In this document: piece after piece, positions 1-54,750 of the stretch | How the letters are laid out: each line of letters begins with the position of its first letter | Numbering within the stretch: the first letter of the stretch is position 1 | Source: a virus | DNA length: 54,750 nt | IMG/VR virus record: IMGVR_UViG_3300011113_000434 | Coordinates: 1-54,750 of that record | Direction: 5' to 3' (one strand) | The notes under the pieces: model-generated | The model's database searches: none | What the model saw: the letters and a program-made list of their open reading frames with translations, nothing else | Told to the model about the DNA's origin: nothing | Program-made: the position numbers and the translations under genes

Positions 1-2
1 TC

Positions 3-101
3 GCCAACGCTAAGGCACAGTATCGCGCCGATCGCATCGCCGCCGCCCGTGATCGCCTGGCAGAGCGCGTTGGGCACTCTGCCCTGGCAGTGCGTTTCTG
101 A
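3..101 (+). CDS. 3' end of an unrecognised GC-rich ORF (truncated by window edge)
   Basis: An open frame runs from the window edge to TGA at 99-101 and encodes 32 residues ending in GHSALAVRF. It is rich in Ala and Arg (RADRIAAARDRLAERV), which suggests an amphipathic helix at the C-terminus of a larger protein. The first 180 bases are about 70% GC by direct count (126 of 180), quite unlike the AT-rich phage genes that follow. A recently acquired host-type gene or an assembly junction are both possible. I do not recognise the family and cannot see the start. Confidence 0.4.
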   Translation, partial: ANAKAQYRADRIAAARDRLAERVGHSALAVRF

Positions 102-138
102 GGCAGTGGCGCCGCCGCCTGTTCGTGCGTGATGGGCA

Positions 139-161
139 GTGCCCCCCTTATGCGGGGGGTG
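139..161 (+). terminator. GC-rich hairpin, possible terminator of the upstream GC-rich ORF
   Basis: CCCCCC at 142-147 pairs with GGGGGG at 154-159 around a TTATGC loop, extended by wobble pairs. It lies 40 bases after the stop of the GC-rich ORF. A second perfect palindrome, GCGGCGCCGC, follows near 163-173. No U-tract directly follows either stem, so termination is uncertain. Confidence 0.3.
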
Positions 162-174
162 GCGCGGCGCCGCC

Positions 175-240
175 GTGTTATAAAAAACGCTAACTACCCT
201 AACCTACAAAGTGTTACGGCAATGCGATAAATTATAACAC
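175..240. repeat. 9-bp inverted repeat at the GC-rich/AT-rich boundary
   Basis: GTGTTATAA at 175-183 is the exact reverse complement of TTATAACAC at 232-240. A partial extra copy, GTGTTA, lies at 211-216. The left arm sits where composition changes from about 70% GC to AT-rich. It could be an operator, a recombination scar or chance. The non-coding stretch 102-320 otherwise holds only this repeat, the GC hairpins and the 255-301 inverted repeat. Confidence 0.4.
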
Positions 241-254
241 TCAATATAAAAAAA

Positions 255-301
255 TTTTTCGGTATATAAAAATCTCCCAAACCCTATATAATACCGAAAA
301 A
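255..301. repeat. 11-bp inverted repeat enclosing a TATAAT box
   Basis: TTTTTCGGTAT at 255-265 is the exact reverse complement of ATACCGAAAAA at 291-301. The 25-base loop contains a TATAAT-like -10 element (287-292) but no good -35 at standard spacing. It lies 20 bases before the next start codon, so it could be an operator-like site or a bidirectional terminator. The U-run is on the 5' side of the plus-strand stem, so as a terminator it would suit minus-strand transcripts better. Confidence 0.35.
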
Positions 302-320
302 GAAAAAATATATCACTGAG

Positions 321-500
321 ATGAAAAAAAATTCGCCAGAAAATTTTGAAACTCTACAAGTCGATCCTATTTCAGGTGATTACTATCTTGTAATTCCTGA
401 GTGGGTTGCTAACGAACTTTCATGGTACGAAGATACAGAAATCTCCTTTAGTGTTGAGGGTGATGAAGTGATCTTAACCGAACATACAGAAGATTTCTGA
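321..500 (+). CDS. small AbrB/MazE-like (SpoVT-AbrB fold) protein
   Basis: A 59-residue ORF starts at ATG 321 and stops at TGA 498-500. The core DYYLVIPEWVANELSWYE followed by EISFSVEGDEVILTE resembles the swapped-hairpin AbrB/MazE-type DNA-binding domain: a beta strand with I-P, a helix, then acidic strands ending in an I-L-T-E motif. Small AbrB-like proteins are common in T4-like cyanophages. It is acidic, with a short Lys-rich N-terminus. No toxin gene lies beside it, so a stand-alone transcription regulator is more likely than an antitoxin. The fold assignment is from pattern only. Confidence 0.65.
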   Translation: MKKNSPENFETLQVDPISGDYYLVIPEWVANELSWYEDTEISFSVEGDEVILTEHTEDF

Positions 501-504
501 TTCA

Positions 505-533
505 TTGACAACCTCTATATAATATGTTATGAT
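505..533 (+). promoter_or_regulatory. sigma70-like promoter TTGACA-N17-TATGAT
   Basis: A perfect TTGACA -35 (505-510) is separated by 17 bases from TATGAT (528-533). The predicted start site is near 540, just ahead of the ATG at 557. This host-type promoter differs from the late-type octamers in the rest of the window and suggests early expression of the glycosyltransferase-like gene and its followers. Confidence 0.6.
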
Positions 534-556
534 CTTTGATGTAATTACATTCAATT

Positions 557-1324
557 ATGGCTAAAGGATTTACTGTTAAAGCAAAAACTCCAGTAGTTGC
601 CAAAAATTCCGCCGCAACCGAAGAGTGGGACTATAATCTAGCACGAGAGATGATTCGTGGTAAGTCTATTGTGTTCTGTCTACCAGGGCGCGGTGTTTCT
701 TACACGTATCTGAAGAACTTTGTTCAACTCTGCTTTGATCTTGTACAATCTGGTGCAAGTATTCAGATTTCACAAGATTATTCTTCAATGGTGAACTTTG
801 CACGTTGTAAGTGTCTTGGTGCAAACGTTCTCCGTGGTCCCGATCAAATTCCCTGGGATGGCAAACTACCTTATGATTACCAACTGTGGATTGATAGTGA
901 TATTGTATTCAACACTGAAAAATTCTATCAGCTTGTTCTGATGGATAAGGATATCGCTGCAGGTTGGTATTGCACTGAAGATGGCATGACCACTTCAGTT
1001 GCTCACTGGTTAGAAGAAGATGATTTCCGTAATAATGGTGGCGTGATGAATCACGAAACTCTGGAAAGCATTTCGAAGCGTCGTAAACCATTTACTGTTG
1101 ACTACACTGGATTTGGTTGGCTTCTGATTAAGCATGGTGTCTTTGAACACTCTGAGATGAAGTATCCTTGGTTTGCTCCAAAGATGCAAGTCTTTGAATC
1201 AGGTGAAGTTCAAGATATGTGTGGAGAAGACGTTTCATTCTGTCTTGATGCAAAAGAAGCAGGTTTCGAAATCTGGTGTGATCCTCGCGTTCGCGTTGGT
1301 CACGAGAAGAGTCGCATTATCTGA
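557..1324 (+). CDS. glycosyltransferase-like protein (GT-A fold)
   Basis: This 255-residue protein looks like a nucleotide-sugar-dependent glycosyltransferase. Residues 36-45 (KSIVFCLPGR) fit the first strand and loop of a GT-A Rossmann-like domain. A DxD-type metal/nucleotide motif is at 113-115 (IDSDIVF). GED at 223-225 (MCGEDVSFC) fits the position of the acceptor-activating acid, and H249 near the C-terminus could be the third metal ligand. The likely role is sugar transfer to a virion component, DNA or a host surface; the substrate is unknown. It is preceded by a sigma70-like promoter and followed after 4 bases by a short ORF, so it probably heads a small operon. The fold is inferred from motifs only. 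Confidence 0.65.
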   Translation: MAKGFTVKAKTPVVAKNSAATEEWDYNLAREMIRGKSIVFCLPGRGVSYTYLKNFVQLCFDLVQSGASIQISQDYSSMVNFARCKCLGANVLRGPDQIPWDGKLPYDYQLWIDSDIVFNTEKFYQLVLMDKDIAAGWYCTEDGMTTSVAHWLEEDDFRNNGGVMNHETLESISKRRKPFTVDYTGFGWLLIKHGVFEHSEMKYPWFAPKMQVFESGEVQDMCGEDVSFCLDAKEAGFEIWCDPRVRVGHEKSRII

Positions 1325-1328
1325 TCTC

Positions 1329-1496
1329 ATGCATACAGAAGAAAGATATAACATCTATGTGGGAGATGAACGTAAGTTCTCTCATCTCACAGAAGAAGAA
1401 TATTTTTCACTGATGGAGGACCTGGCAATCGAGTATTATGAGACAGGTTCTCCACATCCTAAAAAGATTCGTACTGAAATACTGAGGAATTATTAA
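1329..1496 (+). CDS. hypothetical protein, 55 aa
   Basis: I start this at ATG 1329, four bases after the preceding stop; the open frame extends upstream inside the preceding gene, which is an overlap artefact. The product (MHTEERYNIYVGDERKFSHL...) is small, charged and probably alpha/beta, with a basic C-terminus (HPKKIRTEILRNY). It has no signal peptide or membrane segment. Tight spacing on both sides (4 and 3 bases) says it is co-transcribed. I do not recognise a function. Confidence 0.6.
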   Translation: MHTEERYNIYVGDERKFSHLTEEEYFSLMEDLAIEYYETGSPHPKKIRTEILRNY

Positions 1497-1499
1497 ACT

Positions 1500-1655
1500 A
1501 TGGCAGTAAAAGCAAAAGGTGGTCTGAATAAGCGCACTTCTTATATCCCTGGTCCTCCTAAAAAGTCTCGCCAAGGCAATGGTGCAGGAACTAAATATGC
1601 CGCTACGTCTCGCAATGGAGCTAGAAAAAGATATAGAGGGCAAGGTAAAGGATGA
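1500..1655 (+). CDS. small basic Gly/Lys/Arg-rich protein, 51 aa
   Basis: It starts at ATG 1500 and stops at TGA 1653-1655, overlapping the next ATG as ATGA. The product is strongly basic and glycine-rich (MAVKAKGGLNKRTSYIPGPP... ending RKRYRGQGKG), with no predicted hydrophobic core, so it is likely disordered and nucleic-acid binding. I recall very similar short basic ORFs in T4-like cyanophages, with no known function. It could be a packaged DNA-binding protein, a ribosome-associated peptide or a small structural protein. Confidence 0.6.
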   Translation: MAVKAKGGLNKRTSYIPGPPKKSRQGNGAGTKYAATSRNGARKRYRGQGKG

Positions 1656-2335
1656 TATCCAATGATATGCAGGCGTGGGAAGCATATCCTGAGTATCGGT
1701 GGGTTTTTAATAAACTTGAACTTGCGTTACGTTTAGGTTATCAATGTGGACCTGCCTGTGTATCAATTAAAAAAGCGGGAGATTATATTGTTCGCCCGAT
1801 CTATAATTTGCGCGGTTGTGGAATAGGTGCTAAAAAACTGTTTTTAGATCCTGAAATACACGCCGAAGACATGATTCTTCACAAATTTATTCCACCTGGA
1901 TACTTCTGGTGTGAATATTTTGTGGGGAATCATTTTAGTATTGACTATAAACGTGAAAATAATGTGTGGATTCCATTCAGTGCTATGATTGGAACACATG
2001 AAAATGAAGATAATCTGGTTAAATTTGAAGTTTGGGAGAAAATAGAGATACCAAACCTTGAATTACCTGATTTTATTCAAAAGATTGATGTGGAATATAT
2101 CAATGTCGAGTCAAAAAACGATAAAATATTTGAAATCCACCTAAGACCTGGCAATAAAGAGATCTGGAATCTCCCCATGGGTTCAAAATTACACCCATTA
2201 TGGGAAGATGATGTAGAAAATGACAAAAAATCACTTAAATTTCTTCCAAACACAAGATCTGATCAGCGTTTTTACGCTGCAAATGGATATTTGGCAGATG
2301 TTCGAAGAGGATTTTACGTTGAATTACCGAAATAA
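1652..2335 (+). CDS. ATP-grasp-like protein, 227 aa
   Basis: Three stretches resemble ATP-grasp enzymes. They are a glycine-bearing loop after a strand (YIVRPIYNLRGCGIGAKK, about 45-62), a strand pair like the E-x-x-x-G-x-E-x-S-V-D motif (CEYFVGNHFSIDY, about 87-99), and a terminal metal-binding E-x-H-x-R (FEIHLRPG, residues 160-167). At 227 residues it is short for a full ATP-grasp ligase, so it may be a minimal or degenerate version. Its ATG overlaps the stop of the small basic protein (ATGA), implying translational coupling. ATG at 1667 is an alternative start. Nearby GT-like and speH genes hint at a small metabolic or modification cluster. The enzyme assignment is inference. Confidence 0.5.
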   Translation: MISNDMQAWEAYPEYRWVFNKLELALRLGYQCGPACVSIKKAGDYIVRPIYNLRGCGIGAKKLFLDPEIHAEDMILHKFIPPGYFWCEYFVGNHFSIDYKRENNVWIPFSAMIGTHENEDNLVKFEVWEKIEIPNLELPDFIQKIDVEYINVESKNDKIFEIHLRPGNKEIWNLPMGSKLHPLWEDDVENDKKSLKFLPNTRSDQRFYAANGYLADVRRGFYVELPK

Positions 2336-2338
2336 ATA
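2331..2338 (+). promoter_or_regulatory. T4-type late promoter AATAAATA (speH)
   Basis: One mismatch from the T4 late octamer TATAAATA. It lies 37 bases before the speH start and contains the TAA stop (2333-2335) of the ATP-grasp-like gene. Confidence 0.45.
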
Positions 2339-2374
2339 GATTTTTTACAAAAAACTGAGTTGGAACGCTTTTCG

Positions 2375-2701
2375 ATGGGGAAACACCTGCTGTTAGAGGT
2401 GTATGACGTAAAATTTGATCTTCTAAATGATGTAAAATGTCTTGAAGAAGTGATGATTGGGGGCATTGAACGTGCAAAAATGACAATTTTAGACATTTTT
2501 GCTCATTCTTTCACTCCTCAAGGATGTACAATCGTTGCTGCACTTGCAGAAAGTCATGTTTCTTGCCACACTTGGCCAGAAAATGGGTGCATTGCCATCG
2601 ATGTCTACACTTGTGGTGAAGGAAATCCTCGTTTAATTGCAATTGAGATGCTTAAACATCTAGGTTCGACTAACTATAATATAAGAGAGATATACAGATA
2701 A
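2375..2701 (+). CDS. speH: S-adenosylmethionine decarboxylase (SpeH type)
   Basis: SpeH removes CO2 from S-adenosylmethionine to supply the aminopropyl donor for spermidine synthesis. With ATG 2375 the protein has 108 residues. LAESHVSCHTWPEN contains the autocleavage site E59/S60, whose Ser becomes the pyruvoyl group. H65 and C80 (DVYTCG) fall 5 and 20 residues after it, the same spacing as Ser63/His68/Cys83 in the Thermotoga enzyme. The frame continues upstream to a TTG at 2360, but the family usually begins at a motif like MGKHLLLEVYD, so I prefer ATG. speH is a recurrent auxiliary gene of cyanophages and may sustain polyamine supply for DNA condensation or translation. No SpeE partner is visible here. 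Confidence 0.92.
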   Translation: MGKHLLLEVYDVKFDLLNDVKCLEEVMIGGIERAKMTILDIFAHSFTPQGCTIVAALAESHVSCHTWPENGCIAIDVYTCGEGNPRLIAIEMLKHLGSTNYNIREIYR

Positions 2702-2763
2702 GTTGCCACCCCAGGGATAGCAACCCCTCTAAAAGTTCTGTTTAACCTTTTTGGAGAAAACAG

Positions 2764-3021
2764 ATGGCAACTAACCCTAATCCCGATAGGGATCGTGAAT
2801 ACATGTACCAGATGTGGGGTACAGATAAATTAGTAACAGATTATACAATAAAAGAAGAACAAAAGAAGAAAGTGATTCAAGAAATTATGCATGATGATAT
2901 TCCACTGACAAAGCATAATTTAACTGAACAATCTAAAATTCATCATCAGATTTGTAATGATGAAGATTATGATGATTGGGAGTATGGAACTGAACCACAT
3001 TACGGAGAATCCTGGAAGTAG
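2764..3021 (+). CDS. hypothetical acidic protein, 85 aa
   Basis: It starts at ATG 2764 behind a clear TTTTGGAGAAAACAG ribosome-binding region. The product is hydrophilic, Asp/Glu/His/Tyr-rich and has no signal or membrane segment. It starts with DRDREYMYQMWGTDKL and ends with an acidic DEDYDDWEYGTEPHYGESW tail. It sits between speH and the late promoter of the gp25 operon. The 62-base gap before it holds only a weak GTTGC/GCAAC hairpin. I do not recognise a function. Confidence 0.6.
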   Translation: MATNPNPDRDREYMYQMWGTDKLVTDYTIKEEQKKKVIQEIMHDDIPLTKHNLTEQSKIHHQICNDEDYDDWEYGTEPHYGESWK

Positions 3022-3022
3022 A

Positions 3023-3030
3023 CATAAATA
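3023..3030 (+). promoter_or_regulatory. T4-type late promoter CATAAATA (gp25 operon)
   Basis: One mismatch from TATAAATA, beginning one base after the preceding stop and ending 24 bases before the gp25 start. It probably drives the long gp25-gp6-gp7-like transcript. Confidence 0.6.
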
Positions 3031-3054
3031 AATTCAGAAATTTTCGACCAATAA

Positions 3055-3456
3055 ATGGCCGTTCAAAAAATATCCAGGGCATTTAAGGACATAAGTTTAT
3101 CTTTTGAACCACATCCTATTACTAAAGATTTACCTGTTCTTAAAAATGAAGCTGCTATTCGGAGAGCGGTTCGTAATTTAGTGGAAACAATCCCAACAGA
3201 GCGTTTTTTTAATTCTCTGTTGGGATCTGATATACAATCAAGTTTATTTGAATTTGTTGATTATGCATCTGCTTCTGTTATTCGAAATCAAATTCTAACT
3301 ACAATTAGAAATTTTGAAAGAAGAGTAACAGATGTTCAAGTTGAGGTGAATCCATTACCAGATTTAAATACATTTGATGTAACCATAACATTTAGTATTA
3401 TTGGTCAAGATGTTCCAGCACAAACGTTTACATTCATATTAGAGGCAACAAGATAA
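3055..3456 (+). CDS. 25: baseplate wedge protein gp25
   Basis: gp25 is the small sheath-initiator-like wedge protein that connects the baseplate core bundle to the first sheath ring. It belongs to the GPW/gp25 family of contractile systems. The 133 residues match T4 gp25 in length. The family signature around the conserved acidic/Arg loop appears as ETIPTERFFNSLLGSDI (44-60), followed by the helix and the IRNFERRVTDVQV strand. The C-terminus (FDVTITFSIIGQDVP...) forms the final strands. It is the first gene after a late promoter and lies one base before gp6, the order expected for cyanophage wedge genes. Confidence 0.93.
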   Translation: MAVQKISRAFKDISLSFEPHPITKDLPVLKNEAAIRRAVRNLVETIPTERFFNSLLGSDIQSSLFEFVDYASASVIRNQILTTIRNFERRVTDVQVEVNPLPDLNTFDVTITFSIIGQDVPAQTFTFILEATR

Positions 3457-3457
3457 A

Positions 3458-5356
3458 ATGCCTTTTACAAAATTTACCAGTTTAGATTTCGATCAGATTA
3501 AAGCATCCATTAAGGATTATCTTCGTGCAAATTCCACATTTACGGACTTTGATTTCGAAGGTTCAAACTTTTCTGTCTTGATTGATACGCTAGCGTATAA
3601 CACATATATTACGGCATTTAACACTAATATGATTGTTAATGAATCCTTCTTGGATTCAGCAACTCTTAGAGAGAATGTAGTTTCTTTAGCAAGAAACATA
3701 GGTTACGTTCCACGCTCTAGAACCGCCGCTAAGGCATCTATCTCCTTTACCTTACCAACACAGAGCTCAAGTCCCACAGCCACTCTACAGGCGGGTCTGG
3801 TGTGTGTTGGTGCAGTAAATGATAGTTCTTACATTTTTTCTATTCCTGAAAATATTACAACAACTATATCTGGTGGAACAGCAACGTTTGGAACCGCATC
3901 AGACCCTATTTACATCTATCAAGGAACATTTCTTAAAAAACAGTTCACGGTTGATGGATCTTTAGATCAAAGATTTATATTAGATAACTCATTCATTGAT
4001 ACTGCTACTCTTATTGTAAAAGTTAAGGGTCCATCAGACTCTGGAGATGGTAGAGAGTATAAACAGGTTGATAATATCTTAAACGTTAAAGCAGACTCTG
4101 AAATTTATTTACTACAAGAAGTTCAGGATGAAAAATATGAACTTCTATTTGGAGATGGAATAATCGGTAAAAAATTAGAGAATGGAAGTATCATCACAGC
4201 AACATATATTGTTACTGATGGAAAGGAAGGTAATGGACCATCTCTATTTTCATTTGCAGGTACATTTAGAGACTCTGTAGATCAGCAATTAATACCATCA
4301 GGATCAATTACGATCAATACAGTTTCTGCTGCATCAAATGGTGGTGATATTGAATCCATTGATTCTGTAAAATATTTTGCTCCTCGTCTTTATTCATCTC
4401 AGTATAGAGCAGTTACTGCTAGAGATTATGAGACTATTGTTCAATCAATCTACCCAAATACCGAATCTGTTTCAGTTGTTGGCGGAGAAGAGTTAACTCC
4501 ACCTAGATTTGGAACAGTTTTAATCAGTATTAAACCAAAGAATGGTGATTACGTTTCAGACTTTGATAAGCAAACTATTTTATCAAAACTAAAACAGTAT
4601 TCCTTAGTTGGGATTAAACAAGAAATCATAGATCTTAAAGTTCTTTATGTTGAACTTGATAGTTATGTTTACTATAACTCTTCGCAAGTTTCCAATGTCA
4701 ATGATCTAAAGACAAAAGTTATTAGTACTCTAACAACATATTCAAGATCTGTAGATGTTAATAAATTTGGTGGAAGATTCAAGTATAGTAAGATTCTTCA
4801 ACTAATTGATAATGCAGATACTGCAATCACATCAAACATTACTAAAATTATTATAAGAAGAAATCTAGTTGCTTCTTTAAATCAATTCGCACAATATGAA
4901 CTTTGCTTCGGTAATGCATTCCATGTTGATCCAAAAGGATATAATATCAAGAGTACAGGATTTACTATTTTTGGAGAAACAAGTACAGTTTACTTAACTG
5001 ATATTCCAAACTCTGATCGTTTAACTGGTATTATTGCTATCGTAACACAAGATATTGGTAGTGATAAAATTAGAGTCGTTAATAATTCGGTTGGAACTGT
5101 TAATTATGTAACTGGAGAGGTCCAACTTACCACAGTTAATATCACATCAACAGTTCTTGAAAATAATATTATTCAAGTTCAAGCATATCCAGAATCTAAT
5201 GATGTTGTTGGTCTTAAGGATCTTTATCTGAGTTTTGACGTCTCTAGTAGCAAGATAAATATGGTTAAAGATACTATTTCTTCAGGTGAACAAATATCTG
5301 GTGTAGGATTTAAAGCGACTTCAAGTTATTCAAACGGAGATCTAAAGAGGCAGTAA
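3458..5356 (+). CDS. 6: baseplate wedge protein gp6
   Basis: gp6 forms the wedge scaffold that closes into the inner baseplate ring; it belongs to the baseplate J-like superfamily. It has 632 residues against about 660 in T4. The N-terminus (FTSLDFDQIKASIKDYLRAN) and the helix NESFLDSATLRENVVSLAR are characteristic. The J-like core contains APRLYSSQYRAVTARDYE at about 308-325, followed by alternating strands. The C-terminal third is beta-rich and matches variable wedge decoration. It starts one base after gp25 and stops one base before the giant ORF, so the three are surely co-expressed. Confidence 0.93.
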   Translation: MPFTKFTSLDFDQIKASIKDYLRANSTFTDFDFEGSNFSVLIDTLAYNTYITAFNTNMIVNESFLDSATLRENVVSLARNIGYVPRSRTAAKASISFTLPTQSSSPTATLQAGLVCVGAVNDSSYIFSIPENITTTISGGTATFGTASDPIYIYQGTFLKKQFTVDGSLDQRFILDNSFIDTATLIVKVKGPSDSGDGREYKQVDNILNVKADSEIYLLQEVQDEKYELLFGDGIIGKKLENGSIITATYIVTDGKEGNGPSLFSFAGTFRDSVDQQLIPSGSITINTVSAASNGGDIESIDSVKYFAPRLYSSQYRAVTARDYETIVQSIYPNTESVSVVGGEELTPPRFGTVLISIKPKNGDYVSDFDKQTILSKLKQYSLVGIKQEIIDLKVLYVELDSYVYYNSSQVSNVNDLKTKVISTLTTYSRSVDVNKFGGRFKYSKILQLIDNADTAITSNITKIIIRRNLVASLNQFAQYELCFGNAFHVDPKGYNIKSTGFTIFGETSTVYLTDIPNSDRLTGIIAIVTQDIGSDKIRVVNNSVGTVNYVTGEVQLTTVNITSTVLENNIIQVQAYPESNDVVGLKDLYLSFDVSSSKINMVKDTISSGEQISGVGFKATSSYSNGDLKRQ

Positions 5357-5357
5357 T

Positions 5358-8300
5358 ATGATATCAACTGGTTTTGATGCAAGAGTAAAGATAAATCAAA
5401 TAATTGAAAGTCAACTCCCAGAATTTTTACTCTCAGAAAGTCCAAAATCTATTGAATTTTTCAAGCAATATTATATTTCTCAAGAGTTTACTGGTGGTTC
5501 TTATGATATTGCAGAGAATCTAGATCAATATCTAAAGTTAGATAACTTAACCCCAGAAGTTATCACTGCTTCAACGTCTCTATCAAGCAATATTACATCA
5601 AACTCTGGAGTTGTTACAGTAACTTCAACTAAGGGTTTTCCATCTGAGTATGGTTTATTAAAAATTGATGATGAAATAATTACATATACTGGGCTAACTA
5701 CAAATACTTTTACTGGTTGTATTCGTGGATTTTCTGGTATTAGTAGTTATCATTCAGAAACAAATCCAGAAGAACTGGTATTTTCTTCAACAGATGCTGC
5801 TTCACACTCTTCAGGATCAACTGTTGAGAATCTTAGCGTAGCATTTTTAAAAGAATTCTATAAAAAATTAAAGTATTCTTTAACTCCTGGATTAGAAGAT
5901 GAAGACTTTGTCCCCGATTTAAACGTTGGGAACTTTATACGAGAAGCAAGAAGTTTTTATCAAGCAAAAGGAACAGAAGAATCCTTTAGAATCCTGTTTA
6001 ATGTACTTTATGGATATACCCCTAAGGTTATTAATTTAGATAATTTACTACTGAGACCTTCTTCTGCAGCATTTCTTAGAAGAGAAGTAATTATTGCAGA
6101 AAAGATTAGTGGAAATCCAAATAATCTTATCGGACAAACGATATACAAATCAACAGATTTAAAAACAAAAGCATCTGTTTCTAACGTTGAGATCTTAACA
6201 AGAGGTCAGAAAACTTATTATAGATTAGATCTATTTGTTGGATTTAGCGATGCTGATGTTGTTGAAGGAAACTTTACTATCTCTCCAAAAAGTAGAGTAA
6301 TTGATTCAGTCTCAATTGGTTCATCTGTAATTACAGTAGATTCAACAATTGGATTTGATCAATCTGGAACTGTAATTTGTGGTAATAATACCATTACATA
6401 TTTGGATAAAACCATTAATCAGTTCTTAGGTTGTAGTGGAGTTGATTTTGCTATCTCTCCAGCAACAGATATTAGATCTGATGAAGTTTACTATGGATAT
6501 GAAGATGGAGATATTAATGCAAAATCTGAAATAAGAATTACTGGAGTTCTATCAGATTTTACGGAATTGAATAATATTGAGGAAGTTATTGTTGGGGAAA
6601 AAATACTAGTAAAGAATCTTGGAGAATCCATTAGCAATCCAGATTCAGCAAATCAGTCATATAAGCAACTATTTGCAAATTCTTGGATTTATAATACTAG
6701 TTCTAGATTTAATATTCTCAATATCTCTGGATCTACATTTACTCTAGGAACTGAAATTGATGACTCTAGTTTAAAAGTCGGAGATCATGTTGACATTTTA
6801 ATCAGAAATACTCAGACAATAGTAGTCTCTGATGCAATAGTAGCAAATATTAATAAATCAAATAAACAAATTATTCTTAATAATATCATTTCATTCTCAC
6901 CAGTATCATCCATTGATTATGATATAAGAAGAAAAATTAATAAGGCTTCTTCAAATGCTGCAGAAATTGAATATGGAAATAATCAAATAGTCTCCGATGT
7001 TCAAAATGTTTATAATGAACTGGATGAATATTTCTATGTTGCATCAAATTCACTACCATCTTATCCAATAGAAATAGAATTTACTGAAGCATCCATATCT
7101 GATGCTATTGGTGGAGGTAGTTTACAAGGTCTTGATGTTAATACTGAAACTTATTCAATCATCTCTTTTGCACAAGCTGTTCCTTTTATCACTGGCGATG
7201 AAGTAGTTTACAGTTCACAAAATAGTGATATTCCTGGTTTAGTTTCTGGTTCAACTTATTTTGTTAAAGTTTTACCGTTAACTAATCAAATTAAATTATA
7301 TGCATCGAGATCATTTATCGAAATTGATGATTATGTGATGTTCTATGAGACCCTCATTGCTGGATCACACACTTTTACATTATCTTCTCAAAAAAATAGA
7401 AAAGTTTTTCCACAAAAATTACTGAGAAAGTTTCCACTTTCGCAAAATATTAAAAATGGAAGTAATGAAAAAACAAATACAGGATCTATTGGTTTACTAG
7501 TTAATGGTGTTGAAATTATTAACTATAAGTCTGATGAAAAAGTTTACTATGGTCCCATCGATAATATTAAAGTTTTCAATCAAGGTGAAAACTATGATGT
7601 CATAAATCCACCAACAATTGAAGTTGCTGCCCCAAGCAGTGGAGTACAAGCTTTAATTAGACCTGTTGTTAGTGGTATTGTAACAGATGTTGTCGTTGAT
7701 CCTCAAGATTTTGATATTGCTGATGTAACATCTGTAACTATAACAGGTGGAAATGGATCTGGTTGTCAACTTCAACCAATTCTAGAAGATAGATATAGAA
7801 CTGTTTCTTTTGATGCAAGAGTAACAACTCAGTCTGGTGGTGTTGATATTAATCAAGAAACAATAACATTCTTAACAAATCATAATTTCAAAAATGGCGA
7901 ACCAATTGTTTATAGCAATAATGGAAACCAGAATCTTGGAGTTGCAACGTATTTTGGTGGAAACTTTGATCAGTCTCGTTATTTGGTAAATGGTGGTACA
8001 TATTATGCAAAATTATTCAGTAATAATACAATTCGTTTACATCCAACATTAACAGATTTTATTTCAGGAATTAATACTGTTGGATTTAGTACAATTAATG
8101 CTGTAGGTATTCATAAATTTAGAACATTTAATTCAAGAAAAACTTTAAGAGCAATTAAAGTATTGAATTCTGGAAGTGGATATGAAAATAGAAAACTATA
8201 TGCAAAACCATCTGCAGTTTCACTAAGTCAAGATTGGATAAGTTTTGATAATCATAATTTTAAAGATGGAGATCTTGTAACTTACTCAACTACTGGATCT

Positions 8301-11300
8301 GCTATTTCTGGATTATCAACTTCTAATCAATATTATGTTATTAAATATGATTCTGATACTTTCCGTTTGGCAAATGCTGGTATAGGAGGAACAATATCTT
8401 CCAATTATGCCAGAGGAAGTTATGTCAAACTTAACTCTCAAGGATCTGGATATCATATTTTTTCATATCCAGAAATTTCTTTAAATGTTAATGTTTCTTT
8501 TGCAAGCAGTACTGCAGGGATTATAACTGCAACTCCAGTTATTAGAGGAAAAATTGTAGATGCATATCTATATGAAAATGGAAGTGGATATGGATCAAAA
8601 ACAATTAATTTACACAAAAAACCACAGATAAGCATTAAAACAGGAACTGGTGCAGAATTAAAAGCTTTCGTTGTAAATGGAATAATTGTAAGTGTTCAAG
8701 TTCTTGCTGCTGGAAGTAACTATAACGCTGCACCAGATTTAGTAGTTAATGGAGAAGGTATTGGTGCTGTTCTAAGAGCTAAAGTTTCTGGTGGTTCTAT
8801 AACTGATGTTATTGTAATTAATGGTGGATCAAACTATGTTCAAAATACAACATCAGTTTCTGTCCAACCTCCTGGAAAAAATGCATTCATTGATATTTCT
8901 GTCAGATCTTTAACAATTAACTATGCTAATCGTTTTGGAAAAGAAACATTATTGCCAAGTGAGAATAATGTTGGATATGGATGGATTGGATATTCTACAA
9001 GTATTGCTCTAGATCAATTTTCTGATGATGGTGCAAATCACTCACCTATCATTGGTTGGGCATATGATGGTAATCCAATTTATGGACCATATGGATATTC
9101 AGATCCAGAAGATAGTGCTTCCACCATTAAGTTACTAAAAACTGGATATACATTAAATCCATCTATCATCACAAATCGCCCCTCGGGATTTTCTCCAGGA
9201 TTTTTTGTTGAAGATTACATTTATGATGATTCTGGTGATCTTGATTATCACAATGGAAGATATACAAAAACACCAGAATTTCCAAATGGTGTCTATGCAT
9301 ATTTTACGGGAATCAGTACAAATGTAGCAACTAATGAATTAGATCCTTCTTTCCCATATTTTATCGGAGATACTTATAGATCAACAGTTATTCAAGATAA
9401 CTTCTTAAATTTAAATCAAACTTTTGATTTCAATTCTTCAAATCTAATTAGAAACACATATCCATATAAAGTAAATCAAGATTATGCTGATAATGATTTT
9501 ATTATTGAATCTAATGAAGTAACAAATCAGTCTTTAATTGTAGAGTCAACTACTAAAGGATCAATTAACTCTTATGAAATTTTAGAGGCTGGTGATGGAT
9601 ATGCAATGGGTGAATCTGCTGTATTTGATAATTCAGGAACAAATGGTGGTGGTTTAAGTGCAGAGGTTTCTTCACTAAAAGGAAAAACGATAGCAAATAT
9701 TCAAACACAAACACAAATTTATAATAACGTAGTATTCACTTGGAAGGATAAAACAAGTGTAGAAGCTACTGTCTCTCCATATCACACATTATTAGATCAA
9801 GAAAATGTTAGTATTTCTGGATTATCAACATATGTTCCAAAATTAACTGGATCACACTCTGTTGGTGTTTCTACAGAAAGTATTGTTGTATTCAAAGAAA
9901 TTCCAGCAAATTCAGTTTCTGGACTGGTAACTGATATCTATGTTTCAAGAGTATCAAATACTATTTCTATTGGTAGTACCCTTGGTATAGGAACAGAATT
10001 TATGTCTGTTCTTAATATCTTTAAAGATCAAAATGTGCTCCGTGTTAAGAGGGGAGTAACTGGAACCGCACACACAGATAGAACTAGAATTGATATATTA
10101 GCAAATAAACTTACAGTTCCTATCAGTATCAATCATTTTGATGGATATCTAAATGATAAATTTTACTTCAATCCAAAATATTCGATTGGTATTGGTAGAA
10201 CAGATGGAATTTCTTCTCTTGTAAAAGTTTCAATAGGAGAAACTTCTCAAGATGTTTCTGTTCTATCAAGAAGCATATATGCACCCAATCATCCATTTAA
10301 AAATAATCAAAGAGTTGTTTTAAGCATTCCACCAGGATCTAGCCCAATTTCAGTTGCAAATACTTCTGGTGGAGCAGCATTTACAATTCCATATACTGGC
10401 GTAAGTACACAAACACTTTACGTTGTAAATAAATCACCTAACAGCATTGGATTAGTAACAGAATTTTCTACAACCAGTTACATTGTATCTTTTGGATCAA
10501 CATTAGCAGTTACAAATGCAGAGTACAGTAATGTAACTGGAATTTTAACGGTAACTACTTCAACACCACACTCATTTAGCCCAGGATTTTCACTAGCATC
10601 ATTGTCTTCATTAGTTTTTGGTCAAGTTAGTCCCAATGATGCTTACACAACAACACAATATACACTTTGGGCAGATGTTTTATTCGATAAAGAAGATGAA
10701 ATTTTTATAGTAAATACTCCATCTGGATTACTACCAACAGGAACATTTGCTGTTCTCTCTACACCAAATGTTAATACATTTACTGTAAATGTTGGAACAT
10801 CACTAACGGCATTTGGATATTCTTATGGTGGATCAGTTCTTGGATTCACTTCATTTACTGTTTACAATAGTGATGGTTTATACTTCTTAAATAATGGATC
10901 TGATAACTATGAATATCTATTAAGATCTGATTATACTGAAGTAACTGGAAAAATTGAAAAAAATAAAACTGTAGTTTCAATTTCTACAGATCATGGATTA
11001 AAAAATGGAGACAATATTACATTAACTGTTAAACCCAACCTAACAGTTGGTATTGGAACATCTTCTTTTGTTAAAGTAAAAATAAACAGCACAGAAGGTA
11101 AAATTCTAATCAATCCTATTGGATTTGGATCGGTTGGAATTAGTACTTTCTCTGGAGTAATTAATATCCCATCTCATGGATATGCCACTGGCGATAAAGT
11201 TTTCTATAATGCTAGTGATGAAATAGCGTCTGGATTGACAACATCTTCTTACTATGTTTATAGAATTGATAATGACAATATTAAATTATCAGAATCTTAC

Positions 11301-14300
11301 AAAGATGTTATTTCTAATCCACCAACAACAATAAGTATTGCATCAACTGGTGGAAAAAATCAGGAATTGAGTCTAATTAATCCACCAATTAGTGCAATAA
11401 AAGGAAATAATTTAAAGTTTGATCTATCAGACTCTTCTCTAGTTGGATATAAGTTAAAAATATACTATGATGTTGATCTTGCAAACGAATTTATATCCAT
11501 AGGTGGTAGTAGCTTCACCGTAGCAAATTATGGAACAGTCGGAGTTACAACAAATGCTGCTTTAATCATTGAATACAGTGATACTATTCCATCAAAACTC
11601 TTCTATGCATTAGAAAAATCTGGTTATATTAGTACCTCTGATAAAGAAGTAGTTAATTCATCACAAATATCTTTTGTTGACAGTCTTTATAATGGTTCTT
11701 ATAAAATAGTTGGTGTTGGATCAACTACTTTTGAGTTATCACTTGCACAAAAACCAGAGAGATCTCAATATACAATTAATGAGTGTAGGGAATTAAAATA
11801 TACAACAACATCTCTAAATGCAAGAGGTGGTGTTGATAAAATGAAAATTGTATTCGGTGGATTTGGATATAAGAGATTACCACTATTCCAATATATTAAT
11901 TCTGATACTGGAATAAATGCAAATATTAATATACTCTCAGATAATATTGGTAATATAAAAGATATTAGAATTTTAGATCAAGGATTTGAATATGCTTCAG
12001 ACAAAACATTAAGACCAGAAGCACTCATTTCTCCACTTTTAACATTAGTAGATAATACCGAAATTACAAGTGTTGAAGTTCTTGATGGTGGAAAAAATTA
12101 TACTTCTGCACCAAATATTGTTATCTACAATCCATCAACTGATGAAATTGTTAACAGTGGATATTTAAAAGCAAATACTTACTCAAATTCAGTCAGCAAT
12201 GTTGAAATTATTGATGTACCTAAAGGTTTAAATGCAGTTGTTCATGAACTATATGCTGTTGATAATACAAATGGTGTTGGTATCAATACCATTATATCTG
12301 GTCCTGGAGTTGTTACTTGTTTCCTATCTACTCCTGCTATTGGATTCTCAACAGCACCATTTGCAGTTGGTGATGTAATTTTTGTTGAAGGAATTCAGAA
12401 TAATACATCTCAGGGAGATGGATTCAATTCTATTGATCACAACTTTACATTTTTTACAGTTAATAAATTTGTTAATACGGTTCCCGCAAGATTGGAATAT
12501 GATATTTCTGTAGCAACTAATAATCCTGGACTAGCAAAAACTGACCAATTCTCTTTTGCAAATATCGTCAAAAAATCTGATCTTCCTAGATTTAGAATTA
12601 CACAAGCCGAATCCAAGTTTAAACTTGGAGAAACAATTGCTGTAAAAAATTCTAATGGATCATTCACCATTCAAGATCTTATAGTCACTGATTTTAGATC
12701 TAATAAAATTAAAATCCTAGGTGAATACGAATTAGTTACTGGCGACATCATTAAAGGTCAAATATCTGGTTCTATAGCAGAGATTGAAAATACATCACCA
12801 AATAAAGGTAGATTTGAAACAGATTATTCACTAAGAAAAGATTTTGGATGGAGTGATGATGTTGGAAAGTTAAATGAAGACTATCAGGTTATTCCTGATA
12901 ATGATTATTATCAAAATCTCTCATATACTGTCAAGAGTCCTCTAGAATATGAAGAGTTAATTACTCCTGTAAACAGACTTCTTCATAGCACAGGTATGAA
13001 GAATTTTGCAGATACTCAAGTTTCAACATCTTCTACACTATCCATTCAATCTGAAGATGTTACTAGTTTGGCCCTGATTGATATTATTAATGAAGAAAGT
13101 GTTGAAGAAATTAAGAATTTAGATCTAGGTTTAGATGTTGATGTTCTAGTAGATGGATCTCAGAAATCAAAATTCTTCAAATTTAAAAATAGAAAACTTG
13201 CAGACTACATTGAGTGTAGAACCAATAGAGTTCTTTTAATTGATGATATTTCAACACAATTCTCTAATAGTAATCTAAATGAAGGTGGATATGCTGATAT
13301 TTACAACTACAGTGAAACTTATGCTCGTTTCTTAGTTCAAATTAAGGATACTAATGAGCGTTTCATGCAGTTATCCGAATTGATTGTATTGTATACAGAT
13401 AGTGAAGTTCTTATTGAAGGTATTAAAGATGCAAAAACATTTACCTTAGAAAAAGGATCTTTATACAATAAAGCAAATCCAATTGGCAATTTAGATGGTA
13501 ACATTGACCAATTCGATAATCTAACACTGAGATTTACACCACAATCTACATTCATTGATGATTATGATATTAAGATTTTGGTTAATAAGTTTAATACAAC
13601 TGTTGGTGGCGGATCTAGTATCAATAATTATGGAGCAGTTTCTCTAAACTCAAGATCTAAGCAAGTTGGTTCTGGAACATCGGAAACTATTATTGAATTT
13701 GATTCGACTAAAGTAGATGGTTTCCATGGAACAATTCATGTTTTAGATTTAGAAAATAATGAGATGAATTTCTATGAGGTATATTCATATACTGATAGAA
13801 CTGATGTTTATATGTCAGAGTATTATTTTGATAACCAAAAAGCAACTACAAGTGCTTCAACAAATGTTTTAGGAACATTTACTTCATATCTCTCTGGGGG
13901 AGTTCTTAAATTAGATTTTGATAACAACAAAACACTAACCAATAAACTTGTGAGAGCAAGAATAGTTGGTTTTGGATCAACTGCTTTAGGAATTGGAACT
14001 TATAGATTTGCTCTTCCTGGACAACCACAAGAAAGAAGTGCTAGATATGACTCTTCTGTTGTTCACACAGTTGGAGCATCGTCAACAACTGTTGTTGGTG
14101 TTGCAAGTGATATTATCTCTTCTGTTAAATCATATGTTAGAGTTTCTGCTGGAAATACCTCAGCACTCCATCAAGTTATGATGATGCATGATGGAAGAGA
14201 AATTTATGTGCTTCAATATCCATTCCTATCAATAGGATCAACAACTGGAATTGGAACTTTTGGTGGACAATTTGTCAGTGATTTGGTTAGACTTAATTTC

Positions 14301-17300
14301 TATCCAGATTCAAATATTACTGGAGTAGTAACCATTACATCATTTAACGAAAAACTTTACGCATTTGCTGATAGGCAAAATAAAGCACCAGATTTTGTTT
14401 ATGGTCCAGAAACAGATTCTCTAGTTCTTTCTGAATATAATGGAACTCAAGGCGATAGAATTAACCGTCTTGATTTTACTGCTTCATATCAAGGATACCC
14501 AATCTTCAGCAAATCTTTTGATCCAGGAGATTCAGCACAACTTAATCTAGCGACTGGTATATTTACAATTAAAAATCACTTCTTCCAAACTAATGAAAAA
14601 CTAAATTATCAATCAGCATCAACTTTTGTTGGAGTAAATCCTGTTTCCGTTGGAATTGGATCGACTCTGGTTGGGGGAGTAACATTTACTGGTGATTTTA
14701 TATCTGGATTCTCAACAATTACTGGTGTTAGTACTTCTACTGGTTTACTAGTTGGTCAAACAGTAATTGGCCCAGGAGTACAGAATAATACAACAATTGT
14801 CAGCATTGGTCAAACCTTTAGGTGGTTTAGAGGTAATGTTTCCACAGGATCTACAGTAATTACTGGAATAGCAAATACTGCGATAATGGTTGTTGGATCT
14901 GGTATTTTCTCTGGAAATGGAACCAATCTAGGAACTCTAATTTCGATCGGCATTAATTCAATTAGTGCTAGTACAACTTTACCAGTTGGTACTGGAGTAA
15001 CTTATTATATTAACGCTCTTGGCATTGGAGTATCACTATCTAAAGTTTCTACTGCTACAACATTTAGACAAACATATACAAGCGGAATTGTAACAACTAT
15101 TTGTCCATCTACAGTTTATGCAATTAAGTTAGATAATGATAGATTCAAACTTACAGGAACTCAGGGTTCTGGAATTGCATTTACCTTTACTTCTGCTGGT
15201 AGTGGTAATGCTCATAAACTAACAATGGATAAGAGATTAGAAAAATCTCTTATTTGTATTGATAATGTTAATCAATACCCACTTGCATTTACTCCAATAT
15301 CATATAAGTTAGCAAATAATAGCGGTCAAATTGGAGCAGCAAATACTGTATTTGGAATTAGTGGTATTAGTTCCATTCGAGTAAATGATGTTCTTAAAGT
15401 TGATAATGAATTTATGAAGATCCTATCATTTGGATATGGATCTAGCACTACAGGACCTATTAGTGGAATTGGAACTTTCCTCTTGATGTCGGTTGAGAGA
15501 GGTTTCTCTGGAACGATTGCAACAGCACACTTAGATAATGCAGATGCTAGAATTTATAGAGGAGCATATAATATTGAAGAAAGCACCATTTATTTCACTG
15601 CGGCACCTCTTGGATCTGGTGTAAATGTTTTAGATAGTAGCAATCTAAAGAGACCAGTATCTAAGTTTGATGGTAGAGTATACCTGAGAAAGGATTATAC
15701 AACTAATAAGATATATGATGATATTTCAGACTCATTTACTGGAATTGCTCAAACATTTAGACTGAGAAATCAAGGAAACTCAACAACAGGAGTAGAAGCT
15801 GGAAGTGGGGTTGTATTTGTTAATGAAATGTTCCAGACTCCAACTACTGGAAATAACGCAGGAAATAATTATGCTCTGCAAGAAAATTCAGGAAATACAA
15901 ATGTTATCTTTACTGGCATTACTTCAAGTGATGGTTCGATTGTAAAATCTTTAGTTGATGTCAATCAAAATCAATTGCCAAGGGGTGGAATTATTATTTC
16001 TCTTGGATCAACTCCAGGTTTAGGATATGCACCTCTAAAAGGAGCACAAGTTGGAATTATTACTGGACCTAGTGGTCAAATCACAAACATTGTAAGTGTT
16101 GCAACTACTGGATCTTACTCTTCTATGACTGGATTCAGTTATAATCAAGTTACTGGTGTTGCAACCGTTTCAACCGCAGCTTCTCATGGTTTACTTGTTA
16201 ATGATCAAATATCATTTAGAAATATCAAACTTGAATGTCCAGATGGATATGCTGGATTAGGAACAGTTGGAATTAGTAGTTTGTTCTACAGTAATGTTAC
16301 TGGATTTATGACAGTAACTACAAGTTCTCCTCATAAGTTGGCAACAGGAATGAATATTAGATTGAGAAATCTAAGATTTGATTGTCCAATTGGAGTTGGT
16401 GGAACCATTGGAATTGTTACTGCTCAATATAGTAAAGCAACTGGTGTTTTAACAGTAACAACAAATTATGCTCATGGACTAGGAATTGGTGGAACTGTTC
16501 AATTAAGAGAACTACAATTCTCTTGCACTGGACCTTCTGGAATTACAACGACTATATTCCCAGATGGAACTCGTGGATATTTCTTCCCTGTTAATAATGT
16601 TGGATCAACTACATCATTTACAACAAATGTAGGAACATCAACCATCACTCATAATTATCAGAGAGGTGGATATGTCCGCGTTGGGGTAACAACTGATCTG
16701 TTCCCCGATGGATCAAGAGGATACATCTTTACTGTTGCTTCCATTGTTGGACCAAATACATTTGGTGTTAATGTTGGAACAAGTACAATTCGCCATAACT
16801 ACATCAATGGTGGAACAATTGAATCTGGAATTACAACTAATATCTTCCCAGATTCAAGAGGAGTTCCATTTAGCATCAGTAACTTCCAATATCATAAGAC
16901 AACAGGTGTTTCTACAATAACCTTTAATAGTAATCATAACTTTAAGTTATCGGATACTATTAAAATTGTTAATGCTAGATTTGATTGTCCAATTGCTGCT
17001 GGAACAACAATTGGAATTACGTCTGCTCAATATAGTAAAACAACTGGAATTCTAACAGTAACCACTGCTACTCCTCATGGTCTTGGTGTTGGTGGAACAA
17101 CAAGAATATTTGCTATGAACTTCTCTTGCCCACCAGGAAGTTCTGGAATTACAACAACTGTCTTCCCAGATGGAACTCGTGGATATTTCTTCCCTGTTAA
17201 TCTTGTCGGATTCCCAACACAATTCACAACAAACGTTGGAACATCTACAATTACACACAACTATGTAAATGGTGGTTATATACAGATTGGTATTACTACT

Positions 17301-19529
17301 GATCTTTTCCCAGACAGAGGCAAGAACTTTACTATTACCAGTATTCCAAGTGCAAATCAAATTGTAACTAATGTTGGCGTTTCTACAATAAACCATAATT
17401 ATGTTGGTGATGGATATGCATATGCTGTTAAGAGAACTGGTCCATATTCTGTAACAAGGGTACTAAGTAATACTCAATTTGAAACTAATGTTTATACTGT
17501 TGGATTTGCTCATACTTATGTAAGTGGTGGTGAAGTTTCTAAGTATTATAGTTTCCAACCAGGATCTGGTTATAGAGGAGAAATTGGAGTTGCTTTAAGT
17601 TCTCCAACTGGTAGTGGTGCAAACATTACAGCGTTTGCTGGAATTGGTGGAACCCTAGGATTTAAGATTAATTCTGCTGGATCTGGATACGGATTTGATA
17701 ATACCTACGTTACTATTCCTGAACCATCTTATGAGAATGTTCAAATTAAGGGGGTTTCAAGAGTTGGTATTGGATCCACAACTGAAACTGGAATTGGTCT
17801 GCTACTATCTCTTGAAGTTGGTGCAGCAGCAACAACTGGAATTGGATCAGATACTTGTGAAATTACAAACTTTAGAATTAGCAGACCTGGTTATGCATTC
17901 CAATTAGGAGATGTATTCACTGCTGTTGGATTAGTAACTGCTAAAAATCTAGTATCTCCTATTAATCAATTTGAGTTAACGGTTACTAATCTTTATTCTG
18001 ATTCATTTGCTGCTTGGCAATTTGGTGAACTAGACTTTATTGATTCTATTAAACCTCTACAGGATGGATCTAGAACGAGATTCCCACTACTTTATAATGG
18101 TCAACTTCTAAGTTTTGAAATTAATGCCAATGATCCAGATTCTTCTCAGATTGATCTTAATGCTGTTCTACTGATTTATATCAATGGTGTACCACAAACC
18201 CCAGGTGTAGCATATCAATTTGATGGAGGAACATCATTTACATTTACAACACCACCATCAGAAGAAGCCGATGTTGCTATTTTCTTCTACAGAGGAACAA
18301 GAAATAGTGATAGTATATTTGTAAATGTTAATGAAACTATTAAACCTGGAGATATTATTCAAATTGGTAAAAATAATGATATCAGAACTACTGTAGAACA
18401 ATATCCAAGAGTTGTATATGACATTAGTTCGGCTGATAAAGTGCAAACAAATCTATATGCAGATATTGGAATTGATGATACAAACTATAAACCAGTTAAT
18501 TGGAGAAAACAAAAAGTAGACCAAATTCTTGGTGGTGAATATGTCTATAAGACTAGAGATTCTTTAGAGTCTTCAGTATATCCAACTGGAAAGATTATTA
18601 AAAATCTCTCAGCAACAGATATAGATTTATTTGTTGATGATGCTAGATTCTTTAATTATGAAGAAAATGAATCTGTTATTGCAATTGGTGATTTTGATTT
18701 GATATTAACTAATACACCAGAAGATCCTGTTGCCGCTAGATTAACTGCAAATGTTTCTACCGCAGGAACAGTTAGCTCTTTAACCGTTGCTAACGGTGGA
18801 AGTGGATATAGTTCAGGAACTGCTACAGTTAAGATTGCTGCTCCAAAGAGCATTGGAATTGGAATTGGAACAACAGCAGTTGCAACCGTAACCGTGCTTA
18901 ATGGAACAATTGTAAGTGCAACCGTTACTAATGGTGGATTTGGATACTCACAATCAAAACCACCTGCGGTTATCGCTTCGGTTCAGAAAGCATATTATGA
19001 GAATATTACAAATGTAACCAGTGTTCTAGGATTCTCTGGAATTATAACTGGTATTACAACAACCTCAGGAACTGGTGGCCACCCATTAGCACTAAAACTG
19101 TTCTTAAATACAAGTACTTCATTTGCTTCACTATTAGATAATTATCCAATTTACGTTTTTGATACTGCTGTTGGAAGAGGTGTAACTTCTGTAGATGGTG
19201 GAAATAATTCTGTGGTTGGTGTTGGAACAACTTTTGCAGACAATATTTACTATGTACACTCAATAACACGTTATGGCGTAAATGCAGAAATTATTACAAA
19301 TATTCACAGTGGAACATCTGTTGTTGGACTGGCGACAACAGGAAGTACTACAAACCCTGTTGGTAAATTCTCTTGGGGTAAATTTGGTGGATTCACTAGA
19401 GGATCTACTGCAGTTTCAATTGGTATAACTGGATTAACAGTCAGTTCTGGATTATCAACATTCCCAACTGTCCAAAGAAGAGGATATGGATTGAGAGATC
19501 ATGGTGGATTGAGAAAAATTCTTGTTTAA
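5358..19529 (+). CDS. giant (4723 aa) baseplate/tail-associated protein in the gp7 position
   Basis: One uninterrupted frame follows gp6 where T4 has gene 7, so its N-terminus (about 1-250, containing FIREARSFYQAKGTEESFRI) is probably the wedge-attached part. T4 gp7 has about 1030 residues; this is over four times longer. Most of the rest is a mosaic of beta modules. These are GSGY-type repeats, a D-E-M...RG..GT..H module (about 98-136, 1543-1575, 3346-3398), a GD.V.Y...YYV..D...L module, and a YHYH domain (about 1195-1285, with IIGWAYDGNPIYGPYGY). Residues about 3640-4045 are a tandem duplication. The C-terminus ends RGYGLRDHGGLRKILV. It has no signal peptide or obvious enzyme motif. The likely role is a large peripheral baseplate structure for host contact. 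The gp7 identity is inferred from position. Confidence 0.75.
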   Translation: MISTGFDARVKINQIIESQLPEFLLSESPKSIEFFKQYYISQEFTGGSYDIAENLDQYLKLDNLTPEVITASTSLSSNITSNSGVVTVTSTKGFPSEYGLLKIDDEIITYTGLTTNTFTGCIRGFSGISSYHSETNPEELVFSSTDAASHSSGSTVENLSVAFLKEFYKKLKYSLTPGLEDEDFVPDLNVGNFIREARSFYQAKGTEESFRILFNVLYGYTPKVINLDNLLLRPSSAAFLRREVIIAEKISGNPNNLIGQTIYKSTDLKTKASVSNVEILTRGQKTYYRLDLFVGFSDADVVEGNFTISPKSRVIDSVSIGSSVITVDSTIGFDQSGTVICGNNTITYLDKTINQFLGCSGVDFAISPATDIRSDEVYYGYEDGDINAKSEIRITGVLSDFTELNNIEEVIVGEKILVKNLGESISNPDSANQSYKQLFANSWIYNTSSRFNILNISGSTFTLGTEIDDSSLKVGDHVDILIRNTQTIVVSDAIVANINKSNKQIILNNIISFSPVSSIDYDIRRKINKASSNAAEIEYGNNQIVSDVQNVYNELDEYFYVASNSLPSYPIEIEFTEASISDAIGGGSLQGLDVNTETYSIISFAQAVPFITGDEVVYSSQNSDIPGLVSGSTYFVKVLPLTNQIKLYASRSFIEIDDYVMFYETLIAGSHTFTLSSQKNRKVFPQKLLRKFPLSQNIKNGSNEKTNTGSIGLLVNGVEIINYKSDEKVYYGPIDNIKVFNQGENYDVINPPTIEVAAPSSGVQALIRPVVSGIVTDVVVDPQDFDIADVTSVTITGGNGSGCQLQPILEDRYRTVSFDARVTTQSGGVDINQETITFLTNHNFKNGEPIVYSNNGNQNLGVATYFGGNFDQSRYLVNGGTYYAKLFSNNTIRLHPTLTDFISGINTVGFSTINAVGIHKFRTFNSRKTLRAIKVLNSGSGYENRKLYAKPSAVSLSQDWISFDNHNFKDGDLVTYSTTGSAISGLSTSNQYYVIKYDSDTFRLANAGIGGTISSNYARGSYVKLNSQGSGYHIFSYPEISLNVNVSFASSTAGIITATPVIRGKIVDAYLYENGSGYGSKTINLHKKPQISIKTGTGAELKAFVVNGIIVSVQVLAAGSNYNAAPDLVVNGEGIGAVLRAKVSGGSITDVIVINGGSNYVQNTTSVSVQPPGKNAFIDISVRSLTINYANRFGKETLLPSENNVGYGWIGYSTSIALDQFSDDGANHSPIIGWAYDGNPIYGPYGYSDPEDSASTIKLLKTGYTLNPSIITNRPSGFSPGFFVEDYIYDDSGDLDYHNGRYTKTPEFPNGVYAYFTGISTNVATNELDPSFPYFIGDTYRSTVIQDNFLNLNQTFDFNSSNLIRNTYPYKVNQDYADNDFIIESNEVTNQSLIVESTTKGSINSYEILEAGDGYAMGESAVFDNSGTNGGGLSAEVSSLKGKTIANIQTQTQIYNNVVFTWKDKTSVEATVSPYHTLLDQENVSISGLSTYVPKLTGSHSVGVSTESIVVFKEIPANSVSGLVTDIYVSRVSNTISIGSTLGIGTEFMSVLNIFKDQNVLRVKRGVTGTAHTDRTRIDILANKLTVPISINHFDGYLNDKFYFNPKYSIGIGRTDGISSLVKVSIGETSQDVSVLSRSIYAPNHPFKNNQRVVLSIPPGSSPISVANTSGGAAFTIPYTGVSTQTLYVVNKSPNSIGLVTEFSTTSYIVSFGSTLAVTNAEYSNVTGILTVTTSTPHSFSPGFSLASLSSLVFGQVSPNDAYTTTQYTLWADVLFDKEDEIFIVNTPSGLLPTGTFAVLSTPNVNTFTVNVGTSLTAFGYSYGGSVLGFTSFTVYNSDGLYFLNNGSDNYEYLLRSDYTEVTGKIEKNKTVVSISTDHGLKNGDNITLTVKPNLTVGIGTSSFVKVKINSTEGKILINPIGFGSVGISTFSGVINIPSHGYATGDKVFYNASDEIASGLTTSSYYVYRIDNDNIKLSESYKDVISNPPTTISIASTGGKNQELSLINPPISAIKGNNLKFDLSDSSLVGYKLKIYYDVDLANEFISIGGSSFTVANYGTVGVTTNAALIIEYSDTIPSKLFYALEKSGYISTSDKEVVNSSQISFVDSLYNGSYKIVGVGSTTFELSLAQKPERSQYTINECRELKYTTTSLNARGGVDKMKIVFGGFGYKRLPLFQYINSDTGINANINILSDNIGNIKDIRILDQGFEYASDKTLRPEALISPLLTLVDNTEITSVEVLDGGKNYTSAPNIVIYNPSTDEIVNSGYLKANTYSNSVSNVEIIDVPKGLNAVVHELYAVDNTNGVGINTIISGPGVVTCFLSTPAIGFSTAPFAVGDVIFVEGIQNNTSQGDGFNSIDHNFTFFTVNKFVNTVPARLEYDISVATNNPGLAKTDQFSFANIVKKSDLPRFRITQAESKFKLGETIAVKNSNGSFTIQDLIVTDFRSNKIKILGEYELVTGDIIKGQISGSIAEIENTSPNKGRFETDYSLRKDFGWSDDVGKLNEDYQVIPDNDYYQNLSYTVKSPLEYEELITPVNRLLHSTGMKNFADTQVSTSSTLSIQSEDVTSLALIDIINEESVEEIKNLDLGLDVDVLVDGSQKSKFFKFKNRKLADYIECRTNRVLLIDDISTQFSNSNLNEGGYADIYNYSETYARFLVQIKDTNERFMQLSELIVLYTDSEVLIEGIKDAKTFTLEKGSLYNKANPIGNLDGNIDQFDNLTLRFTPQSTFIDDYDIKILVNKFNTTVGGGSSINNYGAVSLNSRSKQVGSGTSETIIEFDSTKVDGFHGTIHVLDLENNEMNFYEVYSYTDRTDVYMSEYYFDNQKATTSASTNVLGTFTSYLSGGVLKLDFDNNKTLTNKLVRARIVGFGSTALGIGTYRFALPGQPQERSARYDSSVVHTVGASSTTVVGVASDIISSVKSYVRVSAGNTSALHQVMMMHDGREIYVLQYPFLSIGSTTGIGTFGGQFVSDLVRLNFYPDSNITGVVTITSFNEKLYAFADRQNKAPDFVYGPETDSLVLSEYNGTQGDRINRLDFTASYQGYPIFSKSFDPGDSAQLNLATGIFTIKNHFFQTNEKLNYQSASTFVGVNPVSVGIGSTLVGGVTFTGDFISGFSTITGVSTSTGLLVGQTVIGPGVQNNTTIVSIGQTFRWFRGNVSTGSTVITGIANTAIMVVGSGIFSGNGTNLGTLISIGINSISASTTLPVGTGVTYYINALGIGVSLSKVSTATTFRQTYTSGIVTTICPSTVYAIKLDNDRFKLTGTQGSGIAFTFTSAGSGNAHKLTMDKRLEKSLICIDNVNQYPLAFTPISYKLANNSGQIGAANTVFGISGISSIRVNDVLKVDNEFMKILSFGYGSSTTGPISGIGTFLLMSVERGFSGTIATAHLDNADARIYRGAYNIEESTIYFTAAPLGSGVNVLDSSNLKRPVSKFDGRVYLRKDYTTNKIYDDISDSFTGIAQTFRLRNQGNSTTGVEAGSGVVFVNEMFQTPTTGNNAGNNYALQENSGNTNVIFTGITSSDGSIVKSLVDVNQNQLPRGGIIISLGSTPGLGYAPLKGAQVGIITGPSGQITNIVSVATTGSYSSMTGFSYNQVTGVATVSTAASHGLLVNDQISFRNIKLECPDGYAGLGTVGISSLFYSNVTGFMTVTTSSPHKLATGMNIRLRNLRFDCPIGVGGTIGIVTAQYSKATGVLTVTTNYAHGLGIGGTVQLRELQFSCTGPSGITTTIFPDGTRGYFFPVNNVGSTTSFTTNVGTSTITHNYQRGGYVRVGVTTDLFPDGSRGYIFTVASIVGPNTFGVNVGTSTIRHNYINGGTIESGITTNIFPDSRGVPFSISNFQYHKTTGVSTITFNSNHNFKLSDTIKIVNARFDCPIAAGTTIGITSAQYSKTTGILTVTTATPHGLGVGGTTRIFAMNFSCPPGSSGITTTVFPDGTRGYFFPVNLVGFPTQFTTNVGTSTITHNYVNGGYIQIGITTDLFPDRGKNFTITSIPSANQIVTNVGVSTINHNYVGDGYAYAVKRTGPYSVTRVLSNTQFETNVYTVGFAHTYVSGGEVSKYYSFQPGSGYRGEIGVALSSPTGSGANITAFAGIGGTLGFKINSAGSGYGFDNTYVTIPEPSYENVQIKGVSRVGIGSTTETGIGLLLSLEVGAAATTGIGSDTCEITNFRISRPGYAFQLGDVFTAVGLVTAKNLVSPINQFELTVTNLYSDSFAAWQFGELDFIDSIKPLQDGSRTRFPLLYNGQLLSFEINANDPDSSQIDLNAVLLIYINGVPQTPGVAYQFDGGTSFTFTTPPSEEADVAIFFYRGTRNSDSIFVNVNETIKPGDIIQIGKNNDIRTTVEQYPRVVYDISSADKVQTNLYADIGIDDTNYKPVNWRKQKVDQILGGEYVYKTRDSLESSVYPTGKIIKNLSATDIDLFVDDARFFNYEENESVIAIGDFDLILTNTPEDPVAARLTANVSTAGTVSSLTVANGGSGYSSGTATVKIAAPKSIGIGIGTTAVATVTVLNGTIVSATVTNGGFGYSQSKPPAVIASVQKAYYENITNVTSVLGFSGIITGITTTSGTGGHPLALKLFLNTSTSFASLLDNYPIYVFDTAVGRGVTSVDGGNNSVVGVGTTFADNIYYVHSITRYGVNAEIITNIHSGTSVVGLATTGSTTNPVGKFSWGKFGGFTRGSTAVSIGITGLTVSSGLSTFPTVQRRGYGLRDHGGLRKILV
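16280..17490 (+). repeat. ~606-bp tandem duplication inside the giant baseplate gene
   Basis: Two consecutive units (about 16280-16885 and 16886-17490) encode the same series: Y-x-x-TG-x-x-TVTT-x-x-x-HGL, F-x-CP, SGITTT-x-FPDGTRGYFFPVN, FTTNVGTSTITHNY, then a GITTDLFPD strand. A 39-base stretch starting at 16557 recurs exactly at 17163. Another (AGATTTGATTGTCCAATTG) lies at 16374 and 16977. The 606- and 603-base offsets show a one-codon indel. A partial third unit precedes them from about 16130. Confidence 0.75.
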
Positions 19530-19535
19530 TACAAG

Positions 19536-19543
19536 CATAAATA
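19536..19543 (+). promoter_or_regulatory. T4-type late promoter CATAAATA (gp8)
   Basis: One mismatch from the T4 late octamer, in the 32-base gap between the giant gene and gp8 and ending 18 bases before the gp8 start. Confidence 0.55.
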
Positions 19544-19561
19544 TAGAAAAAAGACAATAAT

Positions 19562-21115
19562 ATGGCCGCAATTGTCACCGACCAGTTCAGGATACTAAAC
19601 GCTAGTAATTTTATTGATTCAGTTGCTGACTCAAATAACTCATATTATGTTTTTGTTGGATTGCCAAATCCGACTCAAGTTGGATTTGGTAGAACTAGTG
19701 ATTGGAATTCTAACGTTTTAGATCCTGTAGATAATATAAATTATAACAACCATTCTTCCGATACAATGCTATTCGGAAAAAAGGTAACTATTTCGAACGT
19801 AAAAAGATTAGTTAGAAGAGTAGATTGGACTCAAGGAACAAGATACGAAATGTATCGCCATGATTACAGTATCAATACACCTTCTCCAGTTACTCAGTCA
19901 TCTAGATTATATGATGCAAATTATTATGTTTTGAATGCAGATTATAGAGTTTATATTTGTATTGACAACGGTTCTTCGGGAATCAATACAGCAGGTAATG
20001 CATCTCAAGATGAACCAACTTTTACAGATTTAGAACCATCAAAAGCTGGTGAAAGTGGTGATGGTTACATTTGGAAATATTTGTTTACTGTTTCTCCTAG
20101 TGACATCATTAAGTTTGATTCAACTGATTATATTTGTGTCCCTAATGATTGGTCTATTTCTACAGATGCTCAAGTTCAAGCGATCAGAGATAATGGGGAT
20201 TCATCTATAAATGAGAATCAGATTAAAAAAGTTTATATTGAACGGCAAGGTGAAAATTATTCCAGTGGATTAGGACAAGAAGTAAATATTGTTGGTGATG
20301 GAACTGGTGCGAAGGTTGTTTTGGATGTAGTTAGTGGAAAAATTACAAATGCTGTAGTTTCTTCTGGTGGGAAAGGATACACATATGGCATGGTTGATCT
20401 CGGAACATTGAATGCTAATGTTATTCCAGCAAAAGCGGCAAAATTAATTCCTATTATACCACCATCTAAAGGTCATGGTTATGATTTATATAAAGAATTA
20501 GGAACTGATAGAATTCTCGTTTATGCTAGATTTGATGATTCTACCAAAGATTTTCCAATTGATACAAAATTTGCTCAAATTGGTTTAGTCAAGAATCCGA
20601 CTTCAATTGGTTCAACAACACTCTACACTGAAAATCAATTTTCATCATTATACGCACTTAAATTTAGTTCAACTAGTGGCACCTTAAGTGTTGGAGATAA
20701 AATTAGCCAACCAGTGACTGGTGGAATAGCAAATGGTTACGTTGCATCATATGATACTGAGACTAAGGTAGTTAAATATATTAGAGATAGATCTTTATTC
20801 TTCAATCAAACATCTTTAGATCAAAGTGATTACGTTGGTGTAACCACTAGTGCTAAAGTTTTTAATTTTGAATCTTCATCAACAATTGTTACATCTAATG
20901 CTGGATTCTCTGGATCTATTGATTTGAATTTTACTGGTATTACAACAAATCCAACAGGAAATAAAGTTATTAACTTAGGAGTTGTTTTCACTGGTGGGGT
21001 GGCACAACCAGAAATAAATAAAACATCTGGTGACATAATTTACTTGGACAATCGTCCGTTGATTTCAAGAAACTCTAGACAAAAAGAAGACGTTAAAATT
21101 ATCCTGGAATTTTAA
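19562..21115 (+). CDS. 8: baseplate wedge protein gp8
   Basis: gp8 is a dimeric wedge component bound to gp6/gp7 in T4. The N-terminal half carries the family pattern: FIDSVADSNNSYYVFVG, a W-x-x-G-x-x-Y-x-x-Y-x-x-D motif (VDWTQGTRYEMYRHDYS), NYYVLNADYRVYIC and GDGYIWKYLFTVSPSD (about 165-181). At 517 residues it is longer than T4 gp8 (334). Part of the extra length is a GSGY-type beta segment at about 223-280 (YIERQGENYSSG ... VSSGGKGYTYGM), the same module as in the neighbouring giant proteins and gp14. It has its own late promoter and lies three bases before the next gene. Confidence 0.9.
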   Translation: MAAIVTDQFRILNASNFIDSVADSNNSYYVFVGLPNPTQVGFGRTSDWNSNVLDPVDNINYNNHSSDTMLFGKKVTISNVKRLVRRVDWTQGTRYEMYRHDYSINTPSPVTQSSRLYDANYYVLNADYRVYICIDNGSSGINTAGNASQDEPTFTDLEPSKAGESGDGYIWKYLFTVSPSDIIKFDSTDYICVPNDWSISTDAQVQAIRDNGDSSINENQIKKVYIERQGENYSSGLGQEVNIVGDGTGAKVVLDVVSGKITNAVVSSGGKGYTYGMVDLGTLNANVIPAKAAKLIPIIPPSKGHGYDLYKELGTDRILVYARFDDSTKDFPIDTKFAQIGLVKNPTSIGSTTLYTENQFSSLYALKFSSTSGTLSVGDKISQPVTGGIANGYVASYDTETKVVKYIRDRSLFFNQTSLDQSDYVGVTTSAKVFNFESSSTIVTSNAGFSGSIDLNFTGITTNPTGNKVINLGVVFTGGVAQPEINKTSGDIIYLDNRPLISRNSRQKEDVKIILEF

Positions 21116-21118
21116 AAA

Positions 21119-24100
21119 ATGCCACAGAAAACGAATCTTAATATTAATCCTTATTATGATGATTTTGATAAGTATAATAATTTCTATAGGGTATTATTTA
21201 AACCAGGATACCCTGTTCAAGCTAGAGAATTAACAACTTTACAATCGATCCTTCAAAATCAGGTTGAGTCTTTTGGTAGTCATATTTTTAAAGAAGGATC
21301 AATGGTTATCCCTGGTGGGATTACCTATGATCTAAATTATTATGCAATCAAAATTAATCCTGATCATTTAGGTATTGATATTGCTCTTTATATTGATCAA
21401 TTAGTTGGATTAACTTTGGAAGGACAAACTTCTGGGGTTACTGCTACGGTTCTTGGATATCTTATCCCACCAGATGAGGGAGTAGAAACCCCAACCTTAT
21501 TTGTAAAATATAAAAATTCAAACAACGATGCTGAGTTTGATACTTTTAATGATAAAGAAGTATTAATAACTCAATCCACTATAACATATGGAAATACGTT
21601 AATAAACTCTGGAGAAACTGTAGCAACGGTATATCCTCTTAATGCGTCTGCTATTGGTTCAAGAGTTAATTTAGCAGCTGGAGTTTATTTTATTAGAGGA
21701 ACTTTTGTAGATGTTCAAAGTTCCACTGTGGTTTTAGATCCATATGAAAATACACCATCATATAGAGTTGGTCTAACAATCTTAGAAGAAATCGTCACAT
21801 CCTCAGATGACTCTTCATTATACGATAATGCAAAGGGATTTTCTAACTATGCTGCTCCAGGTGCAGATAGACTTAAAATCAGTGCAATTTTATCAAAAAA
21901 ATCTCTAACAGATTTTGATGATAAGAGTTTTGTTGAATTGTTGAGAATAGATAATGGCGAAGTTAAAAAATTACAAGATAAGAGTCAATATTCTATAATT
22001 AAAGATTATTTTGCAAAAAGAACTTTTGAAGAGTCTGGTGATTACTCAATAGGTAACTTTAAAGTTGAAGTAACAAACTCTCTAAATGATAGAATTTCAA
22101 GCAATGGAATTTATCTAGACGATCAAAAAACAGATTCTGGAAACACACCATCAGACGATTTGATGTGTGTTAAAGTATCATCTGGAAAAGCATATGTAAG
22201 AGGATTTGATATTGATAAAGTCAGTACAACTGTTTTAGATGTAGAAAAACCAAGAGATACAAGTACTGTTTCTTCTGCATTAGTTCCTTTTGAGCTAGGA
22301 AGTTTAGTAAGAGTTAATAATGTTTATGGAACTCCTTTTGTTGGAATTAATAATAATAGTAGCATAGTTTATTTACAAAATAGAAGAAAAGAAACAAATA
22401 CAGTTGGAAGTGGACTAACAATTGGACAAGCAAGAGTATATACTTACAATTTAACAGAATCACCATATAGTCAACCTTCTACACAGTGGGACTTATATCT
22501 CTTTGATATCCAAACTTATACTGTTATCACTCTTAACACCTCATTAACGCCTCAACAATGCCCACAATCCTCTTACATTAGAGGTGTAAGCAGTGGAGCA
22601 TCTGGATATGTTGCAGATTCAAATACAGGCGCAACAGTGACTCTTTTACAAACTGCTGGATCATTTATTGCAGGTGAACAAATATTAATCAATGAATCTT
22701 CCGAATTCAGTAGATCTATCCAAAGTGTAAAGGCTTATAATGCTGATGATATTAAATCAGTATATCAAAATAGTACTTCAATTACCACAAAACTAAAAAC
22801 TGCATTTACTGCAGATTTAGTATTACAAAAGTCTGTTCCACCAGGTTTTAATGCAACTGATGCTATTTTTATTGATAACACTGGAATTGCAACTTGTGCT
22901 GGCAAGTCTTTCTTAGGAATCAGAAGTGATGCTATCATTCGTTATCAGCGTCCAGGAATTGCAACAGAAACATATAGTAGAGTTCAATATGTTTCATCTG
23001 ATGGATTTACAATGAAACTAACTGGTATTACCAGTGTTGCTAATGTTTGTAATGGTGACCTTCCGATAGGAATTACAAGCACATTTAATGGACCATTTAA
23101 AATTGGTGTTCCAAAGATAAAACAAAATGATGAAGCATCTCTCTATGCTAGACTTACAAGTCAAAATATTGCATCAGTAAATTTAGGAAATTCTAATATT
23201 TTAATTAATAGTCAACTCACTGAACAATCAACATCCGCTGCTGGATCTTTGGTTGTTAATGTAAGCACAACTGGAATTAGTAGTGCATTTTTTGAAGCAT
23301 TTGATTATGACAGATATTCTGTTATTTACAGTGATGGGACTATAGAATCTTTAAGATCAGATCAAGTTGTTTTTGATCTTAATTCAACACAACTTACAAT
23401 TAACGGATTAAGAGCAAGTCAGACTAATAATGTTACTGTTAATACTACTGTAAGAAAAATTTCAGTTACAAATAAAGTAAAACAATTTTTAAGAAGTCAA
23501 AAACTTGATGTAACTAGAACTGTATCTGCAGCAACAGCAACTCTCTCTGGTTTATCAACAAGTCCATATTATGGAGTAAGAGTTGAAGACAGAGAAATTT
23601 CACTTAATGTTCCTGATGTTGTAAACGTTATTGCAGTTTATGAATCACTAAATCAAAATGCACCAATACTTGACAAATTGTCATTTGTTTCTGGATTGAA
23701 TTTGGATACTGCAACAATTTTAGGTGAGCAGATTGTTGGAAGTACAAGTGGAGCTATTGCACAATTAGCAACAAAAGTTCCTGGAGTTAATGGAACTCAA
23801 GTTGAATTTGTTTATTTAAATGACTCTAAATTCCAAGTTGGTGAGTTAGCAACATTTAAGGAATCTAATATTAGTGCAAATATTCAAACAATAACTCAAG
23901 GTACATATCTTGACATATCCGACAGATATGATTTGGATAAAGGGCAAAAAGAACAATATTATGATTACTCAAAGTTGGTAAGAAAATTAGGATCGGCAGA
24001 TCCAAAGAGAAGACTTTTAGTAATCTATAACAGATATGATGTTCCAGCTAGTGATACTGGTGACGTATTTACTGTAAATTCTTATCCATCAGAAAGATTT

Positions 24101-27100
24101 ACTAGTGATATTCCATTCGTAATGAATGGGTCTGTAAGATCTTCCGATACTCTTGATTTTAGACCAAGAGTAGCAGACTTTACTACATATCTTTATTCTC
24201 CATTTGCATTTACTTCAAGACTGTTTGGCAATTCTACTTCAAATACAACTCCAGTTTTAACCCCAAATGAAAGTACTTTAATAGGATATTCTTATTATCT
24301 TCCAAGAATTGATAAGATTGTTTTAAACAAAGAAGGAGACTTTACTTACTTAAAAGGTTCTTCATCTTTAAATCCAAAAGCACCTCTGAATGCTGAAGAG
24401 GCAATGGAAATTGCAACGGTAACTCTACCAGCTTATCTTTATAATCCAAAAGATGCTTCAATTTCTCTTGTAGACAATAGAAGATATACTATGAGAGATA
24501 TTGGAAAACTTGAAGATAGAATTGAAACTCTTGAAAAAGTAACTTCTCTTTCTCTTCTTGAAGTAGATACCAAAACCTTACAGATTCAAGATTCTGATGG
24601 TCTAACTAGATTTAAGTCTGGATTTTTTGTTGATGACTTTAAAAATAATGATTTGATTGATAAAACTGCAAAGGCAGATATCAATGTAAATAATGGGGAA
24701 TTGGTTGTTCCAACTGATCGATATTCACTAAAAGCGGAGATTGCTCTTAATTCTAGTTTAAATCAGTCAACTTCAGATTTTAGTACAGATTTAGCACTTT
24801 TAGATCCAAATGTTAGAAAAACTGGAGATTTAATTACTTTAAACTATCAAGAAAAAGGATGGATTGAACAACCACTGGCATCAAGAGTTGAAAATGTCAA
24901 TCCATTTAATATGGTTGAATTCAACGGAAATGTATTTTTACGTCCAGCATCAGATAGTTGGGTAAGAAATGTTTATGTACCAGGTTTTACAAGGCATGTA
25001 ACTGGTGGAGGTGACTATGAATATATCGAAAATATTAAAATTGCTACTGCTCCAGAAGAATGGATGAGATCAAGGAACGTTGAATTCCTTGCAGGTGGTC
25101 TGAAGCCATTAACAACTTACTACACATTCCTAGACAGTGTTAGTGGAATTGATGTAATTCCAAAAATTCTAGAAATTCAAATGATCTCTGGAGTATTCCA
25201 AATTGGAGAAGATGTTGAAGGATTTGTTGGCGGTAAAAAAATCATTACATTTAGAGCAACAAAACCAAACCATAAAACTGGACAATATGATAATCCTTCC
25301 AGATCTTATCAAATCAATCCATATGGTGGTGGAACATCGAGCACTCAACAAACGCTACCAGATACTTATTCTGCATCATCAACGGCACTGACAATTGATA
25401 CTGCGGCACTTGCAGCAGAAGCTCAAGGTAAATACTCTGGATATGTTGTTAAAGATGCGGTATTAGTCGGTAAAACAAGTCAAGCTCAAGCAAGAATTAC
25501 TAATGTCAGACTAAAATCTGATAATTGGGGAGACCTTCTTGGATGCTTCTTCCTTAGAGATCCTCTAACAACACCACCACCAACTATCAGAATAGGAACT
25601 GGAGTTAAAACATTTAAAGTTACTTCGAGTTCAACTAATGCAACTCCTCTGCCAGGAAGTCTATTAATTAGTAGTGCAGAAACAAACTATACATCGACAG
25701 GCATTGTTGATACCTATAGACAAGATACGGTTGTTGTTAGAAGACCACCACCACCCCCACCAAGAAGAGGAAAAGATCCTCTTGCACAATCATTTACTGT
25801 TGATGAAACAGGAGCATTCTTAACATCTGTTGATTTATTCTTTGCAAGTAAAGATGAATCTGAGAAGTGTTATGTTGAAGTTAGAACAGTTGAACTAGGA
25901 ACACCAACTAATAATCTAGTTCAAGATTTTGCAACACAAGTTTTAGAACCAAGTCAAGTTGCCATTTCAACCAATGCAACCGTTGCTACTAGAGTAACTT
26001 TCCCATCTCCTGTTTATCTGGAACCAAGAAAAGAATATGCAATTGTTGTTCTCGCACCATCTTCAAATAATTATGAGCTTTGGATTGCAAGAATGGGAGA
26101 AAAAACAGTTAATTCTCAATTCTTACCAGATGCAGAAAGTGTAATTGTTACCAAACAATATACTGGTGGTTCATTGTTCAAATCTCAAAATGGAACGATT
26201 TGGACAGCAAATCAATTTGAAGATATGAAGTTCAAGTTATATAAAGCTAACTTTACTTCTAATGATGGAACTGCTTATTTCTATAATCCAGAATTAGGAT
26301 CAGATGATAACAATGTTCCAACACTTCTTCCAAATTCAATTAAAACTTTACCAAGAAAATTAAAAGTTGGAATCACAACTACCGTTGGCAATATTCTAAG
26401 TAATGTTCTTGTTCCTGGTGTTAAGGTAAGTTCTGGAACACAACCAGGACCTGTTGGATATATTGAAAAAATTGGAGGAAATATTAGTGGAACACCAGTA
26501 ATTACCAATGCTGGTATTGGATATAGTAGTTCTGGTACATTTAATAATGTTCCACTGTATAATATCCTTGGATCTGGTAGTGGAGCGACTGCAAATATTG
26601 TTTTTGCAGGTAATAAAGTAAGTTCTGTTGCAATCGCAAGTACTGGTAGTGGATATGTAGTTGGTGATGTTCTTGGTATCACAACTAGTGCTGTAGTCAA
26701 AGGAACAAATGCTAGATTAACAGTTTCTTCAATTCAAGGTATTGATACTCTTTATCTGAATAATGTTCAAGGAGAAACCTTTACATCAGGAGATGCTCTA
26801 GTTTACTATACAGGTGATACTGCAACATCATTGGCAAGTACAACAATTAGAGGAACAACATCATTGATTAATGAATTAAATGATGGAAGAACTTTTGAAG
26901 TTTCCCAATACAATCACTCAATGCATTCTCCAAATAATGTCGTTGAAATAAAGAATGTAGAACCAAATACTGTCCCAACAACTCTAACATTAGCAGCTTC
27001 ATCTTCAGAAACTACAATCTCTGTTGCAAGCACAATAGGATTTAATAATTTTGAAGGAATAAGCACCAGCCAAGGATATATTAAGATTAACAATGAAATA

Positions 27101-28225
27101 ATGTATTATACCTCAATTACAGCAGGTGGTGCTGGGGCTGGATCTTTGGGAATTAGCAGTAGAGGAATTGATGGATCTGCAATTAGAAATCATAATATTA
27201 ATGATCTGGTTTATAAGTATGAACTTAATGGAGTTTCATTGACAAAGATCAATAAACTACACAGTTTCCCAACTGATGCTGCTCTAAGATCCTCAAATGA
27301 TATGGATAAGTATTATCTTCAAATTGATAGAGCAACTCGTGCAACTGGAAATACTCAATTAAGCTTTACTCAAGAAGCTCAAGTTGGTGGAAGTGACATT
27401 AAAGCATCACAGAATTTCCAATATGATGGAATTGCTCCTCAATTTAATATTATTGCACCAGGTCAATCAACATCAGTTTCTGCTCAGATGAGAACAATTT
27501 CTGGAACCAGTGCTGGTGGTTCTGAAGTTTCTTTCCAAGATCAAGGATTTGAACCAGTTCAGTTAAATGAGATTAATTTACTACCAACAACCAGAATTGT
27601 TTGCTCAAAAGTAAATGAAAATGCTAGATTAACAAATATTCCAAGAAATAAATCATTAACATTTGGAATAAGAATGCAAACATCTGATCCTAATCTTTCC
27701 CCTGTTATTGATACTGGTGAAGTTTCTGAGTTTGTATTCCGTAGAAGCAGACTCAATAAACCAGTTTCTAATTATGTTGTTGATGGTAGAGTAAATTCTG
27801 TAGATCAAGATCCACACTCAGCAATCTACATTTCGAATAAAGTTGATCTTGCTCAACCAGCAACTTCATTGAAGGCGATTGTTTCTGCATATAGAGACTC
27901 TTCTGCTGATTTCAGAGTTCTTTATAGATTATTCCATGCAGATTCAAATGGTGTAGACCCTGCTTATGAATTATTCCCAGGATATGATAACCTAATTGAT
28001 ACAAACGGTGATGGATATGGAGATGTAATTATTGATAGTAACTTAAATAGTGGAAGAGCAGATGCCTTTGTCAAGGCAAGTAGAGATAATGAATTCTTCG
28101 ATTATCAGTTCACTATAGATCAACTATCGCCATTTATTGGATATCAAATTAAGATTGTTATGAATGGCACTAATGAAGCGCGTTCACCAAGATTTAAAGA
28201 TCTAAGAACAATTGCACTTGCCTGA
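21119..28225 (+). CDS. DUF4815-type large virion structural protein (2368 aa)
   Basis: The N-terminus (INPYYDDFDKYNNFYRVLFK, then PVQARELTTLQSILQNQVESF) is the hallmark of DUF4815 phage structural proteins, thought to link fibres or peripheral baseplate parts. Further on are beta-rich repeats, a six-Pro linker near residue 1542, and a DPLAQSFTVDETGAFLTSVD module (about 1553). These are followed by GSGY-type repeats (about 1781-1861) and a D-E-M/RG-GT-H-like module near 1990-2037 (INNEIMYYTSI ... SSRGIDGSAIRNH). It lies directly after gp8, where T4 has 9 and 10. I recall such proteins being labelled structural or VrlC-like in cyanophages, but did not verify that. No enzymatic motif is seen. 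Confidence 0.8.
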   Translation: MPQKTNLNINPYYDDFDKYNNFYRVLFKPGYPVQARELTTLQSILQNQVESFGSHIFKEGSMVIPGGITYDLNYYAIKINPDHLGIDIALYIDQLVGLTLEGQTSGVTATVLGYLIPPDEGVETPTLFVKYKNSNNDAEFDTFNDKEVLITQSTITYGNTLINSGETVATVYPLNASAIGSRVNLAAGVYFIRGTFVDVQSSTVVLDPYENTPSYRVGLTILEEIVTSSDDSSLYDNAKGFSNYAAPGADRLKISAILSKKSLTDFDDKSFVELLRIDNGEVKKLQDKSQYSIIKDYFAKRTFEESGDYSIGNFKVEVTNSLNDRISSNGIYLDDQKTDSGNTPSDDLMCVKVSSGKAYVRGFDIDKVSTTVLDVEKPRDTSTVSSALVPFELGSLVRVNNVYGTPFVGINNNSSIVYLQNRRKETNTVGSGLTIGQARVYTYNLTESPYSQPSTQWDLYLFDIQTYTVITLNTSLTPQQCPQSSYIRGVSSGASGYVADSNTGATVTLLQTAGSFIAGEQILINESSEFSRSIQSVKAYNADDIKSVYQNSTSITTKLKTAFTADLVLQKSVPPGFNATDAIFIDNTGIATCAGKSFLGIRSDAIIRYQRPGIATETYSRVQYVSSDGFTMKLTGITSVANVCNGDLPIGITSTFNGPFKIGVPKIKQNDEASLYARLTSQNIASVNLGNSNILINSQLTEQSTSAAGSLVVNVSTTGISSAFFEAFDYDRYSVIYSDGTIESLRSDQVVFDLNSTQLTINGLRASQTNNVTVNTTVRKISVTNKVKQFLRSQKLDVTRTVSAATATLSGLSTSPYYGVRVEDREISLNVPDVVNVIAVYESLNQNAPILDKLSFVSGLNLDTATILGEQIVGSTSGAIAQLATKVPGVNGTQVEFVYLNDSKFQVGELATFKESNISANIQTITQGTYLDISDRYDLDKGQKEQYYDYSKLVRKLGSADPKRRLLVIYNRYDVPASDTGDVFTVNSYPSERFTSDIPFVMNGSVRSSDTLDFRPRVADFTTYLYSPFAFTSRLFGNSTSNTTPVLTPNESTLIGYSYYLPRIDKIVLNKEGDFTYLKGSSSLNPKAPLNAEEAMEIATVTLPAYLYNPKDASISLVDNRRYTMRDIGKLEDRIETLEKVTSLSLLEVDTKTLQIQDSDGLTRFKSGFFVDDFKNNDLIDKTAKADINVNNGELVVPTDRYSLKAEIALNSSLNQSTSDFSTDLALLDPNVRKTGDLITLNYQEKGWIEQPLASRVENVNPFNMVEFNGNVFLRPASDSWVRNVYVPGFTRHVTGGGDYEYIENIKIATAPEEWMRSRNVEFLAGGLKPLTTYYTFLDSVSGIDVIPKILEIQMISGVFQIGEDVEGFVGGKKIITFRATKPNHKTGQYDNPSRSYQINPYGGGTSSTQQTLPDTYSASSTALTIDTAALAAEAQGKYSGYVVKDAVLVGKTSQAQARITNVRLKSDNWGDLLGCFFLRDPLTTPPPTIRIGTGVKTFKVTSSSTNATPLPGSLLISSAETNYTSTGIVDTYRQDTVVVRRPPPPPPRRGKDPLAQSFTVDETGAFLTSVDLFFASKDESEKCYVEVRTVELGTPTNNLVQDFATQVLEPSQVAISTNATVATRVTFPSPVYLEPRKEYAIVVLAPSSNNYELWIARMGEKTVNSQFLPDAESVIVTKQYTGGSLFKSQNGTIWTANQFEDMKFKLYKANFTSNDGTAYFYNPELGSDDNNVPTLLPNSIKTLPRKLKVGITTTVGNILSNVLVPGVKVSSGTQPGPVGYIEKIGGNISGTPVITNAGIGYSSSGTFNNVPLYNILGSGSGATANIVFAGNKVSSVAIASTGSGYVVGDVLGITTSAVVKGTNARLTVSSIQGIDTLYLNNVQGETFTSGDALVYYTGDTATSLASTTIRGTTSLINELNDGRTFEVSQYNHSMHSPNNVVEIKNVEPNTVPTTLTLAASSSETTISVASTIGFNNFEGISTSQGYIKINNEIMYYTSITAGGAGAGSLGISSRGIDGSAIRNHNINDLVYKYELNGVSLTKINKLHSFPTDAALRSSNDMDKYYLQIDRATRATGNTQLSFTQEAQVGGSDIKASQNFQYDGIAPQFNIIAPGQSTSVSAQMRTISGTSAGGSEVSFQDQGFEPVQLNEINLLPTTRIVCSKVNENARLTNIPRNKSLTFGIRMQTSDPNLSPVIDTGEVSEFVFRRSRLNKPVSNYVVDGRVNSVDQDPHSAIYISNKVDLAQPATSLKAIVSAYRDSSADFRVLYRLFHADSNGVDPAYELFPGYDNLIDTNGDGYGDVIIDSNLNSGRADAFVKASRDNEFFDYQFTIDQLSPFIGYQIKIVMNGTNEARSPRFKDLRTIALA

Positions 28226-28226
28226 T

Positions 28227-28424
28227 ATGTTGAGAGTTGAAGGACATAAAAATCTTTACAGAGATGAAAACTCTGGAGCTATTCTGAACACTGATACTGT
28301 TGGTTATTCTGAATATGTCAAGCAAAGAGAATCTAGAAAAAAAGAAAGAGAAGAGATTAAAGATTTAAAAAATGAGATCAATGAGATTAAATCTCTTCTC
28401 AGAGCATTATTAGACAGACAATAG
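28227..28424 (+). CDS. small coiled-coil protein, 65 aa
   Basis: I choose ATG 28227, one base after the preceding stop; the open frame has a TTG at 28212 inside the upstream gene. The product begins MLRVEGHKNLYRDENSGAIL and continues to a heptad-like helix (REEIKDLKNEINEIKSLLRA), ending in DRQ. I recall near-identical small proteins directly downstream of DUF4815 proteins in cyanophages. The helix suggests oligomerisation, perhaps a chaperone or trimerisation partner for the large fibre-type protein. The function is not established. Confidence 0.7.
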   Translation: MLRVEGHKNLYRDENSGAILNTDTVGYSEYVKQRESRKKEREEIKDLKNEINEIKSLLRALLDRQ

Positions 28425-28428
28425 TAAA

Positions 28429-28436
28429 TATAAATA
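28429..28436 (+). promoter_or_regulatory. T4-type late promoter TATAAATA
   Basis: Exact match to the T4 late octamer, 5 bases after the coiled-coil gene stop and 24 bases before the next ATG (28460). An overlapping TAAATAAATATAG continues downstream. Confidence 0.7.
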
Positions 28437-28459
28437 AATATAGAATTTGACTGTTATAA

Positions 28460-28804
28460 ATGGCAGCAGTATATGTCAGTAATATAGTTATTAACGCTGG
28501 GACTGACTTTAGTCAAATTTTTTCGCTTGAAAATAGCACTTCTAGTTCTAATTTGAATTTATCAAATTATTCGATGAGTGCTCAAATGAGAAAACATTCT
28601 GGAAGTAGTTCTGCTGTTGTTTTTGCTGCATCTATTTTTGATCCTAATGCAGGAAACGTTAGCATATCTCTTGGATCCACGATTACATCTACATTAAAAC
28701 CAGGAAGATATGTTTATGATGTCATTATAACAGATAATGTTACAAACATAAAAACTCGTGTTGTGGAAGGTATGGCCCTCGTCAGAGAAGGAGTTACCCG
28801 ATAA
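28460..28804 (+). CDS. BppU-N/Ig-like small structural protein, 114 aa
   Basis: The pattern VINAGTDFSQIFSLEN, then LNLSNYSMSAQMRKHSGSS, then LKPGRYVYDVIITD resembles the Ig-like N-terminal domain of phage baseplate/receptor-binding proteins (BppU-N family). It is all-beta, with no signal peptide. Its TAA overlaps the next ATG (TAATG), so it is translationally coupled to the following gene. It heads the late operon running to gp14/gp15 and probably caps or attaches a fibre. The domain call is from pattern only. Confidence 0.65.
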   Translation: MAAVYVSNIVINAGTDFSQIFSLENSTSSSNLNLSNYSMSAQMRKHSGSSSAVVFAASIFDPNAGNVSISLGSTITSTLKPGRYVYDVIITDNVTNIKTRVVEGMALVREGVTR

Positions 28805-29031
28805 TGGCAGACATTAGAGTTAGAGTTGGGCAACAAAATGCTATCAAGGTCGTTTCCTCTATTGCAGGAGACGTTGGAGGAAGCCTCGCAGGACTAAGTG
28901 ACGTAAATGCACCATTTCTATCTGATGGGATGGTTCTTGTATATAATGCCTCAACAAATAAATGGGATGCGACTTTAGAATTAACACCAGGACTTACACA
29001 GAATTTAGACATCAACGGAGGTAGCTTCTAA
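28804..29031 (+). CDS. small fibre-associated protein, 75 aa
   Basis: It starts with MADIRVRVGQQNAIKVVSS, an N-terminus I associate with cyanophage virion proteins. It contains a LSDV...DGMVLVYNASTNKWDAT segment common in phage fibre-attachment regions and ends DINGGSF, nearly the same terminal motif as the next protein (TLDGGTF). TAATG overlaps couple it to both neighbours. It could be a short adaptor or remnant of a longer fibre. I assign a structural role by context. Confidence 0.65.
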   Translation: MADIRVRVGQQNAIKVVSSIAGDVGGSLAGLSDVNAPFLSDGMVLVYNASTNKWDATLELTPGLTQNLDINGGSF

Positions 29032-30689
29032 TGGCAAGTATCATTAGAGTTAAAAGATCTACTGGTACTAATATCCCAGGAAGTTTGCAATGGGGCGAAT
29101 TAGCCTATGTGACTGGTATTGGTAGCTACGGTGGATTAAACCAATATAAAGATAGAGTTTTCATCGGAGACGATGGATCTAACGTTCTATCCATAGGTGG
29201 TCGTTACTATACATCTATGATGGAACATGCCCCAGGTAATTTGACTGGGGTAACAAATACCAGAAATAGTGATGGTGGTATTGTTGTAATTGTCGATTCA
29301 AATAGAAAGATTGATGAATGGAACGTTGACAACCTTAAAATGGATACAAATATTGTATCCAGTACTAATACCAATGGTGACATTATTATAGATCCCAATG
29401 GGACTGGAAACTTCATCTTTACTGGTGGAACATCTCAAAAATTTAGAATCAACGATGGAACGGTAGATCGTTTTGTTGTTGATACAATCACTGGATCAGT
29501 AGATTATAATCAAGGCACTTTAACATCAAATGCTCCTGTTGTAGAATCTTGGGCAACTTGGAACAATGCTGGAATTGCATTTACTGGCATAATTTTCAAT
29601 GCAACTAATACAGCATCTGCAAATGGATCTAGTTTACTTAGATTAATTGCCAACGGTCAAGATGTATTTTCTGTTGGTGTAAATGGAATCACCACAACTA
29701 CAGGCATTGGCACCGTTGTTTCTGGAAATGGTGGTCCTGGTAACTTCTTTGTTCAGAACTTACTCAGTGCTCAAACAACCACAACCCAAAACTTAAATAT
29801 TTTAAGCTCACTGAATCTTATTGGTATCACAACCTTTACAGGAAGAATAAACCAAACTGGATTATTCTTTAACCAAGGTGGTGCTGTAATTGATAACGTT
29901 GCAATTTCTTCAAACGTAATTTCAACTAAATCTGGCGCTGGAAACCAATTATTCATTGACCCATTCCCCGATGGATTAAGCAATGAAGGAACGGTTATCA
30001 TTAAAGGTGACCTTCAAGTTGATGGTACTACAATTACAGTTAACTCAACTAATGCAACTGTTAATGAACCAATTCTAAAACTTGGTGATGTTACAACTGA
30101 AAGAGTTGTAATGTCTCCAGCTCTTGCTGGTGTTAACACAATCAGGCTTGATTCTGTAGTTGGATTAAATGCGAATGATGTTGTAAGTGGATCAACTGCT
30201 CTATCAGCACAGGGATTATCAACTATTACTTCCGTTGATAGCACTAATAAGATTATTACAATTCAAAATAACCTAGCAGTTGGTGGAATTTCAACAACAA
30301 CTAGATTAACGATTACTACTGGATATGATACAAACACTGATCGTGGTATTGCATATAGTTATAACACTGGAGTTGGAACTGCATCTAACAAATTAGGATT
30401 TTTTGGATACGATGATAGCACTGGATATTGGACTTATGTTCCAGATGCTACAAATACTAACAGTGTAATCAGTGGTGTTAAAGGTACTCTTGATGTTGGT
30501 GCAATTTATCTTGACTGGGCGGTATCTGGAATAAATACGAGAGGATCACTTTATTTCAACTCTGCTGGTAAAATTATCAGCACAAACTCACCAGAAACTG
30601 GATACGCAACAACTTCAAATTATGTTTTAACCACTGACGCTTCAAACGTACCAGTCTGGACAAATACCCTTGACGGAGGAACTTTCTAA
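29031..30689 (+). CDS. tail fibre-like adhesin with Mtd-N-like N-terminus (552 aa)
   Basis: The N-terminus (IRVKRSTGTNIPGSLQWGEL ... DRVFIGDDGSNV) resembles the N-terminal domain of major tropism determinant-type adhesins, which trimerise on the baseplate. The middle is Gly/Ser/Thr/Asn-rich beta sequence typical of fibrous trimers. A VDGTTITVNSTNATVNEPIL segment is common in phage fibres. The C-terminus ends VPVWTNTLDGGTF. It lies where T4 has genes 9-12/wac, so it is a likely receptor-binding or fibre protein. I see no template or variable repeat for diversification nearby. Confidence 0.7.
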   Translation: MASIIRVKRSTGTNIPGSLQWGELAYVTGIGSYGGLNQYKDRVFIGDDGSNVLSIGGRYYTSMMEHAPGNLTGVTNTRNSDGGIVVIVDSNRKIDEWNVDNLKMDTNIVSSTNTNGDIIIDPNGTGNFIFTGGTSQKFRINDGTVDRFVVDTITGSVDYNQGTLTSNAPVVESWATWNNAGIAFTGIIFNATNTASANGSSLLRLIANGQDVFSVGVNGITTTTGIGTVVSGNGGPGNFFVQNLLSAQTTTTQNLNILSSLNLIGITTFTGRINQTGLFFNQGGAVIDNVAISSNVISTKSGAGNQLFIDPFPDGLSNEGTVIIKGDLQVDGTTITVNSTNATVNEPILKLGDVTTERVVMSPALAGVNTIRLDSVVGLNANDVVSGSTALSAQGLSTITSVDSTNKIITIQNNLAVGGISTTTRLTITTGYDTNTDRGIAYSYNTGVGTASNKLGFFGYDDSTGYWTYVPDATNTNSVISGVKGTLDVGAIYLDWAVSGINTRGSLYFNSAGKIISTNSPETGYATTSNYVLTTDASNVPVWTNTLDGGTF

Positions 30690-30691
30690 AA

Positions 30692-30934
30692 ATGGATAGT
30701 GAAATTGATGTGAATTTTTTAGTAAGCATTTATAATCAAAGATTAAATGTTTTAAATAGTCAAAATATTCTTCTAGAGGCTAAAATTCAATCATTGATGA
30801 AACAGTTTGAAGAAGAAAAAAATAAATTATTGATTAGAAATCTTGAGTTGCAAAGACAAATTGATATTCTAAATCCTGAAAAACCAACCGCAACAACTAA
30901 AGTCAAAAAAGGCGATTATGCTGAGGAGGGATAA
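30692..30934 (+). CDS. coiled-coil protein, 80 aa
   Basis: Almost the whole protein is one heptad-patterned helix (NQRLNVLNSQNILLEAKIQS, then QFEEEKNKLLIRNLELQRQI). It is followed by a short basic then acidic tail (KVKKGDYAEEG). The ATG lies two bases after the adhesin stop and the TAA overlaps the gp13 ATG. It might be a fibre chaperone or a small neck/whisker component; its place before gene 13 is where T4 has wac (fibritin), itself a coiled coil. It is far too short to be a full fibritin. The function is unassigned. Confidence 0.6.
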   Translation: MDSEIDVNFLVSIYNQRLNVLNSQNILLEAKIQSLMKQFEEEKNKLLIRNLELQRQIDILNPEKPTATTKVKKGDYAEEG

Positions 30935-31776
30935 TGGCAAAGCCAAGTACCAGGCAAGAACTTATTGATTATTGTTTAAGGAAACTTGGTGCGCCAGTCC
31001 TTGAGATTAATGTTGATGAGGATCAAATTGATGATTTGGTGGATGATGCCCTTCAATATTTTAATGAAAGGCATTTTGATGGCGTTGAAAGAATGTATCT
31101 TAAATATAAAATTACAGAGAATGATGTAAATAGAGGAAAAGCAAAGGATACTACAGGTGTTGGAATAGTCACTACAACTGCAACTTCAAATATTACTGGT
31201 TACGGTCCAACTACTTTTAATTTCTACGAAACTTCAAATTATATACAAGTTCCAGATTCTGTAATTGGAATTGAAAAGGTATTTAAGTTTGATACTAGTT
31301 CAATTTCTAGTGGAATGTTTAGTATTAAGTATCAATTGTTTTTAAACGATCTCTATTATTTTAATTCTGTTGAACTATTACAATATGCAATGGTAAAAAG
31401 TTACTTAGAAGATATAGACTTTTTACTAACGACTGACAAACAGATTAGATTTAATAAAAGACAAAATCGTCTTTACTTAGATATTGACTGGGCTGCAAAG
31501 GCAGATGATACATTTTTAGTTATTGATTGTTATCGAGCTCTTGATCCAAATGACTTTAATAAAGTTTGGAATGACTCATTCTTGAAAAAATATTTAACCG
31601 CATTAATTAAAAAACAGTGGGGTCAAAATTTAATTAAATTCCAAGGAGTTAAACTTCCTGGTGGCATTGAATTAAATGGCAGACAAATTTACGAAGATGC
31701 TCTAAGGGAACTAGAAGAAATCAAGTCTGTAATGACAACCGAATATGAACTTCCACCATACGATTTTATTGGATAA
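30934..31776 (+). CDS. 13: neck protein gp13
   Basis: gp13 forms the collar below the portal and, with gp14, is needed for head-tail joining. It has 280 residues (T4 about 309). The N-terminus RQELIDYCLRKLGAPVLEIN, then DDALQYFNERHFDGVERMYL, is diagnostic. The C-terminal ALIKKQWGQNLIKFQGVKLP and GGIELNGRQIYEDALRELEE match the conserved gp13 tail. A Gly/Thr-rich loop (about 70-95) is the variable part. TAATG overlaps on both sides couple it to its neighbours; gp14 follows directly. Confidence 0.93.
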   Translation: MAKPSTRQELIDYCLRKLGAPVLEINVDEDQIDDLVDDALQYFNERHFDGVERMYLKYKITENDVNRGKAKDTTGVGIVTTTATSNITGYGPTTFNFYETSNYIQVPDSVIGIEKVFKFDTSSISSGMFSIKYQLFLNDLYYFNSVELLQYAMVKSYLEDIDFLLTTDKQIRFNKRQNRLYLDIDWAAKADDTFLVIDCYRALDPNDFNKVWNDSFLKKYLTALIKKQWGQNLIKFQGVKLPGGIELNGRQIYEDALRELEEIKSVMTTEYELPPYDFIG

Positions 31777-34700
31777 TGGCACTCAATCCCTTCTTTCTTC
31801 AAGGATCTCCAGGTGAACAACGTTTAGTTCAAGAGTTGATCAATGAGCAACTCAAGATTTATGGTGTGGAGGTAACTTATATACCAAGAAAAATCTTAGG
31901 AACCGATGATTTATTGGGATCTAATGATTTAAGAGAAGTTAATTTTTCAAAATTTGATGATAATTTTGCAATTGAAGCATATGTTCAGAACTATGAAGGA
32001 TATGGTGGTTCTGGAGATATTCTAACAAAATTTGGAATGTCTTTAAGGGATGAAGTAACTCTTGTTATTTCAAGAGAAAGATATGAAGATTTTGTTGCCC
32101 AATTTATTAGTGGACTATCAGAAGAGGAAATTATAGTTGCATCAAGACCAAGAGAAGGAGATTTAATTTATTTTCCACTAGGACAAAGATTATTTGAAGT
32201 TAAATTTGTTGAGCATGAAAATCCTTTCTATCAACTAGGAAAAAATTATGTCTACGAACTCAAGTGTGAACTATACGAATATGAAGATGAAATACTTGAT
32301 ACCAGTGTAGAAGAAATAGATACTGTTCTCAAAGATCAGGGTTATATTACAACTCTGATTGTTGCTGGTTTGGGAGAAACAGCTACTGCTTCAGCGTCAC
32401 TGAATAGTGCAAGTGGATATGTTAGAAAAATCTATTTAAATGATGATGGTACTGGTTATACTTCAACACCAACGGTTACGATAAGTCCATCACCTATTGG
32501 AGCAAATGCCAGCGCAGTTGCAATTACTACTAGCAAAGGTGGAGTTCTTTCAATATCTGAGATACTAATAATTAATGCTGGATCTGGTTATATTAGCGAA
32601 CCAACTATAACGATAACTGGAGGTGGAGGTGCGGGTGCTGCAGCTACATGTAGTATTGAAAAGAACTTTAATGGAGTACAATCACTTTCACTCGTTAATG
32701 GTGGTTCGGGATATCCCATTGTTCCATTAATTACAATCTCAGCACCAGTTTCTGTTGGAGCAGCTGCAACAGTTTCTGTTGGATCAACGGGTGCAGTTAA
32801 TGCGTTCTTTGTAACTACTCCAGGTGCAAATTATAATCCAAGTAAAACTCCAATATTAACCTTTAGTGGTCCAACTCAACCTCCAGTAGCAACTGCTACT
32901 GCAGTTGTTGGAAACTTAACTCAGGTTGGTTTGTTAACAGCATCTGACAGATATTTGAACACGGAACCAAATAATGATGCTGAATTTGGACGCAGTGTTG
33001 CCATAAGTACATCTCATTATCTTGTCGGTGCTCAAAACTTTAATCCATCAACGAGAAATGGTAGAGCATATTTAACAAATAGAAGCACAAACACTACATC
33101 AATTTTAATACCAAGTACACCAATCAATAATGGTTATTTTGGTGCGGCAGTTGGAGTTGCAGGTACTATAGTCGTTGTCGGAACCCCTGGAGGCGTTGGT
33201 GGGGCAGGTGGGGTAGTTTACCTGTATAATACCTCAGGCACTGCTGGAGCAGCAGCAGGCATCAGTACAAGTGATTATATCACGGCAGCATCTGGTTATT
33301 TAACTTCTAATAATTTGGGTCAATCAGTTGGTATTGCAGGAACAACAATTGTTGCTGGAGCACCAGCATCCACTCAACTCGCCCCATTACTAGATCAGAT
33401 AGGAGCACTTTATATTTTCCAACCAAGAGCATCAGGTCGTTATACCCAAAGTGCATTTATCAATGCTTCAGATAAGCAATCAAATGCAAACTTTGGATAT
33501 TCTGTTGGTATTGCTGGCACAACAATTGTTGTTGGAGCACCAAATCATGATAATGCAGGAATTACAACAAATTCAGGCCAAGCATATGTTTTCCAAACTA
33601 ATTCAAGTGGAGTTTGGACGCAAGTTGGCATTCTGAGTGCTAGTGATAGACAAGCAAATGGGTATTTTGGATATTCTGTTGGTATTGCTGGTTCTACGAT
33701 TGTTGTTGGAGCACCAGGACAATCTAGAGCTGGATTTGCGGTGACTGCTGGACAAGCATATGTATTCCAACCAAATGGTACTGGTACGTGGACTCAGGTT
33801 GGTATTCTTACTGCTAATGATGTATCTCAGGGAGAATATGCAGCGTTTGGTTCCTCCGTTGCTATTGATGGAAGAGTAATTGTAGTTGGTGCTTATGGTA
33901 AGAATGCAGGATCTGGAATTGGATCCACAAGCGGAAAAGTATATTCGTTCGAGTTTACTTCTGATGGAACAATTCGCCAAACTGGAGGAACATTCTCAAC
34001 AGGATCTCCAGATAATACATTACTTGGATACTCAGTTTCTATTGCAGGAACAACTATTTTAGCAGGAGCACCAACAGGAACAATTTCTGGAACTCCTGGA
34101 AATATTAACTATACAACAGGAGTTGCTTCTACAACTCTTGATTCTGCATATCTATTTGATTACACTCCAACTAAAACAATAAGTTCAATTATTGTCAATT
34201 ACGGATCAGTTGGTTATTCAACTGCACCAACGGTCACAATTTCTGCACCAAATAATGTTGGATTAGGAACTACAGTTGCTGTTGCATCTGCAATTATTGG
34301 CGTTGGTGGAGTTATTGCTGGATTTACAATTTCAAATCCAGGTACTGGATATACAGTTGCACCAACTGTTACGATTTCTCAACCAACACTTTCTGGGTTA
34401 CAAACCGCAACTGGATATGCAGTAATTGGATCTTCTGGAACTGTAACGGGATATATTTTAACAAATCCAGGGTTTGGTTATACACTAGCACCAACAGTAA
34501 GCATTGCAAATACCTTTGCTGATAAGATTGGTCTTAATACTGCCGTTGCTGTTGCTTATGTTAATTCTTCTGATCAAGTTTCTGGAATTAGAATTGTAGA
34601 TCCTGGAAATGGATATACATCTGCACCAACTGTCACAATTTCTAATCCACCAAGAATTAGTGGAATCGGAACATATGAGTTTAATGAACTTATAGTTGGA

Positions 34701-34949
34701 GAAAATTCAAGAACAACAGCAAGAGTTAAGTCTTGGGATGCAGATACTAGAACTCTAAAAGTTGGTATAAATAGTGGAACCTTTTATGAAGGAGAAGATG
34801 TTGTTGGAGCAGCATCTTCTGCGGTTTATGTTGTTTCTTCATATGATCAAACAGATATTTACGATCCTTATGAAGAAAATGATGAGATAGAAAATATTGC
34901 TGATCAAATTGTAGACTTTTCTGAATCAAATCCATTTGGAGCATATTAA
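31776..34949 (+). CDS. 14: neck protein gp14 with a large beta-propeller insertion (1057 aa)
   Basis: Residues 1-200 (MALNPFFLQGSPGEQRLVQE ... YFPLGQRLFEVKFVEHENPF) and about 960-1057 (YEFNELIVGENS ... NPFGAY) are the two halves of gp14, which T4 makes as 256 residues. Between them about 760 residues are inserted. First come about four GSGY-type repeats (200-385). Then seven FG-GAP-like repeats (about 388-798; motif FGYSVGIAGTTIVVGAP) consistent with a seven-bladed propeller. Then come four more GSGY repeats (800-960). The insertion site is a loop of the neck protein, so the propeller should project from the collar like whiskers or a decoration. It is coupled by TAATG to gp13 and gp15. Confidence 0.88.
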   Translation: MALNPFFLQGSPGEQRLVQELINEQLKIYGVEVTYIPRKILGTDDLLGSNDLREVNFSKFDDNFAIEAYVQNYEGYGGSGDILTKFGMSLRDEVTLVISRERYEDFVAQFISGLSEEEIIVASRPREGDLIYFPLGQRLFEVKFVEHENPFYQLGKNYVYELKCELYEYEDEILDTSVEEIDTVLKDQGYITTLIVAGLGETATASASLNSASGYVRKIYLNDDGTGYTSTPTVTISPSPIGANASAVAITTSKGGVLSISEILIINAGSGYISEPTITITGGGGAGAAATCSIEKNFNGVQSLSLVNGGSGYPIVPLITISAPVSVGAAATVSVGSTGAVNAFFVTTPGANYNPSKTPILTFSGPTQPPVATATAVVGNLTQVGLLTASDRYLNTEPNNDAEFGRSVAISTSHYLVGAQNFNPSTRNGRAYLTNRSTNTTSILIPSTPINNGYFGAAVGVAGTIVVVGTPGGVGGAGGVVYLYNTSGTAGAAAGISTSDYITAASGYLTSNNLGQSVGIAGTTIVAGAPASTQLAPLLDQIGALYIFQPRASGRYTQSAFINASDKQSNANFGYSVGIAGTTIVVGAPNHDNAGITTNSGQAYVFQTNSSGVWTQVGILSASDRQANGYFGYSVGIAGSTIVVGAPGQSRAGFAVTAGQAYVFQPNGTGTWTQVGILTANDVSQGEYAAFGSSVAIDGRVIVVGAYGKNAGSGIGSTSGKVYSFEFTSDGTIRQTGGTFSTGSPDNTLLGYSVSIAGTTILAGAPTGTISGTPGNINYTTGVASTTLDSAYLFDYTPTKTISSIIVNYGSVGYSTAPTVTISAPNNVGLGTTVAVASAIIGVGGVIAGFTISNPGTGYTVAPTVTISQPTLSGLQTATGYAVIGSSGTVTGYILTNPGFGYTLAPTVSIANTFADKIGLNTAVAVAYVNSSDQVSGIRIVDPGNGYTSAPTVTISNPPRISGIGTYEFNELIVGENSRTTARVKSWDADTRTLKVGINSGTFYEGEDVVGAASSAVYVVSSYDQTDIYDPYEENDEIENIADQIVDFSESNPFGAY
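32940..34170 (+). repeat. seven FG-GAP-like repeats in gp14
   Basis: Repeat starts lie near 32940, 33122, 33268, 33460, 33640, 33811 and 33996. Each carries a variant of FG-x-S-V-x-I-x-G-x-x-I-V-V-G-A-P followed by a G-x-A-Y-x-F strand and a T-x-x-G-x-L-x-A-S-D linker. Repeats 4 and 5 are closest to each other. The count of seven matches the usual integrin-alpha-like propeller. Confidence 0.75.
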
Positions 34950-35992
34950 TGTTAGGGAATTATTTTTATCATCAAATCATTAGAAAAACTATAGTTTCTT
35001 TTGGAACTGTATTTAACCAAATCCACATTCATCACTATGATGATGCTGGAAACAAAACTAGTGATATGAGAGTTCCCTTGGCATATGGTCCAAGACAAAA
35101 ATTTCTTGCTAGATTAGAGCAGCAACCAGAATTAAATAAACCAATTCAAATTACATTGCCAAGAATGTCATTCGAAATGAATTCTTTGCAATATGATGCA
35201 ACTAGAAAAACGGGAGTTACACAAACATTTAAAGCAGTTTCTGGAACAAACTTAAAAAAAGTTTTTATGCCTGTTCCATATAATATTGGAATAGAATTAA
35301 ATATTCTTACAAAACTAAACGATGATGCTTTACAGATTGTGGAGCAAATTCTTCCATTTTTTCAACCAGCATTTACAATTACAGTTGATCTTGTTGAATC
35401 CATCGGTGAAAAAAGAGATATTCCAATTGTTTTAGATTCAATCAAATTTCAAGATGATTATGAGGGAGATTTCTCCACAAGAAGAGCTTTAATTTATACT
35501 TTACAATTTACTGCTAAAACATATCTCTTCGGTCCAATTGCAGATACAACCGATGGTCTGATTCGTAAGGTTCAGGTTGATCAATTTAGTTCAACTAATA
35601 GAACGAATGCTAGAAGAGAAATGAGATATACGGTAACTCCCAAAGCCCTTCAAGATTATGATGCTGATAACACAACGTTTATTACAGATCCAATTAGTGA
35701 TTTTACAGATACAATCCCAGTAAATGATTCTTCACTTCTTCAAATTGGAAATAGAATTGTTATTGATTCTGAAACAATGTTGATTACAAATATTGCTGGT
35801 AATAATATTGTTGTTCAGAGAGGATATGAAGGAACAACTGCAGCAACTCACGTTGATAACTCATTCATTAATGTTTTAACAGCGGCAGATAATCTTCTGA
35901 TTGAACCAGATGATGACTTTGGATTTAATGAAAACTTTACTTATTTCTCGGATTCTAGAACTTATAGCCCAACACGTGGTATAGATATTTAA
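34949..35992 (+). CDS. 15: tail sheath stabiliser / tail terminator gp15
   Basis: gp15 forms the hexameric ring capping the tail and binding gp3 and the last sheath ring. The N-terminus (MLGNYFYHQIIRKTIVSFGT) and the motif LNDDALQIVEQILPFFQPAF (about 127-146) align closely with T4 gp15 (EDDMFQIVEQILPYFQPHF), as does the later DGLIRK. T4 gp15 has 272 residues; this has 347. The extra C-terminal segment (about 246-310) holds a D-E-M/RG-GT-H module (VIDSETMLITNI ... VVQRGYEGTTAATHVDNSF) also found in the giant baseplate protein. It is coupled to gp14 by TAATG. Confidence 0.93.
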   Translation: MLGNYFYHQIIRKTIVSFGTVFNQIHIHHYDDAGNKTSDMRVPLAYGPRQKFLARLEQQPELNKPIQITLPRMSFEMNSLQYDATRKTGVTQTFKAVSGTNLKKVFMPVPYNIGIELNILTKLNDDALQIVEQILPFFQPAFTITVDLVESIGEKRDIPIVLDSIKFQDDYEGDFSTRRALIYTLQFTAKTYLFGPIADTTDGLIRKVQVDQFSSTNRTNARREMRYTVTPKALQDYDADNTTFITDPISDFTDTIPVNDSSLLQIGNRIVIDSETMLITNIAGNNIVVQRGYEGTTAATHVDNSFINVLTAADNLLIEPDDDFGFNENFTYFSDSRTYSPTRGIDI

Positions 35993-36005
35993 GTAATTAT
36001 AAATT

Positions 36006-36431
36006 ATGTCAAATATGTTTGATAATCTTGATAAGGCATTTTCAACTGAAAGTGATATAGTTCCTGTTGAAGAAAAATCGGTCGAGATAGAAGTTGTCAA
36101 TAAAGAATCATCTGAAGACATAAAAAAAGATTACGACTACACACGTGCAAATTTATATTCATTAATTGAAAAAGGTCAAGAAGCAATTAATGGAATATTG
36201 GAACTTGCAGGAGAAGGGGGAAGTCCTAGAGCATATGAAGTTGCTGGTCAATTGATTAAAAGTGTTGCAGATACAACAGATAAACTAATGGATCTGCAAA
36301 AGAAATTAAAAGACGTTGAGCAAGATACTGTTAAAACAACTAATAACGTTACAAATAATGCATTATTTGTTGGATCAACATCTGAGTTATCAAAGATACT
36401 CAAACAAGGTTTTCTAAATAATAAGGAGTAA
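36006..36431 (+). CDS. 16: small terminase subunit gp16
   Basis: gp16 recognises replicated DNA and stimulates the gp17 packaging motor. The 141 residues contain the conserved helical core DYDYTRANLYSLIEKGQEAI, GILELAGEGGSPRAYEVAGQ, the coiled coil, and the tail NNVTNNALFVGSTSELSKIL, which is the most diagnostic part. T4 gp16 is slightly longer (164). The 13-base gap before the ATG contains TATAAATT, but it is too close to the start to act as its promoter. The large terminase gene is separated from it by about 3.9 kb. Confidence 0.93.
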   Translation: MSNMFDNLDKAFSTESDIVPVEEKSVEIEVVNKESSEDIKKDYDYTRANLYSLIEKGQEAINGILELAGEGGSPRAYEVAGQLIKSVADTTDKLMDLQKKLKDVEQDTVKTTNNVTNNALFVGSTSELSKILKQGFLNNKE

Positions 36432-36443
36432 TCTACTTTTTCA

Positions 36444-38570
36444 ATGAGTTGGTCGGAAAAATATAAGCGATCTATTGATTGTGATAATCCAAAAGGATTT
36501 TCACAGAGAGCTCACTGTCAAGGTCGAAAGAAAAAATTGAAAGAGCAATTAAAACCATTTAAGTCAGTTGAACAGATTGCAAAAAAGCATCGTCTTGATG
36601 TTTCTTTCATTCAAAGGCAACTTGATATGGGTGAACCAATTGAACATGAACACACAAAAGATCATAAGTTGGCGATGGAGATTGCCCTTCAGCATTTAGA
36701 TGAAATTCCAGATTATTATACTCGTTTGAAAAAGATGGAAGCATCTGCTAAAAAAGAGCATAAAAAATTTAAAGATGTAAAAGAACATTGTGGTTGTGAA
36801 GATAATGCTGTGGAAGAACTTGAAGATCAATTAAAAGATCTAAAAGACACTTCTTATGATTCAATTGATAAATTAATGCGTCGTATTATGAAAAAGCATG
36901 ATATGACCGCAAAGCAATTACATAATGCATTTGTAGATAAAAATGGAAAAACTCCAGATGATTGGATTGAAGATCTGGAAGAAGGAACTTTACACCACTG
37001 GTTTAGAGGTTCTCGTTCTAAGGGTGGCAAACCAGGTTGGGTTCAAGCAGATGGTTCTCCTTGTGCTAATGAACCTGGAGAAACTAAAACTCCAAAATGT
37101 TTTAGTAGCGGCAGATTAAAATCACTCAAAAGAAAAGGTAAAAAAGGATTAGCGTTAATAAAATCAGCAGTTAGACGTAAAAGACAAAAAGATAAAGGGC
37201 AACAAGCAAAATCTGGAGCAGCAGCGCCAACTAATGTTCCAACTTTTGCAAAGGGTAAAAAAGATCCAAATTATGTAAAAGCAGAACCAGGAATTAAAGA
37301 AGCAATGGAACTTAACGAAGCAAAAAAAGACAAGCCTGGAAAAGGAAGTGGAACTAAGGATGCTTGCTACCATAAAGTTAAAGCAAGATATGACGTTTGG
37401 CCAAGTGCATATGCATCTGGAGCACTTGTAAAATGTCGTAAAGTTGGCGCAGATAATTGGGGAAATCAATCAGAAGAAACTCAAATGATCAGATATTGTC
37501 CAAAGTGTCAAAAAGATGAGACACGTTCAGAATGCAAATATGGTCCAAAATATTGGGATATGTTTTCTATTCCATCTTCATTAACTGGATTGAGTGCAAA
37601 TCAAATAAAATATGATCCAAATAGACCTCATCCAGCAAATGAAGCCTATGATCATGAGTATTCAATGGCTCGCTCAGAACTTTCAACAATTATTGCTGCT
37701 GCAAAAAGATTGAAGAAAAAAATTGGAAAGGGTGAAGGTAGTCTTGAGGCATGGGTTCAATCAAAGATTACCAAAGCAGCAGATTATATTGATACTGCTG
37801 CTGATTATGTTGATAGTGGTGAGATGAGTGAGGGTATTATTGATACTCTTGCTGCAAAAGTTGGACCTGTTATTGATAAAGGTGTAAACGCTGTTTTTGG
37901 AAAACCAAAAGTAACTATTAAAGAACCTAAAGTTACTCCTTCACCCACTTCTGGTTATCCAAATAAAGCAGTTCCAGAACCAGCATCTAATAGATTTTTA
38001 AGACCTGCTCCTTCTCCATCTCCAACCCCATCATCTTCAGCACAACCACAACAAAAAAATTATGGAAATGTTGGATCAGTTGGAAATGTGGGCGGAAATT
38101 TAAGATATGTTATGGATAAAGCAAAAGAAAGAAATAAGATACTAAATCAACAAAATTCTTATCAACCAGAAGGAGATCTAATTGACGAAGCAGGTAAAAA
38201 GTGTTGGACTGGTTACAAGAAGAAAGGTACACAAGAATTATTTGGTAAGAAATATAATCGTTGCGTTAAAGAAGGATATTCAAACTGGAGAGAAGAACTT
38301 GGTTTAACTGAAGATTGGCAGTCAGTCAATCGTAAAGATAAAACTGATGGTCTCAGCCAGAAAGCAGTTGATGCTTATCGCCGCGAAAACCCAGGTTCAA
38401 AACTACAAACGGCAGTAACAGAGAAAAATCCAAAAGGTAAGAGAGCTAAGCGTCGTGCCAACTTCTGTCGCAGAATGAAAGGAATGAAATCTAAACTAAC
38501 CTCTGCTAAGACAGCAAGGGATCCTGATAGCAGGATAAATAAAGCACTAAGACGTTGGAATTGTCGCTGA
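36444..38570 (+). CDS. 708-aa mosaic of basic modules, candidate head-packaged polyprotein
   Basis: A Lys/Arg-rich mosaic behind an AAGGAG ribosome-binding site. The modules in order are: SWSEKYKRSIDCDNPKGFSQ (1-30); a DUF5661-like helix pair (HTKDHKLAMEIALQHLDEIP, about 70-100); LHHWFRGSRSKGGKPGWVQA (181-250); KDACYHKVKARYDVWPSAYA (305-340); a CxxC zinc-ribbon-like segment (350-365); EYSMARSELSTIIAA (405-460); a Pro/Ser linker (490-540); GKKCWTGYKKKGTQELFGKK (584-605); and a DUF6321-like terminus (GLSQKAVDAYRRENPGSKLQ ... RRWNCR). Four junctions contain gp21-type sites: L-E-E/G at 178-181, L-N-E/A at 290-293, A-N-E/A at 398-401 and I-D-E/A at 580-583. I infer a head-internal polyprotein cut during maturation. 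DUF names are from memory. Confidence 0.6.
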   Translation: MSWSEKYKRSIDCDNPKGFSQRAHCQGRKKKLKEQLKPFKSVEQIAKKHRLDVSFIQRQLDMGEPIEHEHTKDHKLAMEIALQHLDEIPDYYTRLKKMEASAKKEHKKFKDVKEHCGCEDNAVEELEDQLKDLKDTSYDSIDKLMRRIMKKHDMTAKQLHNAFVDKNGKTPDDWIEDLEEGTLHHWFRGSRSKGGKPGWVQADGSPCANEPGETKTPKCFSSGRLKSLKRKGKKGLALIKSAVRRKRQKDKGQQAKSGAAAPTNVPTFAKGKKDPNYVKAEPGIKEAMELNEAKKDKPGKGSGTKDACYHKVKARYDVWPSAYASGALVKCRKVGADNWGNQSEETQMIRYCPKCQKDETRSECKYGPKYWDMFSIPSSLTGLSANQIKYDPNRPHPANEAYDHEYSMARSELSTIIAAAKRLKKKIGKGEGSLEAWVQSKITKAADYIDTAADYVDSGEMSEGIIDTLAAKVGPVIDKGVNAVFGKPKVTIKEPKVTPSPTSGYPNKAVPEPASNRFLRPAPSPSPTPSSSAQPQQKNYGNVGSVGNVGGNLRYVMDKAKERNKILNQQNSYQPEGDLIDEAGKKCWTGYKKKGTQELFGKKYNRCVKEGYSNWREELGLTEDWQSVNRKDKTDGLSQKAVDAYRRENPGSKLQTAVTEKNPKGKRAKRRANFCRRMKGMKSKLTSAKTARDPDSRINKALRRWNCR

Positions 38571-38746
38571 TGAAATTCGATCCCGATGATATCTCTTTAG
38601 AGAATCTAACTAAAAACTTTGAGTATACAAAGATTGCACGTGAGATTGATTCTTGTGATGATCTTGAATATATGAAAAATGTTGCAAAGTGCTATGTAAA
38701 ACTTTATTTCAAAACACAAGAAACAATCGCAGCAATGGTCAAATGA
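38570..38746 (+). CDS. hypothetical protein, 58 aa
   Basis: I choose ATG 38570, whose A is the last base of the previous TGA (TGATG). The product (MKFDPDDISLENLTKNFEYT ... CDDLEYMKNVAKCYVKLYFK, then QETIAAMVK) is all-helical. The pattern EIDSCDDLEYMKNVAKCY resembles short proteins I recall from many T4-like phages, with no known function. Its stop overlaps the next ATG (ATGA), so it is translationally coupled on both sides. It has no membrane segment. Confidence 0.65.
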   Translation: MKFDPDDISLENLTKNFEYTKIAREIDSCDDLEYMKNVAKCYVKLYFKTQETIAAMVK

Positions 38747-39057
38747 AATCATTCAAAGAATTTCTATCAGAAAGCATTAATATTGCTGGTGATTTCAACG
38801 GTAATCTTTACGTTAATAGTTCCGAAACACAATCGGAACCAGTTGGGGAATCTTTTCTTGCAGATATAATGTGGCAAGGAAAAATATATCGCCTTGAAGT
38901 TGAGGGTAAAATGATGGATAAAAACTCTCTAACAGAACAAATTCAAGGTGAATATCCTGGCGCGATTGTTCATAATGTTTATCCATTAACACAAAATTCT
39001 GTAAAAATTAAAAACGCACAGAGGTATAAGCCTGAAAGTTTAAATTGGGGTGATTGA
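38743..39057 (+). CDS. candidate internal head protein with capsid-targeting-like N-terminus (104 aa)
   Basis: Starting at ATG 38743 (ATGA overlap with the preceding stop) the protein begins MKSFKEFLSES. This matches the T4 internal-protein capsid-targeting sequence MKTYQEFIAEA position by position, with a gp21-type site L8-S9-E10/S11. The remaining 94 residues are a mixed alpha/beta domain (NLYVNSSETQSEPVGESFLA, IYRLEVEGKMMDK, YPGAIVHNVYPL). I infer that it is packaged in the prohead, trimmed by gp21 and possibly ejected with DNA. The mature domain is not recognised. Confidence 0.6.
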   Translation: MKSFKEFLSESINIAGDFNGNLYVNSSETQSEPVGESFLADIMWQGKIYRLEVEGKMMDKNSLTEQIQGEYPGAIVHNVYPLTQNSVKIKNAQRYKPESLNWGD

Positions 39058-39060
39058 TTT

Positions 39061-40374
39061 ATGGCTCAGTTTAATAAGAATGAACAGGATTTCCTAAATC
39101 AGGAAAGAACTCTTTTTGAAGTGAATATGATTGCCAATAAAAATGGCAATGTTGTTACAACAAGTAATCCATTTCCAGTTACTGGAGATCTACAGATATC
39201 TGGTCAGGAATATACAAGTAAAAATAGAGCTAAAGTATCTCCATATCAAACGGTATTTTTCAATACTTTCCAGTATGGTCTAGAGACTGATGTATGGGAG
39301 ACATCAATCGTAGGTATTGCTTCTGCAGTTCATAATCCCAATGCATCCAATGTTACAATGTCTGTTGGAGTCACAACAGGTTCCAAAGTGATCCGACAAA
39401 CCAGGACTGTAATGAGATACATTCCTGGCAGAACATCTACAATATCTTTTGCAATTCGTTTAGAAGCTCCAGTGGTAGGAATTCGTAGAAGATTTGGAGT
39501 TTTTGATGAGAGAAATGGTGCTTTCTTTGAGGACGATGGTGGAACATATTCTTGCGTTATTCGTAGTTCTACAACAGGAATTACATCAGAAACAAGAATA
39601 GTCAGAGATAACTGGAATGGAGACAAATTAGATGGTTCTGGACCTAGTGGTATAATTGCAAATCCAGTTCCACAACAGATGATTAATATTGAATATGAGT
39701 GGTATGGTGCAGGTGAAGTAAAATTTACTTTTACGATTGATGGAGAAACTCACATAATTCATAGATTCCAACATGCAAACAGAATAAATCAATTATGGTG
39801 CGGAACTCCATTTTTACCAATTCGTTGTGAACTTGAGAATGTAACTGGTGTTGCAGGAACTCATTACATGTATCAGGGTTCTAACTCACTTTCTCAAGAA
39901 GGAGAACCAGAGAAACTTGGAACTCTTGTCAGTCAAGGTAATGCAATTACTGGAACTACAATGTCAGTTGCAAATACTTTTTATCCAATTCTCAGTCTTC
40001 GCCTTAAACCAAGTTGTCTGAGTGGAGTTGTTCTTCCAAGATCAATTCAGGTATCTACGAATGATAACACTAACATTTTCTGGAGATTAATTGAGAACCC
40101 AACTCTAGTCGGTGCAGCATTTACTGATCATGCAAACCCAGATGCAATTACTCAATATGATACCACTGCAACTTCTTTCACTGGTGGTAAAGTTCTTTTA
40201 AGTGGATTTGTTGTTGGTGGTGGAGGAAGTCAGGTAGTTATTGATGATAAAGCGCAATTACAGATTGGTAGAAGTGGTATTGGAACAATTAGCGATATTT
40301 ACACTCTTGTGTGTGCCTCACCTAACGCTAACAAGGCAGCACTTGCAATTATTAACTGGTTGGAACAAAGGTAA
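39061..40374 (+). CDS. virion structural protein, conserved in marine phages (437 aa)
   Basis: A beta-rich protein with highly distinctive motifs: NPFPVTGDLQISG (about 37-49), VSPYQTVFFNTFQYGLETDV, RYIPGRTSTISFAIRLE, VGIRRRFGVFDERNGAFFED, DGGTYSCVIRS and NWNGDKLDGSGPSGI. I recall this pattern from structural proteins of cyanophages and other marine phages, but know of no assigned function. It has no signal peptide. It starts three bases after the previous stop and ends six bases before gp17, so it is in the late packaging/structural operon. A capsid decoration or adhesin role would fit; both are inference. Confidence 0.6.
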   Translation: MAQFNKNEQDFLNQERTLFEVNMIANKNGNVVTTSNPFPVTGDLQISGQEYTSKNRAKVSPYQTVFFNTFQYGLETDVWETSIVGIASAVHNPNASNVTMSVGVTTGSKVIRQTRTVMRYIPGRTSTISFAIRLEAPVVGIRRRFGVFDERNGAFFEDDGGTYSCVIRSSTTGITSETRIVRDNWNGDKLDGSGPSGIIANPVPQQMINIEYEWYGAGEVKFTFTIDGETHIIHRFQHANRINQLWCGTPFLPIRCELENVTGVAGTHYMYQGSNSLSQEGEPEKLGTLVSQGNAITGTTMSVANTFYPILSLRLKPSCLSGVVLPRSIQVSTNDNTNIFWRLIENPTLVGAAFTDHANPDAITQYDTTATSFTGGKVLLSGFVVGGGGSQVVIDDKAQLQIGRSGIGTISDIYTLVCASPNANKAALAIINWLEQR

Positions 40375-40380
40375 TTAATT

Positions 40381-42081
40381 ATGTCTGATGATGTTTACTT
40401 AGGTAATCCGAACCTCAAGAGGGCAAACACGCCTATTGAGTTTACGGAAGAAAATATTCTAGAATTTGTAAAATGCAAAAGTGATCCTGTTTACTTTGCA
40501 AAAAACTATATAAAGATTGTAACTCTTGATCATGGATTACAACCTTTTAAGATGTATCCATTTCAAGAGAAGTTGATCAAAAACTTCCACAATCACAGAT
40601 TTAATATCTGTAAGATGCCTCGCCAGACAGGTAAATCAACAACTTGTGTTTCGTATTTGTTACATTATGCCATCTTTAACGATAACGTTAATATAGCTAT
40701 ATTGGCGAACAAAGCATCTACTGCAAGAGATCTTCTCCAAAGATTACAACTTGCTTATGAGAACTTGCCAAAGTGGATGCAACAAGGTATTTTATCTTGG
40801 AATAAAGGTTCTCTAGAACTCGAAAATGGATCCAAAATTTCAGCAAACTCTACATCTTCATCTGCTGTCAGAGGCGGATCGTATAATATCATCTTTTTGG
40901 ACGAATTCGCTTTCATCCCGAATCACATTGCTGACGACTTCTTTGCCTCTGTTTATCCTACTATTTCTTCTGGTCAAAGCACAAAGGTCATCATAGTTTC
41001 CACGCCACGTGGAATGAATCATTTCTACCGCATGTGGCATGATGCGGAAAGAGATAAAAATGAATATGTCCCAACAGAAGTTCACTGGTCTGAAGTTCCA
41101 GGAAGAGATGATAAGTGGAAAGCACAAACCATTGCAAACACATCAGAACAACAGTTCCGTGTTGAGTTTGAGTGTGAGTTTCTGGGATCAGTCGATACAC
41201 TGATCAACCCAGCTAAACTTAGAACTCTCGTTTATGATGATCCAATAAAAAGGAATAAAGGATTGGATGTTTATTTGAATCCAATTGAGGAGCATAATTA
41301 TCTCATTACAGTTGACGTTGCTCGTGGAGTTGGTAGTGATTATTCTGCATTCATAGTTTTTGATATTACAAACTTTCCATATAGAGCAGTTGCAAAATAC
41401 AAAAACAATGAAATAAAACCAATGCTATTCCCAGCAATTATTCACCAAATTGCAAAAGCATATAATGATTCTTGGGTTTTGATTGAAGTTAATGACATTG
41501 GAGATCAGGTAGCAAATATTCTTCACTTTGATCTTGAATATGATAATGTTTTGATGTGTGCAATGAGAGGTCGTGCAGGTCAAATTGTTGGATCTGGATT
41601 TAGTGGTAAAAAATCCCAACTTGGTGTCCGCATGACATCTGCTGTTAAAAAATTAGGATGCTCTAATTTAAGAACTTTGATTGAGGATGATAAACTTGTA
41701 GTTAATGACTATGATATTATTAGCGAGCTAACTACATTTACTCAACGCCATAATACTTTTATGGCAGAAGAGGGATGTAACGATGACCTTGCAATGTGTC
41801 TTGTTATTTTCTCTTGGTTAGTTGCTCAGCAATACTTTAAAGAAATGACGGATAATGATGTCCGTAAGAGAATTTATGATGAGCAAAAAAATCAAATAGA
41901 ACAGGATATGTCACCTTTTGGATTTATCTCAGATGGATTTGAGGATACTGAAGAAATAACTGTTGATGTTGCTACTGGTGACAAATGGTTATTTGCAAAA
42001 GCAAAGAGTGAAATTGAAACAATGGAAATTTGGAACGTTGATGAATATGGGGATAGATCTTATATGTGGGATTACAGATAA
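40381..42081 (+). CDS. 17: large terminase subunit gp17
   Basis: gp17 is the ATP-driven DNA-packaging motor and headful nuclease. Seen in the sequence: Walker A PRQTGKST (80-87), Walker B NIIFLDEF with D174-E175, coupling motif STPRG (207-211), and the RNase H-like nuclease start ITVDVARGVGSDYSAF with D312 and D320. Later TFTQRHNTFMAEEGCNDDLA supplies the remaining acidic ligands. It has 566 residues against 610 in T4. Unlike T4, it is not adjacent to gp16. The stop overlaps the next ATG (TAATG). Confidence 0.96.
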   Translation: MSDDVYLGNPNLKRANTPIEFTEENILEFVKCKSDPVYFAKNYIKIVTLDHGLQPFKMYPFQEKLIKNFHNHRFNICKMPRQTGKSTTCVSYLLHYAIFNDNVNIAILANKASTARDLLQRLQLAYENLPKWMQQGILSWNKGSLELENGSKISANSTSSSAVRGGSYNIIFLDEFAFIPNHIADDFFASVYPTISSGQSTKVIIVSTPRGMNHFYRMWHDAERDKNEYVPTEVHWSEVPGRDDKWKAQTIANTSEQQFRVEFECEFLGSVDTLINPAKLRTLVYDDPIKRNKGLDVYLNPIEEHNYLITVDVARGVGSDYSAFIVFDITNFPYRAVAKYKNNEIKPMLFPAIIHQIAKAYNDSWVLIEVNDIGDQVANILHFDLEYDNVLMCAMRGRAGQIVGSGFSGKKSQLGVRMTSAVKKLGCSNLRTLIEDDKLVVNDYDIISELTTFTQRHNTFMAEEGCNDDLAMCLVIFSWLVAQQYFKEMTDNDVRKRIYDEQKNQIEQDMSPFGFISDGFEDTEEITVDVATGDKWLFAKAKSEIETMEIWNVDEYGDRSYMWDYR

Positions 42082-42317
42082 TGGAATTTGATTTTGATGA
42101 TCAAATGGAGTTGGAGCATATATTATTTTTTGATAGAAAATGTCGTGTTTGTGGAAAGGTAAAAAATTTAATGAATGATTTTTATCTAACTCGTAAAAAT
42201 AAAGGAGCATTCCCATCTGCGTATTCTTACGAGTGTAAAAATTGCACAATAGATAGAATTCAAAAAGATAGGAAGAAGAAAATTTTGAATACTGAGTGGC
42301 AATATCCCGATTGGTAA
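42081..42317 (+). CDS. small zinc-ribbon protein, 78 aa
   Basis: It starts at ATG 42081 in a TAATG overlap with the gp17 stop. Two CxxC knuckles (CRVCGKVKNL and CKNCTIDRIQ) about 30 residues apart form a likely single zinc ribbon. It is flanked by an acidic N-terminus (MEFDFDDQMELEHILFFD) and a basic C-terminal helix (QKDRKKKILNTEW). It may bind DNA or gp17; no nuclease residues are apparent. Translational coupling to the terminase suggests a packaging or late-regulation link, which is inference. Confidence 0.65.
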   Translation: MEFDFDDQMELEHILFFDRKCRVCGKVKNLMNDFYLTRKNKGAFPSAYSYECKNCTIDRIQKDRKKKILNTEWQYPDW

Positions 42318-42356
42318 ACGTTCACGCATCGTTTCCCCGTTGAAAGTAACCTTTTT

Positions 42357-42364
42357 CATAAATA
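42357..42364 (+). promoter_or_regulatory. T4-type late promoter CATAAATA (gp18)
   Basis: One mismatch from TATAAATA in the 80-base gap before gp18. It is followed by a GGAGAAGTAAAG ribosome-binding region directly before the gp18 ATG. Confidence 0.6.
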
Positions 42365-42397
42365 ATTTCAGATTAATTTGGATTCGGAGAAGTAAAG

Positions 42398-44581
42398 ATG
42401 CCACTCAATTTAGCATCTCCTGGAATCGTTGTTAGAGAAGTTGACTTAACCGCAGGTAGAGTAGATGCCGTATCTGACAAGATTGCGGGTATTGTAGCTC
42501 CATTTGCACAAGGACCTGTAGAACTACCAACACTGGTTTCAAACGAGCAAGGTTTACTAGACGTTTTTGGAACTCCATATGCTACGGATAAGCACTATGA
42601 GAGTTGGATGGTTGCATCATCTTATCTTGCATATGGCGGTCAGTTAAGAGTTGTAAGATCAGATGATGATGATTTAAGAAATGCTTTTGTTGGCGCTGGA
42701 AGTAGCGTTAAAATTAAGAGCCAAGAGCATTATGTTCAACTTGGATATGATGAGAATACCAATAGCAATTTCCTATTTGCTGCAAAAAACCCTGGTGGTT
42801 GGGCAAATGATCTTGTAGTAGCAATTATTGATGCAGAAGTAGATCAACTTCTAACTGGAGTTACCACAACAGGATATGCAGTTGGATTGGGTGTTACTCA
42901 AACTGCTGCTGGATTAGCAAATATTGGTATTGGAACTACAAGCCAACTTGATGGTTATCTAAAAGGAGTTATTACTCAAGTTAATGCTGGTAGCATTGGC
43001 GTTAAACTTCTTGCAAGAGTATCTGCTGCAGGAACAGAAACTGCAGTTGATTACCAAGAATCTGGAACATATCGCTTTAGAAGCGGTCTTGCAATTGGTG
43101 TTGGTAATACATTATCAGGTGCATCTACTGCAACACCAACTGGAACTCTCGATTGGTTCAATCAACAATCGATCACACTATCAAATAGCACCACAATTGC
43201 TTGGAATACAATTGCAGATGCACCTGGAACTTCCGCATTTGCTGCAGCAAGAGGTGGTAGATTTGATGAAGTTCACGTTGTTGTTATTGATGACAAAGGA
43301 AAAATCAGTGGAAACGCTGGAACTATCCTAGAAAAACACCTTAGCCTATCTAAAGCAAAGGATGCTGAATTCTCAACAGGAAGTCCTTCTTACTGGAGAA
43401 AGTATCTAGAGGTTAACTCAAATTATCTATTCGCTGGATCACAACCACACGCTGCTGTTGGTGGTGTTACAACTTGCTCTTTCAGTGCAGCAAGTGTTGG
43501 TGCTACAACTTTAAGCCTTGCATCAGATACTGGTTGGGATCAAAATGCTTCTGGTGTTTCTTTCGGATGTCATGGTGCTAGCACACTGAAACTACTTGGT
43601 GGTCTAAACTATAATGGCCAAACTGGAATCACAACTGCTGGATCTTTAACTGCTCCAATCGGAAACCTTTCAAATGGATATGCTCTATTTGAAAATACTG
43701 ATAACTATAAGGTAGATTTCTTACTGATGGGTTCTGCAGCATATTCGAAAGAAAATGCCCAAGCATTAGCAAACAAACTGATTTCCGTTGCTGAAGTAAG
43801 AAAAGATTGTCTAGCGTTTATTTCACCATATAGAGGTGCTGCTTTAACTGATACTTCATCACAAACAGCAGTTACTGTTAACTCCGATGCTGATATCACC
43901 GATAATGTGATTTCATTCTATTCACCAATTACATCATCATCTTATGCGGTGTTTGACACTGGTTATAAGTACATGTATGATAGATTTAATAATGTATTCA
44001 GATATGTTCCTCTAAATGGGGATCTTGCTGGAACGTGTGCAAGAAATGATATTAATAACTTTGCATGGTTCTCACCTGCAGGAACTACAAGAGGATCAAT
44101 CCTCAATGCAGTTAAACTTGCATATAACCCATCGAAGACTCAGAGAGATCGCCTCTATAGCAATAGAATCAATCCAGTAATTTTCTCGCCTGGATCTGGT
44201 ATTGTTCTCTTTGGTGATAAAACTGCACTTGCAAAAGCATCTGCATTTGATCGCATCAACGTTCGCAGACTGTTTATCTATCTTGAAAATGCAATTTCTG
44301 CGGCAGCAAAAGATCAACTCTTCGAGTTTAACGATGAAATCACAAGAACCAACTTCGTAAATATCGTTGAACCATTCTTACGCGATATTCAGGCGAAGAG
44401 AGGAATCTTTGATTATGTTGTAGTTTGTGATTCTACAAACAATACTGCTGCAGTGATCGACAACAATGAATTTGTTGCTGATATCTACATCAAACCAGCA
44501 AGATCAATCAACTTCATTGGTCTAACCTTTGTTGCCACCAGAACTGGTGTTGCTTTTGAAGAAGTAATTGGAAACGTTTAA
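42398..44581 (+). CDS. 18: tail sheath protein gp18
   Basis: gp18 is the contractile sheath protomer. The N-terminus LASPGIVVREVDLTAGRVDA and the early GIVAPFAQGPVELPTLVSNE are the classical sheath start. The C-terminal fold is also conserved, with NRINPVIFSPGSGIVLFGDK, DRINVRRLFIYLENAI, ADIYIKPARSINFIGLTFVA and TRTGVAFEEV, which form the interlocking strands of neighbouring subunits. It has 727 residues (T4 659). The added length is in the Gly/Thr-rich central domain exposed on the sheath surface. It is headed by a late promoter and a strong ribosome-binding site, with gp19 21 bases downstream. Confidence 0.96.
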   Translation: MPLNLASPGIVVREVDLTAGRVDAVSDKIAGIVAPFAQGPVELPTLVSNEQGLLDVFGTPYATDKHYESWMVASSYLAYGGQLRVVRSDDDDLRNAFVGAGSSVKIKSQEHYVQLGYDENTNSNFLFAAKNPGGWANDLVVAIIDAEVDQLLTGVTTTGYAVGLGVTQTAAGLANIGIGTTSQLDGYLKGVITQVNAGSIGVKLLARVSAAGTETAVDYQESGTYRFRSGLAIGVGNTLSGASTATPTGTLDWFNQQSITLSNSTTIAWNTIADAPGTSAFAAARGGRFDEVHVVVIDDKGKISGNAGTILEKHLSLSKAKDAEFSTGSPSYWRKYLEVNSNYLFAGSQPHAAVGGVTTCSFSAASVGATTLSLASDTGWDQNASGVSFGCHGASTLKLLGGLNYNGQTGITTAGSLTAPIGNLSNGYALFENTDNYKVDFLLMGSAAYSKENAQALANKLISVAEVRKDCLAFISPYRGAALTDTSSQTAVTVNSDADITDNVISFYSPITSSSYAVFDTGYKYMYDRFNNVFRYVPLNGDLAGTCARNDINNFAWFSPAGTTRGSILNAVKLAYNPSKTQRDRLYSNRINPVIFSPGSGIVLFGDKTALAKASAFDRINVRRLFIYLENAISAAAKDQLFEFNDEITRTNFVNIVEPFLRDIQAKRGIFDYVVVCDSTNNTAAVIDNNEFVADIYIKPARSINFIGLTFVATRTGVAFEEVIGNV

Positions 44582-44602
44582 TTAATTTAGAGGTAAAAAA
44601 CC

Positions 44603-45193
44603 ATGGCAACCAGGACTCAATTAAATCCACCTCCATTAAGAAAAATTACCGACTTCAAAAGTAAGCTCACAGGTGGTGGAGCTAGAAGTAATCTGTTTGA
44701 AGTTGTGCTTTCATTCCCAGATGTTGCACCAGCTGATGCAAACGTTCTAGATAAATCTAGATTTCTTGTAAAAGCAGCCGCTCTACCAGCATCAACCGTT
44801 GCAGCACTTCCTGTTATGTTTAGAGGTCGTACTCTAAATGTTGCAGGTGATAGATCATTCGAAAGTTGGTCAGTTACGGTTATTAACGATACTGATTTTG
44901 CAATCCGTTCTGCATTTGAGAACTGGATGAACAAAATCAACAGAGTTTCTGATAACACTGGTGTTACTGATCCAGCTGCGTATCAAGCAGATGCTTATAT
45001 CTATCAATTAGATCGTAGCGGTGACACTTTAAGAGCATATCATTTCTATGATATTTTCCCAACCAACATCTCATCCATTGATCTTTCATATGATTCTGAG
45101 AATTTGGAAGAGTTCAGAGTAGAATTCCAAATCCTCTGGTGGGAAGCTGTTAAAGGTAACGCTGCTTCTGCAGGTGGTATCGATATCAACTAA
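44603..45193 (+). CDS. 19: tail tube protein gp19
   Basis: gp19 polymerises into the inner tube through which DNA passes. The 196-residue product shows the tube fold motifs: ARSNLFEVVLSFPDV, the KAAALPASTVAALPVMFRGR loop, FESWSVTVINDTDFAIRSAF, then NWMNKINR. Near the C-terminus are YHFYDIFPTNISSIDLSYDS and VEFQILWWEAV. It is preceded by AGAGGTAAAA (44589-44598), the same ribosome-binding sequence found before gp23, consistent with high expression. Its stop lies within the late promoter of gp20. Confidence 0.96.
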   Translation: MATRTQLNPPPLRKITDFKSKLTGGGARSNLFEVVLSFPDVAPADANVLDKSRFLVKAAALPASTVAALPVMFRGRTLNVAGDRSFESWSVTVINDTDFAIRSAFENWMNKINRVSDNTGVTDPAAYQADAYIYQLDRSGDTLRAYHFYDIFPTNISSIDLSYDSENLEEFRVEFQILWWEAVKGNAASAGGIDIN

Positions 45194-45196
45194 ATA
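45189..45196 (+). promoter_or_regulatory. T4-type late promoter ACTAAATA (gp20)
   Basis: Two mismatches from TATAAATA but retains the TAAATA core. It overlaps the gp19 stop (TAA 45191-45193) and lies 28 bases before the gp20 ATG. Confidence 0.4.
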
Positions 45197-45224
45197 GAGA
45201 ATAATAAGTCAATCAATCTATAAT

Positions 45225-46937
45225 ATGGCAAAACTTTTTGGTTTCTCAATTAATGATCAAAGTGACGATACATCGAAATCATTAGTTGCCCCCGTCCCGC
45301 CTAATAATCAGGACGGGGTTGATTATTATATTCAAAGTGGTTTTTATGGTTCTTATGTTGATATTGAAGGTGTCTATAGAACCGAATTTGATTTAATTAG
45401 AAGATATAGAGAAATGGCATTGCACCCTGAGTGTGACAATGCCATTGAAGATGTTGTTAATGAAGCAATAGTTAGTGATCTCTACGATTCTCCTGTAGAG
45501 ATTGAACTATCAAACTTAAATGCTAGTGATAAGTTAAAAGAAAAAATTAGAGACGAATTCAAGTATATTAAAGAAATGCTTGACTTCGATAAAAAGTGTC
45601 ACGAAATTTTTAGAAATTGGTACGTTGATGGAAGACTTTTTTATCTTAAAGTAATCGATCTCAAGAATCCTCAACTTGGAATTCAGGATTTGAGATATAT
45701 TGATCCGATGAAGATGAAATATGTTCGTCAAGAAAAGGCATCAGATCAAAATAAAATTAATGCAATATATCAAAAATCGAATCCAGATAAAGTAGTTACT
45801 CCAGAAATTGAAGAATACTTCATCTATACACCAACACCAAATTATCCATCTGGTGCTTTAGCAGGATCTGCAAAAGGATCAGTAAAAATCGCAAAAGATG
45901 CGGTTACTTATTGCACTTCTGGATTAGTTGATAGAAATAAAAATACTGTTCTTTCATATCTCCACAAAGCGATCAAATCTCTCAATCAACTCAGAATGAT
46001 TGAAGATTCTCTGGTTATCTATCGTTTATCTCGTGCTCCAGAAAGAAGAATTTTCTATATTGATGTCGGCAATCTTCCTAAGGTAAAAGCAGAACAATAT
46101 CTTAAAGATGTTATGATGCGTTATCGTAATAAACTTGTTTATGATGCTAATACTGGTGAAGTTCGTGATGATCGTAAATTCATGTCCATGTTGGAAGATT
46201 TTTGGCTCCCAAGAAGAGAAGGTGGTCGTGGAACAGAAATTACTACACTCCCTGGTGGACAGAATCTTGGGGAACTTGCTGATATTGAGTATTTCCAAAA
46301 GAAACTTTATAGATCACTTGGAGTTCCAGAATCAAGAATTGCAGCCGATGGTGGATTTAATCTAGGACGTTCATCAGAAATTCTCCGCGATGAACTTAAG
46401 TTTGCTAAGTTTGTTGGTCGTTTAAGAAAGCGTTTTGCAAATCTTTTTAATGATCTTCTGAAGACACAATTGATCTTAAAAAATATTGTTAGCCCAGAAG
46501 ATTGGAAGTTGATGAGTGATCATATCCAATATGATTTCTTATATGACAATCAGTTTGCAGAATTAAAAGAATCCGAACTTATAAATGGACGATTAAGTAC
46601 GCTAGCAACAATAGAACCATATATTGGAAAATATTTTTCAACAGAATACGTGCGTAAGAAAATTCTTCGCCAAACTGATGCGGAGATTATTGAGATTGAT
46701 AATCAAATCAATGATGAGATTGAAAAAGGAATTATTCCAGATCCAAGTTCTGTTGATCCAATTACTGGACAACCATTACCGCCACAAGGAGAACAACCAA
46801 TGGATATGGGAGCTGGTGATTTAGGTCAAAATCCATCTTCTGATATTGGACAAGTTCCATCCGAACCAAATCTTGAATCTCAAGGTGCAGCAACAGATGC
46901 ACAAATGCAAAAAGATACTAAAAAGGCTGAGATATAA
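45225..46937 (+). CDS. 20: portal vertex protein gp20
   Basis: gp20 forms the dodecameric portal that nucleates head assembly and docks the packaging motor. Diagnostic stretches are YREMALHPECDNAIEDVVNE, DSLVIYRLSRAPERRIFYID, KAEQYLKDVMMRYRNKLVYD, MLEDFWLPRREGGRGTEITT and YFQKKLYRSLGVPESRIAAD. It has 570 residues (T4 524). The extra length is a Pro/Gln/Gly-rich, probably disordered C-terminal tail (about 510-570). It has a late-type promoter upstream, and its own stop lies inside the next late promoter. Confidence 0.96.
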   Translation: MAKLFGFSINDQSDDTSKSLVAPVPPNNQDGVDYYIQSGFYGSYVDIEGVYRTEFDLIRRYREMALHPECDNAIEDVVNEAIVSDLYDSPVEIELSNLNASDKLKEKIRDEFKYIKEMLDFDKKCHEIFRNWYVDGRLFYLKVIDLKNPQLGIQDLRYIDPMKMKYVRQEKASDQNKINAIYQKSNPDKVVTPEIEEYFIYTPTPNYPSGALAGSAKGSVKIAKDAVTYCTSGLVDRNKNTVLSYLHKAIKSLNQLRMIEDSLVIYRLSRAPERRIFYIDVGNLPKVKAEQYLKDVMMRYRNKLVYDANTGEVRDDRKFMSMLEDFWLPRREGGRGTEITTLPGGQNLGELADIEYFQKKLYRSLGVPESRIAADGGFNLGRSSEILRDELKFAKFVGRLRKRFANLFNDLLKTQLILKNIVSPEDWKLMSDHIQYDFLYDNQFAELKESELINGRLSTLATIEPYIGKYFSTEYVRKKILRQTDAEIIEIDNQINDEIEKGIIPDPSSVDPITGQPLPPQGEQPMDMGAGDLGQNPSSDIGQVPSEPNLESQGAATDAQMQKDTKKAEI

Positions 46938-46940
46938 ATA
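46933..46940 (+). promoter_or_regulatory. T4-type late promoter TATAAATA (gp67-like/gp21)
   Basis: Exact T4 late octamer overlapping the gp20 stop codon (TAA 46935-46937), 25 bases before the ATG of the gp67-like gene. Confidence 0.7.
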
Positions 46941-46965
46941 ACTTATAGACAATAATATCAATTTT

Positions 46966-47148
46966 ATGGAAGAACTTATCGATTTGATTGCAACAGGATC
47001 TTCTGCATCCAATGTTAGTGACAAGATTAAGGAACTTTTGTACGCTAAAGCTGCTGAAAAAGTTAATCTAACTAGACCTGATGTTGCCGCTTCTTTATTT
47101 GGACAACCTGAAGTGAGTACTGATGAATACACCGAGGATGAAGAATAA
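46966..47148 (+). CDS. prohead core protein, gp67-like (60 aa)
   Basis: A short protein between gp20 and gp21, exactly where T4 has genes 67 and 68. It has a helical N-terminus (MEELIDLIATGSSASNVSDK) and a strongly acidic C-terminus (STDEYTEDEE), the same layout as T4 gp67 (about 80 residues). It probably takes part in the scaffolding core and is degraded by gp21. Its TAA overlaps the next ATG. The gp67 assignment rests on position and composition rather than close sequence identity. Confidence 0.65.
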   Translation: MEELIDLIATGSSASNVSDKIKELLYAKAAEKVNLTRPDVAASLFGQPEVSTDEYTEDEE

Positions 47149-47675
47149 TGGCGATAAAACTTGTACAAAATGTAAGCAGGGTTTCACCAACAGTTTCTGC
47201 AGCTGCAACCAGTAATCCCATTGCCCTAAAAAGCGGATATATTAGAGTATCCACAGGAGCAACTGGAGTATATGTAGAGACTGGTGGGAATCCTATTGTG
47301 TCAGTAAATTCTTTCCACGTTCCACCATATAGTGCTGAAGTTTTGAAAGAAAGAATTGCAAAACAACAAATTGCTGGGATAACTACTGGAACTTCAACAG
47401 TAGTTAGATTTTCAGAAAATGCAGGAAATCCATTTATAGTTGGTGATTATGTAACTATTGAAAATGCTCAACCAGCAGGTATTAATACTGTTCATCAACT
47501 AGTAAGTGCAACAACAGATTCTACTGTAACAATTTCAACTAATACATCATCAATTGTTGGTGTTATTACATATTTGGGTGCAACATTATCGAGAAGTGTA
47601 AAGGTTGGATCTCTTGCTGAGGCATCTGGAACAAATCTCAGCATTACAGAAATAGTTCAATTAGTCTCAGAATAA
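47148..47675 (+). CDS. beta-rich virion protein in the gp68 position (175 aa)
   Basis: The sequence alternates short strands and Gly/Thr turns (IALKSGYIRVSTGATGVYVE, NSFHVPPYSAEVL, PFIVGDYVTIENAQ) with a single helix (KERIAKQQIAG). That is unlike the helical T4 gp68, although it occupies its place. A capsid-associated or decoration protein seems more likely than a core protein. It is coupled to the gp67-like gene by TAATG and lies five bases before gp21. Confidence 0.6.
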   Translation: MAIKLVQNVSRVSPTVSAAATSNPIALKSGYIRVSTGATGVYVETGGNPIVSVNSFHVPPYSAEVLKERIAKQQIAGITTGTSTVVRFSENAGNPFIVGDYVTIENAQPAGINTVHQLVSATTDSTVTISTNTSSIVGVITYLGATLSRSVKVGSLAEASGTNLSITEIVQLVSE

Positions 47676-47680
47676 AAAAA

Positions 47681-48331
47681 ATGAAACTCATCACAGAAGA
47701 AATCCAAAAGGTAGAATTTATCGTTGAAGGCAAAGGTGCCGCTAAGAAAATGTATATTGAAGGTGTATTCCTTCAAGGCAACATTTGTAATCGTAATGGT
47801 AGAATGTATCCTATGGAAACTCTTGCCCGTGAGGTAAAGAGATATGATGAAAGCTTTATTCAAAAAGGACGTGCTCTTGGTGAACTTGGACATCCTGATG
47901 GTCCAACCGTAAACCTTGATCGTGTTTCACATAAAATTGTTTCACTTACTCAAGAAGGAAACAATTTCAGGGGTAAAGCACAATTGCTGGAAACGCCAAT
48001 GGGTAAGATTGCTAAATCACTCATCGATGAAGGTGTTTGTCTTGGCGTTTCTTCTCGTGGTGTTGGTTCACTCAAGATGACCAATGAAGGTCATAAAATT
48101 GTTGGTGAAGATTTCATGTTAGCAACTGCTGCTGATATCGTTGCCGATCCTTCTGCACCTGACGCTTTTGTTCAGGGAATTATGGAGGGTAAAGAATGGG
48201 TTTGGGATGGTGGAATTCTTCGTGAAAAACTCGCTGAGCAAACACAAAGAAGAATCAATACTCTTGTTGATCAAAAAAGACTTGAAGAGCACAAGTTGAA
48301 TTTATTCAACGAGTTTCTTTCAAATCTATAA
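47681..48331 (+). CDS. 21: prohead core protease gp21
   Basis: gp21 is the maturation protease that cuts scaffold, capsid and internal proteins after (I/L)-x-E. The 216 residues (T4 212) contain the herpesvirus-assemblin-like catalytic His in GELGHPDG (H71), the Ser in LGVSSRG (S124/S125) and the conserved TAADIVADPSAPDAFV segment with its Asp. The opening FIVEGKGAAKKMYIEGVFLQ and NRNGRMYP are diagnostic. It probably also processes the candidate cargo proteins elsewhere in this window. A late promoter for gp22 lies just after its stop. Confidence 0.95.
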   Translation: MKLITEEIQKVEFIVEGKGAAKKMYIEGVFLQGNICNRNGRMYPMETLAREVKRYDESFIQKGRALGELGHPDGPTVNLDRVSHKIVSLTQEGNNFRGKAQLLETPMGKIAKSLIDEGVCLGVSSRGVGSLKMTNEGHKIVGEDFMLATAADIVADPSAPDAFVQGIMEGKEWVWDGGILREKLAEQTQRRINTLVDQKRLEEHKLNLFNEFLSNL

Positions 48332-48333
48332 TT

Positions 48334-48341
48334 TATAAATA
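48334..48341 (+). promoter_or_regulatory. T4-type late promoter TATAAATA (gp22)
   Basis: Exact T4 late octamer two bases after the gp21 stop and 31 bases before the gp22 ATG. Confidence 0.7.
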
Positions 48342-48372
48342 AATATAGATTATATACAAAGATCTAAAACAA

Positions 48373-49488
48373 ATGTCCGTTGGTAGAAATTTACAAGAAA
48401 TGGAAAACGTAGTAACCAAAGGGGCTGCACCTGCCGAACCAATGCAAACTGGTACTGGGGCTATTACTCCAGGTCAAACTGGCGCTTGGGAAGATCTCGG
48501 CGGTCCTACTCCACAAGATTATACAAATGAGCCCAATGGCTCAGCAAAACTAAAGGATCCTTCAGCAACTCTTGCTCAAGTTAGAGATGTTGTAAATGCT
48601 AAAGCTGTTAAAGCCGAAGCAGTTAAAGAAGAAACTGAGGAAGAAGAAGATCTCGTCGACGAAGAAGTAGTTGATGGAGACGAAGAGGTATCTGCTGAAG
48701 AAGTTGAAGAAGAAGTAGTTGCTGAAGATGCCAACGAGAACACAGAAGAAGAGTTTGACATCGAAGAAGATGTTAATGCTCTTCTTGAAGGTGAAGAGCT
48801 TTCTGAAGAATTCCAAGAGAAAGCACGCACCATCTTTGAAGCAGCAATCAAATCAAGAGTTGCTGAAATCAAAGAATCACTTCAAGAGTCATATGCAGCA
48901 GCTCTTGTTGAGGAACTTGAGACGATCAAGTCCGAACTTACAGATAGAGTTGATGCATACCTAGAGTATGTTGCTGACGAGTGGATTTCTGAAAATGCAC
49001 TCGCAGTTGAGCACGGTCTTAAGACCGAAATGACCGAATCATTCCTTCAAGGAATGAAGAGTCTTTTTGAAGATCATTATGTTTCAATCCCTGAAGATAG
49101 ATATGATGTAATCGAGAGCATGGTAGATAAACTTGATGAAATGGAATCAAAACTCAACGAGCAAATCGAAAGAAACGTTGCTCTTAATAAGAGATTAGCA
49201 GAGTCGGTTGCCGATGTAATCTTTGCAGATGTCACTGAGGGTCTTGCACTTTCTCAGAAGGACAAACTCGCTTCTCTAGCAGAAAATGTTGAGTTTGAAA
49301 GTGAAGCAGACTATCGTGAGAAACTAGAAACACTGAGAAATTCTTATTTCCCAGCAAATACTAGTGCTCCTAAAAACGTAACTGAGAATCTTTCAGAAGA
49401 AGTAGCACAAGGAGAGATGATTGAAGAATCATACTCACCATCCATGAGTGCATATCTTTCGATGTTAGGTAAAGTTGCTAAAAAGTGA
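48373..49488 (+). CDS. 22: prohead scaffold protein gp22
   Basis: gp22 is the major scaffold of the prohead core, later cut to peptides by gp21. The 371-residue protein is very acidic, with a Glu/Asp-rich stretch at about 80-135. Next come LLEGEELSEEFQEKARTIFE (about 138-157), which closely resembles T4 gp22, and long amphipathic helices to the C-terminus (MSAYLSMLGKVAKK). T4 gp22 is shorter (269); the extra length is the acidic N-terminal region. It lies between protease and capsid genes as in T4. Confidence 0.93.
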   Translation: MSVGRNLQEMENVVTKGAAPAEPMQTGTGAITPGQTGAWEDLGGPTPQDYTNEPNGSAKLKDPSATLAQVRDVVNAKAVKAEAVKEETEEEEDLVDEEVVDGDEEVSAEEVEEEVVAEDANENTEEEFDIEEDVNALLEGEELSEEFQEKARTIFEAAIKSRVAEIKESLQESYAAALVEELETIKSELTDRVDAYLEYVADEWISENALAVEHGLKTEMTESFLQGMKSLFEDHYVSIPEDRYDVIESMVDKLDEMESKLNEQIERNVALNKRLAESVADVIFADVTEGLALSQKDKLASLAENVEFESEADYREKLETLRNSYFPANTSAPKNVTENLSEEVAQGEMIEESYSPSMSAYLSMLGKVAKK

Positions 49489-49497
49489 TTTTTAGAT

Positions 49498-49505
49498 TAT
49501 AAAAA
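49498..49505 (+). promoter_or_regulatory. weak late-promoter-like TATAAAAA (gp23)
   Basis: One mismatch in the 57-base gap before gp23, 10 bases after the gp22 stop. The T at position 7 of the octamer is lost, so activity is uncertain. The strong AGAGGTAAAA ribosome-binding site follows at 49533-49542. Confidence 0.3.
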
Positions 49506-49545
49506 CTCAAACAAATAACACTTTTTTTCCAAAGAGGTAAAACAA

Positions 49546-50958
49546 ATGCAAATGTTCAATGCAGAACATCTGCAGGAAAAGTGGGCACCACTGCTAGACT
49601 ATACAGGTCTTGATCCTATTAAGGATTCACATCGCAGAATGGTAACCGCTGTCCTGCTCGAAAACCAAGAAAACGCAATTCGTGAAGAGCGTGAGTTCCT
49701 TTACGAAGCACCAACCAACGGAACAGCTTCAGGTGCTAGTGGCGCTGGTTTTGGTGGTAGCGCACAAGGATTCAGCGCAGGTCCTACCGCAGGTTTCGAC
49801 CCTGTTCTGATCAGCCTAATCCGCCGTTCAATGCCAAACCTGATCGCTTACGATCTTTGTGGCGTTCAACCAATGAACGGTCCTACTGGACTGATCTTTG
49901 CAATGCGCTCACGCTACAGAAACCAAAGCGGAGCTGAGAGCTTCTACAACGAAGTTGATTCAGCATTCTCTGGTCAAGATAGCGGATTCAATGAGGTTAA
50001 CGGATATACTGACGGTACAGTTGGTATGGGTACTACCGCACAAGGCGGAAGCAACCCATCAATCCTTGATCCTTCTAACCAAACTGCTAACGCTGCAAGT
50101 GGCGCTAACCAGTATAACGTTGGTCAAGGACTCAGAACTGATTCTGCTGAATCTCTTGGAGAGAGCGATCAGTTCAACCAGATGGCATTCTCGATCGAGA
50201 AAGTCACTGTTACCGCTAAGTCACGTGCTCTGAAAGCTGAGTACAGCCTAGAACTGGCTCAGGACCTCAAGGCAATCCACGGTCTGAATGCTGAAGCGGA
50301 ATTAGCAAACATTCTCTCAACTGAGATTCTTGCTGAAATCAACCGCGAAGTTATCAGAACCATCTATAAGGTTGCTGAACCAGGTGCTCAGGTTAACACC
50401 GCTACTGCTGGTACTTTTGACCTCGACGTTGACTCCAACGGTCGTTGGTCGGTTGAGAAGTTCAAGGGTCTGATCTTCCAGATCGAGCGTGATGCAAACG
50501 CTATCGCCCAGAGAACTCGTAGAGGAAAGGGTAACATGATCCTCTGCTCTGCTGACGTTGCTTCGGCACTCACCATGGCAGGTGTTCTTGATTACACCCC
50601 TGCTCTCAACGCTAACCTCCAAGTCGATGATACTGGCAACACCTTCGCTGGTGTTCTCCAAGGTAAGTATCGTGTATATATTGACCCATATTCGGCAAAC
50701 GTTGCTGCAAACCAGTTCTACGTTGTCGGTTATAAGGGTTCCAGCCCATATGACGCTGGTCTCTTCTATTGCCCATATGTTCCTCTCCAAATGGTACGTG
50801 CCGTTGGTGAGAACACCTTCCAGCCAAAAATCGGGTTTAAGACTCGTTATGGCATGGTTGCGAACCCATTCGCTGAGGGTACTACCCAAGGTCAGGGCGC
50901 TCTTACAACTAACGCAAACCGTTACTACAGAAGAGTTAGAGTTCAAAACCTCATGTGA
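49546..50958 (+). CDS. 23: major capsid protein gp23
   Basis: gp23 builds the hexamers of the icosahedral head. The N-terminus MFNAEHLQEKWAPLLDYTGL, the propeptide site F-L52-Y53-E54/A55 for gp21, SLIRRSMPNLIAYDLCGVQP, and PTGLIFAMRSRY with ALKAEYSLELAQDLKAIHGL are all diagnostic. It ends RYYRRVRVQNLM. It has 470 residues (T4 521). The coding sequence has visibly more C-ending codons (AAC, CTC, GTC) than the neighbouring genes, as expected of the most abundant product. It has a strong ribosome-binding site upstream and a strong terminator downstream. T4 gene 24 (vertex protein) does not follow. Confidence 0.97.
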   Translation: MQMFNAEHLQEKWAPLLDYTGLDPIKDSHRRMVTAVLLENQENAIREEREFLYEAPTNGTASGASGAGFGGSAQGFSAGPTAGFDPVLISLIRRSMPNLIAYDLCGVQPMNGPTGLIFAMRSRYRNQSGAESFYNEVDSAFSGQDSGFNEVNGYTDGTVGMGTTAQGGSNPSILDPSNQTANAASGANQYNVGQGLRTDSAESLGESDQFNQMAFSIEKVTVTAKSRALKAEYSLELAQDLKAIHGLNAEAELANILSTEILAEINREVIRTIYKVAEPGAQVNTATAGTFDLDVDSNGRWSVEKFKGLIFQIERDANAIAQRTRRGKGNMILCSADVASALTMAGVLDYTPALNANLQVDDTGNTFAGVLQGKYRVYIDPYSANVAANQFYVVGYKGSSPYDAGLFYCPYVPLQMVRAVGENTFQPKIGFKTRYGMVANPFAEGTTQGQGALTTNANRYYRRVRVQNLM

Positions 50959-50977
50959 GTTTATTCACAGGTTTTCC

Positions 50978-51003
50978 AGAGGGTCTTCGGACCCTCTTTT
51001 TTT
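50978..51003 (+). terminator. Rho-independent terminator after gp23
   Basis: Perfect 8-bp stem AGAGGGTC (50978-50985) / GACCCTCT (50990-50997) closed by a UUCG tetraloop and followed by a run of T. It is the only strong intrinsic terminator I see in the window and insulates the capsid transcript from the recombination genes. Confidence 0.9.
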
Positions 51004-51004
51004 A

Positions 51005-51012
51005 TCTAAATA
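51005..51012 (+). promoter_or_regulatory. T4-type late promoter TCTAAATA (gp3-like/uvsY)
   Basis: Two mismatches from TATAAATA. It directly follows the gp23 terminator, where a new promoter is required, and lies 13 bases before the next ATG. Confidence 0.4.
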
Positions 51013-51025
51013 CAAATAAAAGATT

Positions 51026-51577
51026 ATGGCAACAAATATTCTTTCCAGACAGATTTCTAATCGCAATTTTCTTTCACCAATTGGGTTTAGATTTACGCTG
51101 GCAAGATTTCCTAAAGTATCTTTTTTCTCAAACTCAGCAAAAATTCCAGAAATTAGTTTACAAACATTAGTACAACCAACTTACTTAAAATCTCTTGATG
51201 TTCCAGGAAAACAATTGACCTTTGGAGATTTTACTCTAAGATTTTTGGTAGACGAAAATTTGGAAAATTATATGGCAATCCATAATTGGTTATATGGATT
51301 GGGAGCACCAGAATCTCTTCAACAATATGTTGATTTGATTGATGAGACTGGACAAGAAGATGAAAAAAAGGCATTTAGTGATGGAACTCTAAGAATTTTA
51401 AACAGCAATTACAGGGATATCGCTTTAGTAAAATTCAAAGACCTTTTTCCAACATCACTTAACTCATTGGATTTTGAAGCTCAGGAAACAGACATCAAAT
51501 ACTTTACAGCGGATGTAACTTTCAAGTATACTGTCTATACTATCACAAACGCAAACAACGAGAAATATGAACCTTGA
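51026..51577 (+). CDS. tail completion protein, gp3-like (tail-tube fold)
   Basis: The 183-residue product (NRNFLSPIGFRFTLARFPKV, then FGDFTLRFLVDENLENYMAI, then HNWLYGLGAPES) has the strand-helix pattern of tail-tube-family proteins. In T4-like cyanophages the gene between 23 and uvsY is annotated as gp3, the tail completion ring that caps the tube beneath gp15; T4 gp3 has 176 residues. A gp54-like tube initiator is an alternative because of the shared fold. It overlaps uvsY by 11 bases, an unusual linkage of a tail gene with a recombination gene. Confidence 0.65.
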   Translation: MATNILSRQISNRNFLSPIGFRFTLARFPKVSFFSNSAKIPEISLQTLVQPTYLKSLDVPGKQLTFGDFTLRFLVDENLENYMAIHNWLYGLGAPESLQQYVDLIDETGQEDEKKAFSDGTLRILNSNYRDIALVKFKDLFPTSLNSLDFEAQETDIKYFTADVTFKYTVYTITNANNEKYEP

Positions 51578-51998
51578 TGAAATTCAGGAGATGTGGCAGA
51601 GAGATTCTGTCATTGATCCTGATAATTTACACGATGAATCTTTAAAAATTCCCCAACTACATGCAAAGTATTATACAATCTATAATACAATTACTTTGTT
51701 GCGTGAAAAAGCAAGAGATACATTTAATAGAGTAAAGTTAGAAAGATACAACTACTACACTGGAAAGGCGCCTGTAGAGGTTTATGAGGAAGAACCTTTC
51801 CCATATAAGGTTAGAGATAAGGAAGCGTTACAGAGGCATATGGATGGGGATGAGAAGTTAAGTAAAATAGAACTAAAAATTAGATACTATGACATCATGC
51901 TGAAGTTTCTTGAAGAAGTTATTAAGACAATTTCAAATCGCACTTTTCAAATTAAAAATGCTATTGAATGGCACCGATTCCAGGCTGGGTTTAACTAA
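51567..51998 (+). CDS. uvsY: recombination mediator UvsY
   Basis: UvsY loads the UvsX recombinase onto gp32-coated single-stranded DNA. The 143 residues (T4 137) match the family: MNLDEIQEMWQRDSVIDPDN, a mid helix with RYNYYTGKAPVEVYEEEPFP, KVRDKEALQRHMDGDEKLSK, and the C-terminal oligomerisation helix ending FQIKNAIEWHRFQAGFN (T4 ends FAIKHIQDMRAFEAGK). It begins inside the gp3-like gene. Its stop lies in a late promoter. UvsX is not in the window; UvsW follows after one intervening gene. Confidence 0.93.
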   Translation: MNLDEIQEMWQRDSVIDPDNLHDESLKIPQLHAKYYTIYNTITLLREKARDTFNRVKLERYNYYTGKAPVEVYEEEPFPYKVRDKEALQRHMDGDEKLSKIELKIRYYDIMLKFLEEVIKTISNRTFQIKNAIEWHRFQAGFN

Positions 51999-52001
51999 AT
52001 A
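51994..52001 (+). promoter_or_regulatory. T4-type late promoter ACTAAATA
   Basis: Two mismatches from TATAAATA. It contains the uvsY stop (TAA 51996-51998) and lies 20 bases before the next ATG. Confidence 0.4.
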
Positions 52002-52021
52002 AAGATAAACTGTCTGTAAAA

Positions 52022-53986
52022 ATGAAGACGTTTGTAAAATTTATATCTGAGTGTTATTTTTTTCTAACCGAAGCTAAAAAAGAAGGTGGTCGTGGTGGCC
52101 CAGACTATGACTATGAGCAATCTTTTGTGAATCTCTATAATCATATGGCGTCCGATTCTAGTAAGAAAGGCGCTGAGATGAGAAAGCAATTTAGACTTGC
52201 TGTGTCCAAAGGTGATATGTTCACAGTTGTTGATTTAATTTCAAGAGAAATACAAAGAGCTCAAACAGACCCTTCATCACCTTTATATTTTGATAATCTA
52301 GACCCAACTGATCCTGGTTTTACTGGTGGAAAAAGATCTAAAACTGGAGAGGTTGAAGATAAAGAAGCGCACAGACAAGCATATTATGATAAATTAATGA
52401 ATCAACAATATTCATTATTGAATTTTGTTCAAAGTGAAAGTGGTAGAGGACAAGTAATTAATCGTGCTGTTGCACAAAGAGAAGGTGCTACTAAAGTTCC
52501 ACTAACAGCAAAAGGAAAGGAACTAACTGGAAAAGAACAAGATACATCTAAAGTTGATGTTTCATTTACTGGTAAAGATGGAAATACATATGGAATTTCC
52601 TTAAAAGATGCCAAAGGTGCTGTTGTTAATTCATCTGGATCGGAAGAAACAAAAGCATATATTCTTCTTGGAATGGATTCTCTGTTAAATCAGCAAGAGC
52701 AATCTGGAGAAATTACTCCAGAACAGAGAGCAGAAAAAGAAGCAATGGGCACTGAACTTGCCAATCAACTTGCTCTTTATATGGCAAGTACAAGAGGCAT
52801 GTCTAAAGAGCAACAGAAAGATGCCCTTGGACAAATGCAAGAGTATTTAAGTAGTATTGAATCGGTTGTTCCAGGAACTATGCAGGCCATGTCTGCTGAA
52901 GCAATTACTGGAAAAGGAAAATATGGTGATGCCAGCACTGTTGATGCTTTATTTTCTACTGGTAGGGGTGGAGAAGTTATTGAAGATCCTTCATGGTTGG
53001 CACAATATGTTTTTCAAAGAGGAAGACTTGGTAAAGGTCAAACCAAACCAAAAGAAGGTCCTAGAGTACAAAGACCAACCACTATTGCTGGCGATATCAA
53101 AAATTATAGAGATGCTGAAAACAAACCAGAAGATAGTGAATATCTAAGAAAGTGGAGAGATGAATGGGGTCAATCTGCATGGGAGAAAAAAATTGGCGGA
53201 TTTGAACCAGAAATTCAAGATGAAATAAGAAAACTTCAAGGAACTGGTCAATTTAGTTTACGTGATTTATATAATTATGAACAACAAGATACTCAGGTTA
53301 AGCAATTGAAATCATTTGATCAATTCCAGCAAGATGCACAATCTTCAGAAAAAGATTTAATCTCTAAGCAAAAACAATATGATGCTACTGCAGCAGAAGT
53401 TGAAAAGGCTTCAGTACCTATTGATCCAGAAACTGGAAAAGAAGTTCTACATCAACGTAGACCAAATTTAAAAGCATTTATGGCAAGCAATCCAACATCA
53501 AAGGTTGCTCAAGTTAATAATGAAAGGCAGCAACAAGCTCAAGCAAAATTAACACAAGCACAGAGCGAACTTGACAATGCTTCTGCAATACACCAATCAA
53601 ATCAATCTAATTTAGACACTGTAGCATCTTCTATACAAGCACAACAACAGGCAGCAGCAGAAAAAGAACAACAACCAACTCAAACTCCAACCACAAATAA
53701 TCAACAACAGCAACAACAAACAACACAATTACCTCCTCAAGAAACACCACAACCAGAGCAACCTAAAAAACCAACACAACAAACTCAGCAAGTTGCACAA
53801 TCACAACCTGCAACACCAGAACCAACCCAACAGCAGCAACAACCAATTGCAACTACACAACAACCAACACCAACACCAACAGAAAAACCAACACCAACAG
53901 AAAAACCAATACAAGAACCTCAAAAAAAGAAAAGAAACGGAAAAGAACAAATCCAACCTGAAACTACTCAAACTCAACCACAATAA
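52022..53986 (+). CDS. unknown 654-aa protein: capsid-targeting-like N-terminus, nuclease-like motif, Gln/Pro-rich tail
   Basis: The N-terminus MKTFVKFISECYFFLTEAKK resembles the T4 internal-protein targeting leader. It has two candidate gp21 sites, I8-S9-E10/C11 and L15-T16-E17/A18. A globular part (about 30-430) contains KVDVSFTGKDGNTYGISLKD. D179 and S-L-K195 there resemble a variant PD-(D/E)XK nuclease core, the usual acid before x-K being Ser. Residues about 430-540 are a predicted coiled coil. Residues 540-654 are low-complexity Gln/Pro/Thr with a basic KKKRNGK patch. It lies between uvsY and uvsW behind a late-type promoter. I infer a head-packaged protein, possibly ejected with DNA; nuclease activity is speculative. 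No family is recognised. Confidence 0.5.
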   Translation: MKTFVKFISECYFFLTEAKKEGGRGGPDYDYEQSFVNLYNHMASDSSKKGAEMRKQFRLAVSKGDMFTVVDLISREIQRAQTDPSSPLYFDNLDPTDPGFTGGKRSKTGEVEDKEAHRQAYYDKLMNQQYSLLNFVQSESGRGQVINRAVAQREGATKVPLTAKGKELTGKEQDTSKVDVSFTGKDGNTYGISLKDAKGAVVNSSGSEETKAYILLGMDSLLNQQEQSGEITPEQRAEKEAMGTELANQLALYMASTRGMSKEQQKDALGQMQEYLSSIESVVPGTMQAMSAEAITGKGKYGDASTVDALFSTGRGGEVIEDPSWLAQYVFQRGRLGKGQTKPKEGPRVQRPTTIAGDIKNYRDAENKPEDSEYLRKWRDEWGQSAWEKKIGGFEPEIQDEIRKLQGTGQFSLRDLYNYEQQDTQVKQLKSFDQFQQDAQSSEKDLISKQKQYDATAAEVEKASVPIDPETGKEVLHQRRPNLKAFMASNPTSKVAQVNNERQQQAQAKLTQAQSELDNASAIHQSNQSNLDTVASSIQAQQQAAAEKEQQPTQTPTTNNQQQQQQTTQLPPQETPQPEQPKKPTQQTQQVAQSQPATPEPTQQQQQPIATTQQPTPTPTEKPTPTEKPIQEPQKKKRNGKEQIQPETTQTQPQ

Positions 53987-53989
53987 ATA
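53982..53989 (+). promoter_or_regulatory. T4-type late promoter AATAAATA (uvsW)
   Basis: One mismatch from TATAAATA. It contains the stop of the upstream gene (TAA 53984-53986). By T4 spacing, transcription would start near 53995, inside the hairpin described next. Confidence 0.55.
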
Positions 53990-54009
53990 CCCATAGATTC
54001 ATTATGGGT
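53989..54009 (+). promoter_or_regulatory. hairpin covering the uvsW translation-initiation region
   Basis: ACCCATA (53989-53995) pairs perfectly with TATGGGT (54003-54009) across a 7-base loop. The 3' arm holds the only Shine-Dalgarno-like G run and ends two bases before the uvsW ATG. The 5' arm begins at the last base of the late promoter, so late transcripts would lack it while read-through transcripts would fold. Confidence 0.6.
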
Positions 54010-54011
54010 AC

Positions 54012-54750
54012 ATGTCTCATTTGGTGATATCAAAAAAGAACGAAGTATATCTGCAGGTTAAAGCGGAACCGCATGTATACTACGAACTTGCTGATCAATT
54101 TACTTTTGACGTACCAGGTGCCAAGTTTATGCCCCAGTTTCGTAACAAATACTGGGATGGAAAAATACGTTTGTTTAACACACAAACTGGTGAAATCTAT
54201 GTTGGTCTTTTAGATAAACTCACCAATTTTTGTAAAAATCATGAATATACTTATGAGTTTACAAACAATAAATTTTATGGTCTTCCTTTTGAGGTAAATG
54301 AACATATCTCAAAAGAAGGTGTAAAAGATTATATGAATTCTATTTGTAAGTATGCTCCCCGTGAGTACCAAGTTGAGGGAGTATACGACGCTTTACGACA
54401 TAATCGAAAGTTGTTGATATCTCCAACTGCTTCTGGAAAGTCGTTGATGATATATTCGATTGTCCGATATTACGTTGAGAAAGGACAAAATACTCTGATA
54501 GTCGTTCCAACGACATCGCTTGTAGAGCAGATGTATAAAGACTTTGCAGATTATGGGTGGGATGTCGGTTCATACTGCCACAAAATATACGCAGGTAAAG
54601 AGAGAGAAACAGACTCTCAGGTTATCATTACAACCTGGCAGTCCATCTACAAACTTCCCCGACAATATTTCTCAAGATTTAATGTGGTCGTTGGAGATGA
54701 AGCACACCAGTTTAAATCAAAGTCATTAGTATCTATAATGACAAAACTTT
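54012..54750 (+). CDS. uvsW: UvsW helicase (5' part, runs off the window)
   Basis: UvsW is a superfamily 2 helicase that unwinds R-loops and branched DNA and helps switch T4 from origin- to recombination-dependent replication. The first 246 residues show the N-terminal domain PGAKFMPQFRNKYWDGKIRL (T4 RFNPRFRYGNWDGRIRLL), a Q-motif-like PREYQVEGV (about 116-124) and Walker A SPTASGKS (137-144). Motif Ia VVPTTSLVEQM (164-174), TTWQSIYK (207-214) and motif II GDEAH (228-232; T4 has DECH) follow. The frame is open to the window end. The start is ATG 54012; ATG 54004 leads to an early stop. Confidence 0.95.
   Translation, partial: MSHLVISKKNEVYLQVKAEPHVYYELADQFTFDVPGAKFMPQFRNKYWDGKIRLFNTQTGEIYVGLLDKLTNFCKNHEYTYEFTNNKFYGLPFEVNEHISKEGVKDYMNSICKYAPREYQVEGVYDALRHNRKLLISPTASGKSLMIYSIVRYYVEKGQNTLIVVPTTSLVEQMYKDFADYGWDVGSYCHKIYAGKERETDSQVIITTWQSIYKLPRQYFSRFNVVVGDEAHQFKSKSLVSIMTKL

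Follow-up and report, generated by a model that had tools for sequence, protein, structure and literature searches.

A reshuffled modular protein encoded between gp16 and gp17 of T4-like marine phages is a candidate gp21-cut head polyprotein

What is made from the 708-codon ORF that separates gp16 from gp17 in a T4-like virus of the cyanophage type? The ORF (36444-38570, plus strand, as are the modules, border sites, leader-bearing neighbor, gp16, gp17, gp21 and gp23 site placed below) lies in a stretch of 54,750 nucleotides, IMG/VR record IMGVR_UViG_3300011113_000434, here called the window. It is intact, with an ATG at 36444 and a stop codon ending at 38570, and its product has a net charge of +50. 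An initial annotation, made from the sequence alone, proposed that this protein is packaged in the head and cut by the prohead protease gp21 into small basic modules.

Results

Gene organization around the ORF

PHROG-named neighbors bear out the location proposed for the gene. It directly follows gp16 (terS, the terminase small subunit; 36006-36431; phrog_445, E 2e-54) within the head and tail operon, and gp17 (terminase large subunit) lies downstream at 40381-42081. The interval up to gp17 holds a 58-aa ORF, a leader-bearing ORF (38743-39057; phrog_1742) and a phrog_1645 virion protein. The leader-bearing gene starts with MKSFKEFLSE/S (the slash marks the putative cut), which resembles the capsid-targeting leaders of internal proteins, and it stays next to the polyprotein gene in S-SZBM1 (_191) and S-B43. 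The gene slot, the common modules and a C-terminal DUF6321 domain make the protein a member of the T4-GC119 / phrog_727 family of cyanophage proteins. The proposed cutter, gp21, is encoded by the same phage (47681-48331; phrog_207, E 2e-82), and the expected gp21 site in gp23, L52-Y-E54/A55, is placed at 49699-49710 by parallel with T4. Elsewhere in the window, the baseplate/fiber region contains a single 4723-aa ORF (5358-19529). A 654-aa protein (52022-53986) outside any PHROG family starts with MKTFVKFISE..FLTEA and ends in Gln/Pro/Thr-rich repeats; it is possibly another head-internal protein.

The protein is a string of about nine modules

As had been claimed, several distinct modules follow one another along the chain; we count about nine, all small. 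M1 (residues 1-34; 36444-36545) is marked by SIDC..NPKGFSQ..HC and occurs in relatives as a gene of its own, led by MKTFKQFQE. M2 (residues 43-99; 36570-36740) is DUF5661 (E 1.3e-13) and is followed by M3 (HCGCED...; residues 115-176; 36786-36971), the basic M4/M4b (LHHWFRGS...; residues 183-283; 36990-37292), M5 (KDACYHKVK...VKCRK; residues 304-345; 37353-37478), the zinc-finger-like M6 (RYCPKC...C; residues 346-386; 37479-37601) and M7 (HEYSMARSE...; residues 403-465; 37650-37838). A Pro/Ser/Gly-rich disordered linker with pLDDT < 50 (residues 466-579; 37839-38180) leads to M8 (KKCWTGYKKKGTQ...; residues 583-612; 38190-38279), which in relatives also has its own gene, beginning with MKTYQEF(V/I)(A/S)E. 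M9 (residues 624-707; 38313-38564) is DUF6321, usually the C-terminal module. DUF5661 and DUF6321 are the only Pfam names within the protein; its significant PHROG matches are all without function, and a sequence search of the PDB returned 0 matches. AlphaFold2 rendered the whole chain as separate small units (mean pLDDT 52, pTM 0.21), and a Foldseek search of the model against the PDB gave no match with E <= 0.001, only chance defensin-like ones.

Candidate cut sites lie at the module borders

T4 gp21 cleaves after L/I-x-E (PMC9026906; for its specificity and for capsid-targeting sequences (CTS) see also PMC9958956). The strict pattern [LI]xE[AG] occurs four times in the protein (178, 284, 290 and 580) versus 0.67 times in shuffled sequences (P = 0.003). 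Four E/(A/G) sites had been named in the initial annotation, and all are found at the residues given there: L178-E-E180/G181 (LEEG; 36975-36986), L290-N-E292/A293 (LNEA; 37311-37322), A398-N-E400/A401 (ANEA; 37635-37646) and I580-D-E582/A583 (IDEA; 38181-38192). The third is weak, matching with a relaxed P3 only and being replaced by FPES or MPEG, or absent, in relatives. The additional strict match, IKEA at 284, lies six residues ahead of 290. As a total, four was an undercount: border sites are also present at V112-K-E114/H115 (36777-36788), V608-K-E610/G611 (38265-38276) and L621-T-E623/D624 (38304-38315), the last after a SNWREEL leader segment. LKE/Q at 32-35 had likewise been missed, and a VTE/K is found inside M9.

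E292 does not vary among 37-54 homologues, and conservation is 90% or higher at E180 and E400. With A also allowed at P3 and a distance of at most 14 residues before the module, a hydrophobic-x-Glu motif precedes M3 in 27/27, M4 in 48/48, M5 in 51/52, M7 in 42/52, M8 in 27/29 and M9 in 48/48 close homologues, each denominator being those of the 54 homologues that have a recognizable core of the module. All seven border glutamates fall within, or at the edge of, AlphaFold segments with pLDDT < 50; the L/I-x-E sites occupy conserved, accessible positions, with a P3 broader than in the T4 rule (V, M and F too). Cutting at the seven borders would yield pieces of 114, 66, 112, 108, 182, 28, 13 and 85 residues with net charges, from N- to C-terminus, of +8, -8, +17 (fragment 181-292, M4/M4b), +7, +3, +7, -2 and +18. 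Most predicted module pieces have exactly two cysteines.

Modules are reshuffled and the border signal travels with them

Relatives of the protein were found in 499 phage records, mostly from cyanophages plus Pelagibacter phages, and a search of viral contigs gave 458 candidate stretches. Scanning 350 loci with profiles of ten module segments identified 376 module-bearing ORFs, 249 of them non-redundant, in which the modules stand in about 80 different orders. In one of these phages, S-SM2, a DUF192 domain is found as an added module between VKE/S and IEE/G (SSM2_109; L083 3710-5836).

Because whole-chain homology could not account for a signal that moves with the modules, border signals were counted on de-duplicated contexts and compared with 1000 composition shuffles and with random windows of the same proteins. 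Hydrophobic-x-Glu precedes M8 in 83 of 89 contexts (shuffle mean 36.5, max 50), M9 in 54 of 59 (26.4, 37), M5 in 37 of 41 (18.4, 28), M4 in 31 of 38 (9.1, 17), M1 in 22 of 28 (9.6, 17), M3 in 10 of 11 (3.6, 8) and M7 in 22 of 35 (6.2, 14), exceeding the maximum of the 1000 shuffles in all seven cases. M2 only equals the shuffle maximum (n=7), and the borders of M6, including that in the window protein, are not significant (9/19 vs 7.7 in shuffles). The expectation that sites would be conserved at module borders thus holds, even where module order differs. The predicted cuts lie mostly 0-3 residues ahead of the module core, with mainly A, G, K, D or E at P1'. The border logo has V, L, I, M or F at P3 by construction; an unrestricted count at the border glutamates gave V27 L22 I15 M11 F5 percent (the hydrophobic option being preferred at EE pairs), whereas at other glutamates V, L, I and M each account for about 5-6 percent. 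Depletion of the motif inside modules was also considered; it is true for M4, M5, M6 and M7 (mildly for M4b) and false for M1 and M9, and was therefore dropped as support.

Some polyproteins have KTFxxFMxE leader-like segments directly before DUF6321, a position taken by SNWREELxxE in other phages. Leader-like segments number 23 inside polyproteins versus 6.1 after shuffling, sitting just ahead of M9 or M8, and NWR segments number 125 versus 2.0. The SNWREEL..E segment repeats before several unrelated modules. A further 65 NWRxxL copies lie far from every modelled module, which makes it likely that more modules exist.

Relatives encode single modules behind capsid-targeting leaders

A check suggested in the initial annotation was whether relatives have genes for individual modules behind capsid-targeting leaders, and such genes were found. 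By a loose pattern, 32 module ORFs start with a capsid-targeting-like leader. The clearest cases for M8 are MKTYQEFVAE/AKKCWPGYKKKGTQ (L253) and MKTYQEFISE/AKKCW (L227, L207), with the leader-module junction reading MKTYQEFVAE/AKKCW...; for comparison, T4 IPII and IPIII, translated in this analysis, start with MKTYQEFIAE/A. For M1 they are MKTFKQFQE/(E/D)WSNKYKKSIDC (many) and MKTFKEFIEE/SWSQKYKK (L207). In S-SZBM1, the gp16-gp17 slot includes a gene (_192) that joins MKTFKQYITE/A to a Cys module and DUF6321. These stand-alone relatives have the N-terminal CTS of T4-type internal proteins, about 10 residues ending in x-E/A, whereas the window protein begins with MSWSEKYKRS. A leader at the polyprotein N-terminus was rejected as a general feature, being missing from the window protein and from most polyproteins. 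In about 20 contigs a leader-M1 gene abuts or overlaps (gap 0 or -3) a polyprotein gene that lacks an N-terminal M1; in the window protein M1 is fused on and the leader is missing.

T7-like phages, too, have DUF6321, there on its own and encoded directly behind the capsid gene. In 25 T7-like contigs with stand-alone DUF6321, neither the leader (0/25) nor the border motif (0/25) was found. As a family, T7-like phages are not known to have a gp21-type protease.

Two module-bearing relatives were detected in S-CREM2 virions

Mass spectrometry of S-CREM2 virions detected two module proteins, ORF137 and ORF160 (PMC10665884). ORF137, from the gp16-gp17 slot, consists of M3 and DUF6321 and was represented by 4 peptides, a low coverage of 4.1%; ORF160 was represented by 7 peptides (13.1%) in the same proteome. 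In ORF160 (L081 38343-39236) an N-terminus like the gp23 N-arm (phrog_696) is joined to three Cys modules: M4 after LSE/A, M8 after LEE/K and M5 after ISE/G. ORF136 (L081 17302-18015), a basic virion protein from the gp16-gp17 slot, has a leader-like start, MQTFSMFFSE/D. S-SZBM1_192 and _194 are not among the virion proteins detected in the published S-SZBM1 proteome; an 87-aa protein from the gp16-gp17 slot, S-SZBM1_195 (L357 1189-1452), is among the top by emPAI there. GC0119 is labelled "structural protein" in the S-B43 and S-P4 records. Detection of GC119 in S-SM1 virions is suggested, from later annotations alone.

Discussion

The comparisons establish a modular architecture, its reshuffling among relatives, conserved signals at the borders and stand-alone versions fused to leaders. 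We infer that the ORF product is the precursor of several modules that are small, contain Cys and are mostly basic. It probably becomes part of the prohead core, to be cut there by the phage's own gp21 after hydrophobic-x-Glu at the module borders. The released modules would, at least in part, stay in the head alongside the DNA and probably pass into the host together with it, in the manner of T4 internal proteins. An exchange of modules among relatives would then amount to a swap of cargo behind one processing signal. The comparative evidence strongly supports a gp21-cut head polyprotein without proving it, and we consider the whole proposal, including retention with the DNA and delivery, to be likely. 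In favor of the multi-cargo precursor put forward initially are the conserved borders, the leader-led module genes and the relatives in S-CREM2 virions. The N-terminal leader that would explain entry of the 708-aa protein into the prohead is missing, which speaks against it. The shortness of the motif, a P1' wider than in T4, the non-significant M6 borders, the few cases of M2, the VTE/K inside M9, the low coverage of ORF137 and the non-detection of S-SZBM1_192 and _194 also count against it.

The alternative that fares best, though we think it unlikely, is a component of the prohead core or scaffold like T4 gp22, gp67 and gp68, cut by gp21 into pieces that are not cargo but mostly exit the head, freeing space for the DNA. 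Motif and protease would both be shared with such proteins, which are cut to many pieces and have several gp21 sites per chain (PMC9026906), and the low S-CREM2 coverage and the non-detection in S-SZBM1 fit as well. However, the T4 proteins are degraded scaffold, not strings of exchangeable folded modules; single modules fused to leaders look like internal proteins, and two relatives were detected in virions. Somewhat less probable still is an uncut beads-on-a-string virion or packaging protein in which hydrophobic-x-Glu is merely a common linker or helix-cap habit. The cut sites are indeed predicted ones with a short motif, the AlphaFold model has flexible linkers and the terminase genes adjoin; yet for unrelated modules the motif is enriched at the borders relative both to shuffles of matched composition and to random windows, the same junction occurs in leader-led genes, and the T7-like phages are without the signal. 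That the modules act late in the infected cell (e.g., in DNA binding or packaging control), with the virion signal due to contamination or carry-over, would suit basic modules with Cys pairs, the gp16-gp17 slot and the free DUF6321 protein of podoviruses, but is very improbable given the capsid-targeting leaders of module genes and the detection of several genes from this slot in CsCl-purified virions.

How does a gp21-cut head polyprotein compare with known systems? The stand-alone M1 and M8 relatives carry the same type of leader as T4 IPI, IPII and IPIII, cut ahead of the module and, for M8, nearly identical in letters, and the cargo is likewise small, basic and variable in gene content; the T4 proteins, in contrast, are separate, with one leader each, whereas the window protein strings its modules together in one chain and has no leader at its N-terminus. 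The inner-body proteins of phiKZ and SPN3US are also cut after Glu in a short motif by a gp21-like protease, but they lose long propeptides to give one mature protein each, with no multiple cargo modules. The nearest existing concept is that of the polyvalent proteins of phages and conjugative elements, which carry many domains per chain, are predicted to be packaged and delivered, and were compared to polyproteins by Iyer et al. 2017 (PMC5512222). Theirs, however, have large enzymatic domains, with processing ascribed to an embedded peptidase; the two Pfam domains of the window protein include neither a peptidase nor any named polyvalent domain, and the word "cyanophage" is absent from the text of that paper. 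Earlier annotation of T4-GC119 / phrog_727 proteins is hypothetical or structural only, and we found no processing model for them. Papers mentioning DUF6321 or the T4 CTS letters were looked for and not found, and neither internal proteins or targeting leaders of cyanophages nor a polyprotein of their heads is described in the literature searched; most subscription journals lie outside it, and our claim of novelty is limited to the searched part.

Reshuffled modules with a cut-like signal before most of them suggest a swappable protein payload for infection. It seems conceivable, at odds that we would put slightly short of even, that T4-like phages infecting marine picocyanobacteria and Pelagibacter carry such cassette head cargo: a fast-reshuffling polyprotein made of small modules that the head protease separates and that are packed alongside the DNA and co-delivered, new modules arising when leader-bearing genes for internal proteins become fused to it. 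The family is present in about 500 phage records, almost all of them from cyanophages or Pelagibacter phages, and is labelled "hypothetical" or "structural" in the records examined. If the proposal is correct, the protein payload packed by these phages has several interchangeable parts, and the border signal would provide a sequence rule to find head cargo not yet recognized and a way to learn what their hosts receive.

Follow-up and report, generated by a model that had tools for sequence, protein, structure and literature searches.

The start of uvsW in the window (the whole 54,750-nucleotide stretch that we analysed, from a marine virus of cyanobacteria) follows a T4-type late promoter box that runs into the 5' arm of a hairpin, and this hairpin is probably an RNA off-switch acting only on RNA that enters uvsW from the upstream genes. 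The best reading of the sequence is that the uvsW leader belongs, as a new member, to the T4 class of e, soc, 49 and I-TevI and would silence uvsW on read-through RNA. The box, the stem, the covariation of its arms, the position of the 5' arm and a conserved A at the expected +1 are present in the sequences themselves; the start site, the existence of read-through RNA, the block to translation and the timing are what we infer from them. Read-through RNA would carry both arms, hiding the region just before the start codon (in some relatives the start codon too), and uvsW would be poorly translated from it. RNA from the uvsW late promoter would begin where the 5' arm ends, on its last base or the adjoining one, would form no stem and would be translated. 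UvsW synthesis would thus be tied to its own gp55-type late promoter, and the protein may be kept off until late, by analogy with T4 UvsW, which unwinds R-loops at early origins of replication. The features concerned are listed in Table 1.

Table 1. The uvsW junction and the genes upstream of it (positions in the window)
Feature	Position	Strand	Basis or remark
Gene 23 major capsid protein	49546-50958	+	domain search
Tail completion / tail tube protein (gp3 position)	51026-51577	+	gp3 at that place in annotated relatives
uvsY	51567-51998	+	same direction as uvsW
CTAAATA box 5' of the 654-aa ORF	51995-52001	+	possible origin of RNA running into uvsW; looks late
654-aa Gln/Thr/Pro-rich ORF, function unknown	52022-53986	+	no family match
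T4-type late promoter box AATAAATA (NATAAATA)	53982-53989	+	sequence reading
Hairpin 5' arm	53988-53996	+	fold; nearly all between box and inferred +1
Inferred late transcription start	53995	+	last A of box + 6; T4 spacing
Loop of hairpin	53997-54001	+	fold
Hairpin 3' arm	54002-54010	+	fold and covariation in relatives; spans -10 to -2 of the uvsW start
uvsW, DNA/RNA-DNA helicase	54012-54750, cut by window end	+	UvsW_N and helicase domains; ATG at 54012

The sequence-only reading from which we started described a 7-bp stem (53989-53995/54003-54009). This stem is present, and the full folded stem is longer, with nine pairs: eight Watson-Crick pairs and a closing G-U. The 33-nt hairpin piece folds at -9.4 kcal/mol, compared with a shuffle mean of -3.9 (z -2.77; 1 of 200 shuffles equally stable). 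The 3' arm ends one base 5' of the ATG and lies, as had been proposed, over the ribosome-binding region of uvsW, but the masked region contains no canonical Shine-Dalgarno sequence, and there is no strong one to hide. An Rfam cmscan search of 50900-54750 up to E=5 gave no match at the hairpin; a weak U6atac match within uvsW was taken as chance. An intrinsic terminator for the uvsW strand was rejected, with no T run following 54010 on the + strand; the terminator scan listed the stem on the - strand only, with the tail TTATTGTGGT. Like the split ribosome-binding sites of T4 genes 25 and 38, the hairpin stands just 5' of a start codon; in those genes the helix improves initiation and the Shine-Dalgarno sequence lies upstream of it (PMC3014915). 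No GGAG-like stretch was found by eye in 53950-53987, and a helix of this type was also rejected.

A set of 353 sequences was collected, 350 of them with UvsW; they yielded 212 distinct junctions, of which 209 had 45 nt of upstream sequence. Hairpins and terminators were called in the 208 junctions with 120 nt upstream (184 of them with a box at 18-25 nt), and the tree was built on 191 rows with 700 nt of the gene. All loci were best or listed matches, and the junction counts are not frequencies in nature. Among the matches listed, TAAATA occurs within 60 nt of the uvsW start in 186 of the 209 junctions and 18-25 nt before it in 185. The T4 late box spans -13 to -6 (excerpt of PMC1524935), which places the expected +1 at the sixth base after the box; among the matches listed, 103 of 120 distinct leaders have A at that base, and the proposed late start near 53995 is to that extent upheld at the sequence level. 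With +1 there, the bulk of the 5' arm precedes it: in 65 distinct hairpin leaders, the 5' base is upstream of the inferred +1 in 386 of 586 stem pairs. Late RNA begun at this place would lack most of the arm, which falls between the box and the inferred +1.

Compensatory changes at the same junction in relatives had been set beforehand as a test that could refute the proposal, and the stem was found to covary by exchange, alignment and tree analyses. When leader halves were exchanged between phages, the native folds of 118 leaders were more stable than the exchanged ones (-4.98 versus -2.18, p=9e-13), as they were for the 47 leaders with more than 4 differing bases (-3.59 versus -1.72, p=0.003) and for the 34 with more than 7 (p=0.048). 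The native fold was better than the mean exchanged fold in 85/118, 28/47 and only 18/34 leaders as the set grew stricter, and the share of hairpins drops to 12/39 among divergent leaders, indicating that the exchange signal is carried by a subset. In an alignment of 30 leaders (26 chosen by their 5' arm and 4 with the same layout added by hand), 98.1% of cells were paired, compared with at most 46% in slid registers, and in 14 cells both partners had changed (5.7 on average in shuffles; 0 of 500 with as many). On the tree, the 5' and 3' letters of three variable pairs shifted together in about 15 independent row pairs and oppositely in 1; no single pair was significant alone, and the pooled sign test (p=0.0005) is not fully independent, as the three pairs share one tree, and is biased toward pairing, as the 82 rows had been kept for having 6 or more of the 8 pairs. 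The arms thus vary widely yet change jointly. In the largest group (26 leaders), G-U pairs outnumber A-C mismatches by 33 to 4 (12 to 5 and 3 to 3 in two small groups), an excess that points to pairing on the mRNA strand.

Removal of the 5' arm was modelled by folding. In hairpin leaders, the median cost of opening -12 to +6 fell on truncation from 13.2 to 7.0 kcal/mol, whereas in leaders without a hairpin it fell from 8.7 to 6.7. A drop of at least 2 kcal/mol was seen in 55 of 65 hairpin leaders, and also in 29 of 55 without a called hairpin. For the window, the predicted release is partial: the computed opening cost of the uvsW start region decreased from 14.1 (long RNA) to 7.9 kcal/mol (short RNA), but the mean unpaired probability of -12 to +6 rose only from 0.32 to 0.40. 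The late RNA can adopt another fold of -7.1 kcal/mol, which is not more stable than that of shuffled sequences (z +0.86), suggesting that the start would not be fully open.

Hairpins better than shuffled leaders were called, among the matches listed, in 100 of the 184 junctions with a box at 18-25 nt, and only 3 of 24 junctions without such a box scored. The mean MFE of 125 distinct leaders was -4.87 versus -1.36 for shuffled ones, with 68 of 125 at p<=0.05. The cultured phages P-SSM2 and S-SKS1 both have the uvsW hairpin. It is dispensable, since 84 of the 184 leaders (among the matches listed) and four of the five rows nearest to the window on the tree (L250, L171, L177 and L258) are without it; on sequence evidence, it has been gained and lost repeatedly among relatives. 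The structure is concentrated at uvsW: 62 of 112 uvsW leaders have hairpins compared with 17 of 155 other-gene leaders of the same geometry (Fisher 3e-15), although these controls include at least four uvsW leaders missed by the sorting motif (L336, L322 and two beginning MSHLVI), and L336 is one of the 17 that scored. When all candidate late leaders were ranked by energy with no hairpin cut-off, the uvsW leader was lowest in P-SSM2 (53 leaders), S-SKS1 (52) and the window (14), and a significant hairpin was found at uvsW only among the 14 boxes located 14-35 nt 5' of an ORF start in the window. An endonuclease VII-like gene (T4 gene 49 family) was rejected as a second case: a box is present in relatives, but the weak fold is equally a direct repeat.

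No terminator-like stem was listed on the + strand between 50998 and 54012; with the genes co-directional, longer RNA from upstream likely reads into uvsW. The stop codon of the 654-aa ORF (TAA, 53984-53986) sits within the promoter box, as upstream stop codons do in 33 of 98 hairpin junctions, and a terminating ribosome would briefly cover the 5' arm and could transiently melt the hairpin. The upstream ORF ends in the box or within 12 nt before it in 80 of 98 hairpin junctions versus 41 of 84 others, and junctions with only a terminator-like stem are roomier (1 of 22 within 12 nt). In the 184 junctions, 7 had both structures, 93 the hairpin only, 22 the terminator only and 62 neither (Fisher p=5e-4); on the tree, about 4 informative independent pairs nearly always ran in the expected direction (median p 0.125), and the 62 junctions with neither count against a strict either/or rule. 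A tentative and rather doubtful generalization is that interchangeable modules at one conserved late promoter keep UvsW off read-through RNA in marine T4-like cyanophages. Where the upstream gene reaches right up to the promoter, the module would be a start-masking hairpin set in the stretch between box and +1 that is not transcribed; where space allows, it would be a terminator 5' of the box; and in the S-CAM7 type it would be a terminator-like stem with the promoter in its 5' arm. The modules would have been swapped many times.

Masking of the start as a whole draws support from the covariation, the conserved A and a 5' arm lying mostly before +1, and is weakened by the lack of universality, the mostly hairpin-free nearest rows, the other late fold and the stop codon in the box. 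A serious competitor, to which we give somewhat less credence than to the off-switch, is that the same hairpin limits dose, not timing: it would block translation of uvsW, or re-initiation by ribosomes that have just finished the upstream ORF, on abundant late polycistronic RNA from the head and tail genes to the uvsY region, and the amount of UvsW would be set by its own promoter. Late-looking boxes at 51996, at 51007 (before the gp3-position gene) and at 48336/48340 (before a 371-aa ORF that precedes gene 23) fit this account, as does the close abutment of upstream ORFs at hairpin junctions, a layout with a danger of re-initiation, together with the greater room at terminator-only junctions. 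Dose control is nevertheless compatible with a timing role; PMC2984593, PMC3037559, PMC5931967, PMC5082946 and PMC10976474 contain nothing on the timing of uvsW in cyanophages, the word uvsW occurring in none of them.

If the true start were further upstream, the hairpin would be present in all uvsW RNA and could bind a translational repressor, like the T4 gene 43 operator, a known form of start-codon-proximal hairpin (PMC3014915, in part). We consider this unlikely, because the arms and loops of different groups have no sequence in common (the 100 hairpin junctions have 19 different 6-mers between box and +1), unlike an operator, and the 5' arm contains a conserved A at the expected +1. The overlap of the repeat with the promoter would suit an inverted repeat acting as DNA, as operator or cruciform, but the predominance of G-U over A-C in the largest group and the lack of conserved sequence make this very improbable, and a DNA-level palindrome was rejected. 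There is also little probability that the window hairpin is a chance structure or decaying remnant of a class that is real in other phages. Its absence from four of the five nearest relatives favours this, and a hairpin of its size is not rare in itself, perfect Watson-Crick hairpins of at least 8 bp with loops of 3-9 numbering 23 in the window and 4-9 in five dinucleotide-shuffled windows. However, the window has 39 TAAATA boxes on the + strand, and of the 23 hairpins only that at uvsW lies in the 26 nt following one of them. Moreover, L311 (same contig as L078; 82% UvsW identity) keeps identical paired arms with one loop base changed, and L188, L161 and L249, from the same tree region, have other hairpins at the same place.

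The off-switch reading has close precedents. In T4 gene e, as in soc and 49, an inhibitory helix forms on early read-through RNA and is missing from late-promoter RNA (PMC3014915), so that the T4 examples e, soc and I-TevI invoked earlier are borne out and gene 49 joins them. As in e, soc and 49, the DNA encoding the helix's 5' strand contains the late promoter, and the start region is covered by the helix (PMC3014915); in our models, the uvsW start region is likewise within an RNA helix, and late promoter RNA, with +1 inferred at 53995, would be without the 5' strand. For uvsW too, sequence and folding predict a silent long RNA and an open short one. Unlike those genes, uvsW encodes a recombination and R-loop helicase in phages that infect cyanobacteria, and its inferred late leader is short (about 16-18 nt at the commonest spacings) and has no strong Shine-Dalgarno sequence. 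The promoter-in-arm layout is also that of the I-TevI, I-TevII, I-TevIII, segB and Aeh1 mobE hairpins (PMC2988022), but these genes encode mobile homing endonucleases, whereas uvsW is a core replication and recombination gene. T4 UvsW, the homologous protein, is likewise expressed from a late promoter, and it unwinds R-loops at origins (according to an excerpt of PMC3016281). Unlike in the window, the nearest upstream + strand TAAATA in T4T is 94 nt before the uvsW start, inside segE, with no hairpin at the start and with uvsY downstream on the other strand.

Under the off-switch reading, a control device known in T4 lysis, capsid and homing-endonuclease genes would also govern a core replication-switch gene in ocean viruses, and compensating arm changes and repeated gain and loss would provide evolutionary evidence for the device. 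The reading yields a clear prediction for P-SSM2 and S-SKS1, and would link late promoter geometry to the time at which the phage leaves R-loop origins. If the more doubtful module scheme were also true, strict control of UvsW, and with it of the change from R-loop origins to replication driven by recombination, would be strongly selected in ocean viruses.

In the window, uvsW is the last gene of a co-directional run. The late-type box in front of it, AATAAATA, contains the stop codon of the preceding 654-aa ORF and continues into the 5' arm of a predicted hairpin, whose 3' arm stops one base short of the uvsW ATG. A 7-bp stem had been proposed from the sequence-only reading; the stem was found at the same place, but folding extended the pairing to nine pairs, eight of them Watson-Crick. 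The folding stability of the 33-nt hairpin piece exceeded that of 199 of 200 shuffles. The window contains 23 hairpins with a stem of at least 8 bp, and the uvsW hairpin is the only one located within 26 nt past any of the 39 plus-strand TAAATA boxes. Among the 14 boxes placed 14-35 nt ahead of an ORF start, a significant hairpin was found solely at uvsW. The 654-aa ORF has a long Gln/Thr/Pro-rich tail and its own late-type box, and gave no Pfam or PHROGs match; the slot between uvsY and uvsW holds small hypothetical genes in several relatives and is empty in others.

Features of the 54,750-base window, a virus record, in the region leading to uvsW
Feature	Position	Remark
gene 23	49546-50958	co-directional with uvsW
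intrinsic-terminator-like stem	50978-50997	strong, with T run; in the intergenic gap following gene 23
tail completion protein, gp3 position	51026-51577	co-directional with uvsW
uvsY	51567-51998	co-directional with uvsW
CTAAATA box of the 654-aa ORF	51995-52001	
654-aa Gln/Thr/Pro-rich ORF	52022-53986	co-directional with uvsW
late-type box of uvsW	53982-53989	
predicted stem, 5' arm	53988-53996	
predicted stem, 3' arm	54002-54010	
uvsW	from 54012	cut off by window end

The uvsW start was located in IMG/VR loci among the matches listed, in 14 named phage records and in the window (353 sequences, 350 with UvsW), which gave 212 distinct junctions, 209 of which extended 45 nt or more upstream. In 186 of the 209, TAAATA was present within 60 nt of the start, and in 185 of these 186 the gap between its last A and the start codon was 18-25 nt. 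The T4 late box spans -13 to -6 (PMC1524935 section 12, in part); the sixth base past the box, +1 by T4 spacing, was A in 103 and a purine in 110 of 120 distinct leaders. A hairpin (MFE of at most -3 and p of at most 0.05) was called in 100 of the 184 junctions whose box lay at 18-25 nt and whose flank reached 120 nt, including the cultured phages S-SKS1 and P-SSM2; the shuffle p was at most 0.05 in 68 of 125 distinct box-to-start segments. The share was 19/52 once similar leaders were dropped and 12/39 under a stricter cut, and 3 of the 24 junctions lacking a box at 18-25 nt reached the hairpin score. On the uvsW tree (191 rows) the hairpin state changed 22 times, at least 17 of the changes being forced by well supported branches. 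Of the five rows closest to the window, four (L250, L171, L177 and L258) have an upstream terminator-like stem and no hairpin; the fifth, L249, has a hairpin with different arms, as do the nearby L188 and L161.

At equal box-to-start geometry in the same loci, the hairpin score was reached by 62 of 112 uvsW leaders versus 17 of 155 leaders sorted as other genes. In the leader surveys of P-SSM2 (n=53), S-SKS1 (n=52) and the window (n=14), uvsW had the lowest energy (-7.1, -8.2 and -9.3, with runners-up at -6.8, -6.6 and -3.1, respectively); two other leaders in P-SSM2 and two in S-SKS1 passed the cut-off, close to the number that a 5% rate predicts. Outside uvsW, the strongest case among the pooled loci was an HNH-like endonuclease gene, with a second such gene among the top cases, a gene type known in T4 for the promoter-nested hairpin layout. 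HNH-endonuclease-like genes (Pfam HNH just under cut-off) in contigs L196, near 3921 (+), and L099, near 2346 (-), have leaders that combine a terminator-like stem and TATAAATA with a strong hairpin at the gene start (-11.6 and -7.3 kcal/mol), like T4 homing endonucleases. In L354-L357 and L124, a gene resembling endonuclease VII (T4 gene 49 family) starts 23-24 nt after a TAAATA and has a repeated CGTATGA-like element, for which weak pairing is possible; in L358 a single base of the box is altered. L181 and L185 carry, on the uvsW strand and some 2.8-3 kb upstream of that gene, a 64-aa gene of unassigned function (MIRIDWEYPEVPEYD...) whose late box is followed by a hairpin over the start (-10.6 and -8.1 kcal/mol). 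In P-SSM2, near 17936, a hairpin precedes a 225-aa ORF, and the box of TTTAAATACTTAAAAAGTATTTAAATG is part of one of the hairpin's arms.

Covariation of the stem in relatives, named in the sequence-only reading as a check, was observed. In 30 aligned leaders pairing was kept in 98.1% of cells, and both sides had changed at four pairs, in 14 cells, above all 500 shuffles; with the partner slid, pairing was at most 46%. On the tree, the partner letters of the three variable pairs moved in step in about 5.0, 5.2 and 4.4 independent row pairs, against 1.0, 0 and 0 in which they diverged; no pair was significant singly, and slid partners had overall no co-movement trend (about 10 together, 12 apart). 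Because the row set was preselected for pairing, we regard the tree covariation as supporting, not decisive. The box-to-+1 gap comprised 19 different 6-mers among the 100 hairpin junctions. Exchange of halves between leaders weakened the fold on average; in the most divergent leader set the native fold was better than the mean exchanged fold in just 18 of 34, as expected if the structure is limited to a subset of leaders. The largest leader group had 33 G-U versus 4 A-C, as expected if the sense RNA is what folds.

In 65 distinct leaders, the 5' base was upstream of the expected +1 in 386 of 586 stem pairs (two thirds), and late RNA would lose at least 60% of the stem pairs in 53 leaders. The opening cost of the start region was computed at 25 C for RNA with and without the sequence before +1; starting at +1 lowered it by a median of 5.7 kcal/mol with a hairpin versus 2.2 in other leaders. 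For the window it fell from 14.1 to 7.9; the short RNA can still adopt an alternative fold of -7.1 kcal/mol, no better than its own shuffles. The best-supported reading is that RNA reading in from upstream genes would carry both arms and translate uvsW poorly, and that RNA begun at the uvsW late promoter would lack the 5' arm.

Of 29 terminator calls, 26 were intrinsic-terminator-like stems with T runs that directly precede the late promoter of uvsW, at about 40-45 nt from the uvsW start (contigs L003, L007, L009, L011, L015 and others), mostly in leaders without a start hairpin. The upstream ORF ended inside the box or at most 12 nt before it in 80 of 98 hairpin junctions versus 41 of 84 without a hairpin, and in 1 of 22 terminator-only junctions. 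This excess hints that hairpins are used where a terminator has no room. A ribosome terminating in or near the box could open the stem briefly. In a third layout, found in S-CAM7 (upstream of uvsW at 1201) and in contigs L283 and L286, uvsW is directly preceded by a stem with a T run after it, and the CTAAATA box forms part of the stem's 5' arm; upstream RNA could stop there, and promoter RNA, without the 5' arm, would not. Judged from its arrangement, this layout could follow the same logic as the start hairpin, with a terminator replacing the mask. L287, which neighbours S-CAM7, L283 and L286 on the tree, has the stem and no T run.

Expression of T4 uvsW was reportedly addressed by Derr and Kreuzer in 1990. 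The uvsW of T4T differs from the hairpin junctions, with its nearest upstream plus-strand box 94 nt before the start codon and no hairpin at the start itself. The promoter-nested hairpin logic, named in the sequence-only reading for T4 e, soc and I-TevI, is indeed described for them and also for 49 (PMC3014915 section 29), as well as for segB and mobE (PMC2988022 section 12). The word uvsW is absent from PMC3014915 and occurs twice in PMC2988022, where a table row gives uvsW as the segE site; PMC1524935 has it 14 times and the word hairpin 0 times. Among the titles and abstract openings listed from the open-licence literature there was no report of a nested start hairpin at uvsW. The hairpin block may serve either timing or dose. 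In T4, a late promoter drives UvsW expression and the protein unwinds early-origin R-loops (PMC3016281 section 7, in part), and silence of uvsW before late times would therefore make sense.

What the first reader, a model, noticed from the sequence alone, without database searches (positions are those of the whole stretch)
52022..53986. Possible injected effector: capsid-targeting-like leader plus D...SLK nuclease-like core
MKTFVKFISE matches the T4 internal-protein leader MKTYQEFIAE, and a second site LTE/A follows at 15-18. The globular region has D179 and I-S-L-K195 in a strand-turn-strand context like a variant PD-(D/E)XK nuclease. The protein ends in a Gln/Pro/Thr low-complexity tail and sits between two recombination genes. 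Packaged T4 internal proteins are ejected into the host and can counter restriction, so a host-directed role is conceivable.
Basis: inference. Interest (0 to 1): 0.72.

Follow-up and report, generated by a model that had tools for sequence, protein, structure and literature searches.

The report
Capsid-tagged restriction-enzyme-like phage protein
A gene in a marine T4-like phage fragment appears to encode a protein that is tagged for loading into the virus head and carries the fold and likely active site of a DNA-cutting restriction enzyme, so the virus may bring a DNA cutter into the cell it infects.

Summary
(1) Leader: MKTFVKFISE shares 6 of 10 residues with the T4 IPI, IPII and IPIII leaders. 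The only [LI]xE|[AGS] prohead-protease site in the 654 residues is LTE|A at 15-18. Among 57 distinct family N-termini 45 keep such a site, but only 3 of 10 in the window's own branch, where all 10 keep the L/I-x-E part. (2) A late-promoter motif precedes the gene in 60 of 67 distinct upstream regions (14 of 14 in the window branch), against 27 of 321 for other ORFs. (3) Core: E32, T175, K177, D179, S193, K195 and E209 are invariant in 52 of 52 aligned cyanophage-, pelagiphage- and methylophage-type relatives. A confident model of a relative (pLDDT 87.5) matches MspI, HinP1I and HhaI restriction endonucleases and little else. Best reading: a late, capsid-targeted, restriction-endonuclease-like nuclease, ejected with the DNA to cut host or rival DNA. 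Packaging, ejection and activity are not shown. The window protein's own, weaker model did not find this fold. No recognition sequence was identified.

The parts
52022..53986 (+). Gene X: 654-aa capsid-tagged restriction-endonuclease-like protein (stop codon included)
   Evidence: ORF and translation; no Pfam family at E<=5, no significant NCBIfam or PHROG match; relatives in IMG/VR
51995..52001 (+). CTAAATA late-promoter-like motif, 20 nt before the start codon
   Evidence: motif class in 60 of 67 distinct upstream regions of the family against 27 of 321 other ORFs
52022..52072 (+). Capsid-targeting-like leader, residues 1-17 (MKTFVKFISECYFFLTE)
   Evidence: K2 and F4 invariant in 15 aligned sequences; T4 IPI, IPII and IPIII leaders read from NC_000866
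52043..52051 (+). I-S-E, residues 8-10, first possible prohead-protease site (followed by Cys)
   Evidence: sequence; gp21 motif L/I-x-E as described in PMC9026906 (passages)
52064..52075 (+). L-T-E|A, residues 15-18, likely prohead-protease cleavage site
   Evidence: only [LI]xE[AGS] match in the protein; this Glu column is E in 50 of 52 sequences
52103..53011 (+). Nuclease-like domain, about residues 28-330
   Evidence: conservation; profile match to the Melnitz branch over residues 148-320, E 2.6e-7; own model pLDDT 69; relative's model matches MspI and HinP1I
52115..52117 (+). E32, invariant Glu on the N-terminal helix, putative metal-site residue
   Evidence: 52 of 52; helix 31-43
52544..52558 (+). 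T175-S-K177-V-D179, putative catalytic Asp motif TxKxD
   Evidence: T175, K177 and D179 in 52 of 52
52598..52606 (+). S193-L-K195, putative catalytic Lys with Ser at the (D/E)xK acidic position
   Evidence: S and K in 52 of 52; middle residue L 41, V 10, M 1
52646..52648 (+). E209, putative second carboxylate, K-X13-E
   Evidence: 52 of 52; spacing X12 in 43 and X13 in 9 of 52
52898..52921 (+). E293-A-I-T-G-K-G-K300, conserved EAxTGxxK motif
   Evidence: K300 in 52 of 52, E293 in 50 of 52
53612..53983 (+). Gln/Pro/Thr-rich low-complexity tail, residues 531-654
   Evidence: 65% Q+P+T against 16% in residues 28-330; poorly aligned among relatives
47681..48331 (+). Head maturation protease gp21, the presumed enzyme that removes the leader
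   Evidence: phrog_207, E 2.1e-82
49546..50958 (+). Major capsid protein gp23, with an LYE|A site at residues 52-55 resembling the site in X
   Evidence: phrog_138; site scan
51567..51998 (+). UvsY, upstream neighbour
   Evidence: phrog_231, E 1.4e-54; PF11056
54012..54750 (+). UvsW (cut by the window end), downstream neighbour
   Evidence: UvsW_N PF21241 and helicase domains

Best explanation
Gene X encodes a late-expressed internal head protein. Its N-terminal capsid-targeting leader is proposed to take it into the prohead core, where gp21 cuts after LTE17 (or ISE10) and frees the mature protein. The mature part carries a restriction-endonuclease-like (PD-(D/E)XK-type) domain closest in fold to MspI and HinP1I, with the likely active site E32...D179...S193-x-K195-X13-E209 binding Mg2+. 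The protein would be ejected with the phage DNA and cut host chromosomal DNA, or DNA of competing phages, early in infection. Shown by computation: leader and protease-site motif, late-promoter motif, family membership, invariant residues, fold of a relative. Inferred: transfer of the fold to the window protein, packaging, cleavage of the leader, ejection, catalysis, target.
For: Leader like T4 IPI, IPII and IPIII (6 of 10 each), with the cut-site position close to IPI's. Targeting in T4 IPIII depends mainly on residues 4 and 7 and processing on 8 and 10; the gp21 motif is L/I-x-E (PMC9026906, passages); X has F4, F7, I8, E10. Of 57 distinct N-termini, 55 have L/I-x-E in the first 32 residues, 45 the strict [LI]xE[AGS], 49 the loose leader pattern; shuffle means 24.3, 5.5 and 10.1, maxima 33, 12 and 19. 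In S-SM1 the only annotated CDS matched by a leader pattern among ORFs of 60 aa or more is cytidyltransferase SSM1_190, T4-GC190, whose cluster was detected in purified S-SM1 virions (PMC3037559, passages). Late-promoter motif in 60 of 67 distinct upstream regions against 27 of 321 other ORFs. Family link: window family to Melnitz branch E 2.6e-7, with bridging sequences 7.9e-13. Invariant E, D, S, K, E in 52 of 52. Relative's model pLDDT 87.5, pTM 0.84; Foldseek ranks MspI first (E 1.0e-3, prob 1.00) and HinP1I second (4.2e-3, 0.96), all others E over 0.5; VIA Z 10.5 and 10.3 (HinP1I), 10.2 (MspI), 6.4 (HhaI), then 4.3 for an unrelated chain. KX12-13E is the active-site spacing reported for CCGG-family restriction enzymes (PMC4652773, passage).
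Against: The window protein's own model is weak (pLDDT 69) and its searches found no nuclease. For the relative, Foldseek TM-scores to MspI and HinP1I are low (0.30-0.40) and no hit passes E 0.001. Fold transfer rests on roughly 20% identity; E32 lies outside the profile alignment and is placed by MAFFT only. No restriction-enzyme family matched by sequence except RE_TdeIII at E 0.12 in one of 52. Ser replaces the usual acidic residue before x-K. The strict protease site is kept in only 3 of 10 window-branch N-termini (maximum of 300 shuffles also 3); the 45 of 57 is carried by the Melnitz branch, 40 of 45. P-RSM6 and L026 lack the late motif; the Mel-JY01 relative lacks leader, late motif and the Thr of TxKxD. 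T4 ipI, ipII and ipIII have no such late motif in 80 nt upstream. I found no virion proteome of a phage with this family. No recognition-site avoidance tracks the gene.
Confidence: 0.6

Rival explanations
1. A capsid-packaged restriction-endonuclease-fold protein that no longer cuts DNA: a core or scaffold component, or a decoy or inhibitor that protects incoming DNA as T4 IPI does.
For: Ser in place of the acidic residue before x-K; T4 IPI, with a similar leader, is an inhibitor of restriction enzymes (PMC9026906, passages); a long low-complexity tail is unusual for an enzyme.
Against: E, D, K and E are invariant in 52 of 52 sequences, which a pure scaffold would not need; KX12-13E supplies the carboxylate in known active enzymes (PMC4652773, passage).
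Confidence: 0.17
2. A packaged nuclease aimed at competing phages (superinfection exclusion) rather than at the host chromosome.
For: Same anatomy as the best explanation; exclusion of other viruses was first proposed for packaged chlorovirus restriction enzymes (PMC7019647, passages).
Against: That same review now attributes rapid host DNA degradation to the chlorovirus enzymes; nothing here separates the two targets.
Confidence: 0.2
3. A phage-directed nuclease in recombination or replication, not packaged; the leader only resembles a capsid-targeting sequence.
For: Neighbours are uvsY and uvsW, or uvsX and gp41.
Against: L/I-x-E leader ends in 55 of 57 N-termini and a late-promoter motif in 60 of 67 upstream regions, even inside the gp41 cluster.
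Confidence: 0.12
4. Leader and motif are chance features of an unrelated structural protein.
For: Low-complexity tail; no database family; the window protein's own model has no match.
Against: Deep conservation of leader and residues; restriction-enzyme fold of a relative.
Confidence: 0.04

Closest known systems
HinP1I / MspI (and HhaI) Type II restriction endonucleases
   Same: Predicted fold of a relative over nearly the whole chain (VIA Z 10.5, 10.3, 10.2, 6.4). As recalled, these enzymes also replace the Glu of ExK (Gln in HinP1I, Asn in MspI).
   Different: Ser at that position plus an invariant helix Glu 12-13 residues after Lys; no significant sequence similarity found; capsid leader and late promoter; window neighbours are UvsY and UvsW, not a methyltransferase.
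CCGG-family restriction endonucleases (Cfr10I, NgoMIV, BsaWI)
   Same: K-X12-13-E spacing and an acidic residue on the N-terminal helix (PMC4652773 and PMC6344858, passages).
   Different: D-K spacing mostly X10 rather than X21-53; no R-(D/E)R between K195 and E209 in the window protein; none of these enzymes appears among the listed fold hits.
T4 internal head proteins IPI, IPII, IPIII
   Same: Leader with aromatic residues at 4 and 7 and a gp21-type site; IPI has the same later-cut layout.
   Different: T4 proteins are 95-193 aa against 654; IPI inhibits restriction enzymes (PMC9026906, passages), whereas X looks like one.
Packaged restriction endonucleases of chlorovirus PBCV-1
   Same: Works-like analogue: restriction enzymes carried in the virion and presumed to degrade host DNA within minutes (PMC7019647, passages).
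   Different: Virus of a eukaryotic alga, with companion methyltransferases; no homology claimed or tested.
CPXG_00038 of cyanophage P-RSM6, MelnitzEXVC044M_15, I899_gp126 of HTVC008M
   Same: Family members; all annotated hypothetical.
   Different: Shorter (392, 361, 352 aa) and without the long Q/P/T tail; they lie after gp41 or in the cytidyltransferase cluster, not between uvsY and uvsW.

Membership tests
Restriction-endonuclease-like (PD-(D/E)XK) superfamily | Fold of the superfamily | tested here: met
   Met for a relative's model: MspI and HinP1I are the top Foldseek and VIA hits, though Foldseek TM-scores are 0.30-0.40; the window protein's own weaker model found no match
Restriction-endonuclease-like (PD-(D/E)XK) superfamily | Conserved catalytic Asp and Lys | tested here: met
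   D179 and K195 in 52 of 52
Restriction-endonuclease-like (PD-(D/E)XK) superfamily | Acidic residue two before the Lys (canonical form) | tested here: not met
   Ser in 52 of 52; a known permuted form of the same superfamily moves this carboxylate to K-X12-13-E, which is met in 52 of 52
Restriction-endonuclease-like (PD-(D/E)XK) superfamily | Metal-dependent nuclease activity | not testable with these tools
   needs purified protein
HinP1I / MspI group | Match to the group's Pfam profiles | tested here: inconclusive
   R-HINP1I PF11463 gave no match in the window record, but it rang in none of 14 control genomes either; neither group's model is among the 25 families listed for 52 members at E<=1
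HinP1I / MspI group | Overall fold | tested here: met
   Z 10.5, 10.3, 10.2 over 187-205 residues; next unrelated chain 4.3, for a relative
CCGG-family restriction endonucleases | PD-X21-53-K-X12-13-E motif | tested here: not met
   K-X12-13-E met in 52 of 52, but D-K spacing is X10 in 41 of 52 and X15 in the window protein
CCGG-family restriction endonucleases | R-(D/E)R recognition motif | tested here: not met
   absent between K195 and E209 in the window sequence
T4-type capsid-targeted internal head proteins | Leader with aromatic residues 4 and 7 | tested here: met
   F4 and F7 in X; 49 of 57 N-termini fit a loose leader pattern, 8 of 10 in the window branch
T4-type capsid-targeted internal head proteins | gp21-type L/I-x-E cleavage site ending the leader | tested here: met
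   ISE 8-10 and LTE|A 15-18 in X; L/I-x-E in 55 of 57 N-termini, 10 of 10 in the window branch
T4-type capsid-targeted internal head proteins | Presence in the virion with the leader removed | not testable with these tools
   needs virion proteomics
T4-type capsid-targeted internal head proteins | Ejection into the host | not testable with these tools
   needs infection experiments

The most novel reading that the evidence does not exclude
T4-like phages of marine cyanobacteria, SAR11 and methylotrophs carry an unrecognised class of virion-packaged restriction-endonuclease-like enzymes. The phage would bring a restriction enzyme to the bacterium, a prokaryotic counterpart of the chlorovirus packaged restriction enzymes, with an active-site arrangement I have not met before (MspI/HinP1I fold, Ser-x-Lys-X12-13-Glu).
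Probability: 0.45. Interest if true: 0.86.

Novelty: new variant of a known kind. Interest (0 to 1): 0.75.

Why it matters
If true, abundant ocean phages inject a DNA-cutting enzyme together with their genome. That would give a concrete mechanism for early host takeover or exclusion of rivals in cyanobacteria and SAR11, assign a testable function to a widespread hypothetical family (201 IMG/VR stretches encoding a relative in one scan), and show that the T4 capsid-targeting leader can be read from sequence to predict which phage proteins are injected. It also raises the question of how the phage protects its own packaged DNA.

Tried and rejected
Family libraries: Pfam, PHROGs and NCBIfam gave nothing above chance for X. 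For the 52 aligned members only phrog_22045 (unknown function) matched repeatedly, 31 of 52. Weak single hits such as RE_TdeIII (0.12), phiKZ_IP (0.027) and, for L030's leader, phrog_7857 internal virion protein (0.14) were not used as evidence. PDB sequence searches gave nothing credible. Two pattern-based scans of bacterial and archaeal genomes found no relative.

First model (window core, 15 sequences): pLDDT 69, matches dominated by helical bundles; not used for the fold claim beyond its strands. BFVD had one hit at E<=0.001, M4SQ08 (2.1e-12), taken to be the P-RSM6 relative by its 392-aa length. PADLOC was not searched.

Target-site idea: MspI cuts CCGG (recalled), and CCGG is absent from the window (0 against 25 expected). 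It is also absent from S-SM1 (0 against 140), in which searches found no relative of X, and present in other X-bearing loci (25/37, 20/53, 34/74), so the idea was dropped. No recognition sequence is claimed.

Reading the uvsY/uvsW position as proof of a recombination role was rejected because of the late motif and the second context. Papers: no held paper contains MKTYQEFIAE; the HinP1I structure paper is not held, so HinP1I and MspI active-site letters are recalled. Searches were seen as listings, and passages only were read of PMC9026906, PMC3037559, PMC9004378, PMC1524935, PMC4081073, PMC7337904, PMC6344858, PMC4652773, PMC7019647 and PMC10504331; one search returned nothing. I make no claim that the family is absent from print beyond these searches.

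Full report
WHAT IS THERE. The window is a fragment of a T4-like phage held as a virus record. Its late cluster runs portal (phrog_213), head maturation protease gp21 (phrog_207), scaffold gp22 (phrog_237), major head protein gp23 (phrog_138), a tail-tube-like protein (phrog_45), UvsY, gene X, UvsW. X is 654 aa at 52022-53986. It has no Pfam family and no significant NCBIfam or PHROG match. In 50,697 phage records only cyanophage P-RSM6 (two records of it) gave a match at E<=1e-3, over 30% of X at 27.8% identity.

LEADER. X begins MKTFVKFISECYFFLTEAKK. I read the T4 internal proteins from NC_000866: IPII and IPIII begin MKTYQEFIAEA, and IPI begins MKTFKEFTST with ITE|A at 17-20; X shares 6 of 10 residues with each. 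A review states that the first 10 residues of IPIII suffice for incorporation, that targeting lies mainly at residues 4 and 7 and processing at 8 and 10, and that gp21 cuts after L/I-x-E (PMC9026906, passages only). X has F4, F7, I8, E10 and a second site LTE|A at 15-18, the only [LI]xE[AGS] in the protein; the window's own gp23 has LYE|A at 52-55. A strict leader pattern matched 3 of 28 CDS in the T4 stretch, exactly the three ip genes; the looser pattern used for the family counts matched 7 of 28. In S-SM1 a strict pattern found three ORFs of 60 aa or more; two lie inside other annotated genes in another frame and one is SSM1_190, a cytidyltransferase of cluster T4-GC190, and that cluster was detected in purified S-SM1 virions (PMC3037559, passages).

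LEADER IN THE FAMILY. Members were picked by a T[PST]KxD...SxK...E pattern, which leaves out the P-RSM6 type and Mel-JY01. Of 57 distinct N-termini, 55 have L/I-x-E in the first 32 residues (shuffle mean 24.3, maximum 33 of 300 shuffles), 45 the strict [LI]xE[AGS] (5.5, 12) and 49 the loose leader pattern (10.1, 19) (one search gave the same counts). By branch, strict site: Melnitz/HTVC008M 40 of 45, window branch 3 of 10 (shuffle maximum also 3); L/I-x-E: 43 of 45 and 10 of 10. In most window-branch members that miss the strict site the Glu is followed by Glu or Cys. The sequences are related, so these numbers show conservation, not independent events. P-RSM6 starts MKSFVSFKSEAKLLEGK; Mel-JY01 has no such leader. 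In the relative's model the first nine residues are of very low confidence.

LATE PROMOTER. CTAAATA lies at 51995-52001, 20 nt before the start codon. The window holds five CTAAATA where 13.9 are expected on both strands, all on the + strand and 13-54 nt before a start, including portal and the tail-tube-like gene. T4-like late promoters are TATAAATA, with CTAAATA in phage Aeh1 (PMC1524935, passages). Across the family 60 of 67 distinct 80-nt upstream regions carry CTAAATA or NATAAATA: Melnitz branch 45 of 51, window branch 14 of 14, L030/L038 1 of 2. With the ORF calls used for the control the count is 60 of 69, against 27 of 321 for other ORFs of 100 aa or more in the same loci. Several of those 27 look like head or tail genes, uvsW or cytidyltransferase relatives. 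P-RSM6, L026 and Mel-JY01 lack the motif, L031 has it. T4 ipI, ipII and ipIII lack it in 80 nt.

FAMILY AND CONTEXT. The search for related loci brought 12, 22 and 26 loci for the window branch, overlapping sets, three for P-RSM6, 29 for Melnitz, and 201 matching stretches for the Melnitz profile, of which 80 loci were kept. Two gene contexts recur; neighbours in unnamed contigs were named by eye from their resemblance to the window's or to annotated genes. Context A is uvsY-X-uvsW (L001, L002, L004-L007, L015-L017 and, with a P-RSM6-type member, L031; L029 shows only the uvsY side). Context B is uvsX, gp41, often mazG and sometimes other genes, then X (L003, L008-L012, L018-L021, L030; by annotation Melnitz and HTVC008M, where gp41 is directly upstream). 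The link from X to Melnitz and HTVC008M is transitive: window branch to L030 (25%, E 2e-14, relative to candidate stretches only), L030 to Melnitz (E 2e-4), window profile to Melnitz profile E 2.6e-7, probability 93.4%, window residues 148-320, and with L030 and L038 added E 7.9e-13. No relative was found in bacterial or archaeal genomes by two pattern scans.

CONSERVED RESIDUES. Alignment A6 holds 52 sequences: 41 Melnitz-branch representatives, L030, L038, the window core, six other window-branch sequences, L026 and L027. Six of the 14 non-Melnitz representatives (L001, near-identical to X, L004, L008, L016, L017, L018) and the named phages were left out. Invariant in 52 of 52, in window numbering: E32, G99, G155, G170, T175, K177, D179, S193, K195, E209, K300; E293 in 50 of 52; the leader Glu (window E17) in 50 of 52. 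HTVC008M, outside A6, keeps the same E, T, K, D, S, K, E; Mel-JY01 keeps D, S, K and E but not the Thr. D-K spacing is X10 in 41 and X14-X35 in 11 (X15 in X); K-E spacing is X12 in 43 and X13 in 9.

FOLD. The window core modelled with 15 sequences gave pLDDT 69 and no restriction-enzyme match. The relative L042 modelled with A6 gave pLDDT 87.5 and pTM 0.84. Foldseek: MspI 1sa3 E 1.0e-3, probability 1.00, TM 0.35/0.40; HinP1I 2fkc 4.2e-3, 0.96, TM 0.30/0.36; everything else above 0.5; none strictly below 0.001. VIA: 2fkc Z 10.5 (203 aligned, 4.6 A), 1ynm 10.3 (187, 3.7 A), 1sa3 10.2 (205, 4.3 A), HhaI 6uke 6.4 (163, 4.6 A), next 4.3. This is the best evidence that the D...SLK region is a nuclease-type core. 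Residue-by-residue superposition was not available.

ACTIVE SITE. Ser193 stands where the acidic residue of (D/E)xK is usual. In CCGG-family enzymes the motif is PDX21-53KX12-13E, with the acidic residue moved behind the Lys and another acidic residue on the N-terminal helix (PMC4652773 and PMC6344858, passages). X offers the same set in the same order: E32, D179, K195, E209. D-K spacing and the R-(D/E)R motif do not match, so X is not filed as a CCGG-family member. HinP1I and MspI also lack the usual Glu, as I recall (the paper is not held).

MECHANISM. The most likely reading is late synthesis, entry into the prohead through the leader, gp21 cleavage, packaging with the genome, ejection, and DNA cutting in the new host. 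Only the first parts rest on computed evidence. A works-like precedent exists: chlorovirus PBCV-1 packages restriction endonucleases presumed to degrade host DNA from 5 minutes after infection (PMC7019647, passages). How the phage would spare its own DNA is open. A site-avoidance test gave no answer: CCGG is 0 of 25 expected in the window but also 0 of 140 in S-SM1, in which no search found X, and it is present in other X-bearing loci.

VERDICT. Ordinary hypothetical protein: unlikely. Restriction-endonuclease-like fold of the family: likely. Capsid targeting and processing: likely. Injected and active against host or rival DNA: plausible, untested.

Noticed in passing
window 1-54750; S-SM1 (L033-L036): CCGG is absent from the window (0 against 25 expected) and from S-SM1 (0 against 140); S-SM1 also lacks GTAC (0 against 491). 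It looks like strong restriction-site avoidance that does not track gene X.
   Followed up: partly
window 38743-39054: A second protein with a capsid-leader-like start, MKSFKEFLSES (phrog_1742, unknown function), lies upstream of the terminase gene.
   Followed up: partly
L003:3481-4899, L008:6317-7852, L010:6475-7902, L011:3167-4675: Directly after X in context B sits a variable ~500-aa protein (phrog_1462) with a W-N-P-(A/S)-D-(V/I)-W ... S-L-K-K pattern, possibly another nuclease-like core.
   Followed up: partly
L039:5812-7068, L040:6025-7257, L013:1457-2635: Near X in Melnitz, HTVC008M and P-RSM6 lies a protein (DUF6267 in Melnitz) with a KWDGAPAI motif recalling the KxDG of nucleotidyltransferases/ligases (recalled), close to a cytidyltransferase of the kind found in S-SM1 virions: possibly a cluster of packaged enzymes.
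   Followed up: no
L003, L008, L010, L011, L012, L018, L020: A tRNA-Ala(TGC) gene, in three of them followed by tRNA-Leu, lies just upstream of X in these 7 of 10 loci scanned; L030, Melnitz L039 and HTVC008M L040 had none.
   Followed up: no
window 5358-19526: A 4723-aa ORF whose first 1500 residues match a baseplate wedge family (phrog_2885) over almost their full length.
   Followed up: no
L006:1-1176 and L007:2413-3912, minus strand: An ORF on the opposite strand lies just before the tail-tube-like gene (in L007 between it and gp23), unlike in the window.
   Followed up: no
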